Numbered from the stretch's first letter, positions 1-64,000 are shown. The stretch: DNA of 64,000 nt from Stella humosa (GCF_006738645.1 NZ_AP019700.1:5700351-5764350), one strand, 5' to 3'. Notes: generated by a model from the letters alone, not told the origin. Numbers and translations are program-made.

Positions 1-818
1 TGCCGCCGCTGACCCCGGCCGAGGCGCTGGAGGTGTCGCTGATCCACAGCGTCGCAGGATTGCTGGCGGACGGCCGGATCAGCCGGCGGCGCCCGTTCCG
101 CGACCCGCACCATTCGGCCTCGCACGCTGCCCTCATCGGCGGCCCGCGCGCGCGGCCGGGCGAGGTGTCGCTCGCCCATCGCGGCGTGCTGTTCCTGGAC
201 GAGCTGCCGGAATTCCAGCGGCCGGCGCTGGAATCCCTCCGCCAGCCGCTCGAATCCGGCCGCGCGGTGGTGGCCCGCGCGGCCGCCCACGTGGCCTATC
301 CGGCCCGCTTCCAACTCGTGGCGGCGATGAACCCCTGCCGCTGCGGGCAACTGGCCGATGCCGGCCTGGCCTGCGCGCGGGCGCCGGCCTGTGGGCGCGA
401 CTACCAGGCGCGCCTGTCGGGGCCGCTGCTCGACCGCATCGACCTGACGATCGACGTGCCGGCGGTCAGCGCGGCCGACCTCGCCCTGCCGCCGCCGGCC
501 GAAGGCTCGGCCGAGGTGGCGGCCCGGGTCGGTGCCGCGCGCGACCGGCAGCGCGCCCGCTTCGACCGGCTGGGTGCCGCCACGGTCGCTTGCAATGCCG
601 AGGCCGACGGCGAGTTGCTGGACGCCATCGCCGACCCCGAGCCGGACGGCAAGCGCCTGCTGGCCGACGCGGCCGACCGACTGAAGCTGTCGGCGCGCGC
701 CTGGCACCGCGTGCTGCGCGTCGCCCGCACGCTGGCCGACCTGGAGGCCTGCGAGCGCGTCCGCCGCATCCATGTCGCCGAGGCGCTGTCCTATCGGCGG
801 ACCGGCTTCGTCGGCTGA
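1..818 (+). CDS. comM: ComM/YifB-family Mg-chelatase-like AAA+ ATPase, C-terminal part (5' end outside window)
   Basis: ComM is a hexameric AAA+ helicase-like ATPase that promotes branch migration of incoming DNA during natural transformation. The open frame is already running at base 3 and reads PPLTPAEALEVSLIHSVAG, a segment found inside this family, so the gene starts upstream of the window. Visible features are the conserved RPFRDPHHSAS stretch, the Walker B-like VLFLDELPEF, the NPCRCG cysteine segment, the arginine-finger region GPLLDRIDL, and a C-terminal helical Mg_chelatase_C domain ending LSYRR. The stop lies 26 bp from the stop of the convergent aldolase gene. Family assignment is firm; the biological role is inferred from homologues. 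Confidence 0.93.
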   Translation, partial: PPLTPAEALEVSLIHSVAGLLADGRISRRRPFRDPHHSASHAALIGGPRARPGEVSLAHRGVLFLDELPEFQRPALESLRQPLESGRAVVARAAAHVAYPARFQLVAAMNPCRCGQLADAGLACARAPACGRDYQARLSGPLLDRIDLTIDVPAVSAADLALPPPAEGSAEVAARVGAARDRQRARFDRLGAATVACNAEADGELLDAIADPEPDGKRLLADAADRLKLSARAWHRVLRVARTLADLEACERVRRIHVAEALSYRRTGFVG

Positions 819-844
819 ACCGGCGGCCGGTCAACGGCCCCGGA

Positions 845-1591
845 TCAGTGCCGGTATTCGGGCTCCTGGCGATCCAGCATGCGCTTGATCGCGATGAAAT
901 GCCGCTCGGCCACCTTGGGCAGGTCGCCTGCCATCTGCTGGCGGACGTGGCGGCGGACCTCGTCGGGGATGGTGCGCAGTTCCTCGCCGCCGGACCGGGC
1001 CAGCACCTGGAACATGCAGGCGCGCTCCAGGTAGTAGAGGTCGTTGAAGGCATCGGCCACGGTCGGACCGACGGCGATGACGCCGTGGCTTGCCAGCATC
1101 AGCACGCTGGCGCTGCCCAGCCCGTCGGCCAGCCGGTCGCCTTCCGACCGGTCGAGCGCCAGCCCGCCATAGATCTCGTCATAGGCGATGCGGCCGTCGA
1201 ACATCAGGGCGTTCTGCTCGCACATCTGGAGCTGCATGCGCTGGCGCAGGGTGAGTGCGGTCGCGTGCGGCTGGTGGGTGTGCAGGACGGCCACCGCGTG
1301 CGGCGCCTTCAGGTGGATGCGGCTGTGGATGAAGAAGGCGCTGTCCTCGACCGGCCCCTCGCCCTCCAGCACGTTGCCCTCGGCATCGCACAGGCACAGC
1401 GACGAGGCCGTGATCTCCGACCAGTGCCAGCCATAGGGGTTGATCAGGAACCGGTCGCCGCGCACCCGGCCGTCGGCATCGGGCACGGCGACCGAGAAAT
1501 GATTGTCCACGCCCTCGTTCATGCCCAGCCGTGCCGCCCAGCGCAGTGCCGCCGCCAGGTCGACCCGCATCCCCTCGATCACTTCGCTCAT
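845..1591 (-). CDS. class II aldolase/adducin-family protein, last gene of the RT1-RT2 operon
   Basis: This 248-aa protein belongs to the zinc-dependent class II aldolase/adducin N-terminal family, whose members cleave or epimerise sugar phosphates or act as decarboxylases. The HxH pair is at His104/His106 (LHTHQPH) and a third histidine, His169, is in LASHGV, which matches the family's zinc ligands, so the metal site looks intact. The ATG at 1591-1589 overlaps the TGA of RT2 by four bases, which implies translational coupling. The substrate cannot be told. Family members occur in many unrelated operons, so a functional tie to the reverse-transcriptase-like genes is inference from gene order only. 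Confidence 0.88.
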   Translation of the reverse strand: MSEVIEGMRVDLAAALRWAARLGMNEGVDNHFSVAVPDADGRVRGDRFLINPYGWHWSEITASSLCLCDAEGNVLEGEGPVEDSAFFIHSRIHLKAPHAVAVLHTHQPHATALTLRQRMQLQMCEQNALMFDGRIAYDEIYGGLALDRSEGDRLADGLGSASVLMLASHGVIAVGPTVADAFNDLYYLERACMFQVLARSGGEELRTIPDEVRRHVRQQMAGDLPKVAERHFIAIKRMLDRQEPEYRH

Positions 1592-3108
1592 GCCCCTGCC
1601 TCTGCTCCTGCCATGCCGGGTGGTGCGGCCAGATCGCGCGCGACGGCGGTCGCGACCAGATCGACATGGGGATCGAGCCGCGCCCAGGCGGCCAGCGTCG
1701 TCTGCCGCACCGCAGCGGGACGGTAGCGGAAACCGAAGGCGATCGCTGCACGCAAGTGCGAGGAACGGGCGCCGCTGGCCAGACTTTCCAGCATTTCCCA
1801 GCCCCCGGCCGTGGCGAACCGGGCCAGCACGATAGCGGCCGCCGCCCGCGTCGTGTCCGGCAGCCGGCCGTCGCCGGCGATGCGGGCCAGCAACGGCGCG
1901 GTCCGGCCGGCGATGGCCGGCGCCTTCCACAGGGCCGACGCCGCCCACATCCATTGCCACGGGTGCAGGCGGCTGGCCGCGGCATGCAGGGCCGCCTCGA
2001 ACCGGTCGCGCACCGCCCGGTCGTCGAGGAAGAGGCCGATATAGAGGGCATAGATGCGCGCCGCCCACGGCACGTCGACGAAGCGTGACAGGGCCCGGTC
2101 CAGCGCCGAGCGGTCGCCGGCGCGGCCCAGCGCCAGCAATGCCCACTGCTCCACCTTGAAGGCATCGTAGCCATACCGGCCGAGGTCGGCCATCATCTCG
2201 CGGGCGGCCAGGTGCTGGGCCTCCGACGACCCGGGCTCGACCCAGAGGTTGGCCGGGCTGGCCCATTGGACCAGCAGGTCGGTTCGCGCGACGATGCGGG
2301 TCTTGTCGGGGTTGGGGGACATGCCCATCGCCGCCAGAAGCGCGGTCAGGCGGGCCATCGCGGCATCGGCGGCCGCGATGTCCTCCGTTGGCATGAGGAC
2401 GCCGTCGATCAGCCGGAACGATGGGCGGCCCAGCTCGGCGCACAGGCGGTCGAGCGGGCGGAGATGGATCGTGACCAGGGTACCGCTGGTCATGAGGTCG
2501 TTCAGCAGCCCGGCCGGCCCCAGCGTCTTCTCGAATGCCCGGTCGATCCGCTCGCCCTCGGCCAGCCAGGCGGCGGGCAGGCCCAGTCGGGCCAGCGACG
2601 CCAGCAGGTCGGCCCGGCGCAGGCTGGTGCCGGCGCGAGCGACGTCGATCTCCACGAAATGCGACCAGCGCTCGTCCTCGGCCGCCTGCTGGGTTGCCAG
2701 GCGAAAGCAATTGGCACTCCAGTCGGTCGAGGCCAGCAGCGCATCCTCGCCCGTCCGTGCCGGCAGGGAGGAGAAGACCCGGTCGCGGTCGAGGTGCGGC
2801 TCGGCCGCCTGGGCGGCCGCAGCGGCGAAGAGCTGGAAGAGGGTCCGCTCGACCGGCCCGAGGACGCCGTCCGCTCGCTCGGAGAATGTATTCTTGCCAG
2901 GGCGGTGGCGCAGGAACGTGTATGGGCAGGGCGGGCGCAGCGGCCGGCCGGCCAGGATGCCGGCCCGCACCCGGTCGAACGCCTGCTGGTAGACCAGCTT
3001 GTTGTGGGGTGCGAAGACGAACTCGCGCGCGGTCTCCCCCATCAGGGTGGCATGGGCGCGCCGCCACGTTGCGCCGTCGAGAGCCTGCGGATTGGCCCAG
3101 CCCGTCAT
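1588..3108 (-). CDS. reverse-transcriptase-like protein RT2 with degenerate motif C and helical-repeat C-terminus
   Basis: This 506-aa protein looks like a diverged reverse transcriptase of the Abi/UG (defence-associated) kind. Recognisable parts are the conserved FAPHNKLVYQQAFD entry block (about 32-45), DRVFSSLPA (about 109-117), motif A FVEIDVARAG with Asp155, a motif B-like region from 197, and motif C RLIDG (232-236), where the usual YxDD has lost its second Asp. PNPDKTR after it matches the thumb-side KT motif. Residues from about 300 to the end are Ala/Leu-rich helices resembling HEAT-like repeats. It is homologous to RT1 over its full length (shared DPWQ, VLARFAT and SSHLRAAIA-type blocks). 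It starts by ATGA overlap with RT1 and ends by ATGA overlap with the aldolase. Enzymatic activity is doubtful. Confidence 0.72.
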   Translation of the reverse strand: MTGWANPQALDGATWRRAHATLMGETAREFVFAPHNKLVYQQAFDRVRAGILAGRPLRPPCPYTFLRHRPGKNTFSERADGVLGPVERTLFQLFAAAAAQAAEPHLDRDRVFSSLPARTGEDALLASTDWSANCFRLATQQAAEDERWSHFVEIDVARAGTSLRRADLLASLARLGLPAAWLAEGERIDRAFEKTLGPAGLLNDLMTSGTLVTIHLRPLDRLCAELGRPSFRLIDGVLMPTEDIAAADAAMARLTALLAAMGMSPNPDKTRIVARTDLLVQWASPANLWVEPGSSEAQHLAAREMMADLGRYGYDAFKVEQWALLALGRAGDRSALDRALSRFVDVPWAARIYALYIGLFLDDRAVRDRFEAALHAAASRLHPWQWMWAASALWKAPAIAGRTAPLLARIAGDGRLPDTTRAAAAIVLARFATAGGWEMLESLASGARSSHLRAAIAFGFRYRPAAVRQTTLAAWARLDPHVDLVATAVARDLAAPPGMAGAEAGA

Positions 3109-4613
3109 GATGCGGGCGCCGGGGCGGGCTGGCGCGCCAGTGCCGTCGCCACCAGGGCGACCTGCGGGTCCCGCGCGGCCCACCGGCCGAGCAGCGGCGT
3201 CCGTTCGCCCGCGGGGCGGAACCGCAGTCCATGGGCGATGGCGGCCCGCAGATGGGGCGAGCGGGTGGCGTCGGCTACGGCCTCCAGCGCGGCCCACTCC
3301 GCGCGCGTGGCGAAGCGGGCAAGGACGGTTGTCGCGGCGATACGCAGCATCATCGCCGCACCCTTGTGGGCCGCCAGGGTTGCAAGGTGGCTCCGGAGCG
3401 GATCGGGCAGGCTCGGTGCGTGCTGGAATGCCGAAATTGCCCAGGCCAACTGCCAGGGGTCGAACTGCCGCGTCCCGGCAACGAAGACGGCCGCCATCCG
3501 GTCTGCCACCGCCGGGTCGTCCATGAAGCGGCCGACATAGCCGGCAAAGGCCCGGGCGGCGACCGGTGCCGCGCCGAACTGCCCGAGAACATGATCCAGC
3601 GCCGCCGGATCGCCGGCCCGCGCCAGCCGCGCGAGCGCGCCCTCGGCGATCGACCGCAATTGCGGATCGTCGGTGGCGGTCGCGCGCAGCCGGGCCAGGG
3701 CCTGCGCCGGTGACAGGCTGGGATGGGCGCGCCGGCGCGCCTGTCGCCGACGCCTGGCGCGGAACGCCGCCATCGTGTCGACGCCGCTCTTGGCGCGGTT
3801 GACGGCGAATCCACGGGCGGCCAGTTGGGCTTCCGCCGCCGCGGCCAAGCGATGGCCGGCCTCCAGATCGTCGGCCAGCATGACGATGTCGTCGAGCAGT
3901 CGGACCGACGGCACCCCCTGGCGGGCGCACCATTCATCCAGCCAGCGTAGCGTGACCGTGAAGAAACCGGCATTGGCGAGCAGGCCGGAGGGAACGCCGA
4001 GGGGGCGCGGGCACCGGGCGAAGCTGGCCCAGAAATCGTCGGCGATCCCCAGCCAGCCTGGCGGCAGGCCGAGCTGCCGCAGGTCCTCCGTCAGGGCGTC
4101 GCGGTCAGTCCGCTGGCCGCACTCGGCGATGTCGATCGCGACCACCGCCTGGGCGTTGGTGGTGGCGATGGCATGCTCCAGGGCGGTCGCGGCATCCCTG
4201 CTCCATTGCAGCGGCGGTACCACCAGCCCCGGCTCGGGCCCCGTCGCCGGCCGGCTCGAAAAGACCCGGCTGCGGTCGAGCACCGGCTCTGCCGTGGCTA
4301 CCGCCGTGGTGCACAGCAGCATGTAGAGCGCCTCGTCGGCGGGCAGCATCAGGGCATGGATCTGGTGGCGGCCGCGCTGCCCGGGACCGTTCCCCTTTGG
4401 CACGGCACAGGGGACGGGCGGCTGCGGCGGCTGGCGCTCCGCCGACAGCAGCGTGTTCCGCACCGCATCGAAGGCATGGCGATGCACGAAGTCCACATGG
4501 GGCGCATAGATCATGCGCTGGCGCCGCTGCGCCAGCAGCTCGGCCTGCAACCGGGCCCAGGTTTCCTCCGGGACGTCGGCCAGCGCCCGCGCCGCAGCCG
4601 CAGGCGCGGTCAC
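3105..4613 (-). CDS. reverse-transcriptase-like protein RT1 with intact Asp triad and helical-repeat C-terminus
   Basis: This protein, about 502 aa, carries a recognisable RT palm: the YAPHVDFVHRHAFD block (36-49), SRVFSSRPA (115-123), motif A VVAIDIAEC with Asp161, motif B GVPSGLLANAG (206-216), and motif C SVRLLDDIVMLADD with Asp241-Asp242. The order and spacing fit group II intron/retron/Abi-type RTs, with Leu in place of Tyr in YxDD. The remainder is alanine-rich helical repeats, as in the alpha-repeat domains of Abi-type RTs. No maturase, endonuclease or primase motif is visible. Start: I chose GTG at 4613-4611 because similarity to RT2 begins about there; no in-frame ATG lies nearby and the ribosome-binding site is weak, so the start is uncertain. 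Function (defence, domesticated or other) is unknown. Confidence 0.74.
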   Translation of the reverse strand: MTAPAAAARALADVPEETWARLQAELLAQRRQRMIYAPHVDFVHRHAFDAVRNTLLSAERQPPQPPVPCAVPKGNGPGQRGRHQIHALMLPADEALYMLLCTTAVATAEPVLDRSRVFSSRPATGPEPGLVVPPLQWSRDAATALEHAIATTNAQAVVAIDIAECGQRTDRDALTEDLRQLGLPPGWLGIADDFWASFARCPRPLGVPSGLLANAGFFTVTLRWLDEWCARQGVPSVRLLDDIVMLADDLEAGHRLAAAAEAQLAARGFAVNRAKSGVDTMAAFRARRRRQARRRAHPSLSPAQALARLRATATDDPQLRSIAEGALARLARAGDPAALDHVLGQFGAAPVAARAFAGYVGRFMDDPAVADRMAAVFVAGTRQFDPWQLAWAISAFQHAPSLPDPLRSHLATLAAHKGAAMMLRIAATTVLARFATRAEWAALEAVADATRSPHLRAAIAHGLRFRPAGERTPLLGRWAARDPQVALVATALARQPAPAPAS

Positions 4614-4779
4614 GACGATGCCGACGATGTTCTGTGGTATCGGGATACCATGCTGTCGATTCGGGTCCGACTCGCCGCGACTCCTGGGACGTTCATTGGA
4701 CGTTCCGTGATTCGCGCCCGAGTCGCAAAGCCATAAGCGGTCGTGATTCGTTCGAGGTTCGTTCGGGCGATCGGCCGGT
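4614..4779 (-). other. 166-nt gap upstream of RT1 with repeats; candidate leader or ncRNA
   Basis: This gap separates the glnD stop from the chosen RT1 start and has visibly lower GC than its surroundings. It holds several short repeats: GGACGTTC at 4687-4694 and 4698-4705, CGTGATTCG at 4706-4714 and 4742-4750, TTCGTTCG at 4747-4754 and 4758-4765, a 7-bp inverted pair at 4677-4683/4720-4726, and a near-perfect palindrome at 4635-4650. No clear rho-independent terminator for glnD is seen. Some retrons and DRT systems carry a structured RNA next to the RT gene, so this is the place to look for one. Nothing here proves transcription. Confidence 0.35.
4635..4650. repeat. inverted repeat, 7-bp arms with 2-bp centre
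   Basis: TGGTATC and GATACCA are perfect reverse complements around GG, 22 bp upstream of the RT1 GTG. It could be an operator or a small hairpin controlling RT1. It is the most AT-rich symmetric element in the gap. Confidence 0.5.
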
Positions 4780-7569
4780 TCAACCGACCGCCGCGCGGCG
4801 CGGCCGCACCGGTCGTGGCGCCGCTGCCGCACCTTCCGCCTCGGCGTTGCCGAACACGGCCAGCAAGGCCGTGCGGATCGCCTTGATCTTGGCTTCCTTC
4901 TCGACCTTCAGGCCGAACACGTCCTTGACGTAAAAGACGTCGACCACTTTCTCGCCATAGGTCGAGATGCGGGCGGTGGCGATCTGCACGCCCTGGCGGG
5001 TCAGCGCCCGGGTCAGGTCGGCCAGCAGGCCCGGCCGGTCGCGGCCGTTCACCTCGATCACCGTGTGGTTGGTCGACGCGCTGTTGTCGACCAGCACCCG
5101 CGGTGCCAGGGCGAGCGACCGGGTCGCCGGCGCGAAGGGCACCGGGCGGCGCAGCTCGGCCGTGGGCGACAGGCGGCCGTCCAGCGACTGCTCCACCATC
5201 ACCGCCAGCCGCGCCAGCCGGTCGGGCCGGTCGAAGGTCCCGCCCGTGGCGTCCTGCACGGCGAAGCTGTCGAGCGCCATGCCGTTGGCCAGCGTGTGGA
5301 TGCGGGCATCGACGATGTTGGCGCCGGCCACGGCCAGCGCGCCCGCGATGCGCGAAAAGAGGCCCGGATGGTCGGCGGTGTAGATGGTGACGTCGGTCAC
5401 GCCGCGCGCCGGGTCGACCCGGGTGTCGACGGTGAGCGCCCGGCCCTCGCGCTCGGCCGAGCGGATGATCCGCGCATGGCGGGCCTGGGTGTCGACATCG
5501 AGCCCCAGCCAGTAGGCGGGGTAGATGACGTCGGAGAAGAGGGCGAAGCTGTCGTCGTCCCAGTCCTTCAGGGCCTGGCGCAGGCGGTCGCGGGCGGCCG
5601 CGATGCGGGCCGCCTTGGGCTGGGCGCCGATGCCGCCCGACATGGCCTCGGCGGTGCGATGGTAGAGCTCGCGCAGCAACGTCGCCTTCCAGCTATTCCA
5701 CACCTTGGGGCCGACCGCGCGGATGTCGGCCACGGTCAGCGCCAGCAGCAGCTTCAGGCGCTCGGGCGACTGCACCTCGGCGATGAAGTCCTGGATGGTC
5801 TTGGGGTCGTCGATGTCGCGCTTGAAGGCGGTGTTGGACATCAGCAGGTGGAAGCGCACCAGCCAGGCGACCGTCTCGGTCTCCTCCGGCGCCAGGCCGA
5901 AACGTGGTCCCAGTTTGAGCGCGATCTCGGCCCCCAGGATGGAATGGTCGCCGCCCCGGCCCTTGGCGATGTCGTGCAGCAGCAGCGCGACATAGAGCGA
6001 GCGGCGGGAGGCGACGGTCGGCATCACCTCGCTGGCGACGGGATGGTCGTCCTTCAACTGGCCGCGCTCGATCCTCGACAGGATACCAAGCGCGAATATG
6101 GTGTGCTCGTCGACCGTGTACACATGGTACATGTCGTACTGCATCTGGGCGACGACGCGGCCGAAGTCCGGCACGAACTTGCCGAACAGGCCGACCTCGC
6201 TCATCCGCCGCAGGACATGCTCGGGGTCCTTGCGCGACGCCAGGATCTCCAGGAACAGGCGGTTGGCCTCCGGGTCGCGGCGCAGGCGGTTGTCGACCAG
6301 CCGCAGGTCGCGGGTGATCTGCTTCAGGGCGGCCGGATGGATGTCGAGGCCGGTGTCCTGGGCCGCATGGAACAGCCGCAGCAGGTTCACCGGGTCATCC
6401 TGGAACATGGTCGGCTGGGTCAGAGCCAGGCGCCCGCCCTCGACGGTGAAGCCCTCCACCTTGCGCCGGCGCAGGCCGAGCCGGCTCAGCAGCGGCGGGG
6501 CGGATTTCTTGTGCTCGGCCTCCAGCGCCGCGCAGAGGATGCGCGTCAGGTCGCCCACGTCCTTGGCGACCAGGAAATAGTGCTTCATGAAGCGCTCGAC
6601 GCCGCGCGTGCCGGCATGGTCGGTATAGCCCAGGCGGCGCCCGATCTCGGACTGCATGTCGAAGGTCAGCCGCTCGTCCGGCCGGCCGGCGATGTCGTGC
6701 AGGTAGAAGCGCACGGTCCACAGCAGGTCGTGGGCGCGCGCGAAGCCCTGGGCCTCTTCCGGCGACAGCACCGATCGATCGACCAGGGCCGCCACCTCGT
6801 CGACGCGATAGGCGTACTTGGCGATCCAGAACAGCGTGTGCAGGTCGCGCAGGCCGCCCTTCCCCTCCTTCAGGTTGGGCTCCAGCAGGTAGCGGCTGTC
6901 GCCCAGGCGGCGGTGGCGCTCGTCGCGCTCGGCCAGCTTGGCCTCGATGAACCCGATGGCATCGCGGCTCTGGATCTCCTGCTCGTAGCTGCGCCGCAGG
7001 TCGCCATAGAGCGCCTGGTCGCCCCAGATCCAGCGCGCCTCCAGCAGCGCGGTGCGCACCGTGTGGTCGGCCTTGGCCTGGCGCAGGCACTCGGCCACCG
7101 AGCGGGTCGAGTGGCCGACCTTCAGCCCCAGGTCCCACAGCAGGTAGAGCAGGTACTCCACCACCTGCTCGGTATGCGGGGTCGACTTCCACGGCAGCAG
7201 AAACAGCAGGTCGACGTCCGAGAAGGGCGCCAGCTCGGCCCGGCCATAGCCGCCCACGGCGATGATGCCGATGCGCTCGGACGTGGTCGGGTTGGACACG
7301 ACATGGACGTGCGACACGGTGGCGTCATGGAGGACGCGGATCACCTGGTCCATCAGGTGGGCCAGGCCGCGCGCCGCCTCGGCGCCGCGCTGGTTGGCGT
7401 AGAAGCGGCGCATCACCTCGGCCCGCCCATGGTCGAGGGCGGCCCGGACGATCTTCAGCAGCTCGGCCCGGAAGGCGTCGGGGCCAAGGCGGCGGGCGGC
7501 GACGGCGTCGACCTGCCGCAGCAGTTCGCTGCGGTCGACGATGGCACGCGGGCGGGCGATGGAGGTCAT
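4780..7569 (-). CDS. glnD: [protein-PII] uridylyltransferase / uridylyl-removing enzyme
   Basis: GlnD senses glutamine and adds or removes UMP on the T-loop tyrosine of PII, setting nitrogen regulation. The 929-aa protein has the nucleotidyltransferase signature GGYGRAELAPFSDVD at 106-120, an HD phosphohydrolase domain with LLLHDIAKG in the middle, and two C-terminal ACT domains (DHPGLFSRIAGAL and DRPGLLADLTRAL) that bind glutamine. Length and domain order are standard for the family. The ATG at 7569 overlaps the upstream GNAT stop by ATGA, so it is probably cotranscribed with mutS and the GNAT gene. Its PII target is encoded at 35138-35476. Confidence 0.97.
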   Translation of the reverse strand: MTSIARPRAIVDRSELLRQVDAVAARRLGPDAFRAELLKIVRAALDHGRAEVMRRFYANQRGAEAARGLAHLMDQVIRVLHDATVSHVHVVSNPTTSERIGIIAVGGYGRAELAPFSDVDLLFLLPWKSTPHTEQVVEYLLYLLWDLGLKVGHSTRSVAECLRQAKADHTVRTALLEARWIWGDQALYGDLRRSYEQEIQSRDAIGFIEAKLAERDERHRRLGDSRYLLEPNLKEGKGGLRDLHTLFWIAKYAYRVDEVAALVDRSVLSPEEAQGFARAHDLLWTVRFYLHDIAGRPDERLTFDMQSEIGRRLGYTDHAGTRGVERFMKHYFLVAKDVGDLTRILCAALEAEHKKSAPPLLSRLGLRRRKVEGFTVEGGRLALTQPTMFQDDPVNLLRLFHAAQDTGLDIHPAALKQITRDLRLVDNRLRRDPEANRLFLEILASRKDPEHVLRRMSEVGLFGKFVPDFGRVVAQMQYDMYHVYTVDEHTIFALGILSRIERGQLKDDHPVASEVMPTVASRRSLYVALLLHDIAKGRGGDHSILGAEIALKLGPRFGLAPEETETVAWLVRFHLLMSNTAFKRDIDDPKTIQDFIAEVQSPERLKLLLALTVADIRAVGPKVWNSWKATLLRELYHRTAEAMSGGIGAQPKAARIAAARDRLRQALKDWDDDSFALFSDVIYPAYWLGLDVDTQARHARIIRSAEREGRALTVDTRVDPARGVTDVTIYTADHPGLFSRIAGALAVAGANIVDARIHTLANGMALDSFAVQDATGGTFDRPDRLARLAVMVEQSLDGRLSPTAELRRPVPFAPATRSLALAPRVLVDNSASTNHTVIEVNGRDRPGLLADLTRALTRQGVQIATARISTYGEKVVDVFYVKDVFGLKVEKEAKIKAIRTALLAVFGNAEAEGAAAAPRPVRPRRAAVG

Positions 7570-8165
7570 GCGCCTCCCAATATAGCGCGTGGCAGCGCGT
7601 TTGACGCGGGTATGCCGTTGGAGGAGGGCCCGCCGTTCGAGGCGGGCTCGCCGCCCAGGAACCGCACCATCAGCAGTTCGTCGACATAGCGGTCGGCCAG
7701 GCGGAGCGCGTGCTGCTCCAGCCCGTAGGCGGTGAAGCCGCGGCTCTCGTAGAGGCGGCGGGCGCCGGCATTCTCGGCGACGACGCTCAGATGCAGCACC
7801 TCGACCCGGGGCTCGGCATGGGCCAGCACGCGGTCGATCAGGCGGGCGGCGATGCCGCGGCGGCGCCAGCCCGCCTGGACGTAGACGCCCCACACCATGC
7901 CCTTGTGCCGCCGCTTCTCGCCCGTCTCGGCGAAGAAGCCGGCCATGCCGATGGGCTGGCCGCCGTCGAAGGCGCCGAAGGTGTTCCCGCCGGCCAGCCG
8001 CTGGGCCACGACCTCCAGCGGCAGCGCCCGCTCGTCGGCCGGCGAGCTGCCGAACGCCTCGGGGTGGGCGTCCAGCGCCTCCAGCCGGAACGTGCGGAAG
8101 ATCTCGGCTTCGCCCGGCGCGAAGGCACGGATGCGGACCGGGTCGCCGGGGAGGGGGGCTTTCAT
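7566..8165 (-). CDS. GNAT-family N-acetyltransferase
   Basis: This 199-aa protein has a GNAT fold: motif [19 protein letters not shown] provides the acetyl-CoA pyrophosphate-binding loop (RRRGIA), followed by [21 protein letters not shown], the usual motif B. The acceptor is unknown. The last 30 residues form an odd tail with the near-repeat (A/S)SNG..(P/S) three times, which is not part of the fold and may be disordered. It starts by ATGA overlap with mutS and ends by ATGA overlap with glnD, so the three genes are translationally coupled. Coupling to those housekeeping genes does not reveal its substrate. Confidence 0.88.
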
Positions 8166-10852
8166 GGCAGCAATGCCTTCAGTTGGTAGAGGCGGTCGAG
8201 CGCCTCGCGCGGCGACAGGCCGTCGATGTCGAAGCCGGCCAGTGCCGTCTCGACCGGCGAGGCCGCCGGCGGGGCCGGCGGCCGGGCGGGTGCCTCGCGC
8301 AGGACGGCGAAGAGCGGCAGGTCCTCGGCCAGGCGGGCGGCCGCGCCCGACGTCTCGCCCTTCTCCAGCGCCGCCAGGACGGTCTCGGCGCGCGCGACGG
8401 CGGCGGGCGGCAGGCCGGCCAGGCGGGCGACATGGATGCCGTAGGAGCGGTCGGCCGCACCGGGGGCGACCGCATGCAGGAAGATGACGCTGCCCTGCCA
8501 TTCCTTCACCCGCATGGTGTGGCAGGCAAGGTCCGGCAGGCGGGCGGCCAGCGCCGTCAGCTCGTGATAGTGGGTGGCAAAGAGCGCGCGGCAGCGGTTG
8601 GCATCGTGCAGGTGCTCCACCGTGGCCCAGGCGATCGCCAGGCCGTCATGGGTGGCGGTGCCGCGGCCGATCTCGTCCAGGATGACGAAGGAACGCGCCG
8701 TCGCCTGGTTCAGGATGGCGGCGGTCTCCACCATCTCCACCATGAAGGTGGAGCGGCCGCGGGCCAGGTCGTCGGCCGCACCGACGCGGCTGAACAGCCG
8801 GTCGACGACGCCGATGCGCGCGCTGGCCGCCGGCACGAAGCAGCCGACCTGGGCCAGGATGGCGATCAGCGCGTTCTGCCGCAGGAAGGTCGACTTGCCG
8901 GCCATGTTGGGGCCGGTCAGCAGCCACAGCCGGCCGCCCGGCCCCAGCCCGCAATCATTGGCGACGAAGGCGCCGGCATCGGCGGCCAGCGCGGCCTCGA
9001 CCACCGGGTGGCGGCCGCCGGTCACCGCGAAGTCCAGGCTGGAATCGATCTCGGGCCGGGTCCAGCCGCCCTCGACCGCGCGCTCGGCCAGGGCGGCCGC
9101 GACGTCCAGCCGGGCCAGGGCGGCCGCCGCCGTTCCGATCGGGGCGGCCTCGGCCAGGACGGCGGCGGCCAGGCGGTCGAAGATCTCCAGCTCCAGGGCC
9201 AGCGCCCGGTCGGCGGCGCTGGCGATGCGGCTTTCCAGCTCACCCAGCTCCACCGTGGTGAAGCGCATGGCGCTGGCCATCGTCTGGCGGTGGATGAAGC
9301 CGTCGGCCGGCCGCAGCTTGTCGGCATGGGTGGCCGTGGTCTCGACGTAGTAGCCCAGCACGTTGTTGTGGCGGATCTTCAGGCTGGCGATGCCGGTCTC
9401 GCCGGCATAGCGCGCCTGCAGGCCGGCGATCATCCGCCGGCTGTCGTCGCGCAGCGCGCGGAGCGCGTCCAGGTCGCCGTCATGGCCGGGCGCGACGAAG
9501 CCGCCGTCGCGCGCCAGCAGCGGCAGGTCGGCCGCCAGTGCCGCCGCCAGCCGCTCCACCAGCGCCCGGTGATCCCCCAGGTCGGTACGGCAGGCGACCA
9601 GCCCCTCGGGCAGCGGCGGGAAGCCCGGTCCGTCCAGGCGCTGAGCCAGCCGATCGGCCGCGACCAGCCCGTCGCGCAGCGCGGCCAGGTCGCGCGGGCC
9701 GCCGCGGCCGAGTGCCAGCCGCTGCACGGATCGCTCGATGTCCGGCACCGCCGCCAGCGCTGCCCGCAGGTCGCGCCGCAGGTCGGGGTCGGCGACCAGG
9801 GCCGCCACCATGTCCAGCCGGCGGCCGATCGCGGCCGGGTCGGTCGATGGTGCCGCCAGGTCGGCCGCCAGCCGGCGCGCCCCGGCCCCGGTCAGGGTGC
9901 GGTCCAGCGTCGCCAGCAGGCTGCCGCGCCGCTCGCCCGACAGGGTCTCGAACAGTTCCAGGTTGCGGCGCGACGCCGGGTCGATCAGCAGGATGGCGCT
10001 GGTCTCGACCCGGCGCGGCGGTTGCAGGCGGGGCGCGCGGCCAAGCTGGGTCAGCCGCACATAGTCCAGCACCGCCCCCATGGCCGCCGCCTCGGCCCGG
10101 CCGAAGCCGCCGAAGGCATCCAGCGTGTCTACGCCATAGGCCTCGCACACCCGGCGGCGGCCGTTCTCGCTGTCGAAGCGCGCGGTCGGCAGGGGCGTCA
10201 GGCGCGGCTTCCAGTCGGCCAGCGCCCCCACCAGGTCGGCCCGGCCCAGCACCCGCTCCGACACCAGCAGCTCCCCCGGTGCCAGGCGGGCAAGCGCGGC
10301 GCCGACGGCGGCCGGCTCCAGCGGCTCGGCCGCCAGCTCGCCCGTCGACAGGTCGTGCCAGGCGAGCGCCAGCCCGCCGGTGGCATCGGCCAGGGCCGCC
10401 AGGTAGTTGTTGCGCCGGGCATCGAGCAGCGTGTCCTCGGTGATCGTGCCGGGGGTGACGATGCGCACCACCTCGCGCCGCAGCGGCCCCTTGTTGCCGC
10501 GCTTCTTCGCCTCGGCCGGGTCCTCGACCTGGTCGCAGATGGCAACCCGGTGCCCCTGGCGGATCAGGCGGGCGAGATAGGCCTCGGACGCATGCTGGGG
10601 CACGCCGCACATCGGGATCGGCTGGCCGGCATGGATGCCGCGCCTGGTCAGCGCGATGTCGAGCGCGGCTGCCGCCACCTCGGCGTCGGCGAAGAACAGC
10701 TCGTAGAAGTCGCCCATCCGATAGAACAGCAGGCAGTCCGGGTGCTGGCGCTTGATCGCCAGGAACTGGGCGATCACCGGCGATGCCGGGGCGATGTCCT
10801 TGGCGAGGTCGGGGGCGAGGTCAGGCGCTTCGATGGCGGCGGCGGTCGTCAT
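8162..10852 (-). CDS. mutS: DNA mismatch repair protein MutS
   Basis: MutS recognises base mismatches and small loops and recruits MutL. The 896-aa protein has the mismatch-wedging Phe-x-Glu motif in [10 protein letters not shown] (Phe49-Glu51), the connector and lever regions, the Walker [10 protein letters not shown], and the Walker B/signature segment [15 protein letters not shown]. The C-terminal [13 protein letters not shown] helix matches the MutS dimerisation/tetramerisation tail. The start ATG at 10852 precedes [11 protein letters not shown], a short nonconserved lead. It heads the minus-strand series mutS-GNAT-glnD, the usual neighbourhood of mutS with glnD in Alphaproteobacteria. 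Confidence 0.98.
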
Positions 10853-10935
10853 GATCGGCTTCCGATAGCACGACTCGCCCGCCGCCGCCGATCCCGCACC
10901 GCTAGCGATTGGTAGGACTTGTCGGCATTGCCTCT

Positions 10936-10960
10936 ATGGGTTGATAGGCCATGGGTTGAT
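10936..10960. repeat. 10-bp direct repeat in the mutS/RTX1 divergent region
   Basis: ATGGGTTGAT occurs at 10936-10945 and 10951-10960, 15 bp start to start, in the 245-bp region between divergent mutS and RTX1. It may be a regulator site. No convincing promoter hexamers are seen. Confidence 0.4.
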
Positions 10961-11097
10961 CGGGGATTCGCGCTTGGCCTAAGTTTGGCCCCTGACGATC
11001 GCGTTCGAGTCGCGATCCGCCGCCCGCCCCGCGGGACCGGGCGCGACCGCGAGGAACGCAGGCGACCCACGGGCCGCCGCAACCGGGAGGGCGACCC

Positions 11098-13839
11098 ATG
11101 GCGACGATCAATCTCGATGACGGCGACGCGTTCTGGCCCGAGACCGAGGGGCTGAACGATGGGGCGGACTCCGTCACGGGCGGCAATGGCGACGACACCG
11201 TGCTGGGCGGCAATGGCGTCGATGTCATTCGCGGCGGCCCCGGCGATGATTCGCTTTGGGGCGAGGCTGGCTCGGATTCCGTCTATGGCGACAACGACGA
11301 CGATATCCTGCTCGGCGGCGATGACGTCGACTACCTGTTCGGCGGCAACGGCGCGGATTCGCTGTATGGCGGCAATGGTGCCGACTCTCTCGACGGAGAC
11401 GGCAACAATGACCTGATCTTCGGTGAGGACGGCAACGACACCATCTTGGGCGACCTCGCCAACGACACGTTGGCGGGCGGCAATGGCCTCGACCTGATCT
11501 ATGGCGACGACGGTTCGGATTCGATCGCGGGCGATGCCGACGCCGACACGATCCATGGCGGCCAGGGCTCCGACGCCCTCGACGGCGGCGCCGGCAACGA
11601 CATCCTGCTGGGCGACGACGGCAATGACCTCGTCGACGGCGGCAGCGGCGACGACAGCATCGTCGGCGGCCAGGCCAACGACACCGTCCTGGGCGATGCC
11701 GGCGACGACACGGTGCTGGGCGGCCAGGGCAACGACAGCCTGCTGGGTGGCGACGATACCGACGACCTGCGCGGCGAGGATGGCGACGACCGCCTGCATG
11801 GCGGCAATGGCGGCGACAGCCTGATCGGCGGCAACGGCAACGACCTGATCGACGAGCGCGACTTCGACGGCGGCAACGACTGGATCCAGGGCGGCAACGG
11901 CATCGATTCGCTCTATGGCGGCAATGGCGCCGACACGATCTCGGGCGGGCAAGGCAATGATTCGATCCTGGGCGGGGCCGGCCAGGACGCGCTGACCGGC
12001 GACGCCGACGCCGACACGATCGAGGGCGAGGGCGGGGCCGACGTCGTCGACGGCGGCTCGGGCAACGACTTCCTGGCGGGCGGCGCCGACGACGACACGC
12101 TGACCGGCGGGCAGGGCAACGACACCATCGACGGCGGTGCCGGCGGCGACGAGATCGACGGCGGCGAGGGCTTCGACGTCATCTCCTACGCCACCTCCGC
12201 CGCACCGGTGACGATCGACCTAGCCGGCGGCACCGGCAGCGGCGGCGATGCCGAGGACGACGAGTTCGGCGCGGTCGAAGGGGTCATCGGCTCGGCCGGG
12301 GCTGATACGATCGGCGGCGATTCCGTCGCCAACCGGCTGGATGGCGGCGGCGGCAAGGATGCCATCGCCGGGCTGGCCGGCGCCGACACGATCTCGGGCG
12401 GGGCCGACGCCGACACCATCTCGGGCGGCGACGACGCCGATTCCATCTCGGGCGACGAAGGCGACGACCTGATCGAGGGCGGGGCCGGCGCCGACACGCT
12501 GGTGGGCGGCGGCGGCCGCGACGTCGCCAGCTATGCCCTGTCGGCAGCCGGCGTCTCGGTCAACCTGGCGAGCGACGGGGCCCAGGCCGGCGGCGACGCC
12601 GAGGGCGACCGCCTGTCCGGCTTCGAGGATCTCTATGGCAGCGATGCCGGCGACGATTCCCTGGTCGGCAATGGCGGCAACAACCTGATCCTCGGGTTCG
12701 GCGGCAAGGACACGCTGGTCGGCGGGGCGGGCGCCGACACGCTGGACGGCGGCAAGGGCGTCGACGCCTACAATGGCGGCACCGGCAACGACCTCTACAT
12801 CCTCGACAGCATCGACGAGGTGACGCGCATCGCCTTCGACGAGGGCGGCACCGACGACATCGTGCGCGCGCTGGCCCTGGCCTTCTCCGACAGCGAGCTG
12901 GCGGCGATCTATGCCAAGGGCATCGAGCAGGTGCAGGATTCCAAGGGCACGCACACCGCCCCCGCCTCGCCGCCGCCCGACGATCCGGGCCCGGCGCCGG
13001 AGCCCGGCGGCAAGGCCATCACCATCACCACCTTCCAGGAACTGGATGCGGTGAAGGAGGAGGACGGGATCGGGCTCGTAAACAGCTCGGCCTCGGTCGA
13101 CATGCCGGACTTCATCCCCAACATCACGATGCAGGGCCAGGCCAACCTGAATGCCGACGGCAACGACCTGCCCAACGTGATGATCGGCAATTCCGGCAAC
13201 AACATCCTGGTGTCCCATGACGGCAACGACAGCCTGATCGGCGGCGGCGGCAACGACTTCCTGCCGGCCGGCAAGGGCAACGACACGATCTGGGGCGACG
13301 ACATCGCCGGCACGACCAGCGGCGTCGACACCGTCTGGGGCGGCCAGGGCGACGACCTGATCCGCGGCGGCAAGGGCGACGACGGGCTGAACGGCGACCT
13401 CGGCGCCGACACGGTCGAGGGCGGCAACGGCAACGACCAGGTGAATGGCGGCGGCGACAACGACCGGCTGTTCGGCGGCGACGGCGCCGACACGCTGCGC
13501 GGCGGCCAGGGCCAGGACGTGCTGGATGGCGGCGAGGGCGTCGACCGGCTGGCCGGCGACCGCGGCGCCGACACCATAACCGGCGGCAATGGCGACGACG
13601 TCTTCGTCTTCCTGGCCGACAGCGGCGTCGACGTGGTGACCGATTTCGAGGCCGGGTCCGACCGGCTGGAAATCGCGTCGGACGTGAACGGCAGCGGCAT
13701 CATCGACTTCGACAGCTTCCTGGAGCGGGTCAGCGACATCAACGGCGATGCCGTGATCGACCTCGGCGACGGGGCGTCGGCGACGCTGCTGGGGGTCGCG
13801 CGGAAGGACCTGACCGACGACGACCTGATGATCGTCTAG
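11098..13839 (+). CDS. RTX (hemolysin-type calcium-binding repeat) protein 1, probably type I secreted
   Basis: The 913-aa product consists almost wholly of GGxGxDxxx nonapeptide repeats, which form a calcium-dependent parallel beta-roll after export. Two modules of the type ISYA...VTIDLAGG...GGDAEDDEF interrupt the repeats (from about 360 and 470). A Pro-rich linker (PASPPPDDPGPAPEPGG, about residue 620) and a non-RTX segment separate a second repeat block. There is no N-terminal signal peptide, and the C-terminus (DLTDDDLMIV, after a DFEAGSDRLEI segment) resembles type I secretion signals. The start is supported by GGGAGG about 8 bases upstream. No catalytic domain is recognised, so it may be a surface-layer, adhesin or matrix protein. 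No ABC exporter or TolC gene is nearby. Confidence 0.9.
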   Translation: MATINLDDGDAFWPETEGLNDGADSVTGGNGDDTVLGGNGVDVIRGGPGDDSLWGEAGSDSVYGDNDDDILLGGDDVDYLFGGNGADSLYGGNGADSLDGDGNNDLIFGEDGNDTILGDLANDTLAGGNGLDLIYGDDGSDSIAGDADADTIHGGQGSDALDGGAGNDILLGDDGNDLVDGGSGDDSIVGGQANDTVLGDAGDDTVLGGQGNDSLLGGDDTDDLRGEDGDDRLHGGNGGDSLIGGNGNDLIDERDFDGGNDWIQGGNGIDSLYGGNGADTISGGQGNDSILGGAGQDALTGDADADTIEGEGGADVVDGGSGNDFLAGGADDDTLTGGQGNDTIDGGAGGDEIDGGEGFDVISYATSAAPVTIDLAGGTGSGGDAEDDEFGAVEGVIGSAGADTIGGDSVANRLDGGGGKDAIAGLAGADTISGGADADTISGGDDADSISGDEGDDLIEGGAGADTLVGGGGRDVASYALSAAGVSVNLASDGAQAGGDAEGDRLSGFEDLYGSDAGDDSLVGNGGNNLILGFGGKDTLVGGAGADTLDGGKGVDAYNGGTGNDLYILDSIDEVTRIAFDEGGTDDIVRALALAFSDSELAAIYAKGIEQVQDSKGTHTAPASPPPDDPGPAPEPGGKAITITTFQELDAVKEEDGIGLVNSSASVDMPDFIPNITMQGQANLNADGNDLPNVMIGNSGNNILVSHDGNDSLIGGGGNDFLPAGKGNDTIWGDDIAGTTSGVDTVWGGQGDDLIRGGKGDDGLNGDLGADTVEGGNGNDQVNGGGDNDRLFGGDGADTLRGGQGQDVLDGGEGVDRLAGDRGADTITGGNGDDVFVFLADSGVDVVTDFEAGSDRLEIASDVNGSGIIDFDSFLERVSDINGDAVIDLGDGASATLLGVARKDLTDDDLMIV

Positions 13840-13849
13840 GGTCCGTGGC

Positions 13850-13887
13850 CCCTGACGGGGCGGGCGGCACGGCCCGCCCCGTCAGGG
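13850..13887 (+). terminator. rho-independent-type hairpin after RTX1
   Basis: A perfect 16-bp stem (13850-13865 with 13872-13887) closes a 6-nt loop 10 bp after the RTX1 stop. The following bases CTTCCCGTCTTG are only moderately T-rich, but stem length and position make a terminator likely. Confidence 0.75.
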
Positions 13888-13996
13888 CTTCCCGTCTTGA
13901 GGCTGGTCAACAAGGCCGATGGTCGGGCACTATGCCCGGCCGCAAATTCCGATGGCCCGGCAAGGGGCCTCGCTGGGGAGGTTTCCGAGACACGCC

Positions 13997-16265
<2,269 letters not shown>

Positions 16266-16308
16266 GGCCGGGCGGCCCCTGGGCGACAGCGCAGCGGCGG
16301 GCGGCACC

Positions 16309-17727
16309 ATGGACCGGTGGCCGACCCTTCGCCGCGTCGTGCTGCATGCGGCCACCGTTGCCTCGCCGGGGCTGCTCGTCCTGCTACTGCTGCTCGTCCT
16401 GGGCGTCATCGCCCCGGGCGTGGCCGCGCTCGCCCTGGCCGTCGTGCTGCTGGCGACGGCGGTGCTGGTCTGGCCCTACGTGCTGGGCGTGGACAGCCTC
16501 CAGGTGGCGGTCGACCGGCTGGAACGGCATGGCGATTCGCCGGGGCCCGACACCGGCCCGTCGGAGAGCCTGCGCCGGGTGTGGGACGCCGTGCGCCGGA
16601 TGCACCACGAGAAGGAGCAGGGGCGGCGCGCCGTCGAGCAGCGGCTGCAGGCCGAGGAGGCGATCCTGACCGCCCTGCCCGATCCGCTGCTGCTGATCGA
16701 TCCGGCGCGGCGGGTGGTGCGTGCCAATGCCGCCGCGGCCGAGCTGTTCGGCGGCTCCCCGGTCGGGCGCGACCTGGCGGCCGCGATCCGTCACCCGGCG
16801 GTCCTGGCCGCGGCCGACGCCGTGCTGGCGGGCGAGGCGTCGCGCGCCGTCGATTTCGCGGTCTCGACCCCGGTCGCGCGCGAGCTGGTGGCCCGCATCA
16901 TGCGGCTGGAACACGCCGCCGGCATGCCCAGGGATGGTGTGCTGGAGGATGTGGCGGCCCTGCTGTCGCTGCACGACGTGACGGCGATCAAGCGGGCCGA
17001 GCGCATGCGCGCCGACTTCGTGGCCAATGCCAGCCACGAGCTGCGCACGCCGCTTTCCACCCTGGTCGGCTTCGTCGAGACCTTGCAGGGGCCGGCGCGC
17101 GACGACGAGGAGGCGCGCGACCGCTTCCTTGCCATCATGCACGAGCAGGCCCACCGCATGGCCCGCCTGGTGGAGGACCTGCTGTCGCTGTCGCGCATCG
17201 AGCAGGACGAGCATACCCCGCCGTCGGGGCGCGTCGACCTGGGCGAGATCGTGCACGCCGCCGTCGAGACGATGGAGATGAAGGCCCGCTCGCGTGGCTC
17301 GTCGATCGACCTGGTGGCGACCGCCGGCCTGCCCCTGGTCCAGGCCGATGCCGACCAGATCGCCCAGGTGCTGCAGAACCTGATCGACAACGCCATCAAG
17401 TACGGCCGCCGCGGCACCCCGGTCGCCATCACCCTGCAACGCTCGCCGCGCGGCACGCTGGCCGGCGGCCGCCCCGGCATAGCGCTTGCCGTGGCCGACC
17501 AGGGCGAGGGCATCCCGCGCGAGCACCTGTCGCGCCTGACCGAGCGCTTCTACCGCGTCGACCCGGCGCGCTCGCGCGCCATGGGCGGGACAGGGCTGGG
17601 GCTGGCCATCGTCAAGCACATCGTGGCCCGCCATCGCGGCCGGCTCGACATCGCCAGCGAGCCCGGGCAGGGCAGCCGGTTCACCATCCACCTGCCCGTG
17701 GCCGAGCCGCCGCCGTCATCAAACTGA
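16309..17727 (+). CDS. phoR: phosphate regulon sensor histidine kinase PhoR
   Basis: PhoR is the membrane kinase that phosphorylates PhoB when phosphate is scarce. The 472-aa protein has two N-terminal membrane helices (about 20-58), a linker, a PAS-like domain (about 115-230), the HisKA box ANASHELRTP with His243, and an HATPase_c domain with the N box NLIDNAIKYG, the G1 box DQGEGIP and GTGLGLAIVKHI. The family assignment as PhoR rests on architecture and on the adjacent pst-phoU-phoB genes. Its last codons overlap the Pho-box-like element that precedes pstS. Confidence 0.95.
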   Translation: MDRWPTLRRVVLHAATVASPGLLVLLLLLVLGVIAPGVAALALAVVLLATAVLVWPYVLGVDSLQVAVDRLERHGDSPGPDTGPSESLRRVWDAVRRMHHEKEQGRRAVEQRLQAEEAILTALPDPLLLIDPARRVVRANAAAAELFGGSPVGRDLAAAIRHPAVLAAADAVLAGEASRAVDFAVSTPVARELVARIMRLEHAAGMPRDGVLEDVAALLSLHDVTAIKRAERMRADFVANASHELRTPLSTLVGFVETLQGPARDDEEARDRFLAIMHEQAHRMARLVEDLLSLSRIEQDEHTPPSGRVDLGEIVHAAVETMEMKARSRGSSIDLVATAGLPLVQADADQIAQVLQNLIDNAIKYGRRGTPVAITLQRSPRGTLAGGRPGIALAVADQGEGIPREHLSRLTERFYRVDPARSRAMGGTGLGLAIVKHIVARHRGRLDIASEPGQGSRFTIHLPVAEPPPSSN

Positions 17728-17746
17728 AACGCCCAGGTCATATAAG
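17713..17746 (+). promoter_or_regulatory. Pho-box-like PhoB site and promoter of pstS
   Basis: Three elements spaced exactly 11 bp apart, CCGTCAT (17713), CTGAAAC (17724) and AGGTCAT (17735), resemble the PhoB half-site CTGTCAT with its 4-bp spacers. A TATAAG (17741-17746) lies 10 bp after the second element, the usual place for the -10 of a PhoB-activated promoter. The element overlaps the phoR stop and is 94 bp before the pstS ATG. PhoB binding is inferred. Confidence 0.6.
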
Positions 17747-17834
17747 CGTCCTGCCTGGTCGGTAGGGTGCCGCGCAGCGACGAGGCCGAACCTTCGGTCC
17801 CGTCCCCCGGTATCCCCCCAGAGGAGACGCGCAC

Positions 17835-18806
17835 ATGGTGCGGAACACCACGCTCATCGCCGCCGCGGTCGCCGTTTCGGTCGCCGTCCCGGTCCACGCC
17901 CAGACGCTGGACCCGGCGCTGGCCAGCTACAAGCAGACGTCCGGCGTGTCCGGCAGCATCAAGTCGATCGGCTCCGACACGCTGAACAACCTGATGACGC
18001 TGTGGGCCGAAGGCTTCAACAAGATGTACCCGAACGTGAAGATCGAGATCGAGGGCAAGGGCTCCTCGACCGCGCCGCCGGCGCTGGTCGCGGGCACGGC
18101 CCAGTTCGGTCCGATGTCGCGCCCGATGAAGGGGGCGGAGATCGACGCGTTCGAGAAGAAGTACGGCTACAAGCCGGCAGCCATCCGCGGCGCGGTCGAT
18201 GCCCTGGCGGTCTTCGTCCACAAGGACAACCCGATCCAGTGCCTGACCCTGCAGCAGGTCGACGCCGTCTTCTCGAAGACGCGCAAGGGCGGTTCCAACA
18301 AGGAGGCCGCGACCTGGGGCGACCTCGGCCTGACGGGCGAATGGGCGGCCAAGCCGGTCTCCCTCTACGGCCGCAACTCGGCCTCGGGCACCTACGGCTA
18401 CTTCAAGGAAGTCGCCCTGTTCAACGGTGACTTCAAGGACGCCGTGAAGGAACAGCCGGGCTCGTCCACGGTCGTCCAGGGTGTGGCCTCGGACAAGTTC
18501 GCCATGGGCTATTCCGGCATCGGCTACGCCACGGCCGATGTCCGCGCCGTGCCGCTGGCCGGCAAGGCCGGCGAGAAGTGCGCGCCCGCCACGGCGGCCG
18601 CCGCCTATGCCGGCGAGTATCCCCTCGCCCGCTTCCTCTACATCTATGCGAACGTGAACCCGAACCAGCCGCTCGACCCGGCCCGCGGCGAATTCATCAA
18701 GTTCGTCTACTCCCGCCAGGGCCAGGAAGCGGTACTGAAGGACGGCTACTTCCCGGTCACCCAGGCGATCGCCGAGGAAGACCTGAAGGCCAAGAAGCTG
18801 ATGTAG
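17835..18806 (+). CDS. pstS: periplasmic phosphate-binding protein PstS
   Basis: PstS delivers phosphate to the PstCAB transporter. The 323-aa protein begins with a Sec signal peptide (cleavage probable after HAQ, about residue 24). Phosphate-site segments are visible: GSDTL near 50, EGKGSSTAP, FGPMSRPM, and YGRNSASGTYGYFKE, which match the SGT-type ligand loops of PstS. AGGAG sits upstream of ATG 17835. It is the first gene of pstS-pstC-pstA-pstB-phoU-phoB and is followed by a stable intercistronic hairpin, a common way of making more PstS than permease. Confidence 0.97.
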   Translation: MVRNTTLIAAAVAVSVAVPVHAQTLDPALASYKQTSGVSGSIKSIGSDTLNNLMTLWAEGFNKMYPNVKIEIEGKGSSTAPPALVAGTAQFGPMSRPMKGAEIDAFEKKYGYKPAAIRGAVDALAVFVHKDNPIQCLTLQQVDAVFSKTRKGGSNKEAATWGDLGLTGEWAAKPVSLYGRNSASGTYGYFKEVALFNGDFKDAVKEQPGSSTVVQGVASDKFAMGYSGIGYATADVRAVPLAGKAGEKCAPATAAAAYAGEYPLARFLYIYANVNPNQPLDPARGEFIKFVYSRQGQEAVLKDGYFPVTQAIAEEDLKAKKLM

Positions 18807-18813
18807 GGCGCAT

Positions 18814-18843
18814 GGCGGAGGGGTCGCGACCGGCCCCTCCGCC
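18814..18843 (+). terminator. intercistronic hairpin between pstS and pstC
   Basis: A perfect 10-bp stem (18814-18823 with 18834-18843) with a 10-nt loop lies just after the pstS stop, without a T tract. It probably acts as a partial terminator or 3' mRNA stabiliser rather than a full stop. Confidence 0.55.
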
Positions 18844-18879
18844 TCCTCCTTCAAGCCGCGTCCGCCGGAGCCTGGTGCC

Positions 18880-21501
18880 ATGTCCGCAATCGATCCCGCC
18901 GCCTCGACCCCCTCTCCGTCCGCGCCGCGCCGGCGCAAGGAGACCCGCCGCTCGGTGCTGATTGCCGACAAGGTCGCCGACTGGACCATCACCATCGGCG
19001 GCCTGTTCGTCATCGTCGCCGTGTTCGGCATCATGGCGTTCCTGGCCCAGGTGGTGGTGCCGCTCTTCACCGGCGGCCATGTCCAGGACCGGGCCGACTA
19101 TGCCGTGGCCGGCAGCGACACCGGCACGCTCATGGTTTCCACCGACGAATACCGGACCATCGGCCTGAAGATCGGCCCGTCCGGTGCCGTCGTCGCCTTC
19201 CACCTGCCGACCGGCCGCCCCCTGGCGCCGCTGGCCTATGATTTCGCGGGCGTGCCCGTCACCGGCTTCGGCCGGACGCTGAAGCGCGAAGACATGGCGT
19301 TCGGCTTCGCCGACGGCACGATCCGTTTCGCGCGCATGCGCATGGCGACCCAGGTCCTGCCCGCCGACCAGCTTCCCCCCGGCCTGACCCGGCTTGACGA
19401 CCGCGACCTGACCGACGGCAAGGTCGTGTGGTCGCGCATCGCCGGCAACCAGGTGCGCCGGATCGCGCCCGAACTGGCCCTGGAGCCGCCGCAGAAGATC
19501 GCCGAGGACGGCTCGGCGATCATCGCGCTGGACTATCGCATCGGCGGCACGACGGAGCGCCCGACCAAGGCGTTCGTGGCGGTCGACGCCAGCGGCATCG
19601 CCCGCATCGGCACCAGCGAGACGCGCACCAACATGCTGACGCGCCAGTCCCGCACCGAAACCCGCACCGCGACGCTGCCGGCGCTGCCGGCCGGCACCAA
19701 GGTGAAGACCGTGCTGATGACCGACAAGGCCGACCAGGTCTATGTCGGCGAGGCGGGCGGCATGATCCATCGCTTCGACACGCGCGACTTCGCCCAGCCG
19801 ACCCTGGCCGAATCGGTCGACCTGCTGGGCGCGGACGAGGAACTGACCAGCCTCTACTTCCTGATCGGCGAGATCTCGCTGGTGGTCGGCGGCTCCAAGG
19901 GCACGACCGACGTCTATTTCCGCCTGCAGCGGCCGGGCGCGCGCAGCAGCGACGGCTATGCCCTGGTCCGCGCCCATCGCCTGGCGCCGCAGCCCGCCGC
20001 CGTCACCGCCATCGGCGCCAGCCAGCGCACCAAGATGCTGGTCACCGGCGACGCCGCCGGCAATGTCTGGCTGCGCCATTCGACCAGCGAGCAAACCATG
20101 CTGAAGCTGGCCGCGGCCGGCGGCAAGGCGATCGCCTCGGCCCAGATCACGCCGCGCGACGACGGCATCGTCGCCGTCGACGCCGACGGCCGGGTCCATC
20201 TGTGGCGCATCGACGTGCCCCACCCCGAGACGACGGTCGGCACCATCTTCGGGCCGGTCTGGTACGAAGGCTACTCCGCGCCCTCCTACACTTGGCAGTC
20301 CTCGTCCGGCACGGACAGCTTCGAGCCCAAGCTGTCCCTCGTCCCGCTCGTCTTCGGCACGCTGAAGGCGACGCTCTATTCGCTGCTGTTCGCCGTGCCG
20401 ATCGCGCTGCTGGCGGCCATCTACACCTCGGAGTTCGTGCATCGCGGCGTCCGCGCGGTGGTGAAGCCGACGATGGAGATGATGGCCTCGCTGCCGTCGG
20501 TGGTGCTGGGCTTCATCGCCGCCCTCATCCTGGCGCCGCTGGTCGAGACTTGGCTGTCGTCGGTCCTGCTCGCCTTCTTCGCCATCCCGCTGTCGCTCTT
20601 CGCCGCCGCCCACCTGTGGCAACTGCTGCCCGGCGACACCGCCCGGCGCTTCGGCGGCCTGCCCAAGCTGGTGCTCATCTTCGTGGCGCTCGGCGTCGGC
20701 CTGTTGGCCTGCCTGTGGCTCGGCCGCGGGTTCGAGCAGGCCCTGTTCGCCGGCAACTTCAAGGCCTGGGTCAACCGCGACATCGGCACCGGCACGCCGT
20801 TCATGTTCCTGGTCCTGCTGCCGCTGTCCTTCCTGGTAGCGATGACGGCGTTCGAGCGGCTGGCCGGCCCCTGGTTCCTGGCGATGCAGCGCCGGGGCGG
20901 CGGCACGGCGGCCGGCCTGCTCGACCTGGTGCGCTGGGTGGCGCTGCTGGCGGCGTCGGCGCTCATCGCCTTCCTGGCGGCGCGCCTGCTGACCGGCGCG
21001 GGGTTCGATCCGCGCGGCGGCGTGGTCGACACCTATGTCCAGCGCAACACGCTGGTGGTCGCCTTCGCCATGGGCTTCGCCGTCATCCCGATCATCTACA
21101 CCATCGCCGAGGATGCGCTGAACGCGGTGCCCGAGCACCTGCGCGCGGCCAGCCTCGCCTGCGGCGCCACGCCCTGGCAGACGGCGATCTCGGTCATCCT
21201 GCCGACGGCGGCCAGCGGCGTCTTCGCCGGGGTCATGGTCGGCATGGGCCGTGCGGTCGGCGAGACGATGATCGTCGTCATGGCCGCGGGCAACACGCCC
21301 ATCCTGGAATGGAACGTCTTCAACGGGCTGCGTGCGCTGTCGGCCAACATCGCAGTCGAGCTGCCCGAGGCGGTGAAGGACGACACGCTCTATCGCACCC
21401 TGTTCCTGGCCGCCCTGACGCTGTTCGTGATGACCTTCGTCATCAACACCGGCGCCGAAATCATCCGCCAGCGCTTCCGCAAGCGCGCGGTCCAGCTCTA
21501 G
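18880..21501 (+). CDS. pstC: phosphate ABC transporter permease PstC, long variant with periplasmic beta-propeller-like domain
   Basis: At 873 aa this is far longer than classical PstC (about 320 aa). One helix (about 38-62) is followed by about 400 residues predicted to lie in the periplasm, with WD40/propeller-like strands (VTGDAAGNVWLRHST, VAVDADGRVHLWRI). The permease core follows from about residue 490, with an extra membrane insert before the conserved EAA loop (EHLRAASLACGATPWQTAISVILP). The C-terminal half carries the usual GRAVGETMIVVMAAGN segment. Such enlarged PstC proteins are known from several proteobacteria. The propeller might help dock PstS or sense phosphate; that is inference. 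Confidence 0.92.
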   Translation: MSAIDPAASTPSPSAPRRRKETRRSVLIADKVADWTITIGGLFVIVAVFGIMAFLAQVVVPLFTGGHVQDRADYAVAGSDTGTLMVSTDEYRTIGLKIGPSGAVVAFHLPTGRPLAPLAYDFAGVPVTGFGRTLKREDMAFGFADGTIRFARMRMATQVLPADQLPPGLTRLDDRDLTDGKVVWSRIAGNQVRRIAPELALEPPQKIAEDGSAIIALDYRIGGTTERPTKAFVAVDASGIARIGTSETRTNMLTRQSRTETRTATLPALPAGTKVKTVLMTDKADQVYVGEAGGMIHRFDTRDFAQPTLAESVDLLGADEELTSLYFLIGEISLVVGGSKGTTDVYFRLQRPGARSSDGYALVRAHRLAPQPAAVTAIGASQRTKMLVTGDAAGNVWLRHSTSEQTMLKLAAAGGKAIASAQITPRDDGIVAVDADGRVHLWRIDVPHPETTVGTIFGPVWYEGYSAPSYTWQSSSGTDSFEPKLSLVPLVFGTLKATLYSLLFAVPIALLAAIYTSEFVHRGVRAVVKPTMEMMASLPSVVLGFIAALILAPLVETWLSSVLLAFFAIPLSLFAAAHLWQLLPGDTARRFGGLPKLVLIFVALGVGLLACLWLGRGFEQALFAGNFKAWVNRDIGTGTPFMFLVLLPLSFLVAMTAFERLAGPWFLAMQRRGGGTAAGLLDLVRWVALLAASALIAFLAARLLTGAGFDPRGGVVDTYVQRNTLVVAFAMGFAVIPIIYTIAEDALNAVPEHLRAASLACGATPWQTAISVILPTAASGVFAGVMVGMGRAVGETMIVVMAAGNTPILEWNVFNGLRALSANIAVELPEAVKDDTLYRTLFLAALTLFVMTFVINTGAEIIRQRFRKRAVQL

Positions 21502-21531
21502 CGCCCAGCCCCGAACGCCCAGCCCCGACGG

Positions 21532-23274
21532 ATGGACCCGATGACCTCGACCCCGATCGATGCCGTGGCGCCGCGCACCGCCGCCCATGCCGCCCGCACC
21601 CGCACCACCGACATGCGTGCGGTGGGCGAACCCAACCTCTGGGCCTTCGGCGGCGCGCTCGCCTTCGGCTGCGCCATGATCGTGGGCTTCCTGCTGCTCG
21701 TGTTCTGGAACGGCGTCGCCACCTTCTGGCCCAAGCCGCTCGTCGTCGTCACCCAGGCCGACGGCGCGCGCGTCGCGGGCGAACCCTTCCGCAGCGAGAC
21801 GTTCCGCCCCGGGCCGGAGCTGCTGGCGACCCTCGACCCCGCCGTCCGCGGCGCGATCGCGGCGGCCGGCGGCACGGCGACGCGCACCCTCTACCGCACC
21901 GGCAACTACGACATCTACAACGAGGACTTCCGCTGGGTGTCGGACTTCGCCGTGACCGGCACCGCGACGCCGCCCGGCCTGGTCTTCGTCGAGCGGCTGG
22001 AATGGGGCCCGTTCGTCGGCCGCATCGCCGGCGTTGCCGTCGATGGCCAGGCCCGCCCCGAGTTGGCGGCCGATCGCGCCGCGCTCGCCGTCGCCCACGA
22101 CACGGCGCGCGCGCGCTGGCGCCAGATCCGCCATATCGAGCGCGACCTGATCGGCGACATCAACCACCGGCTGGAGCGCGGGCGGCTGGCGCTGCGCCGG
22201 GTCGCATTGAAGAACGGCAAGGGCACGCCAGAGCACACGGCTGCCCAGGCCCGCTTCGCCGAACTGGAACAGGCGCTGCAGGCCGACTATGCGCGCCTGG
22301 CCGCCGAGGCCCAGGCCCTGAAGGCCGAGGACGCGCTGAGCCGCATCACGCTCGCCGAGGTCGGCGGCGCCGAGAAGACCATCAACCTGTCCTCGGTCGT
22401 GCGCCTCTATCCCGCCAACGACCTCGACCTGGCGGGCAAGCTCGCCGTCTACGCCTCGCGCTGGTGGGAGTTCGTGTCCGACGAGCCGCGCGAGGCCAAT
22501 ACCGAGGGCGGCGTGCTGCCGGCCATCTTCGGCACCTTCGTGATGACGCTGCTGCTGGTCATCGTCGTCGCCCCCTTCGGCGTCGTCACCGCGCTCTACC
22601 TGCGGGAATACGCCCGCCAGGGCCGGCTCGTGTCGATCGTGCGCATCTCGGTCAACAACCTGGCCGGGGTGCCGTCCATCGTCTACGGCGTCTTCGGGCT
22701 GGGCTTCTTCGCCTATGTCCTGGGCGGGTCGATCGACGGCCTCTTCTTCCCCGAGCGCCTGCCCAACCCGACCTTCGGCACCGGCGGCATCCTGTGGGCG
22801 TCGCTGACGCTGGCGCTGCTGACCGTGCCCGTCGTCATCGTCGCCACCGAGGAGGCGCTGTCGGCCGTGCCGCGCTCGATGCGCGAGGGCTCGCTCGCCT
22901 GCGGGGCGTCCAAGTGGCAGACGATCCGCCACATCGTCCTGCCGCGGGCCATGCCCGGCATCATGACCGGCATCATCCTGGCGATGGCGCGCGGTGCGGG
23001 CGAGGTGGCGCCGCTGATGCTGGTGGGGGTCGTGAAGCTGGCACCCGAACTGCCGCTCGACGGCTACTTCCCCTTCTTCCACCTCGAACGCAGCTTCATG
23101 CATCTGGGCTTCCACATCTTCGACGTGGGCTTCCAGTCGCGCAATTCCGAGGCCGGCAAGCCGATGGTGTTCGTCACCACGCTGCTGCTGATCGGCCTCA
23201 TCTTCCTCATGAACATCTCGGCGATCGTCATCCGCAATCGGCTGAAGCGGAAGTTCGCCGGCAGCCAGTTCTGA
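21532..23274 (+). CDS. pstA: phosphate ABC transporter permease PstA, long variant
   Basis: This 580-aa PstA pairs with the long PstC. After an N-terminal helix (about 35-62) comes a large extracytoplasmic insert with a coiled-coil-like Ala/Glu/Leu-rich stretch ([17 protein letters not shown]), then the permease core from about 320 with the EAA loop ([20 protein letters not shown]) and the [14 protein letters not shown] segment. The core matches PstA; the insert is absent from the 290-aa E. coli protein. Two possible ATGs (21532 and 21541) are in frame; neither has a strong ribosome-binding site. Confidence 0.92.
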
Positions 23275-23290
23275 CGGTCAGGAGAACAGC

Positions 23291-24124
23291 ATGGTGGCGC
23301 TCGCCGCAGACGATGTCCGTCCCAGCGTGACGGAGACCGAGACCGTCTATCACCTGAAGCGCGGGCCCGAGGGCACGGCGCTCGCGATCGAGGACTTCCG
23401 CCTGTGGTACGGGGCCGCCCAGGCCCTCCACGGCGTGTCGATGACGGTCGAGCGCGGCCTGGTCACCGCCCTGATCGGCCCGTCCGGCTGCGGCAAGTCG
23501 ACCCTGCTGCGCTCGCTCAACCGCATGAACGACCTGATCGACGGGCTGCGCACCGGCGGCCGGGTGATGTTCGACGGCACCGACATCTACGATCGCCGGG
23601 TCGACGTCATCGCGCTGCGCAAGCGTATGGGCATGGTGTTCCAGAAGCCGAACCCCTTCCCCATGTCGATCTTCGAGAACGTCATATACCCCCTGCGGGT
23701 GGACGGCATCCGCGACCGCCACGTGCTGGAGGAGACGGTCGAGCGCGCGCTGAAGGGCTCGGCCCTGTGGGACGAGGTGAAGGACCGGCTGCACCAGAGC
23801 GCGCTCGGCATGTCGGGCGGCCAGCAGCAGCGCCTGTGCATCGCGCGCGCGATCGCGGCCGATCCCGAGGTGCTGCTGATGGACGAGCCCTGCTCGGCGC
23901 TGGACCCGATCGCGACCGCCAAGATCGAGGAGCTGATCGACGATCTGTCGGGCCGCTACACCATCATCATCGTCACCCACAACATGCAGCAGGCGGCCCG
24001 CGTGTCCGACAACACCGCCTTCATGTATCTGGGCCGGCTGATCGAGTACGGCGAGACCGAGGCCATGTTCACGAACCCGAAGCTGGGCCGCACGCGCGAC
24101 TATGTGACCGGCCGGTTCGGCTGA
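23291..24124 (+). CDS. pstB: phosphate ABC transporter ATP-binding protein PstB
   Basis: PstB hydrolyses ATP to drive phosphate import through PstCA. The 277-aa protein has Walker [10 protein letters not shown] at 63-71, the Q-loop in [13 protein letters not shown], the signature MSGGQQQR, Walker [14 protein letters not shown] and the switch His in [15 protein letters not shown] stands 7 bases before ATG 23291. It is the fourth gene of the pst operon. Confidence 0.98.
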
Positions 24125-24153
24125 CACGTCATTCTGGCGAGGGACGAAGACCG

Positions 24154-24894
24154 ATGCCGACCAAACACACCGTCCGCTCCTATGACGAGGAGCTGCGCCG
24201 TCTCGCCAACACGCTGACCCAGATGGGCGGGCTGGCCGAGTCGCAGTTGGCCGCCGCCATGCAGGCCGTCTCCCGGCGCGACGGCGTCCTGGCGGCCGAG
24301 ATTGTCTCGGCCGACCTGCGCGTCGACCAGCTCGAGACCGAGGTCGACCAGCAGGTGATGCGCCTGCTGGCGCTGCGCCAGCCGGTCGGGCCCGACCTGC
24401 GCGAGATCGTCTCCTCGCTCAAGATCGCGGCTGACCTGGAGCGAATCGCCGACTATGCCGCCAACGTCGCCAAGCGCTCGATCGCGCTGAACCAGACCCC
24501 GCCGGTGCGCCCCGCCTTCGCCATCCCGCGCATGGGCGCCTATGCCCAGGCGATGATCAAGGACGTGCTCGACGCCTATGTCGAGCGCGACGCGGAGCGG
24601 GCGGTCGCCGTGTGGCGCCGCGACGAGGAGCTGGACGAGATGTACACCAGCCTCTTCCGCGAGCTCCTCACCTACATGATGGAGGACCCGCGCAGCATTG
24701 GCGCTGCCACCCATCTCCTCTTCATGGCCAAGAACGTCGAGCGCATCGGCGACCACGCCACGAACATCGCCGAGACGATCCACTTCCTGGTGCGCGGCGA
24801 CCGCCTGCGCGAATTGCGGCCCAAGGGCGACCGCTCGACCGCCGTCATTCCCCAACCCCCGGTTACCGCTGTTCAGTCGATGGATGCCCCATGA
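24154..24894 (+). CDS. phoU: phosphate signalling protein PhoU
   Basis: PhoU couples the Pst transporter to PhoR and keeps the regulon off when phosphate is plentiful. The 246-aa all-helical protein contains two PhoU repeats with the metal-binding signatures ADLERIADYAANVAK and KNVERIGDHATNIAE. It ends in a ATGA overlap with phoB, which is unusual for phoU and implies coupled translation of the two regulators. Confidence 0.97.
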   Translation: MPTKHTVRSYDEELRRLANTLTQMGGLAESQLAAAMQAVSRRDGVLAAEIVSADLRVDQLETEVDQQVMRLLALRQPVGPDLREIVSSLKIAADLERIADYAANVAKRSIALNQTPPVRPAFAIPRMGAYAQAMIKDVLDAYVERDAERAVAVWRRDEELDEMYTSLFRELLTYMMEDPRSIGAATHLLFMAKNVERIGDHATNIAETIHFLVRGDRLRELRPKGDRSTAVIPQPPVTAVQSMDAP

Positions 24895-25583
24895 AGCCGC
24901 TGGTCCTGGTGGTGGAGGACGAGGTCCCCCTCCTCACCCTGCTGCGTTACAATCTCGAGAAGGAAGGCTTCCGCGTCGCCGAGGCGCGCGACGGCGAGGA
25001 GGCGCTGGTCGCCGTCAAGGACCACAAGCCGGACCTGGTCCTGCTCGACTGGATGCTGCCGCTGGTGTCCGGGATCGAGGTCTGCCGCCAGATCCGGCGC
25101 ATGCCCGAGGCGCGCTCCCTGCCGATCGTCATGCTGACGGCGCGCGGCGAGGAGGCCGACAAGGTCCGCGGCCTGAACTCTGGCGCCGACGACTATGTCA
25201 CCAAGCCCTTCTCGCCGTCCGAGCTGACGGCCCGCCTGAAGGCCGTGCTGCGGCGTGCCCGGCCGTCCACGGCCGAGGACATGCTGCGCTTCTCCGACCT
25301 CGCCATGGACCTGACCGGCCATCGCGTTACGCGAAACGGCCGCAACATCCATCTGGGCCCGACGGAGTTCCGCCTGCTGCGCTTCTTCCTGGAGCATCCG
25401 GGCCGCGTCTTCTCGCGTGAGCAGTTGCTGGACGCCGTCTGGGGCCGCGACGTCTATGTCGAGCCACGCACCGTCGACGTGCATATCCGCCGCCTGCGCA
25501 AGGCCGTGAACGGCGACGACGACCTGGATGTCATCCGCACCGTGCGCTCGGCCGGCTACGCCCTCGACCATCAGGAAGCGTGA
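24891..25583 (+). CDS. phoB: phosphate regulon response regulator PhoB
   Basis: PhoB is an OmpR-family regulator that binds Pho boxes. The 230-aa protein has a receiver domain with the phosphoacceptor Asp53 (LVLLDWMLP), the conserved Lys in VTKPFSP, and a C-terminal winged helix (GPTEFRLLRFFLEHPGRVFSREQLLDAVWG, broken here as GPTEFRLL plus SREQLLDAVWG) ending RTVRSAGYALD. It overlaps phoU by ATGA. Its likely target nearby is the element at 17713-17746. Confidence 0.97.
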   Translation: MKPLVLVVEDEVPLLTLLRYNLEKEGFRVAEARDGEEALVAVKDHKPDLVLLDWMLPLVSGIEVCRQIRRMPEARSLPIVMLTARGEEADKVRGLNSGADDYVTKPFSPSELTARLKAVLRRARPSTAEDMLRFSDLAMDLTGHRVTRNGRNIHLGPTEFRLLRFFLEHPGRVFSREQLLDAVWGRDVYVEPRTVDVHIRRLRKAVNGDDDLDVIRTVRSAGYALDHQEA

Positions 25584-25605
25584 CATGGCGGACACGCCGG
25601 GACAT

Positions 25606-25621
25606 GGCCCGGGGGCGGGCC
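25606..25621 (+). terminator. weak hairpin after phoB
   Basis: GGCCCG and CGGGCC form a 6-bp stem with a GGGG loop, 22 bp after the phoB stop. No T tract follows, so termination is uncertain. Confidence 0.3.
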
Positions 25622-25632
25622 GGACAATTCGA

Positions 25633-25661
25633 TTGACCGGGAATGCCGGTTCGGATTGATT
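25633..25661 (+). promoter_or_regulatory. promoter-like element upstream of RTX2
   Basis: TTGACC, 17 bp, then TTGATT, in the most AT-rich part of the gap and 76 bp before the RTX2 ATG. The same TTGACY-N17-TTGATT arrangement precedes RTX3 at 28839-28867. The -10 hexamer is poor for sigma-70, so only the conservation between the two genes supports it. Confidence 0.4.
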
Positions 25662-25736
25662 ATACGATTAAGTTGATCCCGGTCTGCTCCGCTAGGCGGC
25701 GTGAGCGACCGTCTTTTGTGTCTCCGGGGGGCGACT

Positions 25737-28568
25737 ATGGCCACTTTTACGCTGACGACTGGTGCCGACAATTTTCCGGGTGTTGAAGACAACTCCGGCT
25801 CCGATCTGATCTACGGCTTGGCCGGCAAGGACACGATCGACGGCGGTGAAGCCAACGACACCATCTTCGGCGACGACGCGGGCGACCTGATCTATGGCGG
25901 CGCCGGCGACGACAGCCTCTTCGGCGACAGCTCCAGCGACACGGTCGTCGCCAGCGGCAACGACACGATCTACGGCCAGGACGGCGATGACACGCTGTTC
26001 GGCGGCGTGCTGAACGATTTCCTGTTCGGCGACGAGGACGACGACCTGATTGCCGGCGGCGGCGGCAAGGACAAGCTCGACGGCGGCGACGGGAACGACT
26101 TCCTGTTCGGCGGCAACGGCGACGACAAGCTGGCCGGCGGTGCCGGCGCCGACACGCTGTGGGGCGGTGAGGACGACGACACCATCGAAGGCAATGGTGG
26201 CGCGGACTACGCGTTCGGCGGCAACGGCGACGACAGCATCGAAGGCAACGGCGGCGACGACACGATCTTCGGCTGGTTCGGCGAAGACACGGTCATCGGC
26301 GCCCAGGGCGACGACACGATCTTCGGCGGCTTCAATGCCGACTCGATCGTCGGCGGCAACGGTGAGGACTTCCTCTTCGGCGGCAACGGCGACGACACCA
26401 TCGAGGGCGGCGAAGGCAACGACGTCATCGACGGCGACTGGGAGATCGGCAGCTACTACTACGGCACCTATGGCGGCGACGACTCGCTGGACGGCGGCAC
26501 CGGCAACGACACCATCTTCGGCGGCAACGGCGACGACTCCATCACGGGTGGGGAAGGCGACGACAGCCTGATGGGCGATTCCTGGTCCGACTATTATTAC
26601 GGCGGCAACGGGATCGACGACGGCAGCGACACCATCCTCGGCGGCAACGGCAACGACTACGCCTGGGGCGGCAACGGCGACGACTCGATCATCGGCGGCA
26701 ACGGCGACGACTCGCTGGAGGGCGGCGAGGATTACGACACCGTCCTCGGCGGCGAAGGCAACGACTCGATTGAGGGCAACGACGGCGAAGACTCGCTGAT
26801 CGGCGGCAATGGCAACGACTCGCTGTGGGGCGGCTACAGCGACGACTCGCTGCTGGGTGGCAACGGCAACGACGTCGCGATGGGCTATGACGGCGACGAC
26901 TCGATCGTCGGCGGCAACGGCGATGACAGCATCTTCGGCGGCGAGGACTACGACACGCTCTCTGGTGGCAACGGCAACGACACCATCGGCGGCGGCGAAG
27001 ACGAGGACATCATCTACGGCGGCAACGGCGACGACTCGCTGTTCGGTGGCTACGCCCACTACAACTACGACGAAGACGGCGACGAGGATGGCGACACCAT
27101 CTTCGGCGACGAGGGCAAGGATCGCCTCTTCGGCACCGAGGATCGCGACTACCTGTCGGGCGGCACCGGTAACGACACGATCGAGACCGGCCACGGCTAC
27201 GGCGGCTACATGTACGGCGACTCGATCTGGACCGGCGCCGGCGCCGACGAGATCCGCGGCTACAGCGCCGAAGACCTGGGCGAAGACAGCGTGTTCGACT
27301 TCACCTCGGGCAAGAGCCCGTCGCAGTCGGACTACATCGTGGTCGAGGGGGACTACCGCGACCTGGACGGCGACACGATGTCGGGTGCGGTGGTGTTCAA
27401 CGACACCGTCACGGCGATCTACCTCTACAACAACGGCAACCCGGTCGAAGGCCAGATCGACGCGGACTTCGACAGCGGCACCGGCCAGACGACCATCTGG
27501 ATCATCGACAATGACGACATCGCGCCCGATGCGCCGGTGATCACGTCCTTCTCGGACAACACCGGCGACACGGTCGACAACGTCACCACCGACCAGACGC
27601 TCTACATCTACGGCGAGGCCGAGCCCGACAGCACCGTCACCATCTTCAAGGATGGCAAGGAGGTCGGCCAGGCGACGGTGGACGGCGACGGCGAATTCGT
27701 CTTCGACTTCACCGGCACGTCGCTGGCCTATGGGATCCACGGCTTCACGGCCACCTCCACCGACCAGGCCTCCAACGAGTCGGACCCGTCGGATCCCTTC
27801 CCGATCATCATCCAGGGCAGCAACACCTCGACCAACAACCCGGATGTGCTGGTCGGCGGGCCCGGCATCAACAACATCGACGGCAAGAACGGCAACGACC
27901 AGATCTTCGGTCTCGCCGCCAACGACACGCTGAAGGGCGGCAACGGTAACGACCTCGTCTATGGCGGGACCGAGAACGACGCCCTCTACGGCGGCAACGA
28001 CAACGACTCGCTCTACGGCGAGGCCGGCAACGACACCGTCTACGGCGAGAACGGCAACGATCTCGGCGTCGGTGGCGACGGCAACGACCGCCTCGAAGGC
28101 GGCGCGGGTGCCGACACGCTGGATGGCGGCACGGGCGCCGACACGATCATCGGCGGGGCTGGCGACGACAAGATGAAGGGCGGCACGGGTGCCGACCGTC
28201 TCTATGGCGAGGCCGGGTCCGACTATATCGACCTGGGCGACGCAGACACCGCGACCGGCGATGCCGGGAACGGCGACACGTCGCACGACAGCGTCTACGG
28301 CACCGTCGCCTTCCTCAGCGGCGACACGCTGGCCGGCTTCAACACCGGCAACTCGAAGGACGACGACTCCGACGTGGTGGTGATCACCGGCCTGCAGTCC
28401 AAGAACAACAAGCTGCTGGCCAACATCGAGCTGCTCGACGGTGTGCTCTCGCTCACCAAGGTCGGCGGCACCGACATCACCTTCCTCGACGAGGACGGCA
28501 ATGCGCTCAGCGGCCATACCGACACCATGCTGGGTGCCGACAACTCGGTCCTGATCTACATCATCTGA
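25737..28568 (+). CDS. RTX protein 2 with one Ig-like domain, probably type I secreted
   Basis: The 943-aa product is mostly GGxGxDxxx calcium-binding repeats. I chose ATG 25737 (GGGGGG upstream) because the resulting start, MATFTLTTGADNFPG, resembles MANLVLTNFADTFPS of RTX3. Tyr-rich insertions (SYYYGTYGG, WSDYYYGG, YAHYNYDEDGDEDG) break the repeat array. A non-RTX segment (about 530-590, DYIVVEGDYRDLDGDTM, TAIYLYNNG) leads to a bacterial Ig-like domain (about 600-700, ITSFSDNTGDTVDNVTTD) and then a second RTX block. No signal peptide and no enzyme domain are seen. Role is unknown; adhesin, S-layer or matrix protein are plausible. Confidence 0.9.
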   Translation: MATFTLTTGADNFPGVEDNSGSDLIYGLAGKDTIDGGEANDTIFGDDAGDLIYGGAGDDSLFGDSSSDTVVASGNDTIYGQDGDDTLFGGVLNDFLFGDEDDDLIAGGGGKDKLDGGDGNDFLFGGNGDDKLAGGAGADTLWGGEDDDTIEGNGGADYAFGGNGDDSIEGNGGDDTIFGWFGEDTVIGAQGDDTIFGGFNADSIVGGNGEDFLFGGNGDDTIEGGEGNDVIDGDWEIGSYYYGTYGGDDSLDGGTGNDTIFGGNGDDSITGGEGDDSLMGDSWSDYYYGGNGIDDGSDTILGGNGNDYAWGGNGDDSIIGGNGDDSLEGGEDYDTVLGGEGNDSIEGNDGEDSLIGGNGNDSLWGGYSDDSLLGGNGNDVAMGYDGDDSIVGGNGDDSIFGGEDYDTLSGGNGNDTIGGGEDEDIIYGGNGDDSLFGGYAHYNYDEDGDEDGDTIFGDEGKDRLFGTEDRDYLSGGTGNDTIETGHGYGGYMYGDSIWTGAGADEIRGYSAEDLGEDSVFDFTSGKSPSQSDYIVVEGDYRDLDGDTMSGAVVFNDTVTAIYLYNNGNPVEGQIDADFDSGTGQTTIWIIDNDDIAPDAPVITSFSDNTGDTVDNVTTDQTLYIYGEAEPDSTVTIFKDGKEVGQATVDGDGEFVFDFTGTSLAYGIHGFTATSTDQASNESDPSDPFPIIIQGSNTSTNNPDVLVGGPGINNIDGKNGNDQIFGLAANDTLKGGNGNDLVYGGTENDALYGGNDNDSLYGEAGNDTVYGENGNDLGVGGDGNDRLEGGAGADTLDGGTGADTIIGGAGDDKMKGGTGADRLYGEAGSDYIDLGDADTATGDAGNGDTSHDSVYGTVAFLSGDTLAGFNTGNSKDDDSDVVVITGLQSKNNKLLANIELLDGVLSLTKVGGTDITFLDEDGNALSGHTDTMLGADNSVLIYII

Positions 28569-28614
28569 TCGGGGCAACCCGACCCGCGGGGCTCCGTCCC
28601 GCAAGGCAGACCTG

Positions 28615-28645
28615 GGGGCGGCCGCAAGGCCGCCCCTTCTCTTTT
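28615..28645 (+). terminator. rho-independent terminator after RTX2
   Basis: GGGGCGGCC and GGCCGCCCC (28615-28623, 28628-28636) form a 9-bp stem capped by a GCAA tetraloop and followed by TTCTCTTTT, a textbook terminator 47 bp after the RTX2 stop. Confidence 0.92.
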
Positions 28646-28965
28646 GCCGCGCTGCGTTCATCCGGCCGGCGCCCTTCCAGCCGGGGGCGAGCCCGTCCGA
28701 TGCGGCGGCGTTCCGCCTCGACCCATATGCTGGGGATGGTCCGGGATTCCCGTGGCAGGGCTAGTGGGCAACGCAAATACTGCGGTGCTCGCAATCGTTG
28801 CGCGGCGGCCACGCCTGCGAACAGAAACCAATAACGCGTTGACTTTGCCCGCAGAGTTGCGTTGATTGACGTTGAGAATCTGCGCGGGCGGAGGGGGTCC
28901 GAATCCGTACGCGCGCACCGGGTGGCTCGGACACGCCCGGTTGTCGCACTCCAAGGGGGCTTTCG
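28646..28965 (+). other. 320-bp noncoding region upstream of RTX3
   Basis: No gene is seen here. The part from about 28760 to 28880 is AT-richer than its surroundings and contains a 6-bp inverted pair GCAACG/CGTTGC (28768-28773, 28796-28801) and three copies of CGTTGA (28837, 28860, 28870). A purine-rich AGGGGG before ATG 28966 serves as the RTX3 ribosome-binding site. The length suggests a regulated leader. Confidence 0.5.
28839..28867 (+). promoter_or_regulatory. promoter-like element upstream of RTX3
   Basis: TTGACT, 17 bp, TTGATT: the same hexamers and spacing as upstream of RTX2, 99 bp before the ATG. Conservation between paralogous genes is the main support. Confidence 0.4.
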
Positions 28966-31900
28966 ATGGCGAATCTTGTACTCACCAATTTCGCTGACAC
29001 ATTTCCGTCGGGCGCGGGCGACAACAGCGGCGCGGACGGGGTTGAAGGCGCGGCAGGCAACGATCTGCTTTACGGCGGCCTTGCGGACGATTTCCTGGCA
29101 GGTAATGCCGGCATCGACACCATCTACGGCCAGGAAGGCGCCGACATTCTGTTCGGCAACTTCGATGGCGACATCGTCTATGGCGGTCAGGGCGATGACA
29201 CGATCCACGGCGACGGCGTCTATGGCGCGCAGATCGTTCCGCCGACCCTCCAGGGCGACACCGTAGAGGGCTCGGGCAACGACTATCTCGACGGCGGCAC
29301 GCAGGACGACTCCATTCTCGGCGGCGCCGGCAACGACACGATCCGTGGCGGCGCCGATGACGACACGATCAATGGCGAAGCCGGCGACGATCTCGTCTAT
29401 GGCGACGACGGCAACGACAGCATCATCGGCGGCACGGCCGACAACGCCGACACGATCTATGCTGGCGCCGGCGACGACACGGTCAATATCGACGGCAGCG
29501 ACAATTCCTATGTCGATGGCGGAGTCGGCGCCGACAGCCTGGTGGGCGGCACGGGCCGCGACACCATCCTGGGCGGCACCGGCGGTGATGCGATCGACGG
29601 CGACGACGAGGCCGACTCGATCGACGGCGGCTCCGACAACGACACCATCACGGGCGGCGCCGACGACGACACCATCCTGGGTGGCCAGGGCGCGGACACG
29701 ATCAACGCCGGCGGCGGCGACGACTCGGTCCTCGCGGGCGCCGACAACGACAGCGTCTATGGCGACATCGGCGAAGACACGATCGACGGCGGCACCGGCG
29801 ACGACGTGATCGAGGGCTTCGATGGGGCCGACTCGATCTCCGGCGACATCGGCAACGACTCGATCGACGCCGGCACCGATGCCGACACCGTGTTCGGTGG
29901 CCAGGGCGACGACACGATCGAGGGCGGCGCGGGCGCCGACGTCGTCAGCGGCGGCGATGGCTCTGACTTCCTGACCGACAACGGCGGCGACAACGACACC
30001 ATGGATGGTGGCGAGGGCGACGACGAAGTCCAGGCGGGCGCCGGCGGCGACAGCGTCATGGGCGGCAACGGCAACGACACTCTCGGTGCCGGCGATGGCG
30101 CCGACATTATCGATGCAGGCGCCGGCGACGACTCGATCCGCCCCGATGCCGGCGGCGCGATCGCGGTCGACGTGATCACGCTCGGCACGGGCAGCGACAC
30201 GGTCTATGGCGTCTACAACAACCTCGACCTCGACGGCGACACGATCACGGACTTCAACACGAGCTTCGTCGACAAGGACGTCGACCTGATCGTCGTTGAG
30301 GGCTTCAACCTCGCCGGCGATACCATCGTCGCCGCGCTGACCGACAAGCTCGACATCGACCTCGACGGCACCGCCGACATGACGGTGACCGGCACGGGCG
30401 GCAAGGGCTGGTTCTGGCGCTACACCGACGACAGCGCCGGCAACACGAACATCGACCTGATCCAGGCGATCTTCACCGAGCAGTCCGACACGGTGAACCT
30501 GTCGGCCTACGACCTGTCCGAGATCGGCAACGCCTCCAGCGCGCTGGGCGGCGACGACCTCGTCACCCTGAAGGGCGGCGACGCCCTGCTGGTGCCGGAC
30601 TCGACGCTGGACGACACCTTCTCGGGTGGCGACGGCAAGGACACGATCTTCGGCAGCGAGAATGCCGAGTCGATCAACGGTGACCAGGGCAACGACCTGG
30701 TCTATGGCGGCAACGGCAAGGACGAGCTGGTCGGCGCCGGCGGCAACGACGTTCTCTATGGCGGCGACCAGGAAGACACGCTCGACGGCGGCGCGCTGAA
30801 CGACAGCCTCTATGGCGGCGAGCAGCAGGACTCCATCGTCGGCGGCGGCGGCAACGACTTCCTGATGGGCGAAGGCTCGAACGACGAGATCTTCGGCAAT
30901 GCCGGTGACGACACGGCCGAAGGCGGCGAAGGCGACGACCTGATCGAAGGTCTCGACGGCGCCGACTCGCTGTCCGGCGGGGAAGGCGACGACACGGTCG
31001 AGGGCGGCGTCGACAACGACACCATCGCTGGCGGCAACGGCAACGACTCGATCGAGGGCGACGACGGCCGCGATCTGATCACCGGCGGCCAGGGCAACGA
31101 CACGGTCGACGGCGGCTCCGAGGACGACAACATCGACGGCGGCGACGGTCGCGACGAGATCGTCGGCGGCACGGGTGCCGACACGCTCTTCGGCGGCAAC
31201 GACCAGGATACGATCCAGGGCGGTGACGACAACGACAGCATCTTCGGCGGCAACGGCAACGACTCGCTCCTGGGCGAGCTCGGCAACGACACGATCGATG
31301 CCGGCGATGGTCAGGACACGGTCATCGGCCTGGACGGCAACGATAGCCTGCTCGGCGGCGAGGGTGGCGACACCATCGACGGCGGCGTCGGCACCGACAC
31401 CCTCCAGGGCGGCAATGGCGACGACACGGTCTTCGGCAACGACGATGCCGACTCCGTCATGGGCAACGAGGGCAACGACAGCCTGCTCGGCGGCGGGGCT
31501 CGCGACACGGTCGATGGCGGCAACGGCAACGACACGCTGTTCGGCAACGACGACCTCGACCTGCTGATCGGCGGTACCGGCAACGACATCGCCTACGGCG
31601 GCACGGAGCAGGACTCGATCCTCGGCGGCCAGGGCGAAGACACCCTGTTCGGCGATGCGGGTGCCGACACGATCCGCGCCGGCGACGGCCCGGACTCGAT
31701 CATCGGCGGTGCCGATGGCGACCTGATGTTCGGCGACAAGGGTGCCGACACCTTCTATGGCACCCTCAACGACCTGACGAACGACACGATCCAGACCTTC
31801 ACGGTCGACGAGGATCGGATCGTCGTCGATGGCGACATCCAGTTCCTGGTTGCCGGCACGATCGTGGCCAGCGCCGATACGAATGTCGGCGTCCTCGACC

Positions 31901-34900
31901 TCGACACGGTCAATGTCGGCGGTGAGATCTACTTCACCAACCCGAACCTGATCGGTGAGGACGTTACCGCCATCTACGACACCGGCACCGGGCAGACGAT
32001 CATCCGCATGGTCGGCGACGGCGTGTTCACGCCGAACAACGACAGCGTGAAGCTCGAGGACGTCGACCCGCTCGTCGACAACCGGATCGACGCCCAGGAA
32101 GGCAACGACACGGTCGTCCTCTCCAGCTTCGCGGAGCTGGCGGAAGCCACGTTCACCGGCGGCGCTGGCAATGACAGCATCATCGGCAGCGTGTTCGACG
32201 ACTACATCCTCGGCGACAGCAGCCTCTTCGGTTACGGCGACACGCTGGTCGGCAACAACACGCCGGGCGGCGACACCATCGCGGCCGGTGACGGCAGCGA
32301 CACCGTGCTGGGCGAGGACGGCAGCGACTACCTGAGCGGCAATGCCGGGTTCGACAGCCTGGTGGGCGGCAACGGTGCCGATACCGTCTTCGGTGGCGGC
32401 GATGCCGACGGCATCTATGGCGGTCAGGGCAGCGATGCGCTGAGCGGCGATGCCGGCGACGACTACATCGACGGCGGTGCCGACAACGACCTGATCGCCG
32501 GTGGCGACGGCAACGACTCGCTCGACGGTGACGCCGGCAACGACGCCATCGATGGCGGCGAAGGCAACGACACCATCGACGGCTGGGAAGGCAGCGATCT
32601 CGCCTTCGGCGGCAACGGCAACGACAGCATCCTGGGCTGGATCGGCGACGACACGCTGATCGGCGAAGGCGGCGACGACACCGTCGACGGCGAGGACGGC
32701 TCCGACCAGCTCTATGGCAGCTCCGGCCTCGACTATGTGACCGGCGGCAACGGTGCCGACACCCTGTTCGGTGGTGGCGACAACGACACGCTGAGCGGCA
32801 ATGCCGACGACGACAGCGTTTCCGGCGATGCCGGCGACGACATCGTCTACGGCGGCGGCGGCAACGACACGGCCGATGGTGGCGACGGCAGCGACAGCGT
32901 CTTCGGCGACGAAGGCAATGACAGCCTGCTCGGCGGCATCGGCGACGACACGGTCCTCGGCGGCAACGGCAACGACTTCATCGATGTCGGCCCCGGCGAC
33001 GACAGCGCGCTCGGCGGCAACGGCAACGACACCATCGACGGTGGCGGGCCGGGGTCGGATGACACGCTGCTCGGCGAAGCCGGTGCGGACTCGATCGTGG
33101 GCGGCGACGGCCAGGACTCGATCCTCGGCGGCAACGGCAACGACACGCTGGACGGCGACGAAGGCAACGACACGGTCTATGGCGGCCAGGGTGCCGACGT
33201 GGTCCGCGGCGGCGCCGGCGACGACGTGCTCGGCCGGTTCGACGGGCAGGATGAAGACGGTGCCGACACCTTCGACGGTGGTGGCGGTAACGACTCCATC
33301 TATGTCGGCCCCGGCGCGGACTCGGTGAACCCCGGCGATGGCGACGACACCATCTTCGGCACGGTCACCGAACTCGCGAACGACACGATCTACGGGTTCG
33401 ACCCCGCGTCCGACGTCATCATCATCGAGCAGAGCGGTGACCTCACCGCGTCCCTGACCCAGGGTGTGAACGGTTCTCTGGTCCTGCCCACGGGCGGGTT
33501 CCCGACCCTGAAGCTCCCCGGCGTCATCGGCGCGGCGACCGGGACCTACGACTCGGTCAACAACCGGATGATCGTCACGATCACCGGTTCGTTCGAGCCG
33601 CCCCGCCGCCCCGCCCCGCCGGCCCCGGATGGGTTCGTGACGATCACGAACTTCACCGACGACACCGGCACCATCGGCGATGGCGTGACCACCGACACGA
33701 CGCCGACGATCTTCGGCCTGGGTACGCCGAACTCGACGGTCAACATCATCCGCAACGGCCTGACCATCGCGACCAACATCCCGGTCGATGGCGCGGGTGC
33801 GTGGAGCTACACCAACGCGACGGTGCTGAGCTCCGGGTTCTACACCTTCGAGGTGACGGGCTCGGAAGGCGGCTCCGACACGCTGGGTCTGACCATCGGT
33901 GCGGACGAGCCCCCGCCGACGGGTGCGACGGAAGGTCCGGACGTGCTGACCGGCACGGAAGGTGACGACACCATCAGCGGCCTCGGTGGCAACGACACCA
34001 TCTACGGCCTGGGTGGCGACGACATCCTCAACGGCAACGGCGGCGATGACCTGATCTACGGCGGCGCCGGCGAAGACACGCTGAACGGCGAAGATGGCAA
34101 CGACGCCATCTACGGCGGCAGCGAGAATGACCTGATCAACGGTGGCAACGATCAGGACATGCTCTTCGGCGAGGACGGGAACGACACCATCAGCGGCGGC
34201 GCGGGCAACGACTCCCTCTCCGGCGGCAATGGCGCGGACCTGCTCAACGGCGATGCCGGTGACGACTACATCGACGGTGGCGAGGGCAACGACCTGATCA
34301 ATGGTGGATCGGGCAACGACCTCATCACCGCCATGGACGGCAACGACACCGTCCACGGCGACGCCGGCGACGACCACGTCATGGGCAACAAGGGCAACGA
34401 CAGCGTCTTCGGTGGCGACGGCAACGACACCGTCCGCGGCGGTCAGGACAACGACTCCGTGTTCGGCGAGGACGGCAACGACTGGGTGACGGGCGAGATC
34501 GGCGACGACCAGGTCTTCGGTGGTCTCGGGTCCGACATCGTCCTCGGCGGCCAGGGCAACGACTCCCTGGACGGCGGCGACGGCGACGACTTCCTGCTCG
34601 GCCAGATCGGCAACGACACCATGACCGGCGGTGCCGGGTTCGACGACTTCGTCTTCGAACAGAACAAGGTCGGTCATGACCTGATCACCGACTTCGTCCA
34701 GGGTGTCGACGACCTGTCCTTCGACATCGATAACGGCACCTTCAACGGCGTCGCCTTCGATACGCTGTCGGAGATCCTGGCCATCAGCACCGACGTCGAC
34801 ACCAACAACGACTCGGTGATGGATGCGATGAAGATCTCGTTCAGCAACGACACGTCGATCACGGTGAAGAACATCACCACCAGCTCGGTGCTCTTCTCCG

Positions 34901-34917
34901 ACTTCCTGCTCTACTAG
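28966..34917 (+). CDS. giant RTX protein 3 with Ig-like domain, probably type I secreted
   Basis: The 1983-aa product has dozens of GGxGxDxxx repeats in blocks separated by non-RTX modules of a recurring pattern, (V/T)(I/F)(Y/F)GT..(D)L..DTI..F....D.I.V(E/D)G, at about 405-470, 925-1000 and 1460-1520. Between about 1545 and 1645 lies a Pro-rich linker (PPRRPAPPAPDG) and an Ig-like domain (ITNFTDDTGTIGDGVTTD) homologous to that of RTX2. A final RTX block ends in a non-repeat tail finishing VLFSDFLLY, the likely secretion signal. There is no signal peptide. The size and repeat-only character fit an adhesin or S-layer-type protein; no enzyme domain is present. Confidence 0.91.
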   Translation: MANLVLTNFADTFPSGAGDNSGADGVEGAAGNDLLYGGLADDFLAGNAGIDTIYGQEGADILFGNFDGDIVYGGQGDDTIHGDGVYGAQIVPPTLQGDTVEGSGNDYLDGGTQDDSILGGAGNDTIRGGADDDTINGEAGDDLVYGDDGNDSIIGGTADNADTIYAGAGDDTVNIDGSDNSYVDGGVGADSLVGGTGRDTILGGTGGDAIDGDDEADSIDGGSDNDTITGGADDDTILGGQGADTINAGGGDDSVLAGADNDSVYGDIGEDTIDGGTGDDVIEGFDGADSISGDIGNDSIDAGTDADTVFGGQGDDTIEGGAGADVVSGGDGSDFLTDNGGDNDTMDGGEGDDEVQAGAGGDSVMGGNGNDTLGAGDGADIIDAGAGDDSIRPDAGGAIAVDVITLGTGSDTVYGVYNNLDLDGDTITDFNTSFVDKDVDLIVVEGFNLAGDTIVAALTDKLDIDLDGTADMTVTGTGGKGWFWRYTDDSAGNTNIDLIQAIFTEQSDTVNLSAYDLSEIGNASSALGGDDLVTLKGGDALLVPDSTLDDTFSGGDGKDTIFGSENAESINGDQGNDLVYGGNGKDELVGAGGNDVLYGGDQEDTLDGGALNDSLYGGEQQDSIVGGGGNDFLMGEGSNDEIFGNAGDDTAEGGEGDDLIEGLDGADSLSGGEGDDTVEGGVDNDTIAGGNGNDSIEGDDGRDLITGGQGNDTVDGGSEDDNIDGGDGRDEIVGGTGADTLFGGNDQDTIQGGDDNDSIFGGNGNDSLLGELGNDTIDAGDGQDTVIGLDGNDSLLGGEGGDTIDGGVGTDTLQGGNGDDTVFGNDDADSVMGNEGNDSLLGGGARDTVDGGNGNDTLFGNDDLDLLIGGTGNDIAYGGTEQDSILGGQGEDTLFGDAGADTIRAGDGPDSIIGGADGDLMFGDKGADTFYGTLNDLTNDTIQTFTVDEDRIVVDGDIQFLVAGTIVASADTNVGVLDLDTVNVGGEIYFTNPNLIGEDVTAIYDTGTGQTIIRMVGDGVFTPNNDSVKLEDVDPLVDNRIDAQEGNDTVVLSSFAELAEATFTGGAGNDSIIGSVFDDYILGDSSLFGYGDTLVGNNTPGGDTIAAGDGSDTVLGEDGSDYLSGNAGFDSLVGGNGADTVFGGGDADGIYGGQGSDALSGDAGDDYIDGGADNDLIAGGDGNDSLDGDAGNDAIDGGEGNDTIDGWEGSDLAFGGNGNDSILGWIGDDTLIGEGGDDTVDGEDGSDQLYGSSGLDYVTGGNGADTLFGGGDNDTLSGNADDDSVSGDAGDDIVYGGGGNDTADGGDGSDSVFGDEGNDSLLGGIGDDTVLGGNGNDFIDVGPGDDSALGGNGNDTIDGGGPGSDDTLLGEAGADSIVGGDGQDSILGGNGNDTLDGDEGNDTVYGGQGADVVRGGAGDDVLGRFDGQDEDGADTFDGGGGNDSIYVGPGADSVNPGDGDDTIFGTVTELANDTIYGFDPASDVIIIEQSGDLTASLTQGVNGSLVLPTGGFPTLKLPGVIGAATGTYDSVNNRMIVTITGSFEPPRRPAPPAPDGFVTITNFTDDTGTIGDGVTTDTTPTIFGLGTPNSTVNIIRNGLTIATNIPVDGAGAWSYTNATVLSSGFYTFEVTGSEGGSDTLGLTIGADEPPPTGATEGPDVLTGTEGDDTISGLGGNDTIYGLGGDDILNGNGGDDLIYGGAGEDTLNGEDGNDAIYGGSENDLINGGNDQDMLFGEDGNDTISGGAGNDSLSGGNGADLLNGDAGDDYIDGGEGNDLINGGSGNDLITAMDGNDTVHGDAGDDHVMGNKGNDSVFGGDGNDTVRGGQDNDSVFGEDGNDWVTGEIGDDQVFGGLGSDIVLGGQGNDSLDGGDGDDFLLGQIGNDTMTGGAGFDDFVFEQNKVGHDLITDFVQGVDDLSFDIDNGTFNGVAFDTLSEILAISTDVDTNNDSVMDAMKISFSNDTSITVKNITTSSVLFSDFLLY

Positions 34918-34975
34918 GCCCGAGCCGGCCGGCGCCCCCGCCAGGGGACGCCGGCCAGGCGCCGGTCCGAACGGC

Positions 34976-35005
34976 AAAAGGCCAGCGGGCAACCGCTGGC
35001 CTTTT
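34976..35005. terminator. bidirectional rho-independent terminator between RTX3 and the PII gene
   Basis: AAAAGGCCAGCGG and CCGCTGGCCTTTT (34976-34988, 34993-35005) form a perfect 13-bp stem with a GCAA loop. A on one side and T on the other let it serve RTX3 (+) and the convergent PII gene (-). Confidence 0.92.
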
Positions 35006-35137
35006 CCGTGTCCGGCTCGAAGTCGCCGCTCGAAGGTCCGAAATTGGACGCCCCGCCGGCGGCAGCCGGCGGGGCGTGGGACCGCCACCCGACGCAGTCG
35101 GCTGCGCCAAGCGGCGAAGGGGAAATCCTGGGGGTGG

Positions 35138-35476
35138 CTACAAGGCTTCGCTGCCCGTCTCGCCGGTGCGGATGCGCACGGCGTGGGCAATGTCGAGGAT
35201 GAAGATCTTGCCGTCGCCGATGCGGCCGGTGTTGGCGGCCTTCTGGATCGCGTCCACGACCGGCAGGGCCAGGTCGTCGTCGACCGCCACCTCGATCTTC
35301 ACCTTGGGCACGAAGCTCACGGCATATTCGGCGCCGCGATAGATCTCGGTCTGGCCCTTCTGCCGACCGAAGCCGCGGACCTCGCCGACGGTCAGGCCCT
35401 GGACGCCAAGCGCGGTCAGCGCCTCGCGTACATCATCGAGCTTGAAGGGTTTGATGATGGCCATCACCAGCTTCAT
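35138..35476 (-). CDS. glnB: nitrogen regulatory protein P-II (GlnB/GlnK family)
   Basis: PII is a trimeric sensor of 2-oxoglutarate, ATP/ADP and, through uridylylation, glutamine. The 112-aa protein has the T-loop with the uridylylation site Tyr51 (EIYRGAEY), FGRQKG before it, and the nucleotide-binding GDGKIF and RIRTGE segments. The beginning MKLVMAIIKPFKLDD and YAVSF lean slightly to GlnK, but no amtB follows, so glnB versus glnK is not settled. GAGGAA precedes ATG 35476. It is monocistronic, ending before the shared terminator at 34976-35005. GlnD at 4780-7569 is its expected modifier. Confidence 0.96.
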   Translation of the reverse strand: MKLVMAIIKPFKLDDVREALTALGVQGLTVGEVRGFGRQKGQTEIYRGAEYAVSFVPKVKIEVAVDDDLALPVVDAIQKAANTGRIGDGKIFILDIAHAVRIRTGETGSEAL

Positions 35477-35516
35477 GGGTCGTTCCTCAGTACCTCGGGG
35501 CTCCTGCCCAAGAAAT

Positions 35517-35533
35517 ATACAAGAACCGTGCCG
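35517..35533 (-). promoter_or_regulatory. possible sigma-54 or sigma-70 promoter of the PII gene
   Basis: On the minus strand CGGCACGGTTCTTGTAT matches TGGCAC-N5-TTGC in spacing (GG, 10 bp, GT), with GT where GC is expected. TATATT (35519-35514) overlaps it and could be a sigma-70 -10, but no -35 is seen. It is about 41 bp from the ATG. Sigma-54 control of PII genes is well known, so the match is suggestive only. Confidence 0.3.
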
Positions 35534-35597
35534 CGGCGGCCGGGCCGGCCTGCGATGTCGCGCCGGCAAACCCTGCCTGGACAGGCGCGCCCCGGCG

Positions 35598-36863
35598 ATG
35601 GATGTTCGCCCCATGACACGCGCGCACCCTGTCGCCCGGCCCCAGCGGGTGGAGACGATCGTCGTCGGCGGCGGCCTCGTCGGCCTGACGCTGGCGGCGG
35701 CCCTGGCACAGGCGGGGATGGACGTGCTGGTGGTCGACCGAGAGCCGCCGGCAACGGCCCTGGCGCCGGCCTTCGACGGCCGCGCCTCGGCCATCGCCTA
35801 CGGCTCTCGGCGCGTCCTGGAAGGGATCGGCCTGTGGCCGCTGGTGGCGGACGATGCCGCGCCGATCGCCGGAATCCGCGTCGTCGATGCCGGTTCCCCG
35901 CTCTTCCTGCACTACGACCATCGCGCGGTGGGCGACCAGCCGCTGGGCCACATCGTCGAGAACCGGGTCCTGCGGCACGCCCTCCATCGCCTGGCCGCCA
36001 CCCTGCCGACGTTGCGCCATCTCGCGCCCCGGCAGGTGGTGTCGATCGACCGCGACGCCAACGGCGCCACGGTGACGCTGGATGACGGCCAGGCCTGGCG
36101 CGGCAACCTGCTGGTCGCGGCCGACGGCCGGCAGTCCGCGGTGCGGGCCGCCGCCGGCATCGGCGTGCGCACACACCCCTATCCACAGACCGCGATCGTG
36201 ACGACGGCCGTGCACGAGGCGCCGCACCGCGATGTCGCGATCGAACATTTCCTGCCGGCCGGCCCCTTCGCCATCCTGCCGCTGACGCCGGCCGAGGGCG
36301 AGCCGCACCGCTCGTCGCTGGTCTGGACCGAGCGCTCGGTCGCGGCACCCGGCCTGCTGGCGCTGGACGAGCCGGCATTCACGGCCGAGCTGGCAGCCCG
36401 CTTCGGCGACCATTGGGGTGCCGTCCGGCCCAGCGGGCCGCGCTTTGCCTATCCACTTGCCCTGCAATGGGCCGACCGCATGGTGGCCGACCGGCTGGCC
36501 CTGGTGGGCGATGCGGCCCATGTCATCCACCCGATCGCCGGCCAGGGCCTGAACCTCGGCATCCGCGACGTGGCGGCCCTGGCCGAATGCCTGGTCGATG
36601 CCCGTCGCCTCGGCCTGGATGTCGGGCAGCCCGGGCCGCTTGCGCGCTATGCCGCCTGGCGCCGGCTGGACACGACGATGCTGGGCCTGGTGACGGACGG
36701 GTTGAACCGCCTCTTTTCCAACGACGTGGCGCCGTTGCGCGCGGCACGCCGGCTGGGCTTGGCCGCGGTCGACCGCATGGCGCCCCTGAAGCGCCTCTTC
36801 ATGCAGCACGCCATGGGGACTACGGGCGACCTGCCGCGCCTGGCCCGCGGCCAGCCGCTGTAG
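35598..36863 (+). CDS. UbiH/UbiF/COQ6-family FAD-dependent ubiquinone hydroxylase
   Basis: These flavoprotein monooxygenases hydroxylate the benzoquinone ring during ubiquinone synthesis. The roughly 421-aa protein has the dinucleotide-binding motif [19 protein letters not shown] near the N-terminus, the [15 protein letters not shown] motif, and the second FAD motif [21 protein letters not shown]. Which ring carbon it hydroxylates cannot be told. ATG 35598 and ATG 35613 are both in frame; the second removes a nonconserved five-residue lead. It diverges from the PII gene across 121 bp. Confidence 0.92.
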
Positions 36864-36916
36864 CGGCTATTGCTGGTGCCTTGAACCGGGGCGCCGCCGC
36901 CTCTAATAACTGCAGC

Positions 36917-37768
36917 ATGGAACCATCGGCGGCAGCGGCCCTGCCTTTCCTCAAGATGCACGGGCTCGGCAACGACTTCGTCGTCATCGACGCGCGGCCC
37001 GGCGGCATCGTCGTCGACGGGCCGCGCGCGCGCGCCATCGCCGACCGCCGCACCGGCATCGGCTGCGACCAGCTCATCGTCATCGAGCCGGCGGTCAGCA
37101 GCCTGGCCGACGCCTTCATGCGCATCCGCAACCCCGACGGCAGCGAGGCCGAGGCCTGCGGCAATGCCACCCGATGCATCGCCAGCCTCCTGATGGAGGA
37201 GCGCGGGCGCGGCCATGCGGTGGTGGAAACCGTGGCCGGCCTGCTGGACGCCGAGGCGACGGGCGACGGGCGCATCGCCGTCGACATGGGCCCGGCCCGC
37301 CTCGACTGGCGCGAGATCCCGCTGGCCCAGGCCTGCGACACGTTGCATGTGCCGCTGGCACTGGGGCCGGTCTCCGACCCGGTCGCGACCAACATGGGCA
37401 ACCCGCACGCGACCTTCTTCGTGCCCGACGTGGCGGCGATCGCCGTCGCCGACATCGGCCCGGTGCTGGAGCGCAATCCGATCTTCCCCGAGCGCGCCAA
37501 TATCGGCTTCGCCCAGATCCTGGCGCCGGGGCGGATCCGCCTGCGCATGTGGGAACGCAGCGCCGGCATAACGCGCGCCTGCGGGTCGGGTGCGTGCGCG
37601 GCCCTGGTGGCGGCCGCCCGCCGCGGCCTGGTCGACCGCCGGGCCGAGGTGATCCTCGACGGCGGCACGCTGGAGATCGAGTGGCTGCGCGACGGCCATG
37701 TGCTGATGACGGGGCCGGTCGCGACCGCCTTCAGCGGCACCATCCATCCCTCGCTGCTCGCGGCATGA
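36917..37768 (+). CDS. dapF: diaminopimelate epimerase
   Basis: DapF interconverts LL- and meso-diaminopimelate for lysine and peptidoglycan synthesis without a cofactor. The 283-aa protein has both catalytic-cysteine signatures: [11 protein letters not shown] with Cys81 and [12 protein letters not shown] with the second Cys. [12 protein letters not shown] at the start is typical. It overlaps mtaB by ATGA and leads dapF-mtaB-ftsY-yciB, an order common in Alphaproteobacteria. Confidence 0.97.
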
Positions 37769-39021
37769 CGCCCGCTCGCAACACAGTCGACATCGTCACC
37801 TTCGGCTGCCGCCTCAACGCCTATGAATCGACGGTGATGCGGGCCAACGCCGCGGCGTCGGGCGTGTCGGACACGATCATCGTCAACACCTGCGCCGTCA
37901 CCGCCGAGGCCGAGCGCCAGGCGCGCCAGACCGTGCGTCGCCTGCGCCGCGAGCGGCCGGGGGCACAGATCGTCGTCACCGGCTGTGCCGCCCAGATCGC
38001 GCCCGAGCGCTGGTCGGCGATGCCGGAGGTCGACCGCGTGCTGGGCAACGCCGACAAGCTGCTGCCCGATGCGTTTGCGCCCGGCGGCGCCAAGGTGGCG
38101 GTCGCCGACATCATGCAGGTGCGCGAGACGGCGGGCCACCTGGTCGAAGGGTTCGACGGCCGCGCGCGCGCCTTCGTCGAGGTGCAGCAGGGCTGCGACC
38201 ATCGCTGCACCTTCTGCATCATCCCCTATGGCCGCGGCCCCAGCCGCTCGGTCGCCATCGGCGCCATCGTCGACCGCGTGCGGTCGCTGGTGGCGGCCGG
38301 CTACCGCGAGGTGGTGCTGACCGGCGTCGACCTGACGGCCTATGGCGCCGACCTGCCGGGCCGGCCCAGCCTGGGGCAGATGACGCGCCGGCTGCTGGCG
38401 CTCGTGCCGGACCTGCCGCGGCTGCGCCTGTCCTCGCTCGACCCGGCCGAGATGGACGAGGACATCTATCGCCTGCTGGCGGAGGAGCCGCGGCTGATGC
38501 CGCACCTGCATCTCAGCCTGCAGGCCGGCGACGACATGATCCTGAAGCGCATGAAGCGCCGCCATTCGCGCGCCGACGCCATCGGCGCGGCCGAGCGCGC
38601 GCGCCGCCTGCGGCCGGACCTGGTGCTGGGCGCCGACCTCATCGCCGGCTTCCCGACCGAGGACGAGGCGATGTTCGCCAACACGCTGGGCCATGTGGCC
38701 GAGGTCGGCCTCACCTGGCTGCATGTCTTTCCCTATTCGCCACGGCCCGGCACGCCCGCCGCCCGCATGCCCCAGGTGCCGGGGCCGGTGGTGCGCGAGC
38801 GCGCCCGCCTGCTGCGAGAGGCCGGGGCGGCTGCCGCCGGCGCCTACCTGGCGACCCGCGTCGGCACCGCCGCCAGCGTCCTGGTGGAAGCCGAGGGCCG
38901 CGGCCACGATGCCCATTTCGCGCCGGTCGCGATCGTTGGCGCGGCGGGGCTGGATGGCCGCGTCGTCGCCTGTCGCATTACCGCCGCCCAGGACGACCGC
39001 CTGCTCGCCGTCGCCGCCTGA
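37765..39021 (+). CDS. mtaB: tRNA (N6-L-threonylcarbamoyladenosine37-C2)-methylthiotransferase MtaB
   Basis: MtaB is a radical-SAM enzyme that adds a methylthio group to t6A37 of tRNA. The 418-aa protein has the N-terminal UPF0004 domain with Cys15 ([10 protein letters not shown]), Cys43 and Cys74 for one [4Fe-4S] cluster, and the radical-SAM CxxxCxxC at Cys144, Cys148 and Cys151 (CDHRCTFC). RLNAYES rather than QMN points to MtaB and not MiaB. A reduced TRAM-like end ([13 protein letters not shown]) follows. Confidence 0.94.
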
Positions 39022-39042
39022 CGCACGCCCGCGCATTCCAGA

Positions 39043-39987
39043 ATGACCGACACCGAAACCCCCGAAAAGCGGGGCTGGTTCCGCCGCCTCAAGGATGGCC
39101 TGGCCCGCACCTCGTCGCGGATCGCCGAGGGCATCGGCGCCATCTTCACCAAGCGCAAGCTCGACGACGCGACGCTGGAGGAGCTGGAGACGCTGCTCAT
39201 TCAGGCCGACCTCGGCGTCGAGACGGCAGAGCAGCTCGTCGCCGGCCTGCGCCGCGAGCGCTTCGGCCAGGAGGTCTCGGCCGAGGAGGTGCGCGAGCAC
39301 CTGGCGCGCGAGATCGCCAAGATCCTGGCGCCCGTCGCCCGGCCGCTGGTGCCCGCCAGCCGCCCCCACGTCGTGCTGGTGGTGGGCGTCAACGGCAGCG
39401 GCAAGACGACCACCATCGGCAAGCTGGCCAAGAACTGGCGGGCCGAGGGCAAGCGCGTCATCATCGCCGCCGGTGACACCTTCCGCGCGGCCGCCGTCGA
39501 GCAGCTCCAGGTCTGGGGCGAACGCGCCGGGGTGCCGGTCGTCTCGGGCGCCCCGGGGGCCGATGCCGCCGGGCTCGCCTTCGATGCGCTGACCAAGGCG
39601 CGTACCGACGGCGCCGACATCCTCATCATCGACACGGCCGGGCGCCTGCAGAACAAGGCCGGGCTGATGGAAGAGCTGCGCAAGGTCGTGCGCGTGCTGA
39701 AGAAGCTCGATCCGGCCGCCCCGCACGACTGCGTGCTGGTGCTGGATGCCACGGTCGGCCAGAACGCCCACCAGCAGGTGGAGATATTCGGCGACATGAT
39801 CGGCGTCACCGGCCTGGCGATGACCAAGCTGGACGGCACCGCCAAGGGCGGCGTCGTGGTGGCGCTGGCCGAGCGGTTCGGCCTGCCGGTCTATGCCGTG
39901 GGGGTGGGCGAGGGGGCCGACGACCTGCGGTCGTTCGACGCCACCTCCTTCGCGCGCGGGCTGATGGGGCTGGAGGCGATGAAATGA
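39043..39987 (+). CDS. ftsY: signal recognition particle receptor FtsY
   Basis: FtsY is the GTPase that docks SRP-ribosome complexes at the membrane. The 314-aa protein consists of a short lead and the NG domains, without the long acidic A domain of E. coli. Motifs: GVNGSGKTTTIGKL (G1, 115-128), DTFRAAA, DTAGRLQNK (G3), TKLDGTAKGG (G4) and GVGEGADDL. It ends by ATGA overlap with the yciB-type gene. Confidence 0.97.
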   Translation: MTDTETPEKRGWFRRLKDGLARTSSRIAEGIGAIFTKRKLDDATLEELETLLIQADLGVETAEQLVAGLRRERFGQEVSAEEVREHLAREIAKILAPVARPLVPASRPHVVLVVGVNGSGKTTTIGKLAKNWRAEGKRVIIAAGDTFRAAAVEQLQVWGERAGVPVVSGAPGADAAGLAFDALTKARTDGADILIIDTAGRLQNKAGLMEELRKVVRVLKKLDPAAPHDCVLVLDATVGQNAHQQVEIFGDMIGVTGLAMTKLDGTAKGGVVVALAERFGLPVYAVGVGEGADDLRSFDATSFARGLMGLEAMK

Positions 39988-40544
39988 AGGCGATCGTCGA
40001 CTACGGGCCGCTCGCGGCCTTCCTCGTTGCCTATTATCTGGGCGGCATCATGGCGGCCACGGCGGCCGTGATGGTCGCCACCGTCATCGTCCTCATTCTC
40101 GCCTGGGTGGTCGAGAAGCGGCTGGCGACGATGCCGCTGGTGACCGGTGTCATCGTCATGGTCTTCGGCGGGCTGACGCTGCTGCTGGCCGACGAGACCT
40201 TCATCAAGATGAAGCCGACGCTGGTCTACCTCTTGTTCGCGCTGGTGCTGGTGGTGGGAAGCTGGCTCGGCCGCCACCCGCTGAAGCTGCTGATGGGCGG
40301 CTTCATCAACCTGACGCCGGCCGGCTGGCGTGGGCTGGGCTATCGCTGGGCTGCCTTCTTCCTGGCCATGGCCGCCCTCAACGAGGCGGTGTGGCGCACC
40401 CAGACGACCGAGCTGTGGGTGAATTTCAAGGTGTTCGGGCTGATCGCGCTGACCATCGCCTTCACGCTCACCCAGCTTCCCTACATGCGCCGCCACGCCG
40501 AGCCCGAGCCGACACCCGACGTGCCGACGCCCGACAAGGTGTAG
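39984..40544 (+). CDS. YciB/IspZ-family inner membrane (septation) protein
   Basis: This 186-aa protein has about five to six membrane helices and the family segments FIKMKPTLVYLLFA, GRHPLKLLMG and GWRGLGYRWAAFF. The family is linked to envelope integrity and intracellular septation, with no known enzymatic reaction. It is coupled to ftsY by ATGA overlap and runs convergently to the Nudix gene with only 3 bp between stops. Confidence 0.92.
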   Translation: MKAIVDYGPLAAFLVAYYLGGIMAATAAVMVATVIVLILAWVVEKRLATMPLVTGVIVMVFGGLTLLLADETFIKMKPTLVYLLFALVLVVGSWLGRHPLKLLMGGFINLTPAGWRGLGYRWAAFFLAMAALNEAVWRTQTTELWVNFKVFGLIALTIAFTLTQLPYMRRHAEPEPTPDVPTPDKV

Positions 40545-40547
40545 GGC

Positions 40548-41096
40548 CTACCGATGGTCGCCCGCGTCGCCCTCGGGGTTGCGGCGCGGGATCGGCACCA
40601 CCTCGCCGGCCGCCTCGCGGTGGTGATGCAGGGCCCAGCGGACGGATGGGAAGGCCAGCCGGTCCCACGGGATCTCGTCCCACCCGAATAGCGCCACCTC
40701 CAGGCTCTCGGGCCCGGCCGCGAAGACCGGCGCGTCGAGCCGGGCGCGGTAGATGAGCTGCACCTGGCTGATGCGCGGGATCTCGTAGACGGCCAGCAGC
40801 CCGTCGATGACGATGCGGGCCTGGGCCTCCTCCCACGCCTCGCGCATCGCCCCCTCGGCGGTGGTCTCGTTCAGCTCCATGTAGCCGGCCGGCAGGGTCC
40901 AGTAGTCGCGCCGGGGGTTGATCGCCCGCCGGCACAGCAGGAACCGGTCCCCCCAGGTGACGACCGACCCCACGACCAGCTTGGGGTTCTCGTAGTGGAC
41001 GAAGCCGCAATCGCCGCAGACCAGCCGCTCCAGCGAATCGCCGTCCGGCACGCGCCGGGCGAAGCCGCGGAAGGGGTCCTCGTCGGCGCCGGCCAT
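40548..41096 (-). CDS. Nudix hydrolase with N-terminal zinc-ribbon-like segment
   Basis: Nudix enzymes hydrolyse nucleoside diphosphates linked to another moiety. The 182-aa protein has an intact Nudix box starting at [14 protein letters not shown] and continuing REAWEE, and a short [12 protein letters not shown] knuckle resembling that of NADH pyrophosphatase-type Nudix proteins. The substrate is unknown. I chose ATG 41096 because the upstream in-frame lead is Pro/Ala-rich and overlaps the end of rnhA. Confidence 0.9.
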
Positions 41097-41106
41097 GGCG
41101 GTCGGC

Positions 41107-41580
41107 TCAGGCCCGCGCGCGGACGATGGCGCCGGTCGCCAGCCGGTCGGCGCGCTCATTCTCGGGGTGGCCGGCATGGCCGCGAACCCAGTGCCACGAG
41201 ATGGCGTGGCGGCCGGCGGCGGCCTCCAGCCGCTGCCACAGGTCGACGTTCTTCACCGGCTTGCGGTCGGCCGTCTTCCACCCGTTGCGCTTCCAGCCAT
41301 GGATCCACTTGGTGATGCCGTCGCGCAGGTAGGTGCTGTCGGTATGGATGCGCACGGTCATCGGCCGCGTCAGGGATTCCAGGCCGGCGATGGCGGCCAT
41401 CATCTCCATCCGGTTGTTGGTGGTGATGGGCTCGCCGCCCGCCAACTCCTTCTCCGTCCCGCGCCAGCGCAGCACCACGCCCCAGCCGCCGGGGCCGGGA
41501 TTGCCGCTGCAGGCACCGTCGGTGAACAGGTCCACGGCCTCGCCGGCTGTGCCGTCGCTCGTCGTCTCACCCAAGTCCAT
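41107..41580 (-). CDS. rnhA: ribonuclease HI
   Basis: RNase HI cleaves RNA in RNA-DNA hybrids. The 157-aa protein has all four acidic catalytic residues: Asp21 ([11 protein letters not shown]), Glu58 (NNRMEMMA), Asp80 (HTDSTYL) and Asp144 (NERADRLA), with His134 nearby. ATG 41580, preceded by GGGGG, lies inside the end of thrB, so the two genes overlap by 14 bases; thrB-rnhA is a common alphaproteobacterial pair. Confidence 0.97.
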
Positions 41581-42529
41581 AGGCCCCCACATCGCGTACG
41601 CCCTGGTGGAAGCGCAGCTTGGAAAGATACTCCAGCGGGTCCTTCGGCTTCACGAAGGCGCCCGGCGGCTGGTTCAGCCAGTCATAGAGGCGGGTCAGCA
41701 GGAAACGCAGCGCGCTGCCCCGGGCCAGCACCGGCAGTGCGGCATATTCGGCCGCCGACAGGGGCCGGACGGCCTCGTAGCGGGTCAGCAGCAGGCGCGC
41801 CTTGGTCACGTTGAAGCTGCCGTCCGCTTCGAAGCACCAGGCGTTCAGGCAGATCGCGATGTCATAGGCGAAGGCGTCGTTGCAGGCGAAGTAGAAGTCG
41901 ATGACGCCCGTCAGCTCCAGGTCGCGGAAGAAGACGTTGTCGGGGAACAGGTCGGCATGGATGACGCCGGCCGGCAGGTCCTGCGGCCAGTGCCGCTCGA
42001 GCCAGGCCAGCTCGGTCGCCAGTTCCTCGGCCAGGCCCGGCCGCACCTCGTGCGCGCGCTCGGCCGATGCCGCCAGCAGCCGCGGCCAGCCGCCGACCGA
42101 CAGGTCGTTGGGCCGCCGGATGGCGAAACCCTCGCCCGCTTGGTGCAGGCGCGCCATGCCCTCGCCGACCCCCGCGCAATGCACGGCCAGGATGCGCCGC
42201 GGCCACAGCCCCTCCAGGAAGGTGACGATGGCCGCCGGGCGGCCGCAGAGCTGGCGCAGGGCCAGGCCGTCGCGCCCCTTCACCGGTGTCGGGCAGGCGA
42301 AGCCGCGCGCCGCCAGATGCTCCATCAGGCCCAGGAAGAAAGGCAGGTCGCCCGCGCGCACCCGCTTCTCGTAGAGCGTCAGGATGTAGCTGCCGCGCTC
42401 GGTCCGCAGCAGGAAGTTGGAATTCTCGACACCCTCGGCGATGCCCTTGAAGGCCGTCACGGCCCCCAGGTCGTATTCGGCGACGAAGGCTGCCAGCTCG
42501 TCGTCGGGAACGTCGGTATAGACGGCCAA
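41567..42529 (-). CDS. thrB: homoserine kinase ThrB, aminoglycoside-phosphotransferase-fold type
   Basis: This enzyme phosphorylates homoserine in threonine synthesis; it is the APH-fold type used by many alpha- and gammaproteobacteria rather than the GHMP type of E. coli. Signatures are [13 protein letters not shown], the Brenner motif [13 protein letters not shown] and the metal-binding [10 protein letters not shown]. The start is uncertain: TTG at 42529 gives the canonical beginning (M)[14 protein letters not shown] and has GGAGG four bases upstream, while ATG 42565 would add a Ser/Gly-rich lead. I prefer the TTG; the enzyme would be about 320 aa. Confidence 0.93.
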
Positions 42530-42665
42530 ACCGCCTCCGCTGGGGCTCGTGGATGCCAGGGGCACCCCCCGGGCGACCCTCGTGCTTGTACCGGCTCCGC
42601 CCGCTCGACTACATTCGCCGCCTCGGGGGCCGGGCGGCGGAACTTAGACCAAGGCCGTTCGCCTT

Positions 42666-42701
42666 GCAAAGCAACCGATGGGCGCAAAGCAACCGATGGG
42701 C
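42666..42701. repeat. 18-bp perfect tandem duplication upstream of the CDGSH gene
   Basis: GCAAAGCAACCGATGGGC is repeated exactly, head to tail, in the gap between divergent thrB and the CDGSH gene. Exact identity suggests a recent duplication; it may alter promoter spacing or duplicate a protein site. Confidence 0.85.
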
Positions 42702-42739
42702 CGGGCTGCCGCAGGCCGGCGCGACGACGGAAGTGACCG

Positions 42740-42979
42740 ATGACCGACCCGGTGCCGGCGCAGCTCGCGCCCTACAACGTGAAGGTGCGGGCCGGCCGGA
42801 AGTATTTCTGGTGCGCCTGCGGACGGTCGCGGCAGCAGCCGTTCTGCGACGGCTCCCATGGCGGCACCGGCATCACCGCGATGCAGTGGACGGCCGCGGC
42901 CGATGGGGAAATCTGGTTTTGCGGCTGCAAGCGGACGGCGAACGCGCCGTTGTGCGACGGCAGCCACGAGAGGGCTTGA
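42740..42979 (+). CDS. double CDGSH iron-sulfur protein
   Basis: This 79-aa protein has two complete CDGSH signatures, CACGRSRQQPFCDGSH and CGCKRTANAPLCDGSH, each providing three cysteines and one histidine for a [2Fe-2S] cluster, as in the mitochondrial Miner2 protein and bacterial tandem-CDGSH proteins. The role is thought to be redox or cluster transfer; no partner is indicated. Its stop TGA and the next gene's ATG share an A (TGATG), which suggests coupling with the lipoprotein gene. Confidence 0.9.
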   Translation: MTDPVPAQLAPYNVKVRAGRKYFWCACGRSRQQPFCDGSHGGTGITAMQWTAAADGEIWFCGCKRTANAPLCDGSHERA

Positions 42980-43527
42980 TGGCGAATTCTACTGGCAATC
43001 TGCGTGCCCCGACCCTGCTGGCCCTGGCCGCGACCGGCCTCGTGCTGGCGGGCTGCGGCAGCCTCAATCCATTCGGCAAGTCCGAGACGCCGCCGGCCTG
43101 CCCCAGGGCGGTCGTCGTCAACGACCTGTCGCGGGTGACCGAGTACCGCCCCGGCGCCGGCCGCGACCTGTCCGACGTGGTCTACAGCGCCGGGATCGAG
43201 CGGGTCGATTCGACCTGCGAGTATGACCGCCGGCGCAAGGTGACGATGCAGACGACGGTGAACCTGGTGGTCGAGCGCGGCCCCGCCGATCGCGCCCGCC
43301 AGGCACAGGTCACCTATTTCGTCGCCGTGGCCGACGCCGCCAACCAGGTTCTGGCGCGTGAGACCTTCACCGTGCCGGTGAAGTTCGAGGGCAACGTCAC
43401 CCGCATGCAGGCGAGCGAGGAGATCGAGCAGGTCATCCAGCTGGGCGGCGGCACGGGTGCCGGCCACAAGATCTTCGTCGGCTTCCCGCTGACCGAGGAG
43501 CAGCTCAACCAGAACCGCCGCCGCTGA
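42979..43527 (+). CDS. hypothetical lipoprotein
   Basis: The 182-aa protein has a lipoprotein signal peptide with the lipobox LAGC (Cys26). The mature part begins with Gly/Ser/Pro-rich sequence, then a beta-rich domain (VTMQTTVNLVVERG, QVTYFVAVAD, ETFTVPVKF) that looks like a single beta-sandwich. No family is recognised. It is coupled to the CDGSH gene upstream and is followed by the glycine riboswitch. Confidence 0.8.
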   Translation: MANSTGNLRAPTLLALAATGLVLAGCGSLNPFGKSETPPACPRAVVVNDLSRVTEYRPGAGRDLSDVVYSAGIERVDSTCEYDRRRKVTMQTTVNLVVERGPADRARQAQVTYFVAVADAANQVLARETFTVPVKFEGNVTRMQASEEIEQVIQLGGGTGAGHKIFVGFPLTEEQLNQNRRR

Positions 43528-43607
43528 CGGCGGCCCGCGGGCCGCGGCCGCGGGAGACTGTTGTACTTTTGCCGCGCAGGGACTAGCCTCCGGGCCAGTC
43601 CGATAGA

Positions 43608-43812
43608 CCCCCCGCGGGAGAGATCGGCGGGCCGCTTCGTTCTCTGGAACGGTGCGGCCATCGTCGGAGCCGAAGGCGCAACCGCCCCGGAAACGCTCAG
43701 GCAAACGGACCGCGAGGGGTAGGACGCTCTGGAAAGCGGACGGGCAACCGTCCCACCGACGAGGTAAGCCGCGTTGCGGTGAATCTTTCAGGTTCTCGGG
43801 ACAGAGGGGGCG
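43608..43812 (+). ncRNA. tandem glycine riboswitch upstream of gcvT
   Basis: Two adjacent aptamers are visible. The first has GGAGAGA (43617), GCCGAAGG (43669) and GCTCAGGCAAACGGACCG, closed by a CCCGCGG/CCGCGAGGGG P1 stem. The second has GCTCTGGAAAGCGGACGG, ACCGACGAGG and TTTCAGGTTCTCGGGACAGA. Tandem glycine riboswitches usually switch glycine-cleavage genes on. Downstream, AACCGG (43815-43820) and CCGGTT (43833-43838), followed by TT, could form a terminator as part of the expression platform. Confidence 0.9.
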
Positions 43813-43865
43813 GCAACCGGTGCCCGATGGCGCCGGTTTTCAGCAACTGTCGGGTTCCGAGGCCG

Positions 43866-44972
43866 ATGACCGAATCAGCTCTGAAGGAAACGCCGCTTCA
43901 CGCCCTGCATGTCGCCCTTGGCGCACGCATGGTGGAGTTCGCGGGCTATGCGATGCCGGTCCAGTACCCGACCGGCATCCTGACCGAGCACCTGCACACG
44001 CGCGCCGGCGCCGGCCTGTTCGACGTGTCGCACATGGGCCAGATCCGCCTGTCCGGCGCCGATGTGGCGCAGCACCTGGAAACCCTGGTGCCGGGCGACA
44101 TCAAGGGCCTGGCCCCCGGCCGTCAGCGCTACACGCTCTTGACCAACGACGCCGCCGGCATCCTGGACGACCTGATGGTCACCAACGCCGGCGACCATCT
44201 CTTCGTCGTCGTCAATGCCGGCTGCAAGCATGCGGACCTGGCCCATATCCAGGCGCATCTCGGCGGCAAGGTCGCCATCGAGGCGCAGTTCGACCGCGCC
44301 CTGCTGGCCCTCCAGGGCCCGCAGGCGGCCGCCGTCCTGCTGCGGCTGGCGCCCGAGGCCGGCAGTCTCGGCTTCATGGCCGGCCGCGAGATCGCCGTCG
44401 ACGGCGTTCCCTGCTTCGTCACCCGTTCGGGCTACACCGGCGAGGACGGCTACGAGATCGCCATTCCGGCCGACCAAGCCGAGCGGATCGCCCGGCGCCT
44501 GCTGGCCGAGCCCGAGGTGAAGCCGATCGGCCTCGGCGCGCGGGATTCGCTGCGCCTGGAAGCCGGCCTCTGCCTGCACGGCCACGACATCGACGCCACC
44601 ATCACGCCGATCGAGGCTGGCCTCAACTGGGTCATCGGCAAGCGCCGCCGGGCCGAGGGCGGCTATCCGGGTGCGGCCGTCGTGGCCGAGCAACTGGCCA
44701 ACGGCCCGAAGCGCCGCCGCGTCGGCATCCTGCCCGAGGGGCGCCAGCCCGCGCGCGAAGGGACCCCGCTGACCGACGCCGCCGGCAACCCGGTCGGCAC
44801 CATCACGTCGGGCGGCTTCGGCCCCAGCTTCGGCGGCCCGGTCGCCATGGGCTATGTCGATGCCGCCCATGCCGCCGACGGCACCGCCCTGCAGGCCGTC
44901 GTGCGCGGGCAGCCGCGCCCGGCCGCCGTCGCCCCGATGCCTTTCGTACCCCACCGCTACTACCGGCCATGA
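43866..44972 (+). CDS. gcvT: glycine cleavage system T protein (aminomethyltransferase)
   Basis: GcvT transfers the methylene carbon from the aminomethyl-lipoyl H protein to tetrahydrofolate and releases ammonia. The 368-aa protein has the N-terminal [21 protein letters not shown], the folate-site region [12 protein letters not shown], and [17 protein letters not shown]. It is the first gene after the riboswitch; ATG 43866 was chosen because [14 protein letters not shown] begins the family homology. Confidence 0.97.
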
Positions 44973-44980
44973 GGAGCACC

Positions 44981-45358
44981 ATGAGCACGATCAAGTTCAC
45001 CCAAGAGCATGAGTGGATCCGGGTCGAAGGCGACGTCGGCACCGTCGGCATCACCGATTTCGCCCAGAACCAGCTCGGCGACGTGGTGTTCGTGGAACTG
45101 CCGCCCGTGGGCCGGAAGGTGACGAAGGGCGGCGATGCCGCCGTCGTCGAGTCGGTGAAGGCCGCCAGCGAGGTCTATTCGCCGGTCACCGGCGAGGTGA
45201 TCGAGATCAACCAGGCGATCGTCGACGAGCCGGCCAAGGTGAATGCCGACCCGCAGGGCGAGGCGTGGTTCTTCAAGGTCCGCCTGGCCGTGCCGGCCGA
45301 GCTGGACGCGATGATGGACGAGGCGGGCTACGCCGCCTTTGCCGAGGGGCAGCACTGA
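44981..45358 (+). CDS. gcvH: glycine cleavage system H protein
   Basis: GcvH is the lipoyl carrier that shuttles the aminomethyl group between P and T proteins and electrons to the L protein. The 125-aa protein has the lipoylation site Lys60 in [13 protein letters not shown] and the typical start [17 protein letters not shown] precedes ATG 44981. It lies 8 bp after gcvT. Confidence 0.98.
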
Positions 45359-45359
45359 C

Positions 45360-46697
45360 ATGCGCTACCTGCCGCTGACCGAGGCGGATCGGCGCGACAT
45401 GCTGGCCGCCATCGGCGCGCCATCGGTCGACGCGCTCTTCCGCGACGTGCCCGAGGTCGCGCGCCGCAAGGACGGGCTCGACCTGCCGCCGCACCAGGGC
45501 GAGCTGGAGGTCGAGCGCGCCCTGTCGGCGATGGCGGCCAAGAACGTCGCCGCCGGCTCCGTCCCCTTCTTCCTGGGCGGCGGCGCCTATCGCCACCACG
45601 TCCCGGCCGCGGTCGACCATCTGATCCAGCGCGGCGAGTTCCTCACCTCCTATACCCCCTACCAGCCGGAGGTGACCCAGGGGACGCTGCAATACCTCTT
45701 CGAGTTCCAGACCCAGGTGGCGCTGCTGACCGGGATGGATGTCGCCAACGCCTCGCTCTATGACGGCGCCACGGCGACGGCCGAGGCGGTGACGATGGCC
45801 AACCGCGTCACCGGCCGCCGCCGCTCGGTCCTGTCGGGCAGCCTGCACCCGCACTATCGCGAGGTGGTGGAGACGCTGGCCCGCTTCGTCGGCTTCCGCG
45901 TCGATTCGCAGCCCCTCGACCCGGCCGGGAGCGAGGACCTGGCCGCCCTGGTCGATGGCGAGACGTCCTGCGTCGTGGTCCAGAACCCGGATTTCTTCGG
46001 CCGGGTGCGCGACCTGCGGCCGCTGGCCGAGGCCTGCCACGCCAAGGGTGCGCTGCTGGTCGTCGTCGTGACAGAAATCGTGTCGCTGGGCGCGCTCACC
46101 TCGCCCGGCGAGATGGGGGCCGACATCGTCGCGGCCGAGGGGCAGTCGATCGGCAACGGCCTCAATTTCGGCGGCCCCTATGTCGGCCTGTTCGCCACCC
46201 GCGACCGCTTCGTGCGGCAGATGCCGGGCCGGCTGGTCGGCCAGACGGTCGACGCCGAGGGCCGCCGCGGTTGGGTGCTGACGCTGTCGACGCGCGAGCA
46301 GCATATCCGCCGCGAGAAGGCGACGAGCAACATCTGCACGAACTCCGGCCTGTGCACGCTGGCCTTCACCATCCACCTGTCGCTCCTGGGCGAGGCGGGG
46401 CTGACGCAGTTGGCGGCGATCAACCACGCCAAGGCCGCGAAGCTGGCCGACCGGCTGGCGGCGATCCCCGGCGTCACCGTCCTGAACGACACCTTCTTCA
46501 ACGAGTTCACCGTGCGCCTGCCGCGGCCGGCGGCCGGCATCGTCGATGCCCTGGCGGCCCGCCCGATCATCGCCGGCGTGCCGGTATCGCGCTTCGCGTC
46601 CGGCCATGACGACCTGCTGGTCCTGGCCGTGACCGAGACGGTGACCGATGCCGACATGGACGCGCTGGTGACGGCGCTCGAGGAGAGCCTGCGATGA
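45360..46697 (+). CDS. gcvPA: glycine dehydrogenase (decarboxylating) subunit 1
   Basis: Subunit 1 of the split P protein, which decarboxylates glycine using PLP. The 445-aa protein has the family segments [29 protein letters not shown] and [11 protein letters not shown]. It overlaps gcvPB by ATGA, so the two subunits are translated together. A split P protein, rather than a single fused GcvP, is common in some alphaproteobacteria and Gram-positives. Confidence 0.97.
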
Positions 46698-48259
46698 GCG
46701 ATTGGAGCAAGGCCCTGTCCCGGTTCCAGGCCGCCGGGGCCGGAACCGACACGACCAGCGGCAACCGCGGCCTGCAGATCGAGGAGCCTTTGATCTTCGA
46801 GCAGGGCGCCGAGGGGCGCACGGGCGTCGACCTTCCGGCGCCGCCGGCCGCGGCCGACCGCCTGGGCGGGCTCGCGCGCAAGGGGGCGATCGGCCTGCCC
46901 GGCCTGTCCGAGCCGCAGGTGGTGCGCCACTACACGCGCCTCAGCCAGAAGAACTTCGCCATCGACAGCGGCCTCTACCCGCTGGGCTCCTGCACGATGA
47001 AGCACAATCCGCGACTGAACGAGCGGATGGCGCGCCTGCCGGGCTTTGGCGACCTGCACCCGTTGCAGCCGCAGGCGACGATCCAGGGCGCGCTGGAACT
47101 GATGGACCAGCTCGCCCACTGGCTGAAGACGCTGACCGGCATGCCGGCCGTCGCCCTGTCGCCGGCCGCCGGCGCCCATGGCGAGCTGTGCGGCATCATG
47201 ACGATCCGTGCGGCGCTTGAGGCGCGCGGCGACATGCGCCAGCGCATCCTGGTGCCGGAATCCGCGCATGGCACCAACCCGGCGACGGCGGCGGCCTGCG
47301 GCTATGCCGTGGAATCGATCCCGGCCAATGCCCGCGGCCGCGTCGACCTGGAAGCGCTGAAGGCCAAGCTCGACAGCGGCGTCGCCGCCATCATGCTGAC
47401 CAACCCCAACACCTGTGGCCTGTTCGAGAGCGAGATCGTCGAGATCGCCGAGGCAGTGCACAAGGCGGGCGCCTTCTTCTACTGCGACGGCGCCAACTTC
47501 AACGCCATCGTCGGGCGGGTGCGGCCGGCCGACCTCGGCATCGACTGCATGCACATCAACCTGCACAAGACCTTCTCCACGCCCCATGGCGGCGGCGGCC
47601 CGGGCTCCGGCCCGGTGGTGCTGGCCGAGTCGCTGGCGCCCTACGCCCCGCTGCCCTGGGTCGTGCATGGCCCGGACGGGTTCCGCCTGGTCGAGGAGGC
47701 GGATGCCGCTTCGGGCACGGCCGGCACGATCGGCCGGCTGAAGGGCTTCCACGGCCAGATGGGCATGTTCGTGCGCGCGCTCGCCTACATGATGAGCCAT
47801 GGCGGCGACGGGCTGCGGCAGGTGGCCGAAGATGCGGTGCTGAACGCCAATTACCTGATGGCGGGGCTGGGCGACGTACTGACGGCGTCCTTCGAGGGGC
47901 CCTGCATGCACGAGGCGCTCTTCGACGACCGCTTCCTCAAGGACACCGGGGTGACCACGCTCGACTTCGCCAAGGCGATGATTGACGAGGGCTACCACCC
48001 GATGACCATGTACTTCCCGTTGGTCGTCCATGGCGCCCTGCTGATGGAGCCGACCGAAACGGAAAGCAAGGACAGCCTGGACCAGTTCATCGCCGTCATT
48101 CGCGCCCTCGCCGAGCGCACCCGCCAGCCGGGGGCTGCCGAGTGGTTCCACGAGGCGCCGCGCTACACCCCCCGCCGCCGCCTGGACGAGACCGCGGCCG
48201 CGCGCAAGCCGCAGCTCCGCTGGCGCCCGCCCGCGGTCACCCAGCAGGCGGCCGAATGA
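46694..48259 (+). CDS. gcvPB: glycine dehydrogenase (decarboxylating) subunit 2
   Basis: Subunit 2 of the split P protein carries the PLP lysine in [18 protein letters not shown]. The 521-aa protein also shows [12 protein letters not shown] and [11 protein letters not shown]. It ends the gcv operon; its stop overlaps the ATG of the following exported protein gene, so that gene may be cotranscribed. Confidence 0.98.
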
Positions 48260-48705
48260 TGCCCGGCCGGCCGGGCCGGGCCTCGGTCGCGGCAATCCTG
48301 GCTGCCATCCTGGCCGTCGCGGGCGCGTTGCCCGCGGCGGCCCAGGGCTTCCCCCAGCGCGTCTATCGCGACGCCCGGGTGAAGTCGGAATATCACCTCC
48401 AGATCGCGATCGACCAGGTCCGGGTGCCGTCGCCCACGCCCGGCCTTTGCATCGTCAACGGCAAGATCTCGCGCGTCTTCCGCGGCAATGTCGCGCTCGG
48501 CACGCCGATCGAGCTGGAGCTCGACTGCAAGAAGGAAAGCGACACCGTGCGCCCCGGCCAGACGCTGTGGACGGATGTCGACAAGCTGACGGCGGCCAAG
48601 CATATCGAGGCCTTCGTCAATCGTGGTCCCTACGGCTTCCAGCACTCGCTGTGGCAGTTCGTGATCATTGCCGAGCCGACCGAGAAGCCCACTTTCCTGC
48701 CGTGA
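48256..48705 (+). CDS. small exported protein of unknown function
   Basis: The 149-aa product has a Sec signal peptide (hydrophobic core SVAAILAAILAVAGALPAAAQ). The mature part has two cysteines (LCIVNGKI and ELDCKKE) that could form a disulphide, and a beta-rich pattern around FRGNVALGTPIELEL. No family is recognised. Two consecutive ATGs (48256, 48259) are possible starts. It overlaps the end of gcvPB, and its stop sits inside the first unit of the 14-bp repeat. Confidence 0.75.
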   Translation: MMPGRPGRASVAAILAAILAVAGALPAAAQGFPQRVYRDARVKSEYHLQIAIDQVRVPSPTPGLCIVNGKISRVFRGNVALGTPIELELDCKKESDTVRPGQTLWTDVDKLTAAKHIEAFVNRGPYGFQHSLWQFVIIAEPTEKPTFLP

Positions 48706-48765
48706 TCGGCCTGCCGTGATCGGCCTGCCGCGATTGGCCTGCCGCGATTGGCCTGCCGTGACCGG
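48696..48765. repeat. five tandem copies of a 14-bp unit
   Basis: CCTGCCGTGATCGG occurs twice exactly (48696, 48710), followed by two copies of CCTGCCGCGATTGG and one CCTGCCGTGACCGG. Unit 1 overlaps the stop of the preceding gene; the last ends 9 bp before the next start. The array fills nearly the whole gap. Copy number is likely variable. Confidence 0.9.
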
Positions 48766-48774
48766 TGTGCTCTG

Positions 48775-49424
48775 ATGCCGGGCCGCGTGCTGGCCCTGGT
48801 GCTGGCGCTCCTGGCCTGGGCGCTGCCGGCGGCGGCCGATGGGCTGATGCTGCCGCCCGACCGGCGCCAGGCGATCCTGCGCACGATCGACGATGCCTGC
48901 CCGGAATGCCGGCGCACCGGCTTCGTGCTGTGCGGCGGGCCGCGGGTCGGCAGCGGCCCGGCCTTCGCCACCGGCGCCTTGCAGGGCAGCCCCCGGCGCG
49001 GCTACCTCGTCGGCTTCACCATGAGCGGGGCGGAGTTCCGCAACATCGTCCGCGGCACCCAGATGACGCCCCTGTTGGCGGGCCTGGAGCGGCGCTTCGC
49101 CCGCGCCCGCCTGATCGTGCTGGAGGACGGCTTCGCCCGCGTGCGGGTGCTGGACCAGTCGCCCCTGGTGGCGGTCGCGGTGCCGCCGCCCCTGCATGCC
49201 TGCGTGGCCGACCCGGGCAAGCCCTGGGGCTGCTGTGCCGGCCCCGGCTGCGTGGCCGAATGCTGCGAGAAGCGCCTGGGCAGCCCCGCGATCAGGCTCG
49301 ACTGGGTCGATGCCGAGACGCGCGAGGCGGTGCGCTTCGAATTCTCCCATGCCAGCGGCCAGTCGCGCCTGGTGCGCCAGGCGGGCAACCGGCGCACGAC
49401 CTATTCGTGCGCCACCGACCGGCG

Positions 49425-49440
<16 letters not shown>
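48775..49440 (+). CDS. cysteine-rich exported protein of unknown function
   Basis: This 221-aa product begins with a signal peptide (VLALVLALLAWALPAAAD) and has about ten cysteines in the mature part, including the dense segment CCAGPGCVAECCE and CPECRR near the start. It has no family I recognise; disulphide bonding or metal binding is likely. The stop region overlaps the stop of the convergent antiporter gene by 16 bases. It follows the small exported protein gene after the 14-bp repeat array. Confidence 0.78.
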
Positions 49441-51254
<1,814 letters not shown>

Positions 51255-51329
51255 GGGTCCCCGAAGCCGCTCTCTTGATGCTATCAGCTTGTGGCGAATC
51301 GACGGCAATCAGAGTGCGGGCAAGGGGCA

Positions 51330-53091
<1,762 letters not shown>

Positions 53092-53100
53092 GCGGCCCAC

Positions 53101-53141
53101 CCACGGATCGGCCGCTCTTGACGGGCGCCCCCGATCCGTGG
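53101..53141 (+). terminator. long inverted repeat after ccrM
   Basis: CCACGGATCGG and CCGATCCGTGG are perfect 11-bp arms separated by 19 nt, 9 bp after the ccrM stop and 47 bp before fumarase. No T tract follows, so it may end ccrM or control fumarase; I cannot decide. Confidence 0.5.
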
Positions 53142-53188
53142 TGTTCGGCGGGCACCTTTTCCAAACCGCCTCCCCCTGCAGGTGTGCC

Positions 53189-54808
<1,620 letters not shown>

Positions 54809-54867
54809 CCGGACCGGATGGCCGGAACGGGCTGGCCGGAACAGGCTGATCGGGTGGATGGCCGGCC

Positions 54868-55107
54868 GTGATCGACCCCGCCGAGGCGCGCCTGCGCAAG
54901 CACTCGGTGGTCATTGCCGGCCATCGCACCAGCGTGTCGCTGGAGGCGGCGTTCTGGGATGCCTTGCGGGCGATCGCGACAGCCGACGGCCGTTCGGTCG
55001 CCGCCCTGATCGCCGACATCGACCGCCGGCGCACCGGGAACCTGTCGGGCGCCATCCGCGTCTTCATCCTTCAGCGGGCCGCCCGGGGCGGCCTGCCCAC
55101 AACCTGA
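54868..55107 (+). CDS. ribbon-helix-helix domain protein
   Basis: This 79-aa protein starts with GTG and has the RHH_4-type fold: a strand (RKHSVVIAGHRTSVSLE) followed by two helices (FWDALRAIATADGRSVAALIADID) and a conserved NLSGAIRVFIL end. Such proteins are small transcription-factor-like dimers, common in Alphaproteobacteria, with unknown targets. It follows fumarase by 59 bp of locally repetitive sequence (GGCCGGAAC-type copies). Confidence 0.82.
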   Translation: MIDPAEARLRKHSVVIAGHRTSVSLEAAFWDALRAIATADGRSVAALIADIDRRRTGNLSGAIRVFILQRAARGGLPTT

Positions 55108-55137
55108 CAATGCCGACCTGAGGATGCAGATCGGACG

Positions 55138-56112
55138 ATGACCGAGGTTCCGCCAAAGCCCCAGCCGCCCGTGGGCGCCGCCCGCTCGCCGCTGTCGCCG
55201 GCCGACGAGGCGATGATCGCGGCGGTGCGCGACATGATCGCCAGCGGCCGGGTCAAGGAGGCCATGACGGCGGTCGAGAGCATGTCGTCGCGCCCGCAGC
55301 TTAAATGGATCGGCCGCCGGCTGATCGCCGCCAGCCAGCGGGCCACCCATCTGGGCTTCGTGGCGGAGGACAAGGCGCAGGGCGCCATCAGCGCGATGCT
55401 GGCCGACATCCACCGGCAGGACCACGCGCTGCCGTCCACGGCCGGCGGGCCGCAGATCGTTGCCCGCCCGGGCGCGGAGAAGGTCGCCATCGTCTTCGCC
55501 GGTGGCGAGGAGGCGCCGTTCGCCCATGTCGTGCTGCAGAGCTACCTGCGCCGGCGAGACTGCCACGCGGTCTATGTCAGCGACCCCTCGACCCTGTTCG
55601 GCCTGGCCGGCCTGCCCGGGTTGGGCCCGGACGTTGCGACGACCGCGCGCAGCCTGCGGGCGATCGCCGACCGCCTGGGCGCCCGGCAGCGCTTCTGCTT
55701 CGGCTTCTCCGGCAACGGCTATGCCGCGCTCCGCCACGGGCTGGCGCTGGAGGCCGACGGCGTGCTGGCCTTCTCGCCGCCCACCAACCTGATCGTGCCG
55801 CCCGAGATCCTGGCCGAGACGCCGATGATCCAGCGCGTCCACGACGAGCGGCCGGACCTGGTGGAGGACCTGCGGCCGCTCTTCCTGGCGGCCCGGCGGA
55901 TCCCCCATACGACCATCGTCTATGGCGCCGACAATGCCGGCGACACGGCCGCGGCCCAGAACCTGGGCGACCTGCCCAATTGCCGCCTCGTGCCGATCCC
56001 GGGCTATGGCGAGCACGACACCCTCAGCATGGCGATCGTCTCGCGCCGGCTGTCGCAGCTACTGGACCAACTGATGAACGGCCGGGCGATCGACAATCCC
56101 CCGGCAGGGTGA
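55138..56112 (+). CDS. alpha/beta-hydrolase-like protein of unknown function
   Basis: The 324-aa protein has a helical N-terminal segment (AVRDMIASGRVKEAMTAVESM), then an alpha/beta fold with a GxSxG-like nucleophile elbow GFSGNGYAAL and a C-terminal GYGEHDTLS segment that could supply the His of a triad. Whether it is an active hydrolase is unclear. No signal peptide is seen. It stands 30 bp after the ribbon-helix-helix gene. Confidence 0.72.
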   Translation: MTEVPPKPQPPVGAARSPLSPADEAMIAAVRDMIASGRVKEAMTAVESMSSRPQLKWIGRRLIAASQRATHLGFVAEDKAQGAISAMLADIHRQDHALPSTAGGPQIVARPGAEKVAIVFAGGEEAPFAHVVLQSYLRRRDCHAVYVSDPSTLFGLAGLPGLGPDVATTARSLRAIADRLGARQRFCFGFSGNGYAALRHGLALEADGVLAFSPPTNLIVPPEILAETPMIQRVHDERPDLVEDLRPLFLAARRIPHTTIVYGADNAGDTAAAQNLGDLPNCRLVPIPGYGEHDTLSMAIVSRRLSQLLDQLMNGRAIDNPPAG

Positions 56113-56118
56113 CCGGCG

Positions 56119-56409
56119 TCAGCCCGTGCGCGGCAACCGGCGGATCTCGACCGTGCCGCCCGCCTCGAAGTGCGGGTTGCCGACCAGGAGCGCGCGCACG
56201 TCTTCGATACCCGCGGCATTCACGCGGATATAGCCGATCAGGTGGGCGGTGACCGGCGCCGCCGTTCCTTCCTTGCTGACGCAGATGCCGTCGCCGATGG
56301 CGCTGCCGCCGGCGAATGCGCCGCTTTCGCGCAGACGCGCCAAGTATGGCCCCCATGCGGCGTCGGGAGCGCCGACCTCGCCATGCATGAGCAGGATGAA
56401 CTCGTCCAT
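56119..56409 (-). CDS. YciI/DGPF-like protein
   Basis: This 96-aa protein shows the YCII-related pattern: MDEFILLMHGE at the start, WGPYLARLRESGAF in the middle and GGTVEIRRLP at the end. Family members have a ferredoxin-like fold and no established universal reaction. It has the same orientation as the following exported propeller gene and lies 12 bp after it in the direction of transcription. Confidence 0.7.
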   Translation of the reverse strand: MDEFILLMHGEVGAPDAAWGPYLARLRESGAFAGGSAIGDGICVSKEGTAAPVTAHLIGYIRVNAAGIEDVRALLVGNPHFEAGGTVEIRRLPRTG

Positions 56410-56421
56410 GCGGGCTTCCCC

Positions 56422-57318
56422 TCAGCGCAGCCGGTCGGGCGCCATGCGGAACAGCAGCGGATAGAAGGTCGCCCAGGCGAGCCAGCGGCGCGAGCCCGCC
56501 TCCGACACCGACCACAGCCCGCCGTCGGCATCGAAGCTGATATCCTCGATGCCGATCGCCGTCTCGTGGGTGGCCACCACCCGGCCGTCGACGGGGTCGA
56601 GCTTCAGCAGTTGGCCGATGCGGCTCGACGAGCGGGTGATCCAGAGCGCGCCTGCCGGATCGAAGCCGGCGCCCTGTGCCCGCGACGGGATGGGGAAGCT
56701 GCGCGCGGCCATAGGTTCGTCCAGTGCCGCGGCATCCTCCAGATCGGCCTCCGGGACGGCGAACATGCGGCCCTCGCCATCGGGATTCCAGCCGCCGATC
56801 CAGACCGCCCCGCCATGGCGCGACATGAAGGAGCCCCGCAAGGGGGCCGCCAGCGGCCAGGTCCGCAGGGGCTCCGCCACGCCGCCCGCGGCCAGCGCCC
56901 GCTTCAGGTCGAACCGGCCCAGCAGGCGGGTGTCGGCGACATAGAGCTGGCCGTCGCTGCCGGCCGCGATGCCGCCGGCATGGGCGAAGGCCGGCGGCAG
57001 GTCGAACTGCCCCAGCGTGGCGCCGGTCTTTGGGTCGATCGCCCAGATGCGCGACGGCCCGCCGCCCACCTTGGGGTCGATGCTGCGATAGGCGCTGACC
57101 AGCAGGACGCCGTCGGCGACGGTGATGCCCTGGGGCACATAGCCGTCGTCCAGCCCGGGCGCCCAGAAGCGGCGATCGATCGCCGCCTCGTTGGGCACCG
57201 GCCCGGGCTGCCGGTCGGTATAGGTGGGTGGGGTGCCGCCGATCGTCTGGGCCAGGGCAGGCAGCACGGGCAGGGCCAGCAACAGGCCCGCGGCCAGCAG
57301 CGCGGATCGGCGGATCAT
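56422..57318 (-). CDS. exported SMP-30/gluconolactonase-like beta-propeller protein
   Basis: The 298-aa product has a signal peptide (ALLAAGLLLALPVLPALAQ) and propeller-type repeats: VPQGITVADGVLLVSAY, HAGGIAAGSDGQLYVADTR, GAGFDPAGALWITRSSS and GIEDISFDADGGLWSVSEAG. This matches SMP-30/NHL-like periplasmic propellers. It may bind or hydrolyse a sugar lactone, but the metal-ligand set is not clear. The gene lies just downstream of the MaoC hydratase gene on the same strand. Confidence 0.75.
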   Translation of the reverse strand: MIRRSALLAAGLLLALPVLPALAQTIGGTPPTYTDRQPGPVPNEAAIDRRFWAPGLDDGYVPQGITVADGVLLVSAYRSIDPKVGGGPSRIWAIDPKTGATLGQFDLPPAFAHAGGIAAGSDGQLYVADTRLLGRFDLKRALAAGGVAEPLRTWPLAAPLRGSFMSRHGGAVWIGGWNPDGEGRMFAVPEADLEDAAALDEPMAARSFPIPSRAQGAGFDPAGALWITRSSSRIGQLLKLDPVDGRVVATHETAIGIEDISFDADGGLWSVSEAGSRRWLAWATFYPLLFRMAPDRLR

Positions 57319-57329
57319 GGTGTTCCCCG

Positions 57330-58187
57330 TCAGGCGATGATTGCCCGGCCGTTGTTGAGCACGACCGAATCGCGTTCCAGCACGCGGGCGCGGAACGACA
57401 CCGTGTCGCCCGCCCGCCACATTTCCGTCCGCACCGTCTCGCCCGGGAAGACCGGGGCCGAGAAGCGCAGGTCGAAGGCGCGCAGCCGGGCCGGGTCCAT
57501 GCCGCAAAAGGTCTTCAGCACCGCCTGCGCGGCCACGCCATAGGTCGCCAGCCCGTGCAGGATCGGCTGTGGATAGCCGGCCGCGCGGGCCACGGCCGGG
57601 TCGGCATGCAGCGGGTTGTCGTCGCCCGCCAGGCGATAGATGAGTGCGGCCTGCGGCAGGGTGGCGATGTCGCAATGGCAGTCGGGCGCGGTCTCGGGCA
57701 GGCGATGGGGCACCGGTGCCTCGACCTTGGGGCCGCCGAAGCCGCCGTCGGCGCGGCAGAAGGTGGTGTGGTCGATGGTGGCGATCAGCGTGCCGGTGGC
57801 GGCATCGGTCACCGTGCGCTCCTGGATCACCAGGGCGCCGTGGCCCGGGCCCTTGTCGATCAGGTGCGAGATGCGGGTGCGGCCGATCACCGTCCCCTCG
57901 GGCGGCACGGGGGCATGCAGGGTCAGCCGCTGCTCGCCATGGACGACGCGCACCCAGTCGATGCCGGTGTCGGCCTCGCGCATCCAGAAGCCGGGATAGC
58001 CCAGCACGACCGCCATGGTCGGGAACGCCTTCAGCCCGTCCTCGTAGACGAACTGTAACTGCGCGGGGTCGACCGGGTCCGCACCCAGCCCCAGGCCCAG
58101 GGCGTAGAGGATCGAATCCTGGCGGGTATAGCTGTGGCGCCGCTCCGGGAAGGGGCGGGCCATCAGCCGGTCATAGTCGATCGCCAT
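57330..58187 (-). CDS. MaoC-like hydratase of the hydratase-2/MFE-2 type
   Basis: The 285-aa protein is a double-hotdog enoyl-CoA hydratase 2. The hydratase-2 signature YRLAGDDNPLHADPAVARAAG is visible here as AGDDNPLHADP, with PILHGLATYG following. Such enzymes hydrate trans-2-enoyl-CoA to (R)-3-hydroxyacyl-CoA and, in eukaryotes, form one domain of peroxisomal MFE-2. It lies in an operon with the SDR (12-bp gap) and the thiolase-like gene, which is consistent with beta-oxidation of bulky substrates. Confidence 0.9.
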   Translation of the reverse strand: MAIDYDRLMARPFPERRHSYTRQDSILYALGLGLGADPVDPAQLQFVYEDGLKAFPTMAVVLGYPGFWMREADTGIDWVRVVHGEQRLTLHAPVPPEGTVIGRTRISHLIDKGPGHGALVIQERTVTDAATGTLIATIDHTTFCRADGGFGGPKVEAPVPHRLPETAPDCHCDIATLPQAALIYRLAGDDNPLHADPAVARAAGYPQPILHGLATYGVAAQAVLKTFCGMDPARLRAFDLRFSAPVFPGETVRTEMWRAGDTVSFRARVLERDSVVLNNGRAIIA

Positions 58188-58199
58188 CGGGGGCCTCCC

Positions 58200-59114
58200 T
58201 CAGACCGGGTCCCAGGAGAAGACGTCGGCCGTGCGCTCCAGCGGCACCAGCATCGAGCGGAAGGCGGGGCCCACCTGCTCGGCCAGCGTCTCGGGCGTCC
58301 AGCCGCCATCGCGGTGCAGGCCGCGGATCGGCCGCGGCTGGCTCATCAGGAAGACCTCGTTGTTGCGCACGGCGAAGATCTGGCCGGTCACGTCCTTGGC
58401 CGCGTCCGATGCCAGGTAGACGGCAACGGCCGCGATCTTGTCGGGCGTCATCTGCTTCAGCTTCTCGACCCGGGCCGCCTGCTCGGGCGTGTCGGTCGGG
58501 ATGGCGCCGATCATCCGGCTCCAGGCAAAGGGCGAGATGCAGTTCGAGCGCACGCCCGACCGCGCCATGTCGAGCGCGATCGAGCGCGACAGGCCGGCAA
58601 TGCCCATCTTGGCCGCGGCATAGTTGGCCTGGCCGAAATTGCCGATCAGCCCGGAGGTGGAGGTCATGTGGACATAGGCGCCCGACCCCTGCTCCTTGAA
58701 GTGGTTGGCGGCCGCCCGGCTGACGTTGAAGCTGCCCTTCAGATGCACGGCGATGACCGAATCCCATTCGTCCTCGGTCATGCGGTGGAAGATGCGGTCG
58801 CGCAGGATGCCGGCATTGTTGACGACGATGTCGATGCGCCCGAAGGCGTCGAGTGCGGTCTGCACCATCGTCTCGGCGCCGCGCCGCTCGGTGACGCTGT
58901 CGGTGTTCAGCACCGCCTGGCCGCCGGCCGTCCGGATCGCTTCCACCGTCTCGGCCCCGGGACCCTGGTCGGCGCCCTCGCCGCTGACCGACGCGCCGAC
59001 GTCGTTCACCACGACGCGGGCGCCGTGGGCGGCCAGCATGATCGCGATCTCGCGACCGATGCCGCCGCCGGCGCCGGTGACCAGCGCCACCTTGCCGTCG
59101 ACCATCCGGGTCAT
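58200..59114 (-). CDS. short-chain dehydrogenase, MFE-2-like (R)-3-hydroxyacyl-CoA dehydrogenase
   Basis: The 304-aa SDR has the NAD-binding TGAGGGIG, NNAGIL, the catalytic Ser in TSTSG and the YxxxK in NYAAAKMG. The long C-terminal tail after the catalytic core (LMSQPRPIRGLHRDGGW) resembles the dehydrogenase part of peroxisomal MFE-2/17-beta-HSD4. The neighbouring hydratase 2 supports an (R)-3-hydroxyacyl-CoA substrate. It starts by ATGA overlap with the thiolase-like gene. Confidence 0.9.
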   Translation of the reverse strand: MTRMVDGKVALVTGAGGGIGREIAIMLAAHGARVVVNDVGASVSGEGADQGPGAETVEAIRTAGGQAVLNTDSVTERRGAETMVQTALDAFGRIDIVVNNAGILRDRIFHRMTEDEWDSVIAVHLKGSFNVSRAAANHFKEQGSGAYVHMTSTSGLIGNFGQANYAAAKMGIAGLSRSIALDMARSGVRSNCISPFAWSRMIGAIPTDTPEQAARVEKLKQMTPDKIAAVAVYLASDAAKDVTGQIFAVRNNEVFLMSQPRPIRGLHRDGGWTPETLAEQVGPAFRSMLVPLERTADVFSWDPV

Positions 59115-60268
59115 AGCGTCGCCTCGGTGCCGAAGATGCTGGTCACCTGGCTCGACAGCACGCCGCCATTGCCGTGCACGATCGCGGTCTCGGCCCCCTT
59201 GGCCTGGCGGTCGCCGGCCTCGCCGCGGAGCTGGCGGATCGCCTCGACCAGGATGAAGGTGCCGTACATGCCGGGGTGGACGCAGGACAGACCGCCGCCA
59301 TTGGTGTTGACCGGCAGGCTGCCGCCCGGCGCGATGCGCCCGCCCTCGACGAAGCGCCCGCCTTCGCCCTTGGGGCAGAAGCCGAGGTCCTCCAGGAAGA
59401 GGATCGTGTTGATAGTGAAGGCGTCGTAGAGCTCCAGCACGTCGATGTCGGCGGGCTCCATGCCGGCCATCTCGAAGGCGCGCGGGCCGGATTCCGATGC
59501 CGCCGTCACCGTGATGTCCGGCATCTGCATGATCGAACGGTGCCAGTGGGCCATGCCGCCGCCCAGGAAATAGACGGGCTTCTTGGGGAAGTCCTTCGCC
59601 CGGTCGCGGCCGACCACGACGAGCGCGCCGGCGCCGTCGGTCACCAGGCAGCAGTCGAAGAGGCCGAACGGGTCGCACACCATGCGCGCGTTCAGCACGT
59701 CGTCGATCGACAGCGGCCCGTGCATGTAGGCTTCGGGGTTGAGATTGGCCCAGCCGCGCGCGGCCACCGCCACCTCCGCCAGCTGCTGGCGGGTGGTGCC
59801 GAACTGGTGCATGTGGCGGGCGGCCGCCAGCGCGTAGGCGGTGATCGGGAAGCGCGGCTTGTAGGGCTGCTCGTAGGGGTTGAACTCGGCTGCCGAGGAG
59901 ACGAGCTTGCCCGACGCGCTCTTCTGGTTGGAGCCGTAGATGACGAGTGCGGTCGAGCACAGGCCGGCGCGGATGGCCATGGTCGCCTGCAGGATGTGGG
60001 CGACGTTGGACGAGCCGCCGATCATGCTGCCGTCGGAATAGCTGGGCTTGATGCCGAGATATTCCGAGATGGTGACGGACGGCATGCCGTGGACGGCCGA
60101 GACGCCGAAGACGCCGTCGATGTCCGTCATCTTCAGCCCGGCGTCGGTGACGGCGTTCCAGGCGGCAGAGCCGATCAGTTCCATGGCGGTGCGGCCGGGG
60201 GCCTCGCCGCAACCGGCCAGGCCGACGCCGACGACGGCGCTGGCGCCGCGCAGTTCGTGGTGCGTCAT
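59111..60268 (-). CDS. thiolase-like protein of the SCP-x/acetyl-CoA acetyltransferase-like type
   Basis: This 385-aa protein has the thiolase fold: GLAGCGEAPGRTAMELIGSAA at the start, GIKPSYSDGSMIGGSS, FDCCLVTDGAGALVV, ELYDAFTINTI, and LPVNTNGGGLSCVHPGMYG at the end. It lacks the classical CxS and GHP signatures of degradative thiolases and resembles lipid-transfer or SCP-x thiolases, which often pair with a DUF35 protein. The DUF35 gene ends 5 bp upstream of its ATG. Substrate is unknown. Confidence 0.88.
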   Translation of the reverse strand: MTHHELRGASAVVGVGLAGCGEAPGRTAMELIGSAAWNAVTDAGLKMTDIDGVFGVSAVHGMPSVTISEYLGIKPSYSDGSMIGGSSNVAHILQATMAIRAGLCSTALVIYGSNQKSASGKLVSSAAEFNPYEQPYKPRFPITAYALAAARHMHQFGTTRQQLAEVAVAARGWANLNPEAYMHGPLSIDDVLNARMVCDPFGLFDCCLVTDGAGALVVVGRDRAKDFPKKPVYFLGGGMAHWHRSIMQMPDITVTAASESGPRAFEMAGMEPADIDVLELYDAFTINTILFLEDLGFCPKGEGGRFVEGGRIAPGGSLPVNTNGGGLSCVHPGMYGTFILVEAIRQLRGEAGDRQAKGAETAIVHGNGGVLSSQVTSIFGTEATL

Positions 60269-60273
60269 GGCCG

Positions 60274-60657
60274 TTACTCCTTCACCAGGTCGAATACCAC
60301 ATGCGGCACGTCGCCGCCGACGATACGGGCCTTCACCCGGGCGCCGATCGGCACCTCGGTCGGCCCCGCGCCGTCGACGCGCGTCAGCAGGCGCACGCCC
60401 TCGGCCAGGTCGACCAGCGCGATGTTGTGGTCGCCGCCCTTGTCCGGCCGGTTGCGGACCGCACTGGTGGAATAGACCACGCCGTCGCCCGACGCCTCGA
60501 CACGGGTCAGCGCCGCCGATCCGCAATGCTTGCAGAAGACGCGCGGCGGAAAGCTGGACTGGCCGCAATCGCCGCAGGTCTGAACGGTGAAGCGCCCGGC
60601 CAGCAGCTCCTCGCGATAGATGGCGTCGGGGCCCGGCCCGCGGTCTTCCAAGGTCAT
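60274..60657 (-). CDS. DUF35 zinc-ribbon/OB-fold protein, partner of the thiolase-like protein
   Basis: The 127-aa protein has a rubredoxin-like zinc ribbon (CGDCGQSSFPPRVFCKHCG) and a C-terminal OB-fold (VYSTSAVR, VDLAEGVRLLTRV). Such proteins assemble with SCP-x-type thiolase-like proteins and are thought to bind acyl-CoA. It is the first gene of the minus-strand set DUF35-thiolase-SDR-hydratase; its start is ATG 60657. Confidence 0.88.
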   Translation of the reverse strand: MTLEDRGPGPDAIYREELLAGRFTVQTCGDCGQSSFPPRVFCKHCGSAALTRVEASGDGVVYSTSAVRNRPDKGGDHNIALVDLAEGVRLLTRVDGAGPTEVPIGARVKARIVGGDVPHVVFDLVKE

Positions 60658-60705
60658 TCGCTCTCTCCGGCGCATTGCATGTCGAGGGTGGGGAAGGGCA
60701 TGATA

Positions 60706-60716
60706 CTACCCGGTAG
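60706..60716. promoter_or_regulatory. candidate TetR operator in the divergent promoter region
   Basis: CTACCCGGTAG, five-base arms around one C, lies between the divergent DUF35 and acyl-CoA dehydrogenase genes. TetR regulators of acyl-CoA genes often bind such palindromes, and a TetR gene is 1.2 kb downstream. Assignment is inference. Confidence 0.4.
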
Positions 60717-60744
60717 GTTCAAGGCAAGGGATCGGGAGGATGGG

Positions 60745-61920
60745 ATGTCTGTGATCTGGGGGCCGCGGCTGGATGCCGAAGCGGCGGAATGGCAGGCGCG
60801 TGCCCAGACGCTGGCCAGGACCCATTTCGCCCCGCTGGCAGCCGAGATCGACCGCGACCAGCGCTACCCCCATGAATCCATCCCGGTCATGGTCGAAAGC
60901 GGCCTCTGCGGCATGTTCCTGCCGCGGGAATTCGGCGGCAGCGGCGCCTCGCTGACGGCGCTGACCGCGGCGGCCGAGGCGGTCGCCGCCGGCTGCGCCA
61001 CGACGGCCGCGATCATCTCCACCTATCAGCTCGGCGCCTTCCCCATCCTGCTCGAAGGAACGCCGCAGCAGAAGGCAAAATATCTGGGCGAGCTCGCCCG
61101 TGGTCATTCGATCAGCTTCGCGCTGAGCGAGCAGGGGTCGGGCTCCGACGCCGCTGCGCTGGCGACGACGGCCGTGCGCGAAGGCGACGGCTGGCGCCTG
61201 CGCGGCGAGAAGTACTGGATCGGCAATGGCGGCATCTCGCGCTACTACGTCGTCTTCGCCCGCACCGACCCGGCCGCGGGCCCACGCGGCATCAGCGCCT
61301 TCGTCGTCGACAAGGAGCGGCCGGGCGTGGCGGTCGACCACTATTCCGACAAGATGGGCATCCGCGGCACCCGCACCAGCAACCTGAAGCTCGACACGCT
61401 GGTGGCGGCCGAGGACCTGGTCGGCACCGAGGGCCGCGCGCTCCGCCTGGCCTTCAAGACGCTGGATGTCGGCCGGGTGGTGGTGGCCGCCCAGTCGATG
61501 GGGATCGCCCTGGCTGCCTACGAGGCGGCGCGCGACCGGGCCGCCTCGCGCATCGCCTTCGGCCAGCCGATCGTCGACTTCCAGGGCATCTCGTTCCAGC
61601 TTGCCGACGTGGCGACGACCGTGTCGGCCGCCCGCATGATGATGTACGAGGCCGCGGCCGCCTACGACCGGGGGGAGAACATCTCGCTCCCGGGCGCCAT
61701 GGCCAAGCTCTACGCGACCGAGGTGGCCCACAAGGCGGTCGACGTGGCGGTCCAGGTCTGGGGCGGCGAGGGCTACTGCAAGCCCAACCTGGTGGAGCGG
61801 CTCTATCGCGACCAGCGCATCACCGAGGTCTATGAGGGCTCCTCGGAAATCCAGCGCGTCGTCATCGGCCGCGCGATCAAGGCCGAGGCCGAGGCCGAGA
61901 CAGCCGCCGGAGGGGGCTGA
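60745..61920 (+). CDS. acyl-CoA dehydrogenase
   Basis: The enzyme oxidises acyl-CoA to trans-2-enoyl-CoA with FAD. The 391-aa protein has the N-terminal helical domain, the FAD-binding FALSEQGSGSDAAAL and WIGNGG segments, and the C-terminal YEGSSEIQRVVIG, where the catalytic Glu is expected. GGGAGG precedes ATG 60745. It is followed by the TetR gene after one base, so the two are coexpressed. Confidence 0.95.
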   Translation: MSVIWGPRLDAEAAEWQARAQTLARTHFAPLAAEIDRDQRYPHESIPVMVESGLCGMFLPREFGGSGASLTALTAAAEAVAAGCATTAAIISTYQLGAFPILLEGTPQQKAKYLGELARGHSISFALSEQGSGSDAAALATTAVREGDGWRLRGEKYWIGNGGISRYYVVFARTDPAAGPRGISAFVVDKERPGVAVDHYSDKMGIRGTRTSNLKLDTLVAAEDLVGTEGRALRLAFKTLDVGRVVVAAQSMGIALAAYEAARDRAASRIAFGQPIVDFQGISFQLADVATTVSAARMMMYEAAAAYDRGENISLPGAMAKLYATEVAHKAVDVAVQVWGGEGYCKPNLVERLYRDQRITEVYEGSSEIQRVVIGRAIKAEAEAETAAGGG

Positions 61921-61921
61921 C

Positions 61922-62575
61922 ATGGCCGGCCTGCCCGCCGATGCCGAGCCGCCCAGCGGCGCGCGGCCGGCCGCCCGCGGCGAGGGGCGGGACGCCATCC
62001 TGGAGGCGGCGGCCGCCGCCTTCACCGAGCGCGGCTATACCGCCACCACGATCGACGACATCGCCGACCGGCTGGGCGCCACCAAGGGCCGCGTCTACCA
62101 CTACTACCGCAGCAAGGCGGACATCTTCCTCGACATCCACCGCTACGCCATGCAGCGGATGCTGGACGAGATGACGCCGCTGGCGGCCGCCCCTGGCCCC
62201 GCCGCGGCGCGGATCGCCGGCATGGTGCGGGCCCATGCGCTGCTGCTGATGGCGAGCTTTCCCTTCCAGCGCGTGTCGGTGCAGGGGCTGGAGCGCCACT
62301 TGGCGGGTCAGGTGACCGAGCGCCAGCGCAGCGCGCTCGAAGGCGTCATCCAGATGCGCGACGCCTACGAGGCGCTGTTCGTCGGCGTGCTGGAGGCGGG
62401 CGTGACATCGGGCGAGTTCCGCCCGGTGGTGGCGCGCCGCGCGGTGAAGCCGATCCTGGGCTCGCTCAACTGGCTGACGGTCTGGTATCGGCCGCGCCAG
62501 CCGGAGGATGCGGCGGCCCAGGCCGCGATCGCCGACGAGATGGTGGAATTCGTGGTGCGGGGGCTGCGGCCGTGA
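61922..62575 (+). CDS. TetR-family transcriptional regulator
   Basis: The 217-aa regulator has a typical TetR N-terminal helix-turn-helix (ILEAAAAAFTERGYTATTIDDIADRLGATKGRVYHYYRSK, here as TERGYTATTIDDIA and GATKGRVYHYY) and a ligand-binding helical domain. It sits between the acyl-CoA dehydrogenase and the CoA ligase and probably controls the divergent cluster through the palindrome at 60706-60716, perhaps with an acyl-CoA as inducer. Confidence 0.92.
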   Translation: MAGLPADAEPPSGARPAARGEGRDAILEAAAAAFTERGYTATTIDDIADRLGATKGRVYHYYRSKADIFLDIHRYAMQRMLDEMTPLAAAPGPAAARIAGMVRAHALLLMASFPFQRVSVQGLERHLAGQVTERQRSALEGVIQMRDAYEALFVGVLEAGVTSGEFRPVVARRAVKPILGSLNWLTVWYRPRQPEDAAAQAAIADEMVEFVVRGLRP

Positions 62576-63912
62576 CGATCGAGAACGACAGTGCGACACC
62601 CTGGTCGCCGACGCAGTGGAGCAAGGCCGAGAGCTGGTCGCGCGACTGCCTGGCCGCCTTCCAGAAAAAGGCATTGGCGACCCAGCTCGCCTATGTGGAG
62701 GCCAACAGCGCCTTCTACCGCGCACGCTTCGCCGCGGCCGGGTTCCGGGCGGCGGACTTTCGCGAGCCGGCCGACCTGGCGCGCCTGCCACTCACGACCA
62801 AGCAGGACTACATGGCGGCCCTCGACGACGGGCCGCCCTGGGGCAGCGCGCTTGCGTGCGACCCGGCGGCGGTGCGCCGGCTGCATTTCTCGTCCGGCAC
62901 CACGTCCCGCCCGACGCCCGATGCCTGGACCGGGCCCGACCTGGCGCGCTGGGCCGATCTCTACGGCCGGGCCGCCTACAGCCAGGGCGTGCGCCGGGGC
63001 GACGTCTTCCAGTGCCTCTTCTCCTATCCCTGGTTCGTCGGCGGGCTCGGCGCCACCGCGGCCTTCGAGCGCATCGGCTGCATGGTCATTCCCGGCGGCA
63101 GCGGTGACACCGAGCGGCAGATCGAGACGCTGTTCGCCTATGGCACGACGACGATCATGGCCACGCCGTCCTTCGCGGCCCACTTGGCCGAGGTGGCCCA
63201 GCGCATGGGCCGCGACCTGCGCCAGTCCAAGGTGCGCCATATCGGCGTCGGCGGCGAGCCGGGGGCGGGCGTGCCCGCGACCCGCGCCCGGCTGGAGGCG
63301 CTGTGGGATGCCAAGGTCTTCGACTGCTATGGCAGCCTGGAATTCCAGCCGATCGCCTGGGACTGCGCGGCACAGGCGGGCGGCCACCTGGTGGAGGATT
63401 TCGCCCATGTCGAGGTGATCGACCCGGCAACGGGTGCCGCCGTCCCCGACGGCACGCCCGGCATGCTGGTGCTGACCCATCTCGACAAGCAGGCCTTCCC
63501 GCTGGTGCGCTGGGCGACCGGCGACATCGTCGTGCGCGACAGCCGGCCCTGCGCCTGCGGGCGGACCCATGCCCGCCTGCCGGGCGGGGTGCGGGGCCGG
63601 GCCGACGACATGATCGTCATCCGCGGCGTCAACCTGTTCCCGACCGCGGTCGAGGATGTGGTGCGCGCCATGCCGGGTCTGGCGGACGAGTACCGCATCA
63701 TCCTGGACGAAACCGTGCGCGACCCCGCGACCGGCTTTCCGACCGGCATCCGCCTGCAGGTCGAGGCCGCCGCCGACGCCCCGGCCGACATCGGCCATCG
63801 CCTGGCAGATGCGATCCGCACGAAGCTGCTGGTTCGGGCCACGGTCGAGGTGCTGGCGCCGATGGCGCTGGAGCGCTTCACCCACAAGGCAAAGCGGCTG
63901 GTCCGCCAATGA
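62572..63912 (+). CDS. phenylacetate-CoA ligase-like AMP-forming ligase
   Basis: This 446-aa adenylate-forming enzyme has the PaaK-type N-terminal FYRARFAAAGF, the P-loop-like LHFSSGTTSRPT, GVGGEPGAG, YGSLEFQP, TGDIVV and the cysteine pair in CACGRTHARLPGGVRGRADDM, with GVNLFPTAVEDVV. It activates a carboxylic acid to its CoA ester; the substrate is probably the acid degraded by the cluster. It starts with GTG in a 4-base overlap with the TetR gene and overlaps the next gene by ATGA. Confidence 0.9.
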   Translation: MTIENDSATPWSPTQWSKAESWSRDCLAAFQKKALATQLAYVEANSAFYRARFAAAGFRAADFREPADLARLPLTTKQDYMAALDDGPPWGSALACDPAAVRRLHFSSGTTSRPTPDAWTGPDLARWADLYGRAAYSQGVRRGDVFQCLFSYPWFVGGLGATAAFERIGCMVIPGGSGDTERQIETLFAYGTTTIMATPSFAAHLAEVAQRMGRDLRQSKVRHIGVGGEPGAGVPATRARLEALWDAKVFDCYGSLEFQPIAWDCAAQAGGHLVEDFAHVEVIDPATGAAVPDGTPGMLVLTHLDKQAFPLVRWATGDIVVRDSRPCACGRTHARLPGGVRGRADDMIVIRGVNLFPTAVEDVVRAMPGLADEYRIILDETVRDPATGFPTGIRLQVEAAADAPADIGHRLADAIRTKLLVRATVEVLAPMALERFTHKAKRLVRQ

Positions 63913-64000
63913 CGGCGGTGCTGGCGGCGGGCGCGCTGGCCGGCCGCGTCGCCGTCGTCACGGGTGCGGGCAGCGGCATCGGCCGGGCGATCGCGCTGCG
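63909..64000 (+). CDS. short-chain dehydrogenase, N-terminal fragment (continues past window end)
   Basis: The last 92 bases open with ATG overlapping the ligase stop (ATGA) and encode a GRVAVVTGAGSGIGRAIAL segment, the Rossmann NAD(P)-binding motif of SDR enzymes. The rest lies outside the window, so specificity is unknown. Confidence 0.85.
   Translation, partial: MTAVLAAGALAGRVAVVTGAGSGIGRAIAL

Follow-up and report, generated by a model that had tools for sequence, protein, structure and literature searches.

The window, that is, the whole stretch of 64,000 nucleotides that was analysed, comes from Stella humosa, whose genome is a single contig of 5,832,650 bases; the chromosome published for S. 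humosa (now Allostella humosa) ATCC 43930 has this size (PMC6687932). The locus under study lies near the start of the window and comprises two genes for reverse-transcriptase (RT)-like proteins, an aldolase gene, the junctions between them, and a short upstream region:

845..1591, minus strand: class II aldolase/adducin-family protein of the PRK06486 type, 248 aa (Aldolase_II, 1.8e-43); read as an ancestral neighbour outside the RT unit
1588..1591, minus strand: RT2-aldolase stop/start overlap ATGA, GGGGCATGAGCG, 4 nt; in Stella sp. ATCC 35155 the two genes are instead 8 bp apart
1588..3108, minus strand: RT2, 506 aa, paralogue of RT1; motif-A D155 retained, motif C degenerate (LIDG) with D235 retained and the second Asp gone
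3105..3108, minus strand: RT1-RT2 stop/start overlap ATGA, GCATCATGACGGG, 4 nt; also in Stella sp. ATCC 35155
3105..4613, minus strand: RT1, 502 aa, GTG start; predicted UG20-derived RT fold with an alpha-helical repeat C-terminus; motif-A D161 and motif-C D241-D242 (LLDD) retained
4636..4649, no strand assigned: palindrome GGTAT-N4-ATACC, 22 bp upstream of the RT1 start; kept in all four Stella genomes
4669..4726, no strand assigned: non-coding element, CGACTCGC ... CGAGTCGC, lying between the operon and glnD; conserved in every one of the four Stella genomes

The three reading frames and the ATGA overlaps linking all three S. humosa genes are as the initial annotation had described them. Its observation that RT1 and RT2 are homologous along their whole length also holds, with 36% identity over 489 aligned positions, end to end (E = 8e-72). 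The locus is surrounded by the housekeeping genes comM, glnD, and mutS and lies in no defence island, which counts against a defensive role. Elsewhere in the window, a 913-aa protein rich in RTX calcium-binding nonapeptide repeats (HemolysinCabind, 1.4e-108) is encoded at 11098-13839 on the plus strand. Two very long open frames overlap on opposite strands at 28561-35190 (minus) and 28966-34917 (plus), and Pfam gave no match for the minus-strand frame.

The top profile for both RT-like proteins was RT_UG20 from PADLOC (8e-37 for RT1, 3.5e-51 for RT2), which describes a candidate group of anti-phage RTs (DRTs), at 125 bits against 68.5 for the next group in RT1 and 173 against 51 bits in RT2. 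Genuine UG20 proteins score 662-759 bits on this profile, so RT1 and RT2 are distant from UG20. Stella sp. ATCC 35155 has three relatives, a second RT1-RT2 pair and a solo copy, and these also matched RT_UG20 best and by a wide margin. Matches to Pfam RVT_1 (1.8e-6 for RT1, 0.0014 for RT2) both fell below the curated cut-off, and a PDB sequence search with RT1 matched no RT.

We modeled both proteins with AlphaFold, using only five sequences, and obtained a pLDDT of 85.6 and pTM of 0.86 for RT1 and a pLDDT of 77.5 and pTM of 0.76 for RT2. Both models contain an RT palm, including the motif-C hairpin, followed by a helical repeat at the C-terminus. The nearest full-length solved folds were DRT6 (9wy8; Z = 19.0 over 442 residues for RT1 and 16.8 over 422 for RT2), DRT4 (9vdo/9vdv), and UG15 (9l9s), with AbiK and Abi-P2 behind them. 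The C-termini of the models matched artificial alphaRep proteins; models and structure matches together display the trait of Class 1 UG/Abi enzymes, an RT domain joined to HEAT-like alpha-helical repeats. Two earlier proposals are thereby supported: the RT palm, on which the RVT_1 and RT_UG20 profiles and the models agree, and the helical-repeat C-termini typical of UG/Abi RTs, for which the models and the DRT6, DRT4, and UG15 matches speak.

A tree of the five Stella proteins, two UG20 proteins, and 27 other RT rows placed the Stella proteins in one clade (100/100) with UG20 as sister (96/94). The stem of this clade is very long (1.64) and the Stella rows failed the composition test; because of these long branches and skewed composition, the sister relation is less certain than its support values. 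Within the clade, one branch unites both RT1s and another holds both RT2s and the solo copy, which dates the duplication to before the species split. The suggestion of a diverged RT pair thus stands in the profile search as well as in the phylogeny: RT_UG20 is the best match, the proteins are nevertheless far from every profiled group, and the pair occurs in two species. Judged by their sequences, RT1 and RT2 are a UG20-derived sister lineage and not normal UG20 members, because they lack the group's motifs A (DxANFF) and C (YVDD).

The pair was rare in our searches. Scanning genome contigs recovered relatives in Stella sp. ATCC 35155 only, and the plasmid, phage, and viral-contig collections yielded none, which counts against a role in conflict with phages. 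When a profile built from the pair was run on 385 genomes of the class, it picked out the two Stella genomes, followed by UG20 in genome G182 and weak RT matches, and no other such pair. With the UG20 profile, full-length UG20 proteins were found in G182, G698, and G862, each encoded by a single gene with YVDD; the literature we searched held no published function for UG20. The solo RT2-type copy of ATCC 35155 lies outside the pair locus (contig L007, 6927-8453). Its site is rearranged, since its flanking pieces lie scattered in other Stella genomes.

Comparison within the genus suggests how the pair arrived. In two of the four genomes, the sister species S. vacuolata ATCC 43931 and a fourth genome, G002, the aldolase occupies the same place without any RT: the aldolase and glnD flanks are 82-86% identical in DNA to those of S. 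humosa, with about 150-166 bp between them. Conservation of the upstream region extends to all four genomes, which places the RT pair between the aldolase gene and a promoter older than the pair. The palindrome in particular is present with or without RTs and carries a compensatory change in G002; it is therefore part of the older aldolase promoter region. Both the palindrome and the conserved element next to it resemble a putative operator/promoter region for the aldolase. At the collinear position, the S. vacuolata spacer contains a 55-bp stretch similar to the 3' end of RT2; its score of 49 was reached in none of 200 shuffles and in 8 of 3,000 composition-matched segments. Within the scanned segments, a single GC-rich stretch of the S. 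vacuolata mutS region accounted for all equally high scores, and the best of these lay off the collinear place. These 55 bp are a probable RT2 remnant; the G002 spacer contains no such remnant. We read the pair as gained in the ancestor of the three named Stella species and then deleted in S. vacuolata, so that the two-gene unit has been lost at least once. Horizontal replacement of the pair, at which its raised but inflated dS (given below) might hint, could also account for its divergence; the probable remnant favours vertical descent with loss.

The active sites are eroded, and unequally so. Motif A reads IDIAECG in RT1 and IDVARAG in RT2 of S. humosa, and motif C reads LLDD and LIDG. All seven aligned proteins, five from Stella and two UG20, retain the motif-A Asp (D161 in RT1, D155 in RT2) and the first Asp of motif C (D241, D235). 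The second motif-C Asp persists in both RT1s (LLDD, MMDD) and is Gly or Ser in both RT2s and the solo copy; the fingers Arg splits likewise, present in the RT1s and gone from the RT2 line. The position five residues after the motif-A Asp, which we take to be the steric gate by comparison with HIV-1 Y115 and MMLV F155, is Phe or Tyr in 29 of 29 other RTs and in none of the five Stella proteins (G, G, G, D, G). The motif-C aromatic and the motif-B Gln are missing from the Stella proteins as well. With the steric-gate aromatic absent from both RTs and the motif-C Asp lost from RT2, two losses that the initial annotation had missed, ordinary reverse transcription is doubtful. Because no member has the steric gate, normal dNTP polymerisation was probably abandoned already in the pair's ancestor. 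Taken together, the motif losses argue against ordinary dNTP polymerisation, and the retained Asp residues would leave room for metal binding.

These residues also bear on whether RT1 could still be a working enzyme. It might be an active, template-independent, protein-primed DNA polymerase like DRT4 or AbiK, with RT2 as an inactive structural partner and DNA made upon infection leading to abortive infection. The two catalytic Asp residues conserved in all seven aligned proteins, UG20 included, the DD and fingers Arg kept by the RT1s of both species and lost by RT2, and the Class 1 polymerases at the top of the full-length fold matches would all suit such an enzyme. The RT1s of both species, however, have Gly at the gate and lack the motif-B Gln and motif-C aromatic; in ATCC 35155 the motif-D Lys of RT1 is gone too, and no Tyr common to both RT1s offers an obvious primer. 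We consider an active RT1 unlikely, if still worth bearing in mind.

The genes evolve fast and yet stay intact. Between S. humosa and ATCC 35155, dN was 0.51 for RT1 and 0.47 for RT2, compared with 0.044 for the aldolase, 0.056 for glnD, and 0.10 for comM. The RT dS values (0.89 and 0.94, versus 0.51-0.65 in the flanks) are inflated because protein identity is only 44-50%, and dN/dS came to about 0.5 for the RT pair versus 0.08-0.15 for the flanking genes. This pattern fits conflict-driven change, or loosened catalytic constraint under continued selection. Genes with a waning function could likewise evolve fast and be lost, and one could regard the pair as former defence genes decaying under relaxed selection, with no present function, as the lost catalytic motifs, the elevated dN/dS, and the deletion in S. 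vacuolata would lead one to expect. Against decay, all five frames in the two species remain open, whereas neutral simulation gave a mean of 3.8-6.6 stops per gene and almost never zero. The two species also agree in pair order and coupling, and they conserve the helical-repeat domain, where identity between species is higher (0.52-0.59) than in the palm (0.41-0.43). We regard outright decay as quite improbable.

The initial annotation had taken all three genes as one unit with the aldolase as its third component, and had looked to recurrence in other genomes. The RT1-RT2 pair does recur in the same order and with the same ATGA overlap in ATCC 35155; the aldolase is not bound to it. It lies 8 bp from RT2 in ATCC 35155, and because it occurs, 81-95% identical, without RTs in S. 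vacuolata and G002, two of the four genomes, it falls outside the unit. A joint action of RTs and aldolase, as a new defence effector or in a domesticated metabolic role, could draw on the three linked S. humosa genes and their common upstream region. It is very unlikely given the RT-free sites, the missing aldolase-RT2 overlap in ATCC 35155, an aldolase dN roughly a tenth that of the RTs (0.044 vs about 0.5), and a solo RT in ATCC 35155 with no recognised class II aldolase beside it. The empty sites led us to reject the aldolase as effector, and a third component is not supported; the aldolase is best seen as an older neighbour.

The reading we favour, tentatively and at a little less than an even chance, is that RT1 and RT2 form a UG20-derived, Class 1-like pair that has become, in part or entirely, a pseudo-enzymatic hetero-oligomer with a probable role in conflict with phages. 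One UG20-like RT of Class 1 type, with a palm and alpha-helical repeats, would have duplicated into the translationally coupled RT1-RT2. The pair would then have been placed between the resident aldolase's promoter and coding sequence, at a time when the three star-shaped Stella species had yet to diverge. For template-free, protein-primed synthesis, Class 1 enzymes assemble into homo-oligomers (PMC13275509), and the product of DRT4, of which DRT6 is a structural homologue, is random single-stranded DNA (PMC13213688). By analogy with the homo-oligomers of the solved enzymes, RT1 and RT2 may hetero-oligomerise through their helical repeats, a proposal drawn from the shared fold and the conserved coupling. 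In such a complex RT1 would retain a residual metal site, and RT2 would serve as a pseudo-subunit. Once triggered by phage infection, the complex may halt the host while making little or no DNA by ordinary processive synthesis. The motif losses lead us to infer that normal synthesis has diminished or ceased, and evolutionary rate, sporadic presence, and ancestry that the role lies in phage conflict.

A more novel reading is possible but rather doubtful. With a palm that keeps the two main metal Asp residues and a steric gate changed to Gly in four of five proteins (Asp in the fifth), the pair might be a hetero-oligomer that adds ribonucleotides or performs another nucleotidyl transfer, or it might be a true pseudo-RT sensor; either would be an RT-derived defence module not described so far. 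Defence RTs are increasingly shown to yield unusual DNA products. A duplicated RT with one DD and one DD-less subunit, no steric gate, and selection maintaining both genes would offer a natural experiment on RT-fold defence without normal DNA synthesis. The three sequenced Stella species, two with the unit and one without it at the same chromosomal site, provide a ready comparison.

Among known systems, DRT3 invites the first comparison, since it too has two adjacent, overlapping RT genes; it combines RTs of different classes with an ncRNA (PMC13174585), whereas the Stella RTs arose by one duplication inside their clade and an Rfam search of positions 1-12000 gave no match, a result that leaves room for an undescribed RNA. 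A DRT3-like pair of two different RTs with a templating ncRNA is extremely unlikely, despite the adjacent genes, because no Drt3a (UG3) or Drt3b (UG8) profile is among the matches listed for RT1 and RT2 (E up to 1) while real DRT3 pairs in our survey, as positive controls, score 1e-75 to 1e-209, and because the conserved upstream element occurs also where the RTs are absent. On these profiles DRT3 was rejected. The survey came upon five adjacent RT pairs, four of them DRT3; the Drt3a-Drt3b pairs lie at L094, L095, L096, and L098, in four other genomes of the class, and motif C of Drt3b at L096 is YVDN, not YVDD.

UG20 proteins share with RT1 and RT2 the layout of RT palm and alpha-helical repeats. 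The UG20 genes that we found are single and retain their motifs, with intact FF in motif A and YVDD at L052 and L076 and YVDD in the third, from G862; the Stella genes are a coupled pair whose products share only about 18-25% identity with UG20 and have degenerated in motifs A, B, and C. The Class 1 UG/Abi enzymes DRT6, DRT4, and UG15 have their full-length fold in common with RT1 and RT2 over 420-445 aligned residues. The solved members of that class are single-gene, homo-oligomeric polymerases, whereas the Stella unit consists of two paralogues with eroded active sites.
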